A stretch of DNA of 35,374 nucleotides from Acidobacteriota bacterium (GTDB lineage: Bacteria > Acidobacteriota > JAAYUB01), in assembly GCA_029565065.1 (NCBI GenBank), contig JAKQOW010000070.1:1-35374 (forward strand). The letters run 5' to 3'. Below the pieces are notes generated by a model, which worked only from the letters and a program-made list of their open reading frames with translations, was not told the DNA's origin and did not search any database. Both the position numbers and the translations under genes were made by a program. This document shows positions 1-35,374 of this stretch, piece after piece. Within the stretch, counting starts at the first letter, position 1. The number at the start of each line of letters is the position of its first letter.

Positions 1-1
1 G

Positions 2-139
2 CCCGAGGCGGTCTCGGCGTTCGTCATGGAGGTGATCCACAAGGATCCGTCGCGGCGGCTGGCCGACTTCGCGGCGATCCAGCCCCGCGTCGAGTCGCTG
101 CTGCAGCACCTGGCCGCCCGCCCGGCCGAGACCGAGTGA
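2..139 (+). CDS. C-terminal fragment of a truncated upstream gene, unidentified
   Basis: An open frame enters from the left edge and ends at TGA 137-139, giving 45 residues. The short K-D-P-S-R-R stretch resembles the last subdomain of bacterial Ser/Thr kinases (the kinase at 24303-27611 has K-D-P-G-R-R there), but the match is too short to assign a family. A GTG at 136 overlaps this stop as GTGA, which could couple it to the next gene, although a better start for that gene lies at 181. The rest of the gene is outside the window. Confidence 0.5.
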   Translation, partial: PEAVSAFVMEVIHKDPSRRLADFAAIQPRVESLLQHLAARPAETE

Positions 140-180
140 CCGGATCCGTTGCCGAACCGGTGAGGGGTGGACTTCATCCG

Positions 181-1227
181 ATGCCACAGGTGAGACTGGA
201 CCGCTTCACGTTCGAGCGTCTGGCGGCCGGCATTCTGGCCGGCGGCGGGTCATTCCAATTCGAAGCCCACGGCCACAGCATGGCGCCGGCGGTCCGGGAC
301 GGGGACGTCCTGACGCTGGAGCCGGTGCGGGGGGAGGCCGTGCGCGTGGGCGACATCGTGCTGTACCGGGATGGCCGCAGCCAGCCGGTGGTCCACCGCG
401 TGGCGGCATGCGGCGCGCGCGCCGGCTCCGCCGTCCTGACCCTCCGCGGCGACGCGGCGCCCGGCGCGTCGGAAGCGGTGCCGGCGGAGCGGGTGCTGGG
501 CCGGGTGGTCCGGATTGAGCGGCGGGGCCGAGCAATCGGGCTCCACCGGCCGCTACTGGAGGGGATGGCCCGCCGGGGGGTCCGAACGGCGTACCTGGAT
601 TACGCCTGGTGGGGGCGCGCGGCGCGGGCCGTTGCCCGATCCGCGGCGGGCCGCGTGCAGCGGTTGCGCTTTTACCGACGCCTGGCCCGGAGAATTCTGG
701 GCGGGAGCATCCGCTGCCGGCTGGCGACCACGGAGGATGCCGGCGATCTGGCCCGGTTCTATGGCCACACCATCTTCACTCGGGATGATCATCCATTTGC
801 TCAGGATGATCAGCCGTTCGTCCAGGATGATCGCTCGGCCGAGTCGTTCCGTCCCGACACGGCGGGTCGCCGGCTGGTGCTCGTCGCCCACGCGGGCCGG
901 CGCATGGCCGGGGCGGCCATGCTGATCCGGCCCGCCGACCAGGCCACCTACCCCGACTGGTGGATCTTCAGTATGTTCGTCCGGCCCGTCTTCCGCGGCG
1001 CGGGGATCGGCGAGGACTTGGTCCGCCTGGCGCTGGATCGGGCTGTGGCGGGAGGAGGCGAACGGGTGCACCTGCTGGTGTTCGCGGACAACCGGGCGGC
1101 CGTTGAGCTGTACCGCAAGATGGGATTCCAGCCATCCGCTCTGTCGGTGTTGAGCCGGCAGCTGGACGAGGAGGCGGCGCGCGAGGGCCGCCGCCGCGTC
1201 ATCATGACCCGCGGCTGTACGCGGTGA
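181..1227 (+). CDS. S26B signal-peptidase-like domain fused to a GNAT acetyltransferase
   Basis: The N-terminal part (about residues 20-120 from ATG 181) carries the S26 signature G-H-S-M-A-P with Ser33, then G-D-I-V and P-V-V-H-R-V with His72. This is the Ser/His pattern of the S26B branch (SipW, archaeal and ER signalases) rather than the Ser/Lys dyad of LepB. No transmembrane segment is visible, so it may be cytosolic, unlike true signal peptidases. From about residue 180 a GNAT fold follows, with the acetyl-CoA loop in V-R-P-V-F-R-G-A-G-I-G and the typical late N-R-A-A-V-E-L-Y-R-K-M-G-F. ATG 181 is preferred because a GAGGGG stretch lies about 10 nt upstream; GTG 136 would add 15 residues. 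S26-like proteins of this kind often accompany PqqD and HprK-like genes, and such a set lies at 8525-11436. The substrate is unknown. Confidence 0.85.
   Translation: MPQVRLDRFTFERLAAGILAGGGSFQFEAHGHSMAPAVRDGDVLTLEPVRGEAVRVGDIVLYRDGRSQPVVHRVAACGARAGSAVLTLRGDAAPGASEAVPAERVLGRVVRIERRGRAIGLHRPLLEGMARRGVRTAYLDYAWWGRAARAVARSAAGRVQRLRFYRRLARRILGGSIRCRLATTEDAGDLARFYGHTIFTRDDHPFAQDDQPFVQDDRSAESFRPDTAGRRLVLVAHAGRRMAGAAMLIRPADQATYPDWWIFSMFVRPVFRGAGIGEDLVRLALDRAVAGGGERVHLLVFADNRAAVELYRKMGFQPSALSVLSRQLDEEAAREGRRRVIMTRGCTR
784..846 (+). repeat. In-frame 21-bp tandem repeat in the GNAT part
   Basis: Three consecutive 21-bp units begin with GATGATC at 784, 805 and 826. They encode successive seven-residue blocks starting with Asp-Asp (DDHPFAQ, DDQPFVQ, DDRSAES). 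The third unit has diverged in its second half. The repeat lies between the first helix and the next strand of the GNAT domain, so it probably forms a loop insertion. Confidence 0.7.
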
Positions 1228-1241
1228 GTGCCAGGCGCGCC

Positions 1242-1266
1242 GTAGGCCGCGTTCGATGAACGCGGC
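1242..1266 (+). repeat. REP-like hairpin with GTAG foot (family A)
   Basis: GTAG at 1242-1245 is followed by a perfect palindrome of 9-bp arms (GCCGCGTTC and GAACGCGGC) around a GAT loop. The GTAG foot at the base of a hairpin is the known hallmark of REP sequences mobilised by RAYT (TnpA-REP) transposases. Family members with altered but still paired arms lie at 11834-11858 and 11955-11979. Confidence 0.7.
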
Positions 1267-1410
1267 CGGACGGCAGGCATGAACGGTGTGTGCAATCCCT
1301 CCACCGGCACGTTACGGAACATCCAGCCATCCATGCGCGGCGTCGCCACGCGCCTCCGGTGACCACCCGCAGTCCGCAACAGAATCCCGCCGCGTGAGCG
1401 GCGGCGGCGT

Positions 1411-1434
1411 GTAGCCCGGACCGAAAGGTCCGGG
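1411..1434 (+). repeat. REP-like hairpin with GTAG foot (family B), left end of REPIN-like pair
   Basis: GTAG is followed by the stem CCCGGACC/GGTCCGGG with a GAAA tetraloop. An inverted relative at 1593-1616 has G:C in place of A:T at one stem position and reads GAGA in the loop on its own strand. The two face each other across about 206 bp, as in a REPIN or BIME. Confidence 0.7.
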
Positions 1435-1592
1435 GAGCGAAGGGTGCTAGAGGGCAGCCAGCTCCGCAGGAGCGGGGGAATCGCGGCCGAGGTAAGCCGC
1501 AATCGGCGATTGATCAATGTCCCAAACCGGGCCCGGCGCCTGGATCCCGCCGCCGCATGCGCGGCTGTCTCATCCCGTATTTATCCCGACCA

Positions 1593-1616
1593 CCCGGGCC
1601 TCTCGGCCCGGGCTAC
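1593..1616 (-). repeat. REP-like hairpin (family B), right end of REPIN-like pair
   Basis: Read on the minus strand this is GTAG, stem CCCGGGCC/GGCCCGGG and a GAGA loop. It mirrors the copy at 1411-1434. One base pair changed on both sides of the stem, so pairing is kept. Confidence 0.7.
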
Positions 1617-1630
1617 ACTCCGCGGCCGCT

Positions 1631-1810
1631 GGCGCGGCCTCCTGCTCGCCGCGACGTGTCGCCCGCTGTAGCGCCCGGCCGCCGGACGGGCGCGGTGACA
1701 CTCGGCGATGTAGCGCCCGGCCGCCGGACGGGCGCGGTGACACTCGGCAGGAAGTGACGGGATTCCGAAACACCCTCACCGCGGCTTGGCACGAACCCGT
1801 GGGTGAATCG
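1631..1810 (+). repeat. 180-bp direct repeat, copy 1
   Basis: This segment is repeated with an offset of 215 bp at 1846-2025. It contains two tandem units (1668-1709 and 1710-1749) that each begin GTAGCGCCCG, then a conserved tail ending near GGCACGAACCCG. Confidence 0.8.
1668..1749 (+). repeat. Tandem REP-like units (family C), period 42 bp
   Basis: Two head-to-tail units each start with GTAG followed by a near-palindrome of arms CGCCCGGCC/GGACGGGCG around GCC, then a GTGACACTCGGC tail. One arm position is mismatched here, whereas the units at 11449-11513 pair perfectly. Confidence 0.75.
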
Positions 1811-1845
1811 CTCGACTGTGCCCAGGGGGCGGGCCGCGCCCGGCG

Positions 1846-2025
1846 GGCGCGGCCTCCTGCTCGCCGCGACGTGTCGCCCGCAGTAGCGCCCGGCCGCCGG
1901 ACGGGCGCGGTGACACTCGGCGATGTAGCGCCCGGCCGCCGGACGGGCGCCGTGACACTCAGCAGGCAGTGGTGGGACTCCGATCCATCCTCACCGCGGC
2001 TTGGCACGAACCCGCGGGCGTATCG
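1846..2025 (+). repeat. 180-bp direct repeat, copy 2
   Basis: This is the second copy of 1631-1810, with scattered substitutions. It contains the tandem units at 1883-1924 and 1925-1964. A recognisable single relative of its tail follows the tandem units at 11489-11600. Confidence 0.8.
1883..1964 (+). repeat. Tandem REP-like units (family C), second pair
   Basis: These are the same two 42-bp units as at 1668-1749, displaced by 215 bp as part of the larger direct repeat. Confidence 0.75.
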
Positions 2026-2040
2026 CGCATCTAATGAAAG

Positions 2041-2479
2041 GCCCCATCGGAATTGTCACAACGCACATCGCCGGAGTGTTGTTTGCCAAGCGGGAATGAT
2101 GATTGTGACACTATTCGGACGACTGCATGGGTTTTGTAAATTCTTGGGGAATGTGCATCTCAAATCTACATATTTAAGTTGACTTGGATTGTTATAGCGC
2201 ATACATTCATAGCATTAGGATGTGTATTTGAAATACAGTATGTCTGACTGAGTCGAACCGAAATTTTCCAGATTTGATTCAGAATATATGCGGATCCGTT
2301 TGGGTGACAGGTGCTCCTGTAGGCGGCGGGATGTGTCGAGTGGTGCGACAGGGCAAGAAGAAATAGCGTGAGTGAACATAACGGACACAGACTGCGGCGA
2401 GTCGTCGGCAGTCTGGTACCCGTGAGAATGATGGATCCGGTATTCGGTTCGATGTAGGGATTGAACAAGGGAGACCGAT
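2041..2479 (+). other. AT-rich leader upstream of the DUF11 gene, no gene seen
   Basis: Base composition drops sharply compared with the flanks, especially at 2085-2280. Short frames here show no recognisable protein. The segment holds the promoter candidate at 2179-2207 and what would be a 5' leader of about 265 nt. I see no clear riboswitch or tRNA. Confidence 0.6.
2179..2207 (+). promoter_or_regulatory. Sigma-70-like promoter candidate for the DUF11/C25 operon
   Basis: TTGACT at 2179-2184 and TACATT at 2202-2207 are separated by 17 bp within an AT-rich tract. Transcription would start near 2214 and leave a long leader. This is the best-spaced pair in the interval, but a closer start cannot be excluded. 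Confidence 0.4.
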
Positions 2480-5400
2480 ATGAAAGCCAAACTGACAAGC
2501 GTCGTAGTGGGCCTCTTGCTGGTTGTGCTGTTTTCCGGCGCAGCCGGGGCGCAATCATCGCTGACCGTCGAGCCCATCACCTGGGACGTCATCGGGCTGG
2601 ACAGCAACTCACCGACCGCCGGACCCAAGTACTTCCCGGTGGGGGTCCGGATCACCAACACCGGCGCATCCACGTCCGGCGTCCTGACGGCGACCTTCGT
2701 CTGGGACTCGTCGAACTCCTACATCAACCTGCGGCCGAATACCCTGTCGACGCTCGATCTCGGCACACTGGCGGGGAACGGAGGCTGGGTCGACGCGTAT
2801 TTCGAGGTCGAAGTCACCCAGGACACGGCTGCATATGAAGCCTCCCGAAGCTACCACATCAGCGTGGCTGAAGGCGGAACCTGGAACGCCAACTCTCCGA
2901 TCCGGGCCCTGTACGTGGAGCATCTGGTCTCCCAGGGCCGCAACGACGTCACCAACATGTATCTCAGCGTGACAGAGCCCCCCACGGAGGGGCCTTACGG
3001 TACTGAAATTCCCAACGGCGGCAGCATGACCCTGATGGTGGGCAACACCTACTGGATCACGCTGGAGGCCTACACGGCCACCAACGGGTACGAGCAGCTC
3101 GAGAGTTTCATCAACTTCCCCAACATCATCTTTCAGATCCTGGACGTCACCACGACCTACACGGCGGATTCCTCGACTAATGTAGAGAATCCCAGCGACA
3201 AGTTGTATGGCGACGGCTGCGTCTGGGACAGCGACCCGACATCCCCCAACTACTTGAGTTGCCTGAGCACCGGCAAGGTGGGCGGCGATCTGATCACGAT
3301 ATACGAAGTCAAAATACTGCAGATCCCCGACGCCCCGCGAACCAACCCGGAGCCCCTCACCACCCTGATCTACGACTTTTCGGGCAGCAGCTTCCACTAC
3401 AACTCCGATTTCGGCGGCGAAACCCGCTACGCCACCATCATCAGCGCCGGCATCGAGAAGTCCTTCGCGCCCAAGTCCATCAATCCCGACACTGTGCCCG
3501 CCGGGACGTCCACGCTCACCTTCACCATCACCAATCCGGGTACGACCACGATCACCGATGTAAGTTTCTACGACGACCTGCCCACCAACGGCGGCACCGG
3601 GCGGATGCGCCTCGCCAGCACCACCTTTACCTACGGTGGCAGCTTCAGCGTCAACCCCACGCCGGACCCGTTAATGACCGTGGGCGGCACTTGGCTGTCT
3701 TTCACCGGTGCGGAGATTCCCGGCCTGAGTTCCGCCACCATCGCGGTCACCGTCACCGTCGACGAAGCGGGCACCTACCACAACGTTTCGGATAACCTGT
3801 TCATCGACTCGACCATCGACACCGGCGACTGGGCCGAGGATACCCTGGTGGCCACGAACAAACCCCCCGGACCCTCGACATGCGATCCTCGCTCCGTGCT
3901 GGCCACCTGGACAATGCCAACCGGGAGCACAACCTCGCCTCCGCCTTACACCACCATAGCGGCGGATGTCGCCGAGGCCACGGCCAACTACTTGGGGGGA
4001 ACGACCGTCAGGATCAGCACAGCTGAGGGGAACCCCGTCAATTCTTGGGAAATTTTGGGAGGCTGGGAACTGATCGGCACCTTGCCCAACGCGAACGCCA
4101 GCCCGTATTTTCAGTTCCAAGTGGACACCAGCAATTATGGCGGCGCGGCCATTTCGTTTGACATCAAGATCGATCCGCCGGGTGCCTGGCAGAGCGCCGG
4201 AGCAGATAATATCATCTACGTGTACTCCTCGGCCGATGGATCGACTTGGAACAATATTGGCAGCTTTGAGGGAAGTAAAGGAAAATGGGTCTCGTCCGGG
4301 ACGCTTCCGGCTCTGCCTCTTGATGGTGGAACGGGGGTCGTCTACACGTACTTCCGGATCAACGCGAAAGGAGCGGCGACCAGCGCCGCCACGGTTTTAA
4401 TCGATAATGTCACCGTCTACGGTTGCCCGCGGCCGGACCCGCCGACGCTGGCTAAAACCTTCTCGGACGTATCGATCTGCCAGGGCGACTATAGCGAGCT
4501 GACCTTCACCTTCACCAATCCCAACGCCACCTCGCTCACAAACGTTGAGTTCACCGACGTCCTGCCAGTGGGTCTGGAGATCAACAATCCCAACGGCACC
4601 CCCACGGTATCCTGCACCACCGGCTCGAGCACCGGCCACACCATCACCGCCGTCGCCGGCACCCGGACGATCAGCATGACCGGCGCGACGCTGGCCGCAA
4701 ATTCCAGCTGCAGCTTCACGGTGTACGTCAAGGGCGCGGCCGCGGGGAGCTATGTCAATACCAGCGGCAGCATCTCCTCCCTCTATACCGGCCCCAATAA
4801 CACCGACACCGGCTACGGCACCGACAACTTGATAGTGATCGCTACGCCGGTGATCAACAAGACCTTTGGCACGACCAACCTGATCACCGGTGAGACCACC
4901 AGCCTGACCTTCACCATCACCAACCCCAACGGTGCCACCGAGCTGACGGGCGTGGGCTTCACCGACACCCTGCCTTCCGGGCTGGATGTCACTTCCGACA
5001 CTGTGACTCTTCCCTGTAATGCAAGTGGTACTCTCACCCTGACGGACAACAATCCAAACCCGGATACGATTGTATTGAGCGGTGCCACCCTGGCCGGGGG
5101 CGGTTCCTGCACCTTCTCGGTCGATGTCACCGGGACCACCGCCGGCACGTATGAGAACACGGTGCAGGTGACCTCCGCTGGAGGCTGCACGGGCAACACG
5201 GCCTCCGCCACGGTGATCGTCAGAGACCTGATCAGCTCGCTCGCATTCCAGAAACAAATTAGCACGTCGTCCAGCGGGCCGTGGTACGACTACATGACGG
5301 TGGCCGTCGGCACGCCACTCTACTACCGGTTCCTCGTGGAAAACACCGGTGAGACGGCTTTGACCAATGTGACGGTGAGCGACCCAAGCCTGGATCCCTT

Positions 5401-6073
5401 CTCCTGCACCTGGCCCTCGCCGCTCCCGGTGGCGGTCGCCGGCAACGACAATCACATCGCCTACTGCGTCCCCACGAAAACGGTCACGGCGGCACTCGGC
5501 GGCCCGTACACGAACACAGCCACGGTCACGGCCGATTATCCCACCAGCCCGCCTCAGCTCACTGCAACGGATATCGCCCGATATGAAGGGCAAAATCCGA
5601 CGGCGGTGGTCATCGGCCGAGTCGCTCTCGGCTACGCGCGGGTCACGGACTTTCTCCGCAGCATCGGCGTGCCGGAGATCGGCATCGCCGAGCTGCAGAA
5701 CATCCTGCGCGTCTGGGCGCCGGATTCCCCAGCCGGGGAGAGCACCGACCGCCAGGAATTGCTGGACGCCCTGATGGCTTACCTCGATCCGGACGGTGAC
5801 GGCCGGGTGGTGGTGTTCCGCTGGGAAACGCTGGAGGAGCGGGGCGCCATCGGGTTCTACGCCGACCGGCTCACCGACGGGACCTGGGTGCGCATCAACG
5901 CCGGGATGCTGCCCGGCCTGATCGCCTCGCCCATGGGGGCGGAGTACTGGCTGGCGGACCCGGGCGCCTCTCCGGGCAATGACTACGTGTACCGGCTGAT
6001 CGAAGTCGAGGCGCGCGGCACGACCCGTGAATATGGTCCGTTCGACCTGCGCGTCGAAATCCCGCTGCCGTAA
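2480..6073 (+). CDS. Secreted multi-domain DUF11 repeat protein
   Basis: This 1197-aa exported protein starts with a signal peptide (about residues 1-24, ending A-G-A-Q). At least four immunoglobulin-like DUF11 modules are recognisable near residues 333-440, 663-760, 801-905 and 940-1020. They carry the recurring L-T-F-T-I-T-N-P and F-T-D-x-L-P motifs. Residues about 470-650 look like a beta-sandwich (galactose-binding or concanavalin-like). A D-P-D-G-D-G calcium-loop-like motif near residue 1100 precedes a terminal fibronectin-like module with the pattern W-E-T, G-F-Y, Y-x-Y-R-L. No sortase, PEP-CTERM or type IX sorting tail is obvious. The protease gene starts 15 nt downstream, so the two probably form a transcription unit. 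A role as a surface or adhesive protein, or as substrate or partner of that protease, is inference. Confidence 0.85.
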   Translation: MKAKLTSVVVGLLLVVLFSGAAGAQSSLTVEPITWDVIGLDSNSPTAGPKYFPVGVRITNTGASTSGVLTATFVWDSSNSYINLRPNTLSTLDLGTLAGNGGWVDAYFEVEVTQDTAAYEASRSYHISVAEGGTWNANSPIRALYVEHLVSQGRNDVTNMYLSVTEPPTEGPYGTEIPNGGSMTLMVGNTYWITLEAYTATNGYEQLESFINFPNIIFQILDVTTTYTADSSTNVENPSDKLYGDGCVWDSDPTSPNYLSCLSTGKVGGDLITIYEVKILQIPDAPRTNPEPLTTLIYDFSGSSFHYNSDFGGETRYATIISAGIEKSFAPKSINPDTVPAGTSTLTFTITNPGTTTITDVSFYDDLPTNGGTGRMRLASTTFTYGGSFSVNPTPDPLMTVGGTWLSFTGAEIPGLSSATIAVTVTVDEAGTYHNVSDNLFIDSTIDTGDWAEDTLVATNKPPGPSTCDPRSVLATWTMPTGSTTSPPPYTTIAADVAEATANYLGGTTVRISTAEGNPVNSWEILGGWELIGTLPNANASPYFQFQVDTSNYGGAAISFDIKIDPPGAWQSAGADNIIYVYSSADGSTWNNIGSFEGSKGKWVSSGTLPALPLDGGTGVVYTYFRINAKGAATSAATVLIDNVTVYGCPRPDPPTLAKTFSDVSICQGDYSELTFTFTNPNATSLTNVEFTDVLPVGLEINNPNGTPTVSCTTGSSTGHTITAVAGTRTISMTGATLAANSSCSFTVYVKGAAAGSYVNTSGSISSLYTGPNNTDTGYGTDNLIVIATPVINKTFGTTNLITGETTSLTFTITNPNGATELTGVGFTDTLPSGLDVTSDTVTLPCNASGTLTLTDNNPNPDTIVLSGATLAGGGSCTFSVDVTGTTAGTYENTVQVTSAGGCTGNTASATVIVRDLISSLAFQKQISTSSSGPWYDYMTVAVGTPLYYRFLVENTGETALTNVTVSDPSLDPFSCTWPSPLPVAVAGNDNHIAYCVPTKTVTAALGGPYTNTATVTADYPTSPPQLTATDIARYEGQNPTAVVIGRVALGYARVTDFLRSIGVPEIGIAELQNILRVWAPDSPAGESTDRQELLDALMAYLDPDGDGRVVVFRWETLEERGAIGFYADRLTDGTWVRINAGMLPGLIASPMGAEYWLADPGASPGNDYVYRLIEVEARGTTREYGPFDLRVEIPLP

Positions 6074-6088
6074 CGGGAAGGAGCGAAC

Positions 6089-8428
6089 ATGAACGCGAAG
6101 GGAAAAACCATGAGGAACATACGTCGGCTGTTGCAGGTGGTCGTCTGCGGGCTCGTGCTCGTGTTGACACCGGTCATGGCTGAATCGGCGCCACCGGCGA
6201 GCGGGAACTCCCACGAGCTGGTTTGGGATTCCTGGCAGCCGCTGGCCGGCGGGTACATGGCGCGGCGCCGCGTGCCGGCGCGCCTGGAACTGCCCGTCGA
6301 GGCGCGGCGCGCGCCCGCCACGCAATCCCGCACGCAAGTGGATACGTTCAACAAGGCCTCGAGCGAGCTGTCGCTCTGGCTCTACACCGGTGTGCCGGGG
6401 ATGTACAGCGTGGGCCTGGACGAGGTCGCCGCCGAGACGGGCATCAGCGTCAAATCATTGCAGGTGGCCGCAAAATCCAGGCGGCTGGGCCTGACCAACG
6501 CGGGGCGGGACGTGCCCTACTATTACGACTCGGCGTACCAGCGCCTGCTGTTCGCCGGCGAAGCCTACACCACGTTCTACACGGACGAGAATGCCTACCG
6601 GCTGGTGACATCCCAAAAACCGCACCCGCGCCTGATCAGCACCGTTAATGCTCGTCCGACGGAGCTGCCGCCCGGTCAGTCACAGCCGTTTCGCGAGGTG
6701 CTGCAGTTCGTCGAGGAGACGGACATGATGTACAGCACCTGGCTGTACCCCGGCGACCCGGACGCCCGGTACTGGTTCTGGGACTACCTGTACGGCTCGT
6801 CCAGGCCCCAGATCCAGCTCTCCGTGCACGTTCCGAACCCGGCGCCCGACGGCACCGCCCGGTTGCGGGTGAAGTTGCATGGCTTCACCGACCAGTACAC
6901 CGGCGACGAACATCGGGTGTACGCGAAGCTCAACGGCGTTCCGGTGGGTTCCGAGCTGGTGTGGGACGGCCTGGCGCCGGCGGAGCTGGTGGCGGAGTTC
7001 AACCCGTCGCTGTTGCAGGCCGACGGCGACAACACCCTGACGCTCCACACCGTGTACGATACGGCGCATCCCTGGCCGGGGCAATTTCTGGAGTCGGTCG
7101 CAGTGGAGTACGACCGCCTGCCCGTGGCCACCGACGGGCAGATTTGGCTGCGTGACGTGACCCAGGGGCTCCAGGAGGTGACGGGTTTTTCGAGCCCGGA
7201 CATCCTCGTGGTCGAGTCGCCGGTTCAAAACGCCATCCTGCGGAGCGATGCCTACATTCACCCGAGCGACGATGGAACGTGGGCCGTCACCCTCAATACA
7301 AGATCAGGCAAGGACTATCTGATCGCCGAAGCGCCGGCGTTCTTGGGTGCGGCGTTCGACGCCCGTCCGCAGGCGGATCTTAATGCGCTCCGGCCGGGGG
7401 CCGACGTCCTGATCATCGCCCCGCGCGAGTTTGCCGGGACCGCGCAGGACCTGGCCGAGTTGCGGCGCGCCGGTCACGCCGAGGCCGCGGTTGTCTGGCT
7501 GGACGACATCTACAAGTCCTTCAGCGCCGGGCGGGTGGATCCTTACGCCATCGGCCAGTTCATGGACTGGGTTCGGACCGAGTGGAGCCGGGTCCCCGCG
7601 GCGGTGACGCTCATCGGCAAGGGTTCGCTGGACCGGAAGGATTGCATGGGGTACGGGGACAATTTCCTCCCGGTCCTCATGACCTCCACCCCGTGGGCGC
7701 TGGCCGCGTCCGACAGCCGGTTGCTCGGGATCGACGACGGCGCGACGCCCATGGCCGTGGGCCGGATCGCCATCACCAACGACGGCGAGGGCCGCGCCTA
7801 CGTGAACAAGCTCCGCGCGCACGCGTCAAGGGATAATACCCAGGCGGCGGAACGGGCCCTCGTGGTGGCGGACAATCCGGATTCCGGCGGCGCCTTCCAC
7901 CAGGATGGCGACCGGTTGGCCGTGCGGTTGCAGGACCTGGGGGTATGGTGGGTCGAGACACTGTATCATCCCACCGACCCGGTGCGCGCCACCCTGATCC
8001 AGTCGGCGGTTTGGGAATCCGGTCTGATCTCCTTCAGCGGCCACGGTTCGGTGGCGCAACTGGGCACCAACGCGGAGAAATTCCTCAGAACCAGCGATGC
8101 CGCCGCGTTGCGCAACGGTTCCTGCCCGGTGTTCCTGGCCCTGACGTGCGCGGCGGGCGATGACTCCCTGCCCGGCGTCCGGTCGCTTTCGAGCACCCTG
8201 GTGCTGAACCCGCAGGGGGGGGCCGTCGCCTCGCTGGCGGCCTCCGGGCTGTCGTTCAATTCGGATGCCCATGTCCTGGCTCACGCCTTCATTCAACACC
8301 TCTACGGGAGCCATATCAACGTCGGGGAGGCCCTGGTGGGCGCGAAGCAGGACACCGCCGGACAGATCGCGGTGTTCATGGCGCCGCTCTATTCGATCAT
8401 CGGCGACCCTTCCGTGTACCCATGGTAG
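6089..8428 (+). CDS. Secreted C25 (gingipain-family) cysteine protease
   Basis: This is a 779-aa protein with an N-terminal signal sequence (hydrophobic stretch about residues 12-30). ATG 6089 is supported by AAGGAG about 7 nt upstream; ATG 6110 is an alternative. The C-terminal half matches peptidase family C25. His652 lies in S-G-H-G-S, Cys687 in L-T-C-A-A-G-D, and a pro-domain-like beta-rich region comes before them. Both catalytic residues are present, so it should be active, probably in the periplasm or outside the cell. There is no obvious C-terminal sorting domain. It follows the DUF11 gene closely and ends 96 nt before the putative precursor peptide. It may process the DUF11 protein or take part in maturing the exported peptide; both are inference. 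Confidence 0.88.
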   Translation: MNAKGKTMRNIRRLLQVVVCGLVLVLTPVMAESAPPASGNSHELVWDSWQPLAGGYMARRRVPARLELPVEARRAPATQSRTQVDTFNKASSELSLWLYTGVPGMYSVGLDEVAAETGISVKSLQVAAKSRRLGLTNAGRDVPYYYDSAYQRLLFAGEAYTTFYTDENAYRLVTSQKPHPRLISTVNARPTELPPGQSQPFREVLQFVEETDMMYSTWLYPGDPDARYWFWDYLYGSSRPQIQLSVHVPNPAPDGTARLRVKLHGFTDQYTGDEHRVYAKLNGVPVGSELVWDGLAPAELVAEFNPSLLQADGDNTLTLHTVYDTAHPWPGQFLESVAVEYDRLPVATDGQIWLRDVTQGLQEVTGFSSPDILVVESPVQNAILRSDAYIHPSDDGTWAVTLNTRSGKDYLIAEAPAFLGAAFDARPQADLNALRPGADVLIIAPREFAGTAQDLAELRRAGHAEAAVVWLDDIYKSFSAGRVDPYAIGQFMDWVRTEWSRVPAAVTLIGKGSLDRKDCMGYGDNFLPVLMTSTPWALAASDSRLLGIDDGATPMAVGRIAITNDGEGRAYVNKLRAHASRDNTQAAERALVVADNPDSGGAFHQDGDRLAVRLQDLGVWWVETLYHPTDPVRATLIQSAVWESGLISFSGHGSVAQLGTNAEKFLRTSDAAALRNGSCPVFLALTCAAGDDSLPGVRSLSSTLVLNPQGGAVASLAASGLSFNSDAHVLAHAFIQHLYGSHINVGEALVGAKQDTAGQIAVFMAPLYSIIGDPSVYPW

Positions 8429-8524
8429 GTATGCGGCGGACGGAGCAACTGCAGCGATTAACGACAAGCCGGATTTGATTTTGCCCGGCAACCATGTATG
8501 ATGTTGAAGAAGAGGAATAAACGA

Positions 8525-8740
8525 ATGACCGAAAGCAATATCAACGAAACCCGGTCGAATCAGATCCGGCCATCCGGGAATCCGGGGGATGCGTCTGCCG
8601 GCGAGGCGCGACGGCCCTATACTCCGCCGCGCCTCCTCAGCAGCGAACCCCTTGAACTCTCCGCGGGGACTTGTGATCCGGCGTATGGGGGCTTCGGAAA
8701 GAGTTATCCTTCATATACGTGTCAAAAAGCAGGCTCGTGA
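8525..8740 (+). CDS. Putative RiPP precursor peptide (71 aa)
   Basis: The start at ATG 8525 is chosen because GAGGA lies 8 nt upstream; ATG 8498 would add nine mostly basic residues. The N-terminal part is polar and poorly ordered. Mid-peptide it has P-Y-T-P-P-R-L, resembling the Y-x-x-P-x-L leader motif bound by PqqD-like recognition domains, then L-E-L-S-A-G. The last 23 residues are T-C-D-P-A-Y-G-G-F-G-K-S-Y, then P-S-Y-T-C-Q-K-A-G-S: two Cys, three Tyr and several Gly, a plausible modified core. Its stop overlaps a GTG of the next gene (GTGA at 8737). No family is recognised by name. The call rests on size, motif and neighbours (HprK-like, PqqD, radical SAM, S26-like). Confidence 0.65.
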   Translation: MTESNINETRSNQIRPSGNPGDASAGEARRPYTPPRLLSSEPLELSAGTCDPAYGGFGKSYPSYTCQKAGS

Positions 8741-8751
8741 AGACAGGAGTC

Positions 8752-9669
8752 ATGGTTGAAATATCTCAACCGTGGGGCCCGGAGTCCATCTGTCTTCACT
8801 TGCCCATGTGCCGGGTGTCGATCCAGGGATTGACCCCCGGGCAACGGCAGACCATTTTTCACAACTACCAACAGTATATCCCCGGCCCCGGCGAGACGGC
8901 CGGCGGGAGTGATTTGATCTGCCTGGCCGGCCGTCTGGATGGACCTATCGGGCTGCCGCCGGAGCGCTTCGCGGCCGGCGGTCAGTACGCGCCGCTGAAA
9001 CGGCGCACGAGCGGAGGGATCGAGATTACGGGCTTCGATTTCAGGGCGCAGCTCGCCGGCGGCGGAGCGGAGCCGCTGCGGGCTTCCCTGGCGGTGGCCG
9101 GGGAGGAGGATCTGGGCCGGCCGTTTGCCCTGGAGAACTTCCTGCGAATCGTGTTCGCCTACCATGTCCTCAACCGGGGAGGGCTGCTGCTGCACAGCGC
9201 CGGTGTGGTGTACCGGGGCGCGGCCTACCTGTTCAGCGGCCGCTCCAACGCCGGCAAGTCCACGCTGTCCCGGAAAGCGGCCGCGGCCGGCGCCGCCGTG
9301 CTGAGCGACGACATCAACCTGGTGTATCGGGAAGACGATGGCTATCACGTCCACCGGGTGCCGTTCACCGGCGAATTCCGGCGCCCCGGGGAGAGCTTTT
9401 CCGGATCCGGGACCTTCCGGCTCGGCGGCCTCGCCCTGCTGGAGAAGGCGCCGGCCCTGACTGCCGCCCCGATGCAACCCGCCGAGGGCGTGGCCGGGCT
9501 CCTCACCGGTTGCCCGTACGTGAACGACGATCCCGAGGAGTTGCCCGCCTTGATGGATATCTTGACGCGGCTCGTGTCCCATGCCCCGGTGATCCGCCTC
9601 GGCGTTGCCCGCGACGACTCCTTCGAGGCGATCATGGCGGCCCTGCTGAGGTGCAGTGAAAATGTCTGA
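8752..9669 (+). CDS. HprK-like P-loop protein of a peptide-maturation cassette
   Basis: This 305-aa protein has a Walker A loop F-S-G-R-S-N-A-G-K-S-T with Lys169 (from ATG 8752), followed by a second acidic motif L-S-D-D. This is the arrangement seen in HPr kinase/phosphorylase-like proteins such as ScmC and the HprK-related kinases found beside PqqD genes. The N-terminal 120 residues are a family-specific domain. The sensor and regulatory parts of true HprK are not evident, so a role in carbon catabolite control is unlikely. It probably binds or phosphorylates a partner in the cassette. ATG 8752 has AGGAG very close upstream; GTG 8737, overlapping the precursor stop, is an alternative. The end overlaps the PqqD gene by 8 nt. 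Confidence 0.78.
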   Translation: MVEISQPWGPESICLHLPMCRVSIQGLTPGQRQTIFHNYQQYIPGPGETAGGSDLICLAGRLDGPIGLPPERFAAGGQYAPLKRRTSGGIEITGFDFRAQLAGGGAEPLRASLAVAGEEDLGRPFALENFLRIVFAYHVLNRGGLLLHSAGVVYRGAAYLFSGRSNAGKSTLSRKAAAAGAAVLSDDINLVYREDDGYHVHRVPFTGEFRRPGESFSGSGTFRLGGLALLEKAPALTAAPMQPAEGVAGLLTGCPYVNDDPEELPALMDILTRLVSHAPVIRLGVARDDSFEAIMAALLRCSENV

Positions 9670-9976
9670 ACCAACCCGAGAATACAAAATCCGCCTGTCC
9701 AGCCGGGTGCGCTTTCGCGACGTGGCCGGTCAGGGCGTGCTGGTGCACCTGGAAGAGGGCCGGGTGCTGGTCGTTAACGACGTGGGGCTCTTCATCGTCC
9801 AGGCGCTCGGCCGGCAGGCGATGACGGAGTCGGAACTGGCCGCGGCGGTGGCGCAGGCCTTTGTTGTCGATGCGGCCCGGGCGCAGTCGGACGTCGCCCT
9901 CTTCCTGGAGCAGTTGCGCGGAGAGAAGGCCCTCCAGACGGTCGGCGGGCCGGACGGCGGTCCAGCCGGAGGGTGA
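9662..9976 (+). CDS. PqqD-family RiPP recognition protein
   Basis: This 104-aa protein has the PqqD/RRE winged-helix pattern: two N-terminal strands (V-R-F-R-D-V, then V-L-V-H-L-E-E-G-R), N-D-V-G-L-F-I-V-Q-A-L, and E-L-A-A-A-V with a following V-D-A-A-R-A-Q-S-D-V helix. PqqD-like domains bind the leader of a precursor peptide and present it to the modifying enzyme. ATG 9662 is preferred to GTG 9656 because GAGGTG lies 8 nt upstream. It overlaps the end of the HprK-like gene and is followed after 6 nt by the radical SAM gene, so it is translationally linked to both. Confidence 0.9.
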   Translation: MSEPTREYKIRLSSRVRFRDVAGQGVLVHLEEGRVLVVNDVGLFIVQALGRQAMTESELAAAVAQAFVVDAARAQSDVALFLEQLRGEKALQTVGGPDGGPAGG

Positions 9977-9982
9977 GCGGGG

Positions 9983-10993
9983 ATGTACCGCCATACGGTG
10001 ATGAAAGCGGTCCGGGCGAATCGCCTGCTCCACGATGTGACCCTGGAGCTCACCTATTGCTGCAATTTTAACTGCTTCTACTGTTACAACGACCGGGACC
10101 GGCAGGGGACGCCGCTATCGCTGCCGCAGTACCGGGTCCTGCTCGAGGACCTGGCCCGCATGCAGACCCTGTTCCTGATGCTGACCGGGGGCGAGCCCAT
10201 GGTCCACCCCCATTTTTTCGACATCGGCAACATGACCCGGGAGCTGGGTTTCGTGGTTCGGATCCGCACGAACGGCCATCTGCTGATCCCTCGCAATGTC
10301 GAGCGGCTGCTCCGCGAGGTGGAACCTTACAGAGTCGAAATCACCCTGCACGGGGCCACCGCCGAAGTGCATGACCGGCAGACCCGCGTCCCCGGCAGTT
10401 TCGAACGCCTGACGGGCAACCTGCGTCACGCGCGGGTGGCCGGCCTGCGCTGCGCCACGGTGGTCACGCCCACCGCCTGGAACGAGCACCAGATCGAGGC
10501 GATGATCGCGCTCGGCGACGAGCTCGGGGCGCCCCTCCGATTTCAAGGGCCCGTGGGTCCGCGGGACAACGGCGACCGGGAGCCTTTGTCCATCCAGCCC
10601 AGCCGGGCCACCTGGGACCGGATCGAGGCCCTGATGGCGGAGCGCCGGGAAAATGTCTCGGTGGAGCCCGAGTGTTCTGTGTCCAAAGACTTCCCGGAAG
10701 CCGATGCCGAAGAAATCGCCTCCTGCAGCGTGGGTTTGGCCGGCGTCGACATCGATCCCTTCGGCAACGTCCAGCCCTGCATGCACGTTCGGGAAGTTGC
10801 GGGGAACCTGCACCAGCAGTCCATTGAAGATATCTGGAACCGCTCGCCCCTGTTCGCGCAGGTCAGGCAACGCGCCGTCGCCGCGGCGTCCAGATGGAAC
10901 GGGGAACGGCCCCGGCAATTTGGCTCGCCGTTGTTCTGTGTGGCCATCGACGAGATGTGCGGCGAGGAAGAGGGGAGGCGTGTCGGACCATGA
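9983..10993 (+). CDS. Radical SAM protein with SPASM/twitch-like C-terminus (peptide modification)
   Basis: This 336-aa protein has the radical SAM cluster motif C27-x3-C31-x2-C34 (within C-N-F-N-C-F-Y-C) and the G-G-E-P motif near residue 70. The C-terminal part has C-S-V-G, then D-P-F-G-N-V-Q-P-C, a G-N-L segment and I-W-N. It ends with two more Cys (F-C-V and M-C-G). This is a twitch or shortened SPASM auxiliary cluster domain typical of PqqE-like and other RiPP-modifying enzymes. The nearby precursor and PqqD suggest it installs a carbon-carbon, thioether or related crosslink on the Cys/Tyr-rich core. The exact reaction cannot be read from sequence. GGAGGG lies 9 nt upstream of the start, and the stop overlaps the next ATG (ATGA). 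Confidence 0.9.
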   Translation: MYRHTVMKAVRANRLLHDVTLELTYCCNFNCFYCYNDRDRQGTPLSLPQYRVLLEDLARMQTLFLMLTGGEPMVHPHFFDIGNMTRELGFVVRIRTNGHLLIPRNVERLLREVEPYRVEITLHGATAEVHDRQTRVPGSFERLTGNLRHARVAGLRCATVVTPTAWNEHQIEAMIALGDELGAPLRFQGPVGPRDNGDREPLSIQPSRATWDRIEALMAERRENVSVEPECSVSKDFPEADAEEIASCSVGLAGVDIDPFGNVQPCMHVREVAGNLHQQSIEDIWNRSPLFAQVRQRAVAAASRWNGERPRQFGSPLFCVAIDEMCGEEEGRRVGP

Positions 10994-11436
10994 ACCCGGA
11001 CCAGTGGAACGCCGCAGCGGGTCCCGGAGGCTGTCTCGCCAAGGCCTTGACCGATGGCGATGAAGCGGTTTTCCATGTGACCGGGGACTGCATGGCGCCC
11101 GAAGTCGACGATCTGGCCGCGGTGCGGGTGAAGCGGGCGCGGTTCCTCGTTCCCGGCGATCTGGTGGCGTTTCGCGATCCGCAGCGCCACCGCCTGGTGG
11201 TCCATCGGTTCCTGGGGTACGTGCGGCGGCGGGGGGAGTGGCGGCTCATGATCAAGTCGGATCGGGGCGCGGGGCCCGATCCCCTGGTGGCGACCGCCTG
11301 CGTGCTCGGCAAGGCGATCGCCCGGGACGGCGAAGCCGTTCGGGTTTCCTTGGCGAAACGGTTGCAGGCGATGGGCCAATATGCCGCCTGGTGCACCCGC
11401 GGCCTCATCCGGCGGGCGCGGCCAACGGCAAAGTAG
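10990..11436 (+). CDS. Small S26-like protein with Cys in place of the catalytic Ser
   Basis: This 148-aa protein belongs to the same S24/S26-like group as the N-terminal domain at 181. The S-M-A-P nucleophile motif reads G-D-C-M-A-P, with Cys34 (TGC at 11089-11091). The later motifs are conserved: P-G-D-L-V-A-F and L-V-V-H-R-F with His72. A Cys/His dyad could still be catalytic, or the protein may be a non-cleaving relative. No transmembrane helix is seen. The ATG overlaps the radical SAM stop, and a GAGGGGAGG stretch lies 10 nt upstream. It probably acts on the precursor, for example as leader peptidase or accessory factor (inference). The stop codon TAG lies in the first bases of a REP-like sequence. 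Confidence 0.8.
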   Translation: MNPDQWNAAAGPGGCLAKALTDGDEAVFHVTGDCMAPEVDDLAAVRVKRARFLVPGDLVAFRDPQRHRLVVHRFLGYVRRRGEWRLMIKSDRGAGPDPLVATACVLGKAIARDGEAVRVSLAKRLQAMGQYAAWCTRGLIRRARPTAK

Positions 11437-11444
11437 CGCCCGCA

Positions 11445-11530
11445 GTAACGCCCGTCCGCCGGACGGGCGTCGGGACACGCAACAGAAAGTAGCGCCCGTC
11501 CGCCGGACGGGCGCCGGGACACTCGGCAGG
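11445..11530 (+). repeat. Tandem REP-like units (family C), perfect stems
   Basis: Two head-to-tail units (11445-11488 and 11489-11530) begin GTAACGCCCG and GTAGCGCCCG. They carry perfect palindromes with arms CGCCCGTCC/GGACGGGCG around GCC at 11449-11469 and 11493-11513. The tail GACACTCGGCAGGAAGTG matches the family C block at 1749. Confidence 0.75.
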
Positions 11531-11585
11531 AAGTGGCGGGATTCCGATACGTCCTTGCCTCGACTCTGCACAAACCCGTGAGCGA

Positions 11586-11696
11586 ATCGTTCAATTGTGC
11601 CGAGGGGGCGGGCCGCGTCTGGAGTGCGGCGGCACGACGCCGCTCTGGATGGGCGCGGAGCGCGCCGGGTAAAATCCGGTTAGACAATTGAACGAT
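11586..11696. repeat. 13-bp inverted repeat flanking a 85-bp segment
   Basis: ATCGTTCAATTGT at 11586-11598 is the exact reverse complement of 11684-11696. The enclosed 85 bp is GC-rich and contains GTGCGGCGGCACGACGCCGC. The left arm lies where block 1 has a diverged equivalent (near 1806). It could be a MITE-like end pair or a large stem. Confidence 0.6.
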
Positions 11697-11719
11697 CACT
11701 TGATGAGTTGCGGTGATCC

Positions 11720-11813
11720 AAAGACGCTGTGCGTCCATCCAAAGCGCAGTCAAGCCTGCGCACTCCAAAGATGCTGCGCATCCATCCAAAGCGCAGACAT
11801 GTCTGCGCACTCC
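11720..11813 (-). repeat. Two 47-bp tandem units
   Basis: Units at 11720-11766 and 11767-11813 share ATCCAAAGCGCAG and CTGCGCACTCC blocks, with paired changes inside (for example GACGC/GCGTC against GATGC/GCATC), so the internal hairpin is kept. Confidence 0.65.
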
Positions 11814-11833
11814 AGACCGCCGTGGCATGCACC

Positions 11834-11858
11834 GTACGCCGCATTCGATGAATGCGGC
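11834..11858 (+). repeat. REP-like hairpin (family A)
   Basis: A GTAC foot is followed by arms GCCGCATTC/GAATGCGGC around GAT. Compared with 1242-1266, a G:C pair has become A:T on both sides of the stem. Confidence 0.65.
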
Positions 11859-11933
11859 CGGGTGGCCGGTGGTTCCGGTTCGCCCGGGCGGTGCACAGCG
11901 GAACAACCCGCAGGATCGTGGCGTCTTCATCGG

Positions 11934-11979
11934 CGCGCGTTCGTCGAACGCGCGGTACGCCGCATTCGATGAATGCGGC
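11934..11979 (+). repeat. Two adjacent hairpins (family A variants)
   Basis: A perfect palindrome with arms CGCGCGTTC/GAACGCGCG around GTC (11934-11954) is directly followed by GTAC and a second palindrome with arms GCCGCATTC/GAATGCGGC around GAT (11959-11979). Both keep the 9-3-9 geometry. Confidence 0.65.
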
Positions 11980-12356
11980 CGGGCGGCAGGCGTAAACGAT
12001 ATGTTCAACACCGCCACCGGTACAGCACGGAATATCCTGCCGTCCGCAAGCGATTTGGCGCCATACGCCTTCGGTAACATCCGCAGGCCGCGGCAGGATC
12101 CCGCCGCGCGAGCGGCTGCGGAGTGTAGCCCGGACCGAAAGGTCCGGGTTTTCGGATAGCACAAGCAATCTGACAGCTCCGCAGGAGCGGGGGAAGCCGG
12201 AGTCGGGGAAACCGCGGCCGGCGATTCATCCATGCCCCAACCCGAACCGGGTGCTTGGATCCCGCCGCCGCTTGCGCGACTGCCCCCTCCCGGTAGATTA
12301 TCGTGGCCACCCGGGCCTCTCGGCCCGGGCTACATGCCGCGGCCGCTGGCGCGGCC
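11954..12356 (+). repeat. Composite about 400-bp element, copy 2
   Basis: This copy has the same order of blocks as 1241-1640: family A hairpin, GGCGGCAGGC spacer, GATCCCGCCGCG, family B hairpin (12125-12148), GCTCC-GCA-GGAGC (12176-12188), GGATCCCGCCGCCGC, inverted family B hairpin (12310-12333), then GCGGCCGCTGGCGCGGCC. Spacer lengths are similar (about 209 bp between the outer bases of the family B pair, against 206 bp). Confidence 0.7.
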
Positions 12357-12483
12357 CGGCAGCCCAACCCATCATCAATCGGCATCAGCTGTCCTTTCCC
12401 GACGACAGTAGCCCTACGAAGCCCCGCAAACGTGGGGCAGCGCCTGGCTGTTTTGGTAGCGATTCGGCCGACGCTCCGGCGGG

Positions 12484-12512
12484 TTGACCCGGGCGGGAGC
12501 CGCGGGTATGAT
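12484..12512 (+). promoter_or_regulatory. Sigma-70-like promoter for the Asp-box protein gene
   Basis: TTGACC at 12484-12489 and TATGAT at 12507-12512 are separated by exactly 17 bp. Transcription would start near 12519 and give a leader of about 125 nt. Confidence 0.55.
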
Positions 12513-12644
12513 GGACGGGATCATGTCGTACAGCTCCAGCCGTTCCGTTCAAGCACTGAACGGGCTGCGGCGCGTGCCGCGGCGCTGACCTGAAAACCAC
12601 AGCCGGGTGGCGGGGCAAATCCCGCGCACCGGCCAGGAGGACGT

Positions 12645-15600
12645 ATGCGTCAGTCCATCGGGGTGTTGCTGCTGACCCTGCTGCTGGCCGCGGGCGCGGC
12701 GGGCGGCGGGATCGATCCGGATCTGCTGGCCGGGATGAAGGCCCGGGCCATCGGGCCGGCGGGGATGAGCGGCCGGATCGCCGACCTCGAGGCGGTGGAG
12801 GCCAACCCGGCGGTGGTGTACGCCGGCGCCGCCACCGGCGGCGTCTGGAAGTCCGTCAACGGCGGGCTCACCTGGACGCCCGTCTTCGACGACCAGCCCG
12901 TGGCCGCCATCGGCGCCGTGGCCGTGTTCCAGCCCAACCCGGACATCGTTTGGGTAGGCACCGGCGAGGGGAACCCGCGCAACTCCGCCTCGGTGGGCAA
13001 CGGCGTCTACAGGTCCGTCGACGGCGGCCGCACGTGGAAGCACATAGGGCTGGACGGCACCGAGCGGATCCATCGCATCGTGCTGCACCCCACCGACCCC
13101 GACGTGGCGTACGCCGCGGCGATGGGCCGCGAATGGGGCGAGAACCCGGAGCGCGGCGTCTTCAAAACCGTCGACGGCGGCAAAACCTGGACCCGGGTGC
13201 TGTACGTGGACGCGCGCACCGGCGCGGCCGACCTGGTCATCGATCCGGCCAACCCGGAGAAGCTGTTCGCCGCCATGTGGCAGTTCCGCCGCTGGCCCTA
13301 CTATTTCCGCTCGGGCGGCCCCGGTTCGGGGCTGTTCGTGACCCACGACGGGGGCGGGAGCTGGCGGCGCCTTCAGCCGGCGGACGGCCTGCCCAAAGGC
13401 GAACTCGGACGCATCGGCGTGGCCGTCTGCCGCTCGCGGTCGGAGGTGGTGTACGCCCTGGTGGAAGCCGAGAAGAGCGCGCTCATCCGATCCGATGACG
13501 GCGGCCGCAGCTGGCGCACCGTGAACGCGGAACCCAACGTCGCCCCGCGCCCGTTCTACTACGCCGACATCGCGGTGGACCCGGCCTGGCCCCAGCGGGT
13601 GTACAGCCTGGACTACGTGGTCCGCGTCTCCGACGACGGCGGCAAGTCGTTCGAGACTCTGCCGGGTGCCCGCTTCGAGAACATCCACGGCGACTACCAC
13701 ACCCTCTGGATCAATCCCCGTGATCCCGAGCACCTGTACGTGGGCAACGACGGCGGCCTGGCCGTAAGCCGCGACCGCGGCCGCACCATGCGCTTCGTGG
13801 GCAACCTGCCGCTGGGGCAGTACTACCACATCGCCGTGGACACGGCGGTGCCGTACCACGTGCTGGGCGGCATGCAGGACAACGGCTCCTGGCGCGGCCC
13901 CGGCTGGGTCATGGAGCAGGGCGGCATCCGCAACCACCACTGGCGGATGCTGGGCTTCGGTGACGGCTTCGACGTGCTGGCCGATCCCGCCGACCCGGCC
14001 GCCGGCTACTCCATGTACCAGGGCGGCAACCTGGGGCGATGGGACACCCGCACCGGCGAGTGGCGCCACATCCAACCTCCGGAGCCCGCCGAGGGGAAGT
14101 TGCGCTTCAACTGGAACGCGGCGCTGGCCATCGATCCATTCGAACCGGCCACCATCTACTATGGCAGCCAGTTCGTCCACCGCTCCCTCGACCGGGGTGA
14201 GACCTGGCAGACCATCAGCCCGGACCTGACCACGAACACATCGGAATGGCAGCGCCAGGACTCGAGCGGCGGCCTCACCCCCGACGTCACCGCGGCGGAG
14301 AACTTCTGCACCCTCATCGCCATCGCTCCGAGCCCGGCGGTGCGGGGCGTGATCTGGACCGGCAGCGACGACGGGCGGATCCATGTCACCCGCGACGGCG
14401 GCGCCACCTGGACCAGCGTCGAGGGGAACCTGCCCGGTGCGCCGGCTGGCGCCTGGGTGCCCCACATCGAAGCGTCCGCATTCGACGCCGCCGAGGCATT
14501 CGTGGTGCTCGACGACCACCGGCGCTCCGACTGGACCCCGTATGTCTTCAAGACCACCGATTACGGCCGGACCTGGACCAGTCTCGCAACGCCGGCGCTG
14601 CGCGGCTGGGCGCTGGTGGTGGAACAGGATCCGGTAAACCGAAACCTGCTGTTCCTCGGCACCGAATTCGGGCTCCATGTGTCCATTGACGGCGGGAGGG
14701 AGTGGCTGCCGTGGCGTCACGGCGTGCCCACGGTCTCGGTGATGGACCTGGTGATCCATCCCACGGAGCATGACCTGGTCATCGGCACCCACGGCCGGTC
14801 GGCGCTGGTGATCGACGACATCCGGCCGCTGCGGGAACTCGGCGCCGCGACCCTGGCCAAGCCGCTGCACGTGTTCGCCGCGGCCGGCGCCCGCCAATAC
14901 TGGCGGGACGCCGAGGCGGGCGGCTTCGGCCTGGGCGACGGCGAGTTCCGGGGCGAGAACAAACCGTACGGCGTAATCCTCACCTACAGCCTGAACCTGC
15001 CTGATCTCCCGCTCTCCGACGCCGAAAAGGAAAAGGCCCGGTTGGGAGCGGTGCAGGCGGAAAAGGCCAGGGGCGCGGCCTGGGAGCCGGCTCCCGTCGC
15101 ACCGAAAGTGGACACCAGCCCCGAAGAAAAACCCGACGAGCCGCCGCAGGTGGTGATCCGGATCGTCGACGCCGCCGGCCGCGCGGTGCGCACCCTCAAG
15201 GGGCCGGCGGTCCTCGGAGTGAATCGGGCGGTGTGGGATCTGTGTCGCGACGGTTTCCGCGAACCCGCCCAGCGGGGCGGGCGACGCCGCTCCGGCGAAC
15301 CGGCGCCGGGACCCGAGCTGCCGCCCGGAATCTACACGGCGACGGTGACCTTCCGCGATCACCACGCCGCCACCACGTTCCAGGTTCTGCCCGACCCGCG
15401 CTCGGCGAACACGCCGGCGGACTGGGCGCGCCGCCAGGCGGCCATTGAACGAATCGGTCGGCTCCAGGAAACGGCGGCCGCCGCGGTGGACCAGATCGCC
15501 GACGCCCGTGCCGACGTGGAGGCGGTCTTGGAGCGAGTGCGCGCCGCGGAGATCCGCCGGCTCAAGGCGGAGCGCGTGGAGCCAGAGGAAGGCAAGCTCG

Positions 15601-15947
15601 CCGAGCTGCCCCTGGTCAAGAGCGGGCGGACGCTCAAGGCCCGCCTCGACGAACTGGAGCGCCGCTTCCAGCAGCCACCGGGCACGGTGGGCATCGTCGG
15701 CGGGGTGCGGGTGATGGACCGCATCGGCAAGGCCATGGGCGCCGTGACGTCGTCCTGGGCGCCGCCGAGCCCCACCCATGCGGCGTACATCCAGGAGGCC
15801 GAGGGGTTGCTGGCGCCGGCACTGGAGGCGTTGAACGCGCTCATGGCCGGGGAAGTGGCGACGTTCCGGCAGGCGGTGGCAGCCGCCGGCGTCGGGCTGC
15901 TTCCGTCGCCGGCGCCGCTGGCAATGCCGGCGCCGGAGGGACGGTGA
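12645..15947 (+). CDS. Secreted Asp-box/BNR (VPS10-like) beta-propeller protein
   Basis: This 1100-aa exported protein has a signal peptide (about residues 1-21). AGGAGG lies 4 nt before the start. About nine Asp-box motifs of the type S-x-D-G-G-x-T-W occur over residues 60-700 (for example S-V-D-G-G-R-T-W, T-V-D-G-G-K-T-W, S-D-D-G-G-R-S-W, T-R-D-G-G-A-T-W). They indicate one or two many-bladed propellers of the sialidase/sortilin type. The conserved sialidase Arg triad is not evident, so enzymatic activity should not be assumed. Residues 830-900 form a beta-domain with an A-G-R-A-V-R-T-L motif, and the C-terminal 200 residues are helical. Proteins of this architecture are frequent in Acidobacteriota and Bacteroidota and are usually annotated only as glycosyl hydrolase or BNR proteins. 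It appears to be monocistronic. Confidence 0.88.
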   Translation: MRQSIGVLLLTLLLAAGAAGGGIDPDLLAGMKARAIGPAGMSGRIADLEAVEANPAVVYAGAATGGVWKSVNGGLTWTPVFDDQPVAAIGAVAVFQPNPDIVWVGTGEGNPRNSASVGNGVYRSVDGGRTWKHIGLDGTERIHRIVLHPTDPDVAYAAAMGREWGENPERGVFKTVDGGKTWTRVLYVDARTGAADLVIDPANPEKLFAAMWQFRRWPYYFRSGGPGSGLFVTHDGGGSWRRLQPADGLPKGELGRIGVAVCRSRSEVVYALVEAEKSALIRSDDGGRSWRTVNAEPNVAPRPFYYADIAVDPAWPQRVYSLDYVVRVSDDGGKSFETLPGARFENIHGDYHTLWINPRDPEHLYVGNDGGLAVSRDRGRTMRFVGNLPLGQYYHIAVDTAVPYHVLGGMQDNGSWRGPGWVMEQGGIRNHHWRMLGFGDGFDVLADPADPAAGYSMYQGGNLGRWDTRTGEWRHIQPPEPAEGKLRFNWNAALAIDPFEPATIYYGSQFVHRSLDRGETWQTISPDLTTNTSEWQRQDSSGGLTPDVTAAENFCTLIAIAPSPAVRGVIWTGSDDGRIHVTRDGGATWTSVEGNLPGAPAGAWVPHIEASAFDAAEAFVVLDDHRRSDWTPYVFKTTDYGRTWTSLATPALRGWALVVEQDPVNRNLLFLGTEFGLHVSIDGGREWLPWRHGVPTVSVMDLVIHPTEHDLVIGTHGRSALVIDDIRPLRELGAATLAKPLHVFAAAGARQYWRDAEAGGFGLGDGEFRGENKPYGVILTYSLNLPDLPLSDAEKEKARLGAVQAEKARGAAWEPAPVAPKVDTSPEEKPDEPPQVVIRIVDAAGRAVRTLKGPAVLGVNRAVWDLCRDGFREPAQRGGRRRSGEPAPGPELPPGIYTATVTFRDHHAATTFQVLPDPRSANTPADWARRQAAIERIGRLQETAAAAVDQIADARADVEAVLERVRAAEIRRLKAERVEPEEGKLAELPLVKSGRTLKARLDELERRFQQPPGTVGIVGGVRVMDRIGKAMGAVTSSWAPPSPTHAAYIQEAEGLLAPALEALNALMAGEVATFRQAVAAAGVGLLPSPAPLAMPAPEGR

Positions 15948-16235
15948 GGCGGTAAATCGGTGAGTCGGTGAATGGGTGAATCGGGAGACGGGAGACGTAA
16001 GACGGGAGACGAGAGAGGGGTGTCGGGAGACGGGAGATGAGACCCGAACCCCGAACCGCGAAACCCGAACCTCTTACGCCGATGTCCGATTTCCGATGGT
16101 CGGGAACGAGCCTCGAGCCTCGAGTCTCGAGCCTCGATTACGATCACGATTACGATTACGAATTACGATTACGAATTACGATCACGATTACGAATTACTA
16201 GCACGAAATGAGAACGAGCCTCTAGTCTCGAGCCT
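15948..16235. repeat. Low-complexity repeat tract
   Basis: The tract holds GGGAGACGGGAGACG-type repeats at 15980-16040, CCCGAACC repeats at 16042-16072, CGAGCCTCGAGTCTC repeats at 16106-16137, and ATTACGATTACGA/ATCACGATTACGA repeats at 16134-16199. It closes with another CTAGTCTCGAGCCTC at 16221-16235. No gene lies in it. Its right end runs into the C-terminal codons of the sensor-like gene. Confidence 0.8.
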
Positions 16236-16851
16236 CCGGTGTCGATACTGGCCGGCCGCTGCGGCCGGCGAACAGGACCAGCAGCAGTACGCCGAGAAAA
16301 CAGCTGATGAGCGCGGCGATGAGGAATCGCTGGCGCAGCGTGGTCCGGGAGTCTCCCCAGCTGCTGTAGGCGATGTTGTAGCGGACTGACAGCCGGTGGC
16401 GACCCCATTCCTCGATGTGCGGCACGATGATGTCGAGGTACGTCCGATTCCGGACGTCGCGGACCAACCGGCCGTTCAAGTCCAGACCTTTCACCGCCAG
16501 GAGCACCTCGGGTTCGGTGATCCGCGCCTGAGGTTCCCGGTTGCCGTCGCCGGGGTTGGCTGAGTCGAAGAGAACCCGCCCCTCCACGTCGATGATGCAC
16601 AGGTGGTTCAAGTCAGCGCGGAGCGCCATCACGTTGCGGATCAGCTCCAGAAATTTGTTGTAGCCGGAGCTGTGGTAAGTGTCGTAAGCCGCGACGACGG
16701 ACGGGGTGGTCAGGCGGGCGTAGCCGATGGCGTCCTGGTTGAACTGCTCCTGGATGGGCCCGGACGTGAGCCAGACCAGCAGGCCCGTGTGCACGGCGAG
16801 CATCAGCAGGTAGATGCCGATGATCCGAACTATAAAGCCGGTGACACGCAT
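16222..16851 (-). CDS. Two-TM periplasmic sensor-like protein without output domain
   Basis: This 209-aa protein has an N-terminal transmembrane helix (about residues 6-29), a periplasmic segment of about 140 residues, and a second helix (about 177-197). It ends only about 12 residues later. The periplasmic part has C-I-I-D-V-E-G-R-V-L-F-D-S near its middle and a late R-T-Y-L-D-I-I-V-P, a pattern seen in Cache/PAS-like sensor domains of chemoreceptors and histidine kinases. The expected HAMP and signalling domains are missing. The last codons (S-T-P-E-A-R-D, stop) are encoded by the low-complexity tract, so a longer receptor may have been cut off. GGAGG lies 7 nt before the start. It is the last gene of an operon with two solute-binding proteins. 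Confidence 0.7.
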   Translation of the reverse strand: MRVTGFIVRIIGIYLLMLAVHTGLLVWLTSGPIQEQFNQDAIGYARLTTPSVVAAYDTYHSSGYNKFLELIRNVMALRADLNHLCIIDVEGRVLFDSANPGDGNREPQARITEPEVLLAVKGLDLNGRLVRDVRNRTYLDIIVPHIEEWGRHRLSVRYNIAYSSWGDSRTTLRQRFLIAALISCFLGVLLLVLFAGRSGRPVSTPEARD

Positions 16852-16927
16852 GATGGCTCCTCCGAAATCCGGCCTGTCATCACCGCCGGCTGCGAGGCCC
16901 GGGATGGCTTCTCGTCCCGCCCCCGGC

Positions 16928-18424
16928 TCAACGTCGCCGACTGATCTCGCACACCCGCAGGGTGCTGTCGGCGCGGGGCTGCCACTGCAGGTCCCGGCGC
17001 AAGCCGTAGCAATGGCTGCGGGTGTACATGGGGATGTACGGCAGATCCGCCATGACCAGCCGCATGGCCGCTTGCAGGAGTTCCTGCCGCTGGCGGGGGT
17101 TGAATTCACGATCGGCGGCCTGTGCCAGCTGGTCCAGCTCGGGATTGGCGTATCCCACCACGTTTTCGGCGCCGTATTCGCCGTCGGCACTGTGGCTGTG
17201 CAGCTGGCTGTTGAACAACTCGCCGGTGTCGCCGGAACTGGGAATGTAGCCAACCAGGAAAAACGGCGACTCGCCTCGGGAGATGCGCGTGTAGAGTTCG
17301 GACCAGTCGCACAGCGCCAGTTGCAGGCGCACTCCGGCGTCGGCGAGTTGGCGGCTCAGGAGCTGGCCCTCCGCCGCGGCCGAACGCGACAAGTTGAGGG
17401 TGAGCGCCAGTCCGTCCCGATATCCGGCGGCCTGAAGCAGTTTTCGCGCCGCGTCCGGATCGTGGCGGATCACCGGCAGGTCAGGCGCGAAGCCCACCAC
17501 CGACGATGGGACGAGCTGTGTCGCCACGGTGGCGAAGTGCGGGTAGACACTGTCGACGAGCTCCTGCCGGTTGATGGCCAAAGAGATGGCCTGCCGCACG
17601 CGGCGGTCGGCCAGGGGATTGCTGCGGGGGTCGCCCCGGACGTCCAGCCCGAGATGAGAGACCGACGAGCCGTGCCAGGTGAGGATGGCCAGATGGTCCT
17701 GCCACTCGACGCCCTCCGCCTCCGCCACCCCCAGCTCGGCGTCCAGGTCGATTCGCCCGTCGATGAGCGCCTGGGCGCGCTGGTGGTCGTCGCCGATGAA
17801 CCGCCAGGTGACCGTCTGGAACTCCGGCGCCGGGCTGCGGTACTGCGGGAAGTACGCCATGGTCATTTCCTGGCGGGGGGTGTAGCGGATCATCCGGTAG
17901 GGGCCGGTGCCCCGAACGTCCTGGTCCGGTTGGAATCCCGCCGGAACGATACCCACCAGAGCCAGCATCCGAATCAGGACCGGCTGGGGACGCCGGGTGA
18001 TGATCACGATGGTCCGGTCGTCGAGCTTGCGCACCTGGTGCACCACCGAGAGCATGGTCCGGTACACCGAATCGGGATGAGTGCGCGCCCGATCCAGGCT
18101 GTAAATCACATCTTCAGGCGTCAGGGGCCGGCCGTCGTGAAACCGGACGTCGCGGCGCAGGGTGAACACCCAAGTGCGTTCGTCGGGGTTGTTATACCCG
18201 TCCGCCAGGACCGGCACCACCTTCAGATGGGGATCGAAGCCGACCAGCCCCTCGTACATGTTGCTCAGAATCGAGAAGGTAACCACCTCGTCCTGGGTGT
18301 GGGGATCCAGGCTCACCGGCCCGGTGGCCAACCCGATGACCAGCGCCGGCGGCGGTTCGGGCGCGCAGGCCGCGAGCGCCGACACGAGGACGACCGCTAA
18401 AATGTGGAGGAACCGTTTGCTCAT
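16928..18424 (-). CDS. Family-5 solute-binding lipoprotein (oligopeptide type), second copy
   Basis: This 498-aa protein has a lipoprotein signal sequence with lipobox A-L-A-A-C (Cys about residue 20). It then shows the SBP_bac_5 pattern: S-L-D-P-H, N-M-Y-E-G-L-V, W-V-F-T-L-R-R-D-V-R-F-H-D-G, L-T-P-E-D-V-I-Y-S-L and G-T-G-P-Y. These proteins normally capture peptides, nickel or related ligands for an ABC importer, but no permease or ATPase gene is present in the window. ATG 18424 overlaps the stop of the upstream paralogue (ATGA), which excludes the longer reading of this frame. The ligand is unknown. Confidence 0.9.
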   Translation of the reverse strand: MSKRFLHILAVVLVSALAACAPEPPPALVIGLATGPVSLDPHTQDEVVTFSILSNMYEGLVGFDPHLKVVPVLADGYNNPDERTWVFTLRRDVRFHDGRPLTPEDVIYSLDRARTHPDSVYRTMLSVVHQVRKLDDRTIVIITRRPQPVLIRMLALVGIVPAGFQPDQDVRGTGPYRMIRYTPRQEMTMAYFPQYRSPAPEFQTVTWRFIGDDHQRAQALIDGRIDLDAELGVAEAEGVEWQDHLAILTWHGSSVSHLGLDVRGDPRSNPLADRRVRQAISLAINRQELVDSVYPHFATVATQLVPSSVVGFAPDLPVIRHDPDAARKLLQAAGYRDGLALTLNLSRSAAAEGQLLSRQLADAGVRLQLALCDWSELYTRISRGESPFFLVGYIPSSGDTGELFNSQLHSHSADGEYGAENVVGYANPELDQLAQAADREFNPRQRQELLQAAMRLVMADLPYIPMYTRSHCYGLRRDLQWQPRADSTLRVCEISRRR

Positions 18425-19935
18425 GACGTGGGTCGGCGAACCTCCTTGGCCAGGATCCGCATGTCGAGGCGCGGCTTCCACACCACCGCCGGCGAGACCC
18501 CGTAGATCTCGTCTTCCACGAACAGCGGCACGCGGGGCATGTCCTGCATGATCATCACCATGAGCCGCTGCATGGTGTGAAGGCGCTGCGGCTGGTTCAG
18601 CAGTCCGCCCAGCGTTTCGATCATCCGGTCCACCTCCGGATTGCGGTAGCGGCCGCGGTTGTCGCGGCCGTAGACGCCGATGGTGGAATGGAACAGGTCG
18701 TCCATGAGATCGGACGCGTCGCCCGAGGTGGAGTTGAAGCCCGCCAGCCAGAACGGGGCCGTGTCCGCCGCCGCCCAGAAGGATTGCCGGTCCCGGATGT
18801 CCAGCTCGAGCCGGATGCCGGCCGGGGCCATCTGCCGCTGCATCTCCTCGCCGAGACGCGCCCGGACGCCCGACATCATCAGCGTCAAGGTGATGCCCTT
18901 GGGGTGGCCGGCCCGGGCGAGCAGCGCGCGGGCCCGGGCGGGGTCGTACGGCAGCTCCGGCAGCGAGGGATGAAAGCCGAACACGGCGTGCGGCACCATC
19001 TGGTTGGCCGGCTGGCCGAAGCCCAGCAGGATCCGCTCCACCAGCCGGTGGCGGTCGATGGCCAGGGCCACGGCTTCGCGGACCTCGTGCCGGTTGAACG
19101 GCGGCCGGGTGGTGTCCATCACCAGCTGCCGGATCGCCATGCCGGGCCGGCTCTGGATCATGCTTTTCTGCTGCGGATTGCGCTCGATGTCCCGGGCCAG
19201 TTCGGGGCTGATGTCGGACACGATGTCGGCCCGCCCGTCCAGCAACATCTGAACAGCTTCGGTGGGGGTGTTGTACCGGGTGATGGTGAGCCGCGGAAAG
19301 ACGGGCGCCCCGCCCCAGTAGCCGTCCCAGGTAGTCAGCCGGACAGCCTCGCCGGTCACCGACTCGAACTGGTACGGCCCGGTGCCCACCGGCTGCCGGG
19401 CGAAGGCCTCGGCGCCGACCTGTTCCAGACGACGGCGCGGGACGATGAAGGCATTGGTCAGCTTGTGGAGCAGGATGGGGCTGGGCTGGGCGGTGACCAC
19501 CTTGACCGTGTCTTCGCCGACGCGTGTGATGCTGGCGATGGTGGAGCAGTTGCTCTTCAGGGCCGAGGTGGGGTGGCTGCGGGCGCGCTCGAGGGAATAG
19601 ACCACGTCATCGGCCGTCAGGAAGGCACCGTCGTGGAACCGGACGCCGGAGCGGATCTTGAACAGCCAGGTCAGGTCGTCGGGATTCTCCCAGCTCACCG
19701 CGAGCAGGGGTGTGATTTTCATGTCGGCGTCGAAGCCGGCCAGACTTTCGAACATGTTCATGAGGACCGAGGTGGTGATCACTTCCTCGCGGGTGTGGGG
19801 CATGAGCGTCAGGGGCAGGCCCCTGTGGGCGACCACCAGTTCGGTTTTCTCGACGGCGGGCGGTGCGCAGCCTGTCGGCCCGAGCAACAGGACCAGTGCC
19901 AGCAGCCCCGCGATCCGACTCGTAGTGCCCCTCAT
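18421..19935 (-). CDS. Family-5 solute-binding lipoprotein (oligopeptide type), first copy
   Basis: This 504-aa paralogue of the next gene has a signal sequence with a lipobox-like G-P-T-G-C. It carries the SBP_bac_5 motifs T-L-M-P-H-T-R-E-E, N-M-F-E-S-L-A-G-F, W-L-F-K-I-R-S-G-V-R-F-H-D-G, L-T-A-D-D-V-V-Y-S-L-E-R-A and V-G-T-G-P-Y. ATG 19935 is chosen because GGGGAG lies 7 nt upstream and the signal peptide begins there; the open frame extends 50 codons further without support. Its stop overlaps the start of the second copy. Together with the sensor-like gene it forms a three-gene unit that may serve ligand sensing rather than uptake (inference). Confidence 0.9.
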   Translation of the reverse strand: MRGTTSRIAGLLALVLLLGPTGCAPPAVEKTELVVAHRGLPLTLMPHTREEVITTSVLMNMFESLAGFDADMKITPLLAVSWENPDDLTWLFKIRSGVRFHDGAFLTADDVVYSLERARSHPTSALKSNCSTIASITRVGEDTVKVVTAQPSPILLHKLTNAFIVPRRRLEQVGAEAFARQPVGTGPYQFESVTGEAVRLTTWDGYWGGAPVFPRLTITRYNTPTEAVQMLLDGRADIVSDISPELARDIERNPQQKSMIQSRPGMAIRQLVMDTTRPPFNRHEVREAVALAIDRHRLVERILLGFGQPANQMVPHAVFGFHPSLPELPYDPARARALLARAGHPKGITLTLMMSGVRARLGEEMQRQMAPAGIRLELDIRDRQSFWAAADTAPFWLAGFNSTSGDASDLMDDLFHSTIGVYGRDNRGRYRNPEVDRMIETLGGLLNQPQRLHTMQRLMVMIMQDMPRVPLFVEDEIYGVSPAVVWKPRLDMRILAKEVRRPTS

Positions 19936-20056
19936 GGCTGTCTCCCCGCAGGAAGTGTCCGGGCCGCCGCTCCCGGATGAAACGCCCCGCCCCCCGGTCG
20001 GAGGCGTGAGCCTGCGGGGAGGCGCGTGGGCCTGGTGTCGATTGCGTTCTGATTCT

Positions 20057-20085
20057 AGCTTAGTCTCTTGGGGAAGCCCTGTCAA
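20057..20085 (-). promoter_or_regulatory. Sigma-70-like promoter for the solute-binding operon
   Basis: On the minus strand a perfect TTGACA (20085-20080) is followed after 17 bp by TAAGCT (20062-20057). A TAGAAT follows a few bases later and could serve instead. The leader to ATG 19935 would be about 115 nt. Confidence 0.45.
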
Positions 20086-20119
20086 TTGTCATGATGGCGG
20101 GGACGGGGCGGGATGGGCA

Positions 20120-20149
20120 AGCGCCCGGCCCCTGGGGTGACCGGGCGCT
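20120..20149 (-). terminator. Possible terminator hairpin after the DUF4097 gene
   Basis: A 9-bp GC-rich stem (AGCGCCCGG/CCGGGCGCT) encloses a 12-nt loop 32 nt beyond the stop of the DUF4097 gene. No T-run follows, so it is a weak call. Confidence 0.3.
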
Positions 20150-20180
20150 CGCCGAATGATGTCGTGGCGGTGGCGTCGCG

Positions 20181-20843
20181 TCAGCGCACGGTGATATCGC
20201 CGCTGACGGTGTTGAGCTTGATTTGTCCGCGGCCCGAGCCCAACTGACCCTGGAGCTGGGTGGAGATGCGGGCCTCGTGCTTCTCCACCTGATCCAGCTT
20301 CAGCCGGCAGGCGATGTCGCCGCTCAGCGTGTTGGCGTGGAACCGGGCGTCCGCCCCGCGCCCCAGTTCCAGCTCCAGCTCGCCGCTGACGCTGTTGAGG
20401 GACAACTGGCTGTCGTAGCTGTCCGGGCAGCGACACACGGCGTGGCCGCTCACCGTATTCAGCTTGACGCTGCCCGCCACGCCGTCGGCGGACAGATCGC
20501 CGGAGACGGTGTTGCCCTTGAGCGCGGCGGCGCGCGGCAGGTACACTTCAAAATGAACGGCGCCGTGGTCGCCGTGGACGGTGCTGTCGTGTTTTTCGTT
20601 GATGCGGAGCCAGCCTTCGCCTTGCTCGAATTCGGGCTGGACGTAGTCGCCGACGATCTCGGCCTTCACCCGGACTTCGTCGGAGCGGTCCCAGGCGATG
20701 ACCGTGATGTTGCCGGCCACCGTGTTGATCTTGACGGAAACGTCCTCGCGGACGGCGAAGGTTTTCTCCACCGTCTCAGCCGCCGAAACCGTCACGGTCA
20801 GGGCGGCCGCCAGCATCACCACCAGCAGAACATTGCGTGTCAT
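20181..20843 (-). CDS. Exported DUF4097-type beta-helix protein
   Basis: This 220-aa protein has a signal peptide (about residues 1-21) and a repeated short strand pattern. N-T-V-x-G-N/D-I or N-T-V-S-G-D recurs five or six times (near residues 40, 112, 128, 151, 171 and 212), as in the DUF4097/DUF4098 adhesin-like right-handed beta-helix family. The function of the family is not established. Relatives often sit next to anti-sigma or envelope-stress genes, which are not seen here. GGAGG lies 7 nt before ATG 20843. It starts 100 nt after darP ends and may be co-transcribed with it. Confidence 0.85.
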   Translation of the reverse strand: MTRNVLLVVMLAAALTVTVSAAETVEKTFAVREDVSVKINTVAGNITVIAWDRSDEVRVKAEIVGDYVQPEFEQGEGWLRINEKHDSTVHGDHGAVHFEVYLPRAAALKGNTVSGDLSADGVAGSVKLNTVSGHAVCRCPDSYDSQLSLNSVSGELELELGRGADARFHANTLSGDIACRLKLDQVEKHEARISTQLQGQLGSGRGQIKLNTVSGDITVR

Positions 20844-20943
20844 GGAGCTTCCTCCCTAATGGATTTGCTCATGGGACGACGCGCGCCTGGGGAAAGGTTG
20901 CATGGCGGGCGGTCTGAGGGATCGGGAGCCCGGGGGAGGACGA

Positions 20944-21480
20944 TCAGGTCGATGTGTCGCCGGGCGGCTCCAGGTCGGCTTCGGCGATGGCCCGGAGTCG
21001 GCGGAAGAGGGCACGTCCGGCGCCGGCGGGTTTCCCCTCGCGCCGTTCCCGCTGGGCGGCCAACACCAGCCGGCGCAACTCTTGCCGGTCGGCGTCTGGA
21101 TGCGCGGCCAGGAATTCGTCGAGCGACGGATCACCCGCCTCTACGAGGCGCTCGCGCCACTCTTCCAGCCAGTGGAATCGGGCGGCCTCCCGGCGGGCCG
21201 CCTGGCCGTCCTGCGCCGCGAGTTGGCGGAGGGGTTCGGCTTCGGGTTCCTGGAGCAGCCGGCGCAGGTAGCGCAGATGACGGCGGCGGGCGCCGAATGC
21301 GGTGATCCGCCGGCCTTCCGCCACCGCCAGCCGCAACGGTTCGGGCAGCCCCAGACGGTCCACGACCGCCGGATCCAGCCGGAGCACACGCTCCACCACC
21401 GGATCGAGGGCCAGCACGTCGCGCTTGCGCTGGGAGCGGCTGGGCGGGCGGGGATCGTCGGGTGGTCGGGGTGGTGTCAT
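20944..21480 (-). CDS. darP: Ribosome biogenesis factor DarP (YjgA, DUF615 family)
   Basis: This 178-aa protein aligns in order with E. coli YjgA/DarP. The matching segments are S-R-S-Q-R-K-R-D-V, L-P-L/E-P-L-R-L-A-V, R-R-R-H-L-R-Y-L-R-R-L-L, E-P-L-R-Q, F-H-W-L-E-E-W-R-E-R-L, P-D-A-D-R-Q-E-L-R-R-L, G-K-P-A-G-A-G-R-A-L-F-R-R-L-R. DarP acts late in 50S subunit assembly. ATG 21480 is used because GGAGG lies just upstream; a start at 21525 would add 15 residues that do not fit the family. Its presence is notable because the family is best known from gamma- and beta-proteobacteria, although it occurs elsewhere. Confidence 0.92.
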   Translation of the reverse strand: MTPPRPPDDPRPPSRSQRKRDVLALDPVVERVLRLDPAVVDRLGLPEPLRLAVAEGRRITAFGARRRHLRYLRRLLQEPEAEPLRQLAAQDGQAARREAARFHWLEEWRERLVEAGDPSLDEFLAAHPDADRQELRRLVLAAQRERREGKPAGAGRALFRRLRAIAEADLEPPGDTST

Positions 21481-21513
21481 GCGCCTCCGGATGATGCCCT
21501 GGCGGGCGGGAGT

Positions 21514-21542
21514 ATTATGGCGCAAGTGCGGCGGCGGGCCAA
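21514..21542 (-). promoter_or_regulatory. Sigma-70-like promoter candidate for darP
   Basis: On the minus strand TTGGCC (21542-21537) and CATAAT (21519-21514) are 17 bp apart, giving a leader of about 25 nt to ATG 21480. Confidence 0.4.
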
Positions 21543-21590
21543 TGGGTATTTCAGACCGCCCGCGGGGTGCGCCCGCCAGGCGGTCCGTCG

Positions 21591-21619
21591 TTTACAGTAT
21601 CCCCGGAGCGGAGTAGAAT
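21591..21619 (+). promoter_or_regulatory. Sigma-70-like promoter for the flavodiiron gene
   Basis: TTTACA at 21591-21596 and TAGAAT at 21614-21619 are separated by exactly 17 bp. A run of eight T follows at about 21621. The start would be near 21626, with a leader of about 110 nt. Confidence 0.5.
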
Positions 21620-21737
21620 ATTTTTTTTGCGAGGCGGCATCTAAGCAGTCGGGTGTCTGGGCGAAGAGTCCCAGCCAATAGATGGCAAGTGTTCGCCGCG
21701 CGCGGCGGACGGCCATAACACCTTGGAGGTCAGGAGC

Positions 21738-22907
21738 ATGAAACCGAGACGAATCCGTGACGGCGTGCTGTGGATGGGCGCGGTGGACTGGAACCGCCGG
21801 CTGTTCGATTCGCTGATCCCGCTGCCGGACGGCACCAGTTACAATGCCTACCTGGTGCAGGGCACGGATAAGACGGCACTGCTGGACACGGTGGATCCGC
21901 CCATGGCCGGCGTGTTGGAGCGCCAGCTGGCCGGCGTCGACCGGATCGATTACGTCATTTCGCAACACGCCGAGCAGGATCACTCGGGCACCATCCCCTG
22001 GGTGCTGACCGAATATCCCGAGGCCGTCCTGCTGTGTTCCGCCAAGGCGGCGCCCATGCTGGTGGATCACCTGGGTGTCCCCGGCGAGCGGATCCGGGTC
22101 GTCACCGACGGCGAAACCCTGGCGCTGGGCGGCAAGACCCTCCGCTTCGTGTACACCCCCTGGGTGCATTGGCCCGAAACCATGGTCACCCATCTGGCCG
22201 AAGACCGCATCCTGTTCTCGTGCGACTTCTTCGGTTCCCACCTGGCCACTTCCGAGTTGTGCGCCGGCGACAACCCGTACGTCCTGGACGCGGCCAAGCG
22301 ATACTACGCCGAGATCATGATGCCATTCCGCAAGCAGATCCAGAATAACCTGAAGAAGGTGCGGGCGCTCGAGTTCGACCTGATCGCGCCGAGCCACGGC
22401 CCGCTGTTCGACCAGCCCGAGCGGATCCTCGCCGCCTACGAAGACTGGGTCTCGGACCGGGTGGCGAATGTTGTGGTCATCCCGTACATCTCGATGCACG
22501 GGAGCACCGAAATCATGGTGGATTACCTGCTGACTGCGCTGTCGGAGCGCGGCGTGCGGGTGGAGAAATTCGACTTGTCGGTCACCGACATCGGCAAGCT
22601 GGCCATGTCGCTCGTCGATGCGGCGACCATCGTGATCGGCACGCCCACCGTGCACATCGGCCCCCACCCCAGCGTGTTCGCGGCCACCCACCTGGCCAAC
22701 GCGCTGCGGCCCAAGCTTAAGTACGCCGCGGTCATCGGCTCCTACGGCTGGGGCACCCAGGCGGCGGAGCAGATCGCAGGGCTGATCCCCAACCTGAAGG
22801 TGGAAGTCCTCGGCACCGTCATGTGCAAGGGCGTCCCGCGCGACGAGACTTTGGCGGCCCTCGACGCCCTGGCCGCGGCCATCGCCGCGAAGCACGCGGC
22901 GATGTAG
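21738..22907 (+). CDS. Flavodiiron protein (FprA-type oxygen/nitric oxide reductase)
   Basis: This 389-aa protein has an N-terminal metallo-beta-lactamase-like diiron domain followed by a flavodoxin domain (from about residue 245). All expected diiron ligands are present: His77, Glu79, Asp81 and His82 (H-A-E-Q-D-H), His144 (W-V-H-W-P), Asp163 (S-C-D-F-F) and His220 (P-S-H-G). The FMN phosphate loop is Y-I-S-M-H-G-S-T-E. There is no rubredoxin or NADH oxidoreductase extension, so an external electron donor is needed. Family members reduce O2 to water or NO to N2O in anaerobes and microaerophiles, pointing to a strict or facultative anaerobic lifestyle. ATG 21738 has GGAGG 8 nt upstream. Confidence 0.95.
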   Translation: MKPRRIRDGVLWMGAVDWNRRLFDSLIPLPDGTSYNAYLVQGTDKTALLDTVDPPMAGVLERQLAGVDRIDYVISQHAEQDHSGTIPWVLTEYPEAVLLCSAKAAPMLVDHLGVPGERIRVVTDGETLALGGKTLRFVYTPWVHWPETMVTHLAEDRILFSCDFFGSHLATSELCAGDNPYVLDAAKRYYAEIMMPFRKQIQNNLKKVRALEFDLIAPSHGPLFDQPERILAAYEDWVSDRVANVVVIPYISMHGSTEIMVDYLLTALSERGVRVEKFDLSVTDIGKLAMSLVDAATIVIGTPTVHIGPHPSVFAATHLANALRPKLKYAAVIGSYGWGTQAAEQIAGLIPNLKVEVLGTVMCKGVPRDETLAALDALAAAIAAKHAAM

Positions 22908-22918
22908 CCTCGCCACCG

Positions 22919-23398
22919 CTATTTCGGCTTCTTCACTTCCTCGATCTTGCGGGCGACGGCCGCCAGACCCACCACGATGAGACGGGCGCGGTTGGCGGCT
23001 GGGTTTTTCCGCTGGGGATCCAGATCCATCGCCTGTTTGAAGTCCCGGCCGGCCTCCTGAGTCCGGCCCAGGCGCATCATCGCCTCCCCCCGGTTCACCA
23101 GGATGGAGATGTCATTGGGTGTCATCGCGTGGGCCCGGTTCAGGGTGGCCAGCGCCTCCTCGTTCCGGCCGGTCTTGACGTAGATCGCGCCGAGTGATCC
23201 CTGCACCATCGCGTTGTCCGGGTCCACTGCGGCGAGCCCCTCCAGGATCGTCAGCGCGTGCTCCGTCTGCCCCTGGTTGTAGTAGAAAGCGCCCAGCTGC
23301 AGCAGGCTGCTGATATGTTCGTCGGTCATGCCAGCCGCGGTCTTGAGCGGGATCGTGCCGTCCAGTTTTCCGTCCTTGAAATTCTGATAGGTTGCCAT
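22919..23398 (-). CDS. Small TPR protein, possibly a type III secretion-type chaperone
   Basis: This 159-aa soluble protein has about three TPR units (near residues 30-63, 64-97 and 98-131) with the usual L-G-x-x-Y and P-x-x-x spacing. Size and layout resemble the SycD/LcrH/IpgC class of type III secretion chaperones, but generic TPR proteins look similar. ATG 23398 has AGGAGG 5 nt upstream. It ends 11 nt from the convergent flavodiiron gene. The gene before it (23435-24019), 36 nt away and on the same strand, encodes a needle-like protein, which supports a chaperone-client pair. No apparatus genes are in the window. Confidence 0.75.
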   Translation of the reverse strand: MATYQNFKDGKLDGTIPLKTAAGMTDEHISSLLQLGAFYYNQGQTEHALTILEGLAAVDPDNAMVQGSLGAIYVKTGRNEEALATLNRAHAMTPNDISILVNRGEAMMRLGRTQEAGRDFKQAMDLDPQRKNPAANRARLIVVGLAAVARKIEEVKKPK

Positions 23399-23434
23399 GT
23401 TCGCCTCCTGTGCTGCCAATTACCGGTCGATCGA

Positions 23435-24019
23435 TCAGGCCCGCATGTTGCGGATGATGGACATGCTCATCTCGTGCAGGTTCTTCTGCAGGTTGCTGAG
23501 CAGCTCCGTCATCTGCGTGAACTTCGCCATCGCAAACTGGATTTGCTGGAGGTCGCTCTGGTATGTGGGGCTGTCGGGATTCAGGTTGTTGATTTGGGAT
23601 TCGATATTGGCATACATCGAATCCACCATGCCGGCCATGGTGCTGACGATGTTGTTGGGGCCGCCGCCCACTCCGCCGCCGGCATTGACCGCACCGCCGA
23701 CGCCGCCCTGCACGATGCTGAAGGGAGCGTCCAACGGCAGGATGTTCATGGGCAGTGGGGGCATCGGGCTGGCCTGGATGGGCCCGAAGCCGCCGATCAT
23801 GCTGCCCACCATGTCGGGAATGGTTTGCATCGGACTGAAGAACATGTCGGTGATCCCGCCGGCCACGTCACCCACCGTGCTGCCGACGGAGCTGATGCCG
23901 TCCCCCACCCAACTGATGGCGTCGCCCACAATGGGGATGCCTACACTGTCGATGGCGTCGCCCACCATGTCGATGGCGCCGCCGACGAAATCCGCCACGC
24001 CGCCGATCACGTCACCCAT
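23435..24019 (-). CDS. Gly-rich protein with type III needle-like C-terminus
   Basis: In this 194-aa protein, residues 1-60 are a repetitive, hydrophobic, Gly-rich segment in which V-G-D-A-I or close variants recur (V-G-D-A-I-D-S-V-G, V-G-D-A-I-S-W-V-G, V-G-D-G-I-S-S-V-G). Residues 60-110 are Pro/Met-rich. The last 55 residues form two helices around N-P-D-S-P and end in S-I-I-R-N-M. The order (acidic turn, D-L-Q, helix, then L-H-E-M-S-M-S-I-I) parallels YscF/PrgI needle subunits, where D-N-P is followed by D-L-Q and a closing I-L-Q-K helix. There is no signal peptide. ATG 24019 has AGGAGG 5 nt upstream. A role as exported needle- or translocator-like protein with the TPR protein as chaperone is inference. 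A generic membrane-active protein is an alternative. Confidence 0.7.
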   Translation of the reverse strand: MGDVIGGVADFVGGAIDMVGDAIDSVGIPIVGDAISWVGDGISSVGSTVGDVAGGITDMFFSPMQTIPDMVGSMIGGFGPIQASPMPPLPMNILPLDAPFSIVQGGVGGAVNAGGGVGGGPNNIVSTMAGMVDSMYANIESQINNLNPDSPTYQSDLQQIQFAMAKFTQMTELLSNLQKNLHEMSMSIIRNMRA

Positions 24020-24258
24020 ACGCACCTCCTTGGGACCAACTGTTTAAATTGTCCTGTTAGAATTCCCAATTTGCCGTTTTCACAACAATATTGGGGAAAA
24101 TCTGGAGCGCGACTTTCCCGGGGACATCGATCACCGACGGCTCGCCCACGGACACCGAAAAGTCACACCGTGCGGAACGGGGCATCACCGACGCGAAACG
24201 CTCGCCCCGACCGGCTTCTGCACACCTAGGCCCCCTCCCCGCCTTGTGGGATCCGGTG

Positions 24259-24267
24259 TGATACAAT
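24259..24267 (+). promoter_or_regulatory. Extended -10 promoter candidate for the kinase receptor gene
   Basis: TGATACAAT at 24259-24267 matches an extended -10 (TG, one base, TACAAT). No good -35 lies at the right distance. The start near 24274 would leave about 28 nt before ATG 24303 and would exclude the longer GTG start at 24246. Confidence 0.4.
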
Positions 24268-24302
24268 GCAATCTTCTCATCCTTGTTACAGGTTCACCGA
24301 TT

Positions 24303-27300
24303 ATGGTGAAAACCATCCCCAAGCTCTGCGTGCTCCTGGCCCTGCTGGCAGGCGCAGCCGCCGCTGGGAAGCCGATTCCCGATTGCCGATTCGATCACCT
24401 CGGGGTGGCGGAGGGATTGTCGGAAAGCGCCGTCACCGCCATCATTCAGGACAGCCGGGGATTCATCTGGATCGGCACGCACGACGGCCTCAACAAGTAT
24501 GACGGCTACACCTTCACGGTGTATCGGAGCCAGCCCGGGAATCCCGACAGCCTGTCCGACAACGCCGTCAGCACGTTGTGCGAGGATCGGGATGGAATGC
24601 TCTGGGTTGGCACCATCGGTGGGGGCCTGACCCGCTTCGACCCGAACCGTGAGACATTCAGCCGACCCCGATTGGCCGGCCGAAATCCGGTGGAAACCAG
24701 CCGTGATGTCATCGGTGCCATTATCCAGGATCGCCGGGGGAGGATCTGGATCGGTCATGGAGGCGGCATCGACCGCGGCGCACATCACCAGACCCCTTCC
24801 CAGAGCCGTTTCCTCCGAATTTCGACTCTGACGGGGCGTCTGCTGGAAGATCCGGCCGGCAGCGTGTGGCTGATCGTTGGGTCGAACCAGCTGTATCGGT
24901 TTGACGAAGATTCCGGACGATTCGATCCGTTTCCGCTGCGCCTGCCGGCGACCACATCCGGCGCACCGATCCGGGAGTTGGTGTATCTGGAGGGGACAGG
25001 AACGCTTCTCGTGTCGGCCGCTGATCGGTTGTATACGTTCAGCCTTGTCCAACGCCGGCTGCTCGATGAACGGGAACCCCTCGTGATTCCGGCGACAATT
25101 CGCCTGCGCGGCTTGAGCGGCGGGGTGGAAGATGAATCCGGAAGAATTCTGCTTGGCACCTTCGGGAATGGAATCGTCGAAATCGAACGGCGGGACCGGA
25201 CCGTGCGGCAGCGGATCCACGATCCCAACGATCCCTGGAGCCTGAGCAACAACGATGTGGTCCGATTGATGGCCGACCGGTCAGGCATCATCTGGATCGG
25301 GACGGAGGGCGGCGGCGTCAATCTGATCAAGCAGGCCAAGTATAAGTTCACGCACCATCGGCACCGCCAAGGTGTTCCGAACAGCCTCAGCGGTAACTAT
25401 GTGACCGCGATCCGCAAGGATGCGTCGGGTGATCTGTGGGTGGGTACCGGTGGGATGGGCTTGAACCGAATCAACGAGGCGGAGGGGACTTGCTCGGTCT
25501 ACCGTCATGATCCGCAACGTCCGGAAACCAGCCTCAGTCACGACTACATCACGTCGATATCCGAAGCGGCTGAATCCGGCCAGTTGTGGATCGGTACGCG
25601 GGACGGATTGAACCGCCTCGATATCCGGACCGGAGCATGCCGCCAGTACAAACATGACCCAGACCGGCCGGGAAGCCTCCGGCGAAATGACATTCACAAC
25701 ACGTTCCTGGATCGCCATGGTGATCTGTGGGTCATCGCCTACCTGTATCTGGAGCGGTTGCCCCGAGGCCGATCGGAGTTTGTCCACTATCGACACGATC
25801 CGACACAAGCGACGACCATCAGCGACGGGCCGGGCTATCCCATTTTCGAGGACGGTGCGGGAACCATCTGGATCGGATCGTGGTGCGGCGGACTCAACCG
25901 GTACGACCGTCCGACTGACACGTTTGCGCATTACACCCATCAGCCGGATGATTCGGCCAGTCTGAGCCATGACCGGGTGTGGGCCATCCACGAGGATAAG
26001 CGGGGTCGGATGTGGATCGGCACATATGGCGGGGGACTCAACCGATTCGATCGAAACAGCGGGATTTTCAAGCGGTACCTGGATACGGACGGGCTCGCCA
26101 GCAACGTGGTGTACGGGATCCTGGAGGATGAGACGGGATGTCTGTGGCTGAGCAGTAACAACGGGCTGACCCGATTCAATCCCGAGACGGGGGTGTTCCG
26201 GATCTACGACGTGCATGACGGACTTCAGGGCAAGGAGTTCAACACCCGGGCCTTCTATAGGGACAGAGAGGGGAACATGTACTTCGGCGGCACCAACGGC
26301 TACAACGCCTTCCACCCCGGGTCCCTCCCCGTCAACTGCCATCCGCCGCCCGTGGTGATCACGTCGATCACCGTCGGCGGACGGCGCGTCGTCCCGGCGG
26401 CCGCCACCATCTCTCTGGGGTACGACCAGAATTCAGTGGCATTCGAATTCGCCGCGTTGGATTACAACTGCCCGGCGAAAAACCGGTATGTTTTCAAGCT
26501 GGAGAACCTGGATGCGGACTGGAACCAGGTGGGAGCCGACCGCCGGTTTGCCGATTACCGGAACATTCCCCCGGGCGAATACACCTTCCGTGTCCGGGGT
26601 TCCAACCACGATGGCGTTTGGAACGAGACGGAAAGCGACGTGACGCTGCGCGTGTCGCCCCCCTTCTGGGAGACCTGGTGGTTCCGGGCGGTAGCCCTCG
26701 TCGCCTTCGGCTTCTGCTTTTATGCCCTGGTCGCATTTCTGAAGCGGCACTTCGATCTCATCCGGTTCTGGAAGACGCGGAACGTCATCGGGGACTACAT
26801 CGTGACGCACAAGATCGGCAGCGGCGGAATGGGTGTGGTGTATAAGGGCGTCAGCCGGAAAAACCGATCCCGGGTCGTCGCATTGAAGGTCTTGAACGAG
26901 GAGCATGCCCTGGCCGAAAACCAGCGCCGCCGGTTCCTCAATGAGGGCGCCATCATCGACAGCCTGGACCATCCCCACATCGTGAAGGTCTACCAGCGGG
27001 CGAGCCAGGGCAACAACCTCTACATCGCCATGGAATACCTGGATGGCCTGACGCTGCAAGATAAACTGGCTCGCGACGGGAAGCTCATCCTGGCGGAGGC
27101 CGTCGACATCATGTGCCAACTCGCCGACGTGGTCGCGGCCGTCCACCAAAAGGGCGTCATCCACCGGGACCTGAAACCCGAAAACATCATGTTGGTGCAA
27201 CAGGAGGACCGCGCAAACTACGTGAAGATCCTCGATTTCGGCCTTGCCATCATGAAGAACGCCACCCGGCTCACCCGGTCCGGCATGTTCATGGGCACGG

Positions 27301-27611
27301 TGGGCTACACGCCGCCGGAGCAGGTGTCCGGATACGGATACAACTTTTCCGGAGACATCTATTCCCTGGGAGTGATCTTCTACGAAATGGTGACCGGCGA
27401 GCAGCCGTTTTTCGGCGAGACCTCGCTGGAGATCATCAAGCAGATTCTCAACGAGGAGCCGGTCGAGCCGGTGGCTTTCAATCCTGAGATCCCGGCGGCA
27501 TTGAATGCGCTGATCCTGAGGTTGCTGAGCAAGGATCCCGGCCGCCGACCCACCGCGGCCGATTTGCGCACAACGATGCCGCGGATGATGGCGGACCTTC
27601 AGTCGGTGTGA
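24303..27611 (+). CDS. Hybrid receptor: periplasmic propeller + Y_Y_Y + TM + Ser/Thr protein kinase
   Basis: This 1102-aa protein has a signal peptide (about residues 1-20). About a dozen two-component regulator propeller repeats cover residues 30-670 (the I-W-I-G-T, G-G-G-L-x-R-F-D pattern). They are followed by a Y_Y_Y domain (about 695-780), one transmembrane helix (about 790-815) and a protein kinase domain (about 830-1100). The kinase has G-S-G-G-M-G near 838, V-A-L-K-V-L, the catalytic loop H954-R955-D956-L-K-P-E-N and D978-F-G, so it should be active. This extracellular layout is well known from hybrid two-component systems, where a histidine kinase follows. Here the output is a Ser/Thr kinase. 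ATG 24303 begins a good signal sequence. The 3' end overlaps the convergent sigma-54 activator by 13 nt, suggesting a functional pair. The ligand may be a glycan or other extracellular polymer (inference). Confidence 0.92.
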   Translation: MVKTIPKLCVLLALLAGAAAAGKPIPDCRFDHLGVAEGLSESAVTAIIQDSRGFIWIGTHDGLNKYDGYTFTVYRSQPGNPDSLSDNAVSTLCEDRDGMLWVGTIGGGLTRFDPNRETFSRPRLAGRNPVETSRDVIGAIIQDRRGRIWIGHGGGIDRGAHHQTPSQSRFLRISTLTGRLLEDPAGSVWLIVGSNQLYRFDEDSGRFDPFPLRLPATTSGAPIRELVYLEGTGTLLVSAADRLYTFSLVQRRLLDEREPLVIPATIRLRGLSGGVEDESGRILLGTFGNGIVEIERRDRTVRQRIHDPNDPWSLSNNDVVRLMADRSGIIWIGTEGGGVNLIKQAKYKFTHHRHRQGVPNSLSGNYVTAIRKDASGDLWVGTGGMGLNRINEAEGTCSVYRHDPQRPETSLSHDYITSISEAAESGQLWIGTRDGLNRLDIRTGACRQYKHDPDRPGSLRRNDIHNTFLDRHGDLWVIAYLYLERLPRGRSEFVHYRHDPTQATTISDGPGYPIFEDGAGTIWIGSWCGGLNRYDRPTDTFAHYTHQPDDSASLSHDRVWAIHEDKRGRMWIGTYGGGLNRFDRNSGIFKRYLDTDGLASNVVYGILEDETGCLWLSSNNGLTRFNPETGVFRIYDVHDGLQGKEFNTRAFYRDREGNMYFGGTNGYNAFHPGSLPVNCHPPPVVITSITVGGRRVVPAAATISLGYDQNSVAFEFAALDYNCPAKNRYVFKLENLDADWNQVGADRRFADYRNIPPGEYTFRVRGSNHDGVWNETESDVTLRVSPPFWETWWFRAVALVAFGFCFYALVAFLKRHFDLIRFWKTRNVIGDYIVTHKIGSGGMGVVYKGVSRKNRSRVVALKVLNEEHALAENQRRRFLNEGAIIDSLDHPHIVKVYQRASQGNNLYIAMEYLDGLTLQDKLARDGKLILAEAVDIMCQLADVVAAVHQKGVIHRDLKPENIMLVQQEDRANYVKILDFGLAIMKNATRLTRSGMFMGTVGYTPPEQVSGYGYNFSGDIYSLGVIFYEMVTGEQPFFGETSLEIIKQILNEEPVEPVAFNPEIPAALNALILRLLSKDPGRRPTAADLRTTMPRMMADLQSV

Positions 27612-29407
27612 TTCGGGCGCCGGATCCCCAATCGCTTCATCTTTTCATGCAGGCCCCGGTAGGTCATGTTCAACTGCCGGGCCGTCTCGGACTTGTTCCA
27701 GCCGTTCTGGGCCAGCAGCCGGGTCAGCATCTGTATTTCGATTTGCGGATCGGCTTTTGGAATGATGACCACCGGCGGACGGTCCGTCGAGCCGGCTGTC
27801 CCCTTGATGGAGTCGGAGAGCAGGTCGAAACCGATGGCATCCCCATCCTCAGCCAGGTTGACCAGGCTGTGGATCTCGTTTTCGAGCTCCCGGACATTCC
27901 CGTCCCAGGCGTGGGCCAGCAACGCGGCATAGGCCTGAACCGTGTAGCCGTTGATCCGTTTTTGGTCCAACCGGCAGAACGTGTCGGTGAAATGATTGAT
28001 GAGGAGCGGGATGTCCTCTGTGCGCTCGCGCAACGGGGGGATCGTCATCGTCCGGTGGACGAGGCGGTAGTAGAGATCCTTGCGGAATGTGCCGGTGGCC
28101 ACCATCCCCTTGAGATCTCCGTTGGTGATGGAGATGATCCGCAGGTCAACCCGGATATGCCGGGTGCCGCCCAGGCGGTAGTACTCCTGCTCCTGTAAGG
28201 CCCGGAGCAACTTGCTCTGCAGATCGGCGGACATGTTGCCGATTTCGTCCAGCACCAGCGTGCCGCCCGACGAGATCTCCAGTTTCCCCTTTCGCGGACT
28301 GACCGCCCCGGTGAACGCGCCTTTCTCATAGCCGAACAGTTCGGATTCCAGAAGGTTTTCCGGAATGGCCGCGCAGTTGATGGCCACGAACTCCCCGCCG
28401 GCCCGCCGCGAATATTGGTGGATGAGTCGGGCGAACAGCTCCTTGCCGGTGCCGCTCTCGCCCTGGATGAGGATGAACAGGTCGCTGCGGGCGAACTTCT
28501 TGGCCTGTTCGATCAGCCGCCGAATGCCGGGATTGCCGGCGACGATGTTGACGGTGGCTGCGGTTCCTGGTGCTTCTGCCTCGGGCATTGGCGGATCACC
28601 ACCCAATACATAGGCCAGCAGCCTCAGCTCCTGGGCGAGCAGGGCGACGAATTCGGCCACTTGCCGCTCCAACCGGTTGTCGGCGGGCGTCAGGCAGACC
28701 AATGCGAACGGGATGCCAGTCACGGCAAACCGGTGGGATTGGAAGCACCCGCCGCCGTCCCGGAGCTGCCGGCTGGGGATATCCGAGATGAAGAGGTCCG
28801 GGTTCTCAGCCGCGACGGTTTTCACCGTCGCGAATCCGCCGGTTTGGCCATGGACCAGAAGGTGAATCCGGAATTCGTCTCCGTCGTGTGACAGGAGGAC
28901 GAAGCCGCCGTCCCGCAACAGCCCTGTCAGGATCCGCGAGAGCCGGGTGATGAATGTGTGAAAATCACGGCAACCCATGCCCTCCCGCAGGACAGCCTTC
29001 AGTGCTTCGGCATAGAGGTCGGCTTCGATCCTCGTTTTTCCCGTCCGGGCCTTGCTCTCGTTGTCCAGCCGGAGGTTGTGGAAGACCGGCGTCAGTTCCT
29101 GCGCCGTCTCGAACTCGTCCAGGTTGCCGGCACGCAAGAAGAATTCCAGCCGGCCGATGCTGAATGATCCGCCGATGGCCAACTCGGCCTGGCGGACCCG
29201 CTCGCCGGCGACGAAGGTACCGTTGGAAGAATCCAGGTCCCGGATTCGGATGGAATCGCCCGCAACCATGACAGCCAGGTGCTTGCGGGACAGGAACTCG
29301 TCGTCGATGGTCAGATCGTTCCCGGCATCTCGGCCGATGGTCACCTGCGGCCGGTCCAGGGGGAATTTTCTGACGAAACCGTCCAGGTAGTACAACAAGT
29401 AGTTCAT
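27599..29407 (-). CDS. FHA-domain sigma-54-dependent transcriptional activator
   Basis: This 602-aa protein has an N-terminal FHA domain (about residues 20-95, with I-G-R, S-R-K-H and S-S-N-G-T motifs) that binds phosphothreonine. A GAF-like region follows (about 120-270), then a sigma-54 AAA+ domain (about 290-520) with Walker A G-E-S-G-T-G-K-E and the sigma-54 contact loop G-A-F-T-G-A. It ends in a Fis-type helix-turn-helix ([11 protein letters not shown]). ATG 29407 is chosen because the FHA domain begins there; no strong ribosome site is visible, and 29461 is an alternative. An FHA input means a Ser/Thr kinase should control it, and one is encoded convergently with a 13-nt overlap. A sigma-54 promoter candidate at 29599-29615 lies in the divergent region upstream. 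Confidence 0.93.
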
Positions 29408-29598
29408 GTGGATCGGATGGTACCAGATCACATGTAAAAAATCATATGAAACAAACGGCAAAGCTGTGAAGCAATTTCATAGTGCATGGCCTGAACCACA
29501 CTCCCATACGTGCAGTTTGACGGACACGCCGTATTAATGTTCTCGCAACCAACTGAAAATAATATTGAATTCACGACATATTCTCCCGAGCCGATTAT

Positions 29599-29615
29599 TT
29601 GGTAGGCGAATTGCA
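29599..29615 (+). promoter_or_regulatory. Sigma-54 (-24/-12) promoter candidate
   Basis: The sequence reads TTGGTAGGCGAATTGCA. GG (29601-29602) and GC (29613-29614) are separated by exactly 10 bp, as required. The -12 part TTGCA is perfect, and the -24 part matches TGGCACG at 5 of 7 positions. Transcription would start near 29626, about 50 nt before the exported-protein gene at 29677. It lies next to the gene of a sigma-54 activator. Confidence 0.6.
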
Positions 29616-29676
29616 TTGCATCCGATAGCAATTCATCGGACAAATCGGATCCCACGAAGATTGAGGTTTTGTCATT

Positions 29677-30369
29677 GTGATGATCCCGAAGACACTTGCA
29701 ATCGTTCTGGTGGGGTTGGTTGGGTCGGTCGCCGGTTTGGCTGCCGACTGCATCAGCCTGCCGCTGGCGCCTCAAGACTGGCAGCAGGCGGAGTTTCACC
29801 ACGGGTCCCTGGAACCGATCCCGGACGGGCTCTTGCTGCGGGGCGACGCCTGGACCAACGCCCGGAACCAGAGCGGCCGCATCGACGGCAATCACGTGCG
29901 TTCCGCCAGCCCATTCGATCTCCGCGGCGGCGGTGACGTCTATCTCGTCTTCGGCGTGGACGGGGGCGGTCAATACATGGCGGTTTTCCCGCTCCTGTTC
30001 TCCGGCGTGAGCGTGCCCCACCTGACGACGCACCACTCCTTCAGGGGCAGCGTGGTGCTGCCGGAAAAGCAGTGGCTGTATGCCCAGCTCCACGTAGACG
30101 CGTCGGGGAAATACCAACTCACCGTCTGTCAGAACACGTTCTTCGACCAGGACGGACGGGTGTTGCTCGACCGTACCGGAAAACTGACATCCCTGACCGG
30201 CCGCGTGGAATTCGCCTTCGCGGATAACTATGCCGGACCCGATGCGTTCGTGGTCATCCGAAAAGCCATGGTCTGTCCGTCCGGCAGCCGATGCACCCGA
30301 AGCGGTGGCGGCGATGGCGGGGGTCTCGAATCTGTCGCCACTGCCGGCGGCGGCGGTCCGAACTGGTGA
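29677..30369 (+). CDS. Exported protein of unknown function, paralogue of the 34588-35374 protein
   Basis: This 230-aa protein has a signal peptide (about residues 1-22). The central 150 residues are a beta-rich domain, possibly a jelly-roll, with P-H-L-T-T-H-H-S, V-V-L-P-E-K-Q-W-L and D-N-Y-A-G-P. It ends in a Ser/Gly-rich tail (residues about 200-230). The central domain is closely similar to that of the partial gene at 34588-35374, but the two C-terminal repeats of that protein are missing here. The start is GTG 29677 (GAGG about 10 nt upstream) or ATG 29680. The sigma-54 candidate lies about 60 nt upstream. I do not recognise the family. Confidence 0.75.
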   Translation: MMIPKTLAIVLVGLVGSVAGLAADCISLPLAPQDWQQAEFHHGSLEPIPDGLLLRGDAWTNARNQSGRIDGNHVRSASPFDLRGGGDVYLVFGVDGGGQYMAVFPLLFSGVSVPHLTTHHSFRGSVVLPEKQWLYAQLHVDASGKYQLTVCQNTFFDQDGRVLLDRTGKLTSLTGRVEFAFADNYAGPDAFVVIRKAMVCPSGSRCTRSGGGDGGGLESVATAGGGGPNW

Positions 30370-30399
30370 AGTGGATGCATGAAGCCCGTTTGGTGTGTT

Positions 30400-30425
30400 C
30401 GCCCGTGGCGGGCGGCCGAAAGTTT
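30400..30425 (+). terminator. Weak terminator-like hairpin
   Basis: A CGCCCG/CGGGCG stem with a TGG loop (30400-30414) is followed a few bases later by a short T-run (30422-30425). It lies between two exported-protein genes and could reduce read-through. Confidence 0.3.
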
Positions 30426-30470
30426 TGTGATCGACTGTTGATCAACATTCTCCCAAAAAGGAGCGGCACC

Positions 30471-30857
30471 ATGAGTTGTGTTTGGATCCGAGGACTACTG
30501 GCGGGGTTGGTCTGCGTGTTGGTGTGTCCGGCGTTGACCCAGGGCGAGACCACCGATCTGACCGGCGTGTACGCGCTCTATCACGCGGACGGCGGGTCCG
30601 GACGAGTCGAAGGATACATGCGCATCACCCAGACGGGTGACCACGCGTTCACGGTGGGGATCGCCATCCGGACGGGTGATCCAGCCATGGATTGGCAGGG
30701 GAACGGTGAAGTCACGGGCACTCAGGGATATTATGACTGGCGCTTTGACGACGGCAAATCAGGCCGGACGACGTTCACCATCGATCCGGACGGCACGCTG
30801 CACGGCCAGGTGCAGGGTTCCGGCCTGAACTGGCGGTACGTGGCGCGCAAGCAGTAG
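30471..30857 (+). CDS. Small exported protein of unknown function
   Basis: This 128-aa protein has a signal peptide (about residues 1-24), then a compact beta-rich domain containing L-T-G-V-Y-A-L-Y, G-R-V-E-G-Y-M-R-I-T-Q-T-G, W-Q-G-N-G and a closing L-N-W-R-Y-V-A. The layout suggests a small lipocalin-like or META-like barrel, but I cannot name a family. AGGAG lies 7 nt before ATG 30471. It sits between two other exported proteins in the same direction. Confidence 0.75.
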   Translation: MSCVWIRGLLAGLVCVLVCPALTQGETTDLTGVYALYHADGGSGRVEGYMRITQTGDHAFTVGIAIRTGDPAMDWQGNGEVTGTQGYYDWRFDDGKSGRTTFTIDPDGTLHGQVQGSGLNWRYVARKQ

Positions 30858-31012
30858 CGGTATGGAATGAGCGAGGTGTTGACTGAGAAGCTGGCGACCG
30901 GCCGTTGGGGCAAATGCAACTATCAACCTGCGATGCCTGGTGGCCAACCAGAAACGATAAGCACTGCGGCCATCGTTCGATTTGAATGGAGATCATTCTG
31001 GAAGAGGTTGGC

Positions 31013-33103
31013 ATGACTCCTTTAATGAAGACAATCCTGTGGGTCATTGTGATTTGGCTGGTTTCCGGGTGGATCGCCGGGGACGAGGCCCTGATGATCT
31101 CCGGGGGCGGGTCAGCCCAGCTTGTGTTTCTCGATCGGGGCCAGACGGTAGCCAATAACCTGGGCGCGCCGCCCGCCTCGATCTTCCGGGCGTCTCCGCA
31201 GGGCCGGCTGGCCATGTTGACCATGGCCGGGGAATGGCGGCTGGTCAGCCCGTTCCGTAATCTGCCGTATAACCAGTGGCCCCCCTTCAAGGTCGCCGAA
31301 CTGCCCACCCGCTACAAGAGCATAGACGCCCCCGAGCCGCTGCAATGGGCCCCGGACGGGCGCAAATTCCTGATCCGGCTGAACCGGACCATCACGATTC
31401 ACCACGCCGGCGGGGGGCCGCTCATGACCATCACCAACACGCCGGATGTCAGCGGCGCCTGGGCTGCCAACATGCAGTGGGGGAACGATTCGAACCATTT
31501 GATATTGTTCCATGTGGACTCGCGATCGTACTACCTGGTCGGGCTACCCGACCGGGGTTCCCTCACCTGGGATGAACTGGAACGGGGCAACGCGGTCCGT
31601 TTCTTCCAGTTGAATACCACCAGCAGCTCGACCGTCGACCGCTTTCATTTCTCGCCGGACGGCCGCCAGGTCGCCTTCGTCCACGCCAGCGGCGCCGGCG
31701 CCGAACTCTGGGCCGGCCTCCTGGAGCGGCCGGGCCGGGTGGATCACGATGCGGCCAGGAATGAGAGCGGATGGAACACGCCGCGGACGGAGTATACCCG
31801 CCTCGAGGAGACTCCCGAGCTGTTGCCCCTGGGGTGGTCGCAGGACAGCCGGCGGTTCTACTATTACTCGGCGCGACGCACGGAGCGGGTGGTCAGTGAC
31901 GGAAGCTTGCGGGAAACGGCGCACCAGGAGCAACTCGTCCGCCACGAACTCAAAGTGTACGATGTGTCCGCCGGACGGGCCTGGACCGTCATGGCGCTGA
32001 ACTGGTCACCGTGGCTTCCATACGAGAAAGGGTATCCACAACCCAACGTCTCTGCCGATGGCCGGCACCTGGTGTTCTGGGGCGTGGACAATATCCGCTA
32101 CCAAAGCCCGACGACCCTCCCCATCCACACCGATATGTTGAAGCGGACCATGAACGAGGTCGACCTGGTCGTGGTCGATCTGGCCGCCAAAACCACCCGC
32201 ACCATCGCCCGGAAACGGTTTCAGGACGTGCCCTGGGCGGCCTTCATCAAGACCCAGGAAGGTGACGGCACCAATCCGCAACCGGCCCACAAAGAACCAA
32301 GACCGCGGCTGCCTCAATACTTCTTGGATATCAAGCCGACGCCGGCTCCGGAGAGGTTTTGCAGCATCCGGGCCTTGCGGCTACCTTTCGAAGGCAAGGC
32401 CCTCGGATTGCCGCAACAGCGCACGAAGCTGATGGTCCGGGCCACCTTCTCCCAAAATGGAGCACCGCTGAAGGACCGTGACAGCCAATTCCGCACCAAC
32501 GACGGTCGGGTCGCCAACTTCTTCCCCTTGAGCCACTCCGCCATGAGTGTTGAGGGCGACCATTTCACCGGGACGATGTATGTGCCGCTCAACGATCTCG
32601 ATCATCTCAGCGACCAGGCCGCCGCGTTCACGGTGCACCTGGAATTGCTCGAGGGGGAGCGGACCCTGGTCGAAGCCCGGCCCGTGTCGGTCACCATTCC
32701 GGCTGAATGGATGCCCCGGGTCTGGTTCACGAAGATCGCGGCTCAAATCGCTGCCGATGGAGCGGGCAACCCGGCCATTCGGGTCAGGGCGGAGGTGGTG
32801 GTCCGCCATATGGCCGGGCGGGAGGTGCGGATCGAGACCACCGTGCTCGACAAGGACTACCAGGATGTCGGGGTCCGCGATCCGCGGTTCCGCGTGACAG
32901 GCAACCGGGCCGGGGCCGCGGCCGAGATCCGCCCGGCCGGCAGCGAGGAACGGCACTCTGTGGATGTGTCGATTCCATTGGCCGGGCTGCAGCTTGCGGC
33001 TGGCCGGCATGATCTGGTCATCGTTCTGCGGGCTATGACGGGCCGGGATCAAGCCCTGGGCGAGAGCCGGCCGCAGCCGGTGGCGGTGACCATCGGCAAT
33101 TGA
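31013..33103 (+). CDS. Exported TolB/WD-like propeller protein with C-terminal beta domains
   Basis: This 696-aa protein has an N-terminal hydrophobic segment (about residues 5-22) that serves as signal peptide or anchor. Residues about 30-420 contain TolB/WD40-type blade motifs such as W-A-P-D-G-R-K-F, F-S-P-D-G-R-Q-V-A-F, W-S-Q-D-S-R-R-F and V-S-A-D-G-R-H-L-V-F. The C-terminal 250 residues look like two immunoglobulin-like modules. ATG 31013 has GAAGAGG 5 nt upstream; ATG 31025 is possible. There is no catalytic motif. Its role is unknown, possibly ligand binding at the cell surface. Confidence 0.8.
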   Translation: MTPLMKTILWVIVIWLVSGWIAGDEALMISGGGSAQLVFLDRGQTVANNLGAPPASIFRASPQGRLAMLTMAGEWRLVSPFRNLPYNQWPPFKVAELPTRYKSIDAPEPLQWAPDGRKFLIRLNRTITIHHAGGGPLMTITNTPDVSGAWAANMQWGNDSNHLILFHVDSRSYYLVGLPDRGSLTWDELERGNAVRFFQLNTTSSSTVDRFHFSPDGRQVAFVHASGAGAELWAGLLERPGRVDHDAARNESGWNTPRTEYTRLEETPELLPLGWSQDSRRFYYYSARRTERVVSDGSLRETAHQEQLVRHELKVYDVSAGRAWTVMALNWSPWLPYEKGYPQPNVSADGRHLVFWGVDNIRYQSPTTLPIHTDMLKRTMNEVDLVVVDLAAKTTRTIARKRFQDVPWAAFIKTQEGDGTNPQPAHKEPRPRLPQYFLDIKPTPAPERFCSIRALRLPFEGKALGLPQQRTKLMVRATFSQNGAPLKDRDSQFRTNDGRVANFFPLSHSAMSVEGDHFTGTMYVPLNDLDHLSDQAAAFTVHLELLEGERTLVEARPVSVTIPAEWMPRVWFTKIAAQIAADGAGNPAIRVRAEVVVRHMAGREVRIETTVLDKDYQDVGVRDPRFRVTGNRAGAAAEIRPAGSEERHSVDVSIPLAGLQLAAGRHDLVIVLRAMTGRDQALGESRPQPVAVTIGN

Positions 33104-33110
33104 CGGGTTG

Positions 33111-33136
33111 CGGAACACGCTCAGGATTGTGTTCCG
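33111..33136. other. 8-bp inverted repeat after the TolB-like gene
   Basis: CGGAACAC (33111-33118) and GTGTTCCG (33129-33136) form a perfect stem with a 10-nt loop 8 nt beyond the stop. There is no T-run. It may be a weak terminator or an operator for the following gene. Confidence 0.3.
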
Positions 33137-33282
33137 GAACGGTGAGCCCTTCTCGGCACGGGCAAGGCAGGTGCCACACTCGGCCAGGACGAGACCGCCG
33201 GAGCGCCCGCTGAAACGATACGATGCCTGTGGAGATTCGACTTAGCTTGATCCAATTCGAATAGTGTTTCCGGGAGGAACCG

Positions 33283-34386
33283 ATGGTGAGACGCATGACG
33301 CGAATCCTGTTGTGTCTGGTAGTAATGCTGGGTGTATTGGCGATGTCTGTGCCGGCGCAGGGCGACGGGCGGGCGATGCGCCGCAACATCTTTCGCCTGG
33401 GGTTCACCCTGGGTGAGGCCAACGCCTTGCTGGAGAAGGGCCCGAATGATCCGAGCGTCCGGAAATTGATCCCCATGATCAACAATATCGCCATCCAGAC
33501 GTTGCGCAACATCACCTTCGATTATCAACCCCCGTTCGAGCCGGACGGTTTGAACAACATGATCAAACGGCTGGAAACGCTCGATGCGCAGGCGGCGGGG
33601 ATGAACGGCGAACAGATCGCCGCTCACTATGAAAGCATCAAGGGCGGGGTCAACCAATCCCTGGCACTGACCTACGGGATGGAAACCCAGGGTCGATTCA
33701 ACACCGAACCCACCTGCGACTCCTGCCTCCTGACTCTTGGGTACCACCTGGGCCGGTTGTCTGTGTTCGTTGAGGACGCGGGCAGTAGCGACCGGAGCAG
33801 CGCGCTGAGCGGCATCAACCAGGCCTTGAGCACGGGCCGGCAATGCGTGGAGCATCTGCGCTGCGCCTTCCTGAACATGGAGGACTGGGACAGCCTCAAC
33901 GTGTCGGCCGCCGCCACAGGCCAGCAGGTCTACCAGATCCGCGCCCAGTTGGAGGAGCGGATCTTCGGCCTGGTTTCGTCCGCCGTCTCCCCGTTCGGCA
34001 TTCCCTCGTCGCCCCGAATTGCGAGGGATCCGTCCGGGAAGTGGCACTATGACAAGATCGTCATCACGCGGGAGGGCAACCAGTACGTAGCCAGGGCCTA
34101 TTTGGATTTTTCAGAATCCTCCAAGCGACAATATGGCGTGTTCGAGGGAGTGGTTTGGTTTTATTTCGACGCCCAACCCCGGCAGGTGGCGGGTTTCACC
34201 GGACCGGTCTTCGTCGGCAAGCACATCTTCTATAACGATCAATACACTCTGCGCATGACGGATTGCTATTTTGAGTTCGAGACGAAGCAGACTTCGGCCG
34301 GCAAATACTTCCAGGTGTTGCGATTCCACCACACCACTCCGGTTGGACCAAGCAAAGGTAGCTACTCCAGAGATTTGACTGATTGA
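33283..34386 (+). CDS. Exported protein of unknown function (367 aa)
   Basis: A signal peptide (about residues 1-26, ending P-A-Q) is followed by a helical region (about 30-220) with a C-D-S-C motif near residue 148 and two further Cys in R-Q-C-V-E-H-L-R-C. These could form disulfides. Residues about 245-355 form a beta-rich domain with G-K-W-H-Y-D-K-I-V-I and V-W-F-Y-F-D. GGAGG lies 6 nt before ATG 33283. I do not recognise a family. It ends the run of same-direction exported genes. Confidence 0.78.
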   Translation: MVRRMTRILLCLVVMLGVLAMSVPAQGDGRAMRRNIFRLGFTLGEANALLEKGPNDPSVRKLIPMINNIAIQTLRNITFDYQPPFEPDGLNNMIKRLETLDAQAAGMNGEQIAAHYESIKGGVNQSLALTYGMETQGRFNTEPTCDSCLLTLGYHLGRLSVFVEDAGSSDRSSALSGINQALSTGRQCVEHLRCAFLNMEDWDSLNVSAAATGQQVYQIRAQLEERIFGLVSSAVSPFGIPSSPRIARDPSGKWHYDKIVITREGNQYVARAYLDFSESSKRQYGVFEGVVWFYFDAQPRQVAGFTGPVFVGKHIFYNDQYTLRMTDCYFEFETKQTSAGKYFQVLRFHHTTPVGPSKGSYSRDLTD

Positions 34387-34587
34387 TCCTCCCCCAAGGA
34401 TCCGGATAGCCGGATCAGGCATTCGGGATGGGGTGTCCGCTACTTCACATGATGCGATCTGCCCAATCAGCAGATTGAGATGAATGGCGGAGTCGCCAGA
34501 CCCGCCGGGGAACTGCCGTGCGCGCCAGGTGCACCAGGCCGGGTTGATCCGGACACCTATGGTTGAGCCGTCCCTTACAGCGATCGC
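34387..34587. other. Intergenic gap between convergent genes
   Basis: I see no gene. A perfect 7-bp stem (GATCCGG/CCGGATC, 34399-34416) with an ATAG loop lies 13 nt after the preceding stop and may act as a terminator, but no T-run follows. Confidence 0.4.
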
Positions 34588-35374
34588 CTAGAAAGTGACG
34601 CCCCGGGCGGCCAGCCAATCGATGCAGTCCTGCCAAGTCGCCGGACCATACACGATGGACGTATAGCCCGAAGTGGTGAGCTTGTAGGAGGCGGGCCCGT
34701 CGCCCGAATCGCAGGCGATGGCATATCGGTAGGTGCCGTCCATCTCGGACCGGGCGCCCACGTAGCAATCCTCGCTCACCGGCCACCAGCGGTCGTTGGA
34801 TGATTCCACCCAGGCGACGCATTGGTCAAATGTGGCGGGGCCAAAGGCGATGTGGGGAAATCCGGACTGGATCAGCACTCCCATGGCAGAATTGGCCACC
34901 TGGTCGCAAGCGATGGCGCAGTAGACCCGGTTCACCCGGTATTTGCTGGGCCGGGTCCCCACGTACCACGCCGCGGCGTTCGGATTGCCGCCGCCGCCGG
35001 CGGTGAAGACGGATCCGAATCCGCTGCCGCGCTGTCCGCCGCCGCCCCCGCCGCCGCCGCCCCAGTTGCCGCCGCCGGAAGCCGGGCAGACCATCACATT
35101 TTGGATGATCACCATGGCGTTGGGTCCGGCGTAGTTGTCGCCGAAGGAAAGCTCCACCCGGCCGGTCAGCGAGGACAACTTCCCGGTGCGGTTCAACATC
35201 ACCTGGCCGCCCTGGTTGTCGTAGTTGCCCCGGCACACGGTGAGCTGGTAGTCGCCCGATGGGTTCACGTGCAGGTGGGCGAACAGCCACTGCTTTTCCG
35301 GCAGCACCACGCTGCCGGCCCAGGAGTGATGGGTGGTCATGTGGGGCACGCTCACGCCGGTGAACAGCGTGGGG
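34588..35374 (-). CDS. Exported-type protein with Gly-rich linker and two C-terminal repeats (5' end outside window)
   Basis: The frame is open to the right edge, so the N-terminus, probably with a signal peptide, is missing. About 262 residues are visible. The first part matches the central domain of the 29677 protein nearly residue for residue (G-V-S-V-P-H, T-T-H-H-S, V-V-L-P-E-K-Q-W-L, T-G-K-L, D-N-Y-A-G-P). A Gly-rich linker (encoded about 35010-35090) follows. Two related units of about 57 residues then occur at 34789-34965 and 34600-34764. Each begins Y-V-G and has A-I-A-C, a G-P-A-T segment, and a Cys followed by a short helix with Trp. The repeat family is not recognised and may bind a ligand at the surface. 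Confidence 0.78.
   Translation of the reverse strand, partial: PTLFTGVSVPHMTTHHSWAGSVVLPEKQWLFAHLHVNPSGDYQLTVCRGNYDNQGGQVMLNRTGKLSSLTGRVELSFGDNYAGPNAMVIIQNVMVCPASGGGNWGGGGGGGGGQRGSGFGSVFTAGGGGNPNAAAWYVGTRPSKYRVNRVYCAIACDQVANSAMGVLIQSGFPHIAFGPATFDQCVAWVESSNDRWWPVSEDCYVGARSEMDGTYRYAIACDSGDGPASYKLTTSGYTSIVYGPATWQDCIDWLAARGVTF

Follow-up and report, generated by a model that had tools for sequence, protein, structure and literature searches.

The window, as we call the whole 35,374-nucleotide stretch of Acidobacteriota DNA that was analysed, carries on its forward strand a block of genes for a large passenger protein, a C25 peptidase, a small peptide and a set of putative peptide-maturation proteins. 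The features are:

2480..6073, + strand: passenger protein, 1197 aa (Pfam DUF7933/DUF11/DUF7507 repeats; alignment of its C-terminal module)
5549..6070, + strand: conserved C-terminal module of the passenger (alignment; second half fused to C25 elsewhere)
6089..8428, + strand: C25 (gingipain/PorU-type) peptidase, 779 aa (PF01364, PDB profile, alignment)
8525..8740, + strand: precursor peptide, 71 aa (open reading frame and homologues in other genomes)
8609..8635, + strand: leader recognition-type motif R-R-P-Y-T-P-P-R-L (alignment of precursors)
8672..8737, + strand: likely core, C50 ... K59 ... C66 ... S71 at the C-terminus (conserved residues)
8752..9669, + strand: HprK-like kinase (sub-cut-off matches, conserved motifs; alternative GTG start at 8719)
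9656..9976, + strand: PqqD/RRE peptide chaperone (PF05402; ATG at 9662)
9983..10993, + strand: radical SAM/SPASM peptide maturase (PF04055, PF13186, aligned Cys)
10990..11436, + strand: S26/S24-fold putative cysteine peptidase (structure model, aligned residues)

A first-pass annotation had described five tightly packed genes as a cassette extending from 8525 to 11436. The open reading frame coordinates bear out the five genes and their packing, the successive junctions from the peptide to the S26-like gene being a gap of 11 nt, an overlap, a gap of 6 nt and a 4-nt overlap. The upstream boundary does not hold, since the C25 gene (6089-8428) and the passenger gene before it (2480-6073) are part of the same conserved block. 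The order C25-peptide-HprK-PqqD-rSAM is retained in 9/9 close loci, which span four assigned phyla. The block at 2480-11436 is a conserved module comprising a C25 peptidase, a surface-type passenger, a precursor and maturation enzymes. Loci L116, L117, L123, L124 and L126 have a minimal set within the stretch, consisting of PqqD, radical SAM protein, peptide and C25 only.

Searching with the 71-aa peptide by tblastn returned relatives at the same place in other genomes with E-values of 4e-44 to 3e-5; the precursor of locus L031 was missed by this search and was identified by reading the sequence. Database proteins matching the family number 979 at E<=0.01, while neither Pfam nor NCBIfam contains a model for it. 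The family follows the pattern [KR][KR]xYxxP...E..E..A..C..[K/R]..C...S-end. As the first-pass annotation had suggested, the leader carries a Y-x-x-P recognition-type motif: Y32 and P35 are invariant among 13 aligned precursors, and the same Tyr and Pro among 30. The PqqD-type B1 proteins of lasso systems recognise a YxxPxL motif (PMC10368454). The Cys/Tyr/Gly-rich tail described in that annotation gives way, family-wide, to a core in which two Cys residues flank a basic one and a Ser forms the C-terminus. The basic residue is found in 37/40 precursors and the C-terminal Ser in 38/40; both are present in 120/120 of the best 120 of the 979 relatives, a set that is essentially one subfamily and in which the core is conserved and not diversified. 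Neither the dibasic pair nor the core Lys is present in the L031 precursor.

Comparison with one congener revealed 8 synonymous and 0 non-synonymous changes in the peptide, and comparison with a second, G030, 5 synonymous and 14 non-synonymous changes, the latter showing no sign of constraint. The lack of constraint against G030, the shortness of the reading frame and the missing family model are what one would expect of a spurious ORF, but the 979 relatives and the conserved position across phyla refute that explanation in practice and leave it a negligible probability. The lack of a small ORF in homologous loci had been named beforehand as an argument against a precursor. Because relatives occupy the same place in other genomes, we take it as confirmed, at the level of sequence, that the 71-aa ORF is a genuine precursor and not a chance ORF.

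The identification of a RiPP-type cassette from PqqD and a radical SAM protein was upheld by profile matches above cut-off for PqqD (PF05402, 6.4e-13) and for the Radical_SAM (PF04055, 4e-19) and SPASM (PF13186, 1e-7) domains. The radical SAM protein has the CxxxCxxC motif and, in the alignment, three conserved auxiliary-cluster Cys residues (C248, C266 and C319). Among the 25 maturase models listed none reached its cut-off against this protein, the best scoring 25 of 73. Its best NCBIfam match was mycofactocin MftC, at 110 of 265 bits and thus far below cut-off. This match and the nearly invariant core are consistent with the peptide giving rise to a small redox cofactor, in the style of PQQ or mycofactocin, with C25 merely a neighbour. 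However, the precursors of PQQ and mycofactocin have a Tyr pair at the C-terminus, which is missing here, where two Cys and a terminal Ser are present; moreover, the peptide is tied to C25 across loci. We therefore consider a cofactor origin very improbable.

The HprK-like protein gave sub-cut-off matches only, the full-length models ScmC and HprK_rel_B scoring 42.5 of 125 and 33 of 200 bits, respectively. H, GK(S/T)T and SDD are hallmark residues of HprK, and the tailoring kinases of paeninodin-type lasso systems are HprK-like. Among 15 aligned homologues H148, GK(S/T)T and SDD are kept, in agreement with the earlier HprK-like assignment, with the exception of the L031 homologue, in which SDE replaces SDD and the first Walker Gly is missing. 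The terminal Ser of the peptide is also retained in loci that have no HprK-like gene alongside. We therefore rejected this Ser as proof of kinase action. Homologues of the HprK-like protein were found elsewhere in the genome in 9/9 tested genomes without an adjacent copy (plus 3 controls), although the sole copy in G100 is interrupted by an in-frame stop and the one in G010 matches partially.

Profile matches of the S26-like protein to Pfam and NCBIfam were weak only. A structure model (pLDDT 85) matched the signal peptidase and LexA folds, with the human signal peptidase complex as the best Foldseek match (2e-4). The position of the nucleophile is occupied by Cys in 11/15 aligned homologues, the window gene included, and by Ser in 4/15; C34, H72, D91 and D97 are the residues noted in the window protein as a putative cysteine peptidase. 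The window protein thus has the S26 fold in the model and lacks the Ser nucleophile. On the strength of the model we describe the last gene product as a putative S26/S24-fold protein in which Cys replaces Ser, as had been proposed for a Cys-type S26 protein.

The C25 protein matches PF01364 over cut-off (9e-50), and the dyad residues, His652 of the GHG motif and Cys687, are conserved. The gene product is apparently intact and, judging the sequence by eye, is predicted to be secreted. Single-sequence searching of the PDB returned only a chance designed protein for the window C25 and nothing for that of L037, and the structure model (pLDDT 58.5) was too poor for a fold search. Profile searching of the PDB gave PorU as the best match (5e-12), followed by gingipain R (7e-4). 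The S1 Asp of gingipain R has a role in Lys/Arg preference. It is unmatched in the close C25 clade in the profile alignment, which is ambiguous in L117, so a Lys/Arg preference is unsupported there and we make no claim of gingipain-like specificity. Matches to SprA, of the type IX translocon, were found in 0/10 genomes, with the control also silent.

The passenger has an N-terminal hydrophobic segment (by eye) and a C-terminal module of ~165 aa that can be aligned in 8 loci, where the N-termini vary and the C-terminus is the same. In more distant loci the second half of this module is fused directly N-terminal to C25 (L037, L038, L138 twice, L169, L171, L219, the second locus of L220, L221 and L238), while in L217 and L218 passengers bearing the module are located away from C25. 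These free-standing passengers, the shared module behind variable N-termini and the PorU profile match are features expected of a PorU-like transpeptidase that would cleave off the C-terminal module and attach the passenger to an acceptor, with the modified peptide as acceptor or guide. Three observations speak against such a role: the NCBIfam PorU model scores only 136 of 420 bits, far below cut-off; the half-module in the fusions resembles a linker or docking domain; and no export signal can be seen in the peptide. We regard a transpeptidase as improbable.

A survey of 53 loci found 40 precursors in 35 loci and none in the remaining 18/53. C25 lies within the stretch for 36 of the 40, on the same strand as the peptide in 36/36 and within 600 nt of it in 34/36. 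The peptide comes first in 20 cases and C25 in 16. The nearest radical SAM gene is on the strand opposite to the peptide in 5/37. The 40-precursor counts lack independence, since some of the counted sequences had also served to train the precursor profile and the 53 loci include close congeners; partial checks on them are provided by the best 120 of the 979 relatives and by a precursor search of 199 genomes. Across these 199 genomes of the phylum, C25 is present in 26/28 with the radical SAM protein and in 48/171 without it (Fisher p 5e-11). The precursor search of the same genomes placed 35/46 strong matches no further than 20 kb from a C25 domain, 35/35 on the same strand. The other 11/46 have no C25 on the contig, some being at contig ends; five (L239, L240, L241, L243 and L246) are clear orphans, and genomes G109 and G176, both with strong precursor matches, gave no C25 match.

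C25 also occurs without the cassette, in 13/20 genes sampled from genomes with no radical SAM match. Among 20 hand-picked further C25 stretches, cassette parts or a precursor were found in L169, L174, L175, L183 and L188 and a weak radical SAM match in L177, and several of the remaining stretches are short contigs. On its well-supported branches, a tree of C25 domains requires 7 or more label changes, so that peptide pairing recurs across separate C25 lineages. For this tree the domains of 60 loci were cut by regular expression, 11 loci without a usable segment were dropped, and at least one row, L164, was probably mis-cut.

Peptidases encoded next to RiPP precursors most often serve to process them. 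C25 could accordingly act outside the cell to process a radical-SAM RiPP of the ordinary secreted kind, a signal or an antimicrobial, cutting leader or core after export. The S26-like gene is absent from some stretches, where C25 is the sole protease seen, and a leader Arg within E-A-R-A is invariant across the 88 38-mers of the best-of-979 set. That Arg, however, is not found at the equivalent position in the window clade. A secreted product would also sit poorly with the absence of an ABC-ATPase transporter signature from 58/59 loci (a crude regular-expression scan of the locus stretches), with a core that, in contrast to arms-race products, hardly varies within the subfamily, and with the link of C25 to large passenger proteins. 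We consider C25 as a processing peptidase rather unlikely.

The explanation we favour, tentatively and with a little less than even confidence, is an RRE-guided radical-SAM RiPP-type system, the product of which serves its own predicted-secreted C25 peptidase as a dedicated partner, meaning, likely, that it binds, regulates or is processed by C25. The conserved order, the co-orientation with C25, the co-occurrence across the 199 genomes, the recurrence, the conserved core, the near absence of transporter signatures, the minimal loci and the passenger-C25 fusion support a partner; the orphan precursors, the loci without a precursor, the cassette-free C25 genes, the unmatched S1 Asp, the G030 substitutions and the L031 deviations count against one. 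The interaction between peptide and C25 is one that we infer from sequence comparisons. The interpretation given in the first-pass annotation is partly supported.

For this dedicated-partner system, PqqD would bind the RRxYxPPRL leader and the radical SAM/SPASM enzyme would link residues within the C-x(n)-K-x(n)-C core, perhaps joining Cys to the region around Lys. A hydroxyl, with the terminal Ser the best candidate, would be phosphorylated by the HprK-like kinase, and the Cys-type S26 protein, where its gene is present, would trim the leader. More speculatively, the constrained loop could place an exposed Lys/Arg at or close to the active site of C25, in the manner of a canonical protease-inhibitor loop, and the peptide might restrain C25, or be the first substrate that it cuts, until C25 and passenger together arrive at the cell surface. 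Precedents exist for the RRE and the tailoring kinase in lasso systems (PMC10368454) and, with quinohemoprotein amine dehydrogenase (QHNDH), for a periplasmic enzyme one of whose subunits is a radical-SAM-crosslinked peptide (PMC7876137).

Open-licence full-text literature yielded no description of a radical-SAM peptide paired with a C25 protease, no paper combining three of radical SAM, PqqD, HPr kinase and peptidase C25, and none combining RiPP, gingipain and radical SAM; one paper combines HPr kinase, radical SAM and RiPP. What emerges is a widespread, unnamed peptide family and a radical-SAM maturase tied to one protease family, a tie that suggests a RiPP acting as a protease partner and not as an antibiotic or small-molecule cofactor. 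It is conceivable, though on balance unlikely, that the family represents a new RiPP function, in which radical-SAM-locked, kinase-tagged peptides control C25 surface peptidases in four assigned phyla, like staphostatins or canonical inhibitor loops but made by RiPP chemistry. Testable targets are the predicted crosslink chemistry on the C-x-K-x5-C core, the kinase site, the S26 protein with its Cys and the possible control of C25 proteases at the surface by the peptide.

Compared with known systems, the locus has the hallmarks of an RRE-guided radical-SAM RiPP: a small conserved precursor, a PqqD/RRE domain and SPASM-type auxiliary-cluster residues. It shares with sactipeptides, ranthipeptides and Lys-Trp peptides an RRE and a SPASM-type radical SAM enzyme beside a Cys- and Lys-bearing precursor, but differs in its unnamed precursor family, conserved core, C25 partner and almost complete lack of a transporter signature. 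With the type IX sortase PorU and its CTD cargo it shares a C25-type enzyme and proteins with a common C-terminal module, although the window C25 falls below the PorU model cut-off. The first-pass annotation had also noted a resemblance to SynChlorMet. The combination of HprK-like, PqqD-like and radical SAM/SPASM proteins is indeed common to both, but kinship is only distant: ScmC, D, E and F score 42.5/125, 15/100, 55/400 and 75/400, all far below cut-off, and we know of no SynChlorMet cassette with a C25 gene. Paeninodin-type lasso systems (BsfK) share the YxxPxL leader motif, a PqqD-type RRE protein, a tailoring kinase adjoining the precursor and a hydroxyl kinase target (PMC10368454). In contrast, the present locus has a radical SAM enzyme, a two-Cys core, C25 and a passenger, and the asparagine-synthetase-like cyclase and transglutaminase-like B2 peptidase are absent from the 17 window proteins by Pfam. 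While the lasso-type leader, RRE and kinase and the weak ScmC match could be read as signs of a lasso peptide or SynChlorMet cassette, we reject membership in either, and this reading is highly improbable. Similar in outline is QHNDH (QhpC/QhpD/QhpE), where the genes for an exported enzyme and a leader protease accompany that of a radical-SAM-crosslinked small peptide (PMC7876137). Here the likely partner is a C25 peptidase, the precursor is different and no QhpF-like ABC exporter was seen; we therefore view the locus as a functional analogue of the QHNDH system and not as a member of it.

The five-gene cassette of the first-pass annotation is present in full, with all genes tightly packed between positions 8525 and 11436, and an AAGAGGA-like site, read by eye, precedes the peptide start at 8525. 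The PqqD, radical SAM and SPASM domains it had named all score over the Pfam cut-offs. The HprK-like protein gives partial matches to ScmC, HprK_rel_B and HprK_rel_A, far under cut-off; alignment of 15 HprK-like proteins revealed that H148, GK(S/T)T and SDD are retained, with the protein of locus L031 deviating (SDE, first Walker Gly missing). The best NCBIfam match of the radical SAM/SPASM maturase is mycofactocin MftC, far under cut-off (110 of 265 bits), and the CxxxCxxC motif and C248, C266 and C319 align across the members compared (n = 19; n = 15).

Of 15 aligned S26-like sequences, 11 carry Cys in place of Ser. The residue at the Lys position is not constant (Lys, Met, Arg or Cys), while His72, Asp91 and Asp97 are invariant (n = 12). 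The model of the S26-like protein is similar to signal peptidase and LexA folds, and the protein is naturally read as a putative Cys-His-Asp peptidase. The gene follows the maturase gene in seven of the nine close loci; L034 has it at another place, and L031 gave no clear case. A separate S24/S26-like domain (Ser type, GHSM), fused to a GNAT acetyltransferase, is encoded at 136-1227, approximately 5 kb upstream of the C25 peptidase gene described below.

Used as query against 5.8 billion proteins, the 71-aa peptide recovered itself and three relatives. The peptide had been proposed as a RiPP precursor, and tblastn with ORF inspection revealed a homologous small ORF at the same position in the other eight close loci.

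Close loci with the homologous small ORF (taxon labels are assembly titles, mostly of MAGs, and contamination is possible)
L110: congener of the window's genome
L111: congener of the window's genome
L031: Thermoanaerobaculaceae (ORF reading only)
L032: Verrucomicrobiae
L033: Halioglobus
L034: Candidatus Electrothrix
L035: Halioglobus
L036: gammaproteobacterium

The expectation that the ORF would be under purifying selection was borne out against congener G043 (eight synonymous and no non-synonymous differences; chance 1.6e-5, a rough estimate from site numbers), but not against congener G030, where five and 14 differences show no constraint. Judged from its recurrence at the same position, the 71-aa precursor is real and not a chance ORF.

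Rebuilding the profile added shorter precursors of the form MKKxYEKPAIxHTEKLEARAVxCxKxxxxxCxxGPIQS. We counted 40 precursors in 35 of 53 loci, none being recovered in the other 18. Their C-terminal end is Ser in 38, Thr in one and Gly-Ser-Ala in one, and 37 carry Lys or Arg between the first and last Cys. Fifteen stretches fetched later yielded 15 precursors from 14 of them, and 14 of these precursors have terminal Ser; the exception, from L246, ends in Phe, and its genome gave no C25 match. A 30-precursor profile matches 979 proteins at E<=0.01, and the best 120 of these, essentially one subfamily, all have terminal Ser and C-x-[K/R]-x(4-5)-C. The same 30 precursors found no describing model in NCBIfam or Pfam, where matches were weak and scattered (best E 0.045). 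The precursor family is large and unnamed.

Directly upstream of the peptide, 6089-8428 encodes a C25 peptidase (PF01364, 9e-50) with the dyad His and Cys kept in alignment; PorU and gingipain R are the best PDB matches of the C25 profile. The order C25, peptide, HprK, PqqD, radical SAM recurs in all nine close loci. In a wider set, the 36 precursors with a C25 gene in their stretch all share its strand, 34 within 600 nt, with the peptide upstream of C25 in 20 and downstream in 16. The nearest maturase gene is on the opposite strand in 5 of 37 cases, and these strand counts argue that peptide and C25 stay together even where the maturase breaks away.

Across 199 genomes from the phylum, C25 is present in 26 of the 28 that have this maturase family (called at E<=1e-40), versus 48 of the 171 that lack it (Fisher 5e-11, a value that ignores genome relatedness). 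A precursor search of the same genomes gave 50 matches in 38 genomes, 46 of them strong, in 35 genomes. A C25 domain is found within 6 kb of 29 strong matches and within 20 kb of 35, and these 35 all share the strand of that domain. The remaining 11, some near contig ends, are not within 20 kb of C25, and the genomes of two (G109, G176) gave no C25 match. Five of the 11 are clear orphans, with neither C25 nor maturase in the stretch fetched (L239, L240, L241, L243, L246); they hint that maturation happens in trans or that there are other partners. Also among the 11, the L248 precursor was not re-found with the local profile. Conversely, 20 C25 genes were sampled from genomes lacking a maturase match: seven are accompanied by a precursor or by parts of the cassette. 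The other 13 are not, although among them L166 has an S26-like match and the genome of L158 and L159 has precursors elsewhere. A 51-domain C25 tree, with long branches for two rows and a probable mis-cut of L164, places at least seven cassette gains or losses on starred branches; the cassette pairing thus spans several C25 lineages.

A Thermoanaerobaculaceae genome holds two different C25-peptide-radical SAM cassettes within 16 kb (L220, G199:C376, 3-15982). In four genomes (L234-L237) the genes after C25 look by eye like those for an ECF sigma factor, secreted proteins and a zinc-finger anti-sigma-like protein; the precursor is encoded on the strand of C25, approximately 9-11 kb away from the C25 domain.

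In the window's clade a large passenger protein (2480-6073 in the window) is encoded upstream of C25, in divergent orientation in L033 and L035; the G043 gene carries an in-frame TAG. N-terminal parts vary by locus (DUF7933/DUF11, Gly_rich_2, F5/8 type C, GEVED), and the last ~165 residues are alignable in eight loci. Full-length copies of this C-terminal module occur in nine of 18 genomes searched, one each, and G201 and G204 have second copies away from C25, in passengers at L217:5698-7791 and L218:6973-7608; both fetched stretches lack C25 and peptide. Direct fusion of the module's second half to the N-terminal side of C25 is seen in L037, L038, L138 (twice), L219, L220 (second locus) and L221, on L169 and L171, which are further contigs from the genome of the window, and, as a weaker case, in L238. 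These fusions are strong evidence that the products of 2480-6073 and 6089-8428 work together.

One of the two own-genome contigs carries a second, diverged cassette (G000:C163, L169:4035-9738) with S26, HprK-like, a peptide ending TTPGS, radical SAM and the fused C25; no PqqD match was found in it. Kinase and S26 look like accessories, since the stretches of L116, L117, L123, L124 and L126 hold only PqqD, radical SAM, peptide and C25. HprK homologues are present somewhere in all nine genomes tested whose loci lack an adjacent HprK-like gene; the only copy in G100 has an in-frame stop and G010 gave a partial match.

The conserved core, the strand shared with C25 and a crude regex scan that saw no ABC-ATPase signature in 58 of 59 loci suggest that the peptide serves C25 rather than acting as an antimicrobial. 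That it is a dedicated partner of C25 is a tentative reading, to which we give slightly less than an even chance. The CxKx5C spacing of its core resembles canonical inhibitor loops, and the pairing of peptide and peptidase genes resembles staphostatins. However, the gingipain S1 Asp is unmatched in close-clade C25 and the L031 precursor has lost the core Lys, which weakens the inhibitor reading; an inhibitor-type partner seems unlikely.

Elsewhere in the window, the intergenic region at about 11440-11530 contains repeated copies of short GC-rich palindromes of the type GCCCGTCCGCCGGACGGGC, and the ORF translation of 1517-2182 suggests further copies. ORFs at 29677-30369 (+) and 34588-35355 (-) are clearly similar by eye and likely encode paralogous secreted proteins. 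A regulator-propeller/Y_Y_Y protein with a C-terminal Ser/Thr kinase domain adjoins an opposite-strand FHA/sigma-54 activator (24246-27611, 27599-29461). The weak sub-cut-off match of 23438-24025 (-) to a type III needle-protein family (E 7e-4) is probably chance.

The individual parts of the locus are of known kinds. No model in the NCBIfam and Pfam libraries searched matched the maturase subfamily or the precursor family over cut-off, and no match to the C25-passenger pairing appeared in the literature searched. Lasso tailoring kinases are HprK-like. In lasso systems, PqqD-type B1 proteins read a YxxPxL leader motif (PMC10368454) and tailoring kinases phosphorylate precursor Ser (or Thr), the C-terminal Ser for ThcoK and SyanK (PMC10368454, PMC5067487). 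By analogy, PqqD would recognize the leader and the HprK-like kinase would phosphorylate Ser (or Thr). A precedent is the QHNDH gamma subunit, a radical-SAM-crosslinked peptide that forms part of an exported enzyme and loses its leader to a dedicated protease (PMC7876137); an ABC exporter belongs to that system, whereas none was seen for this cassette. We file the locus as a variant within RRE-guided radical-SAM RiPP systems.
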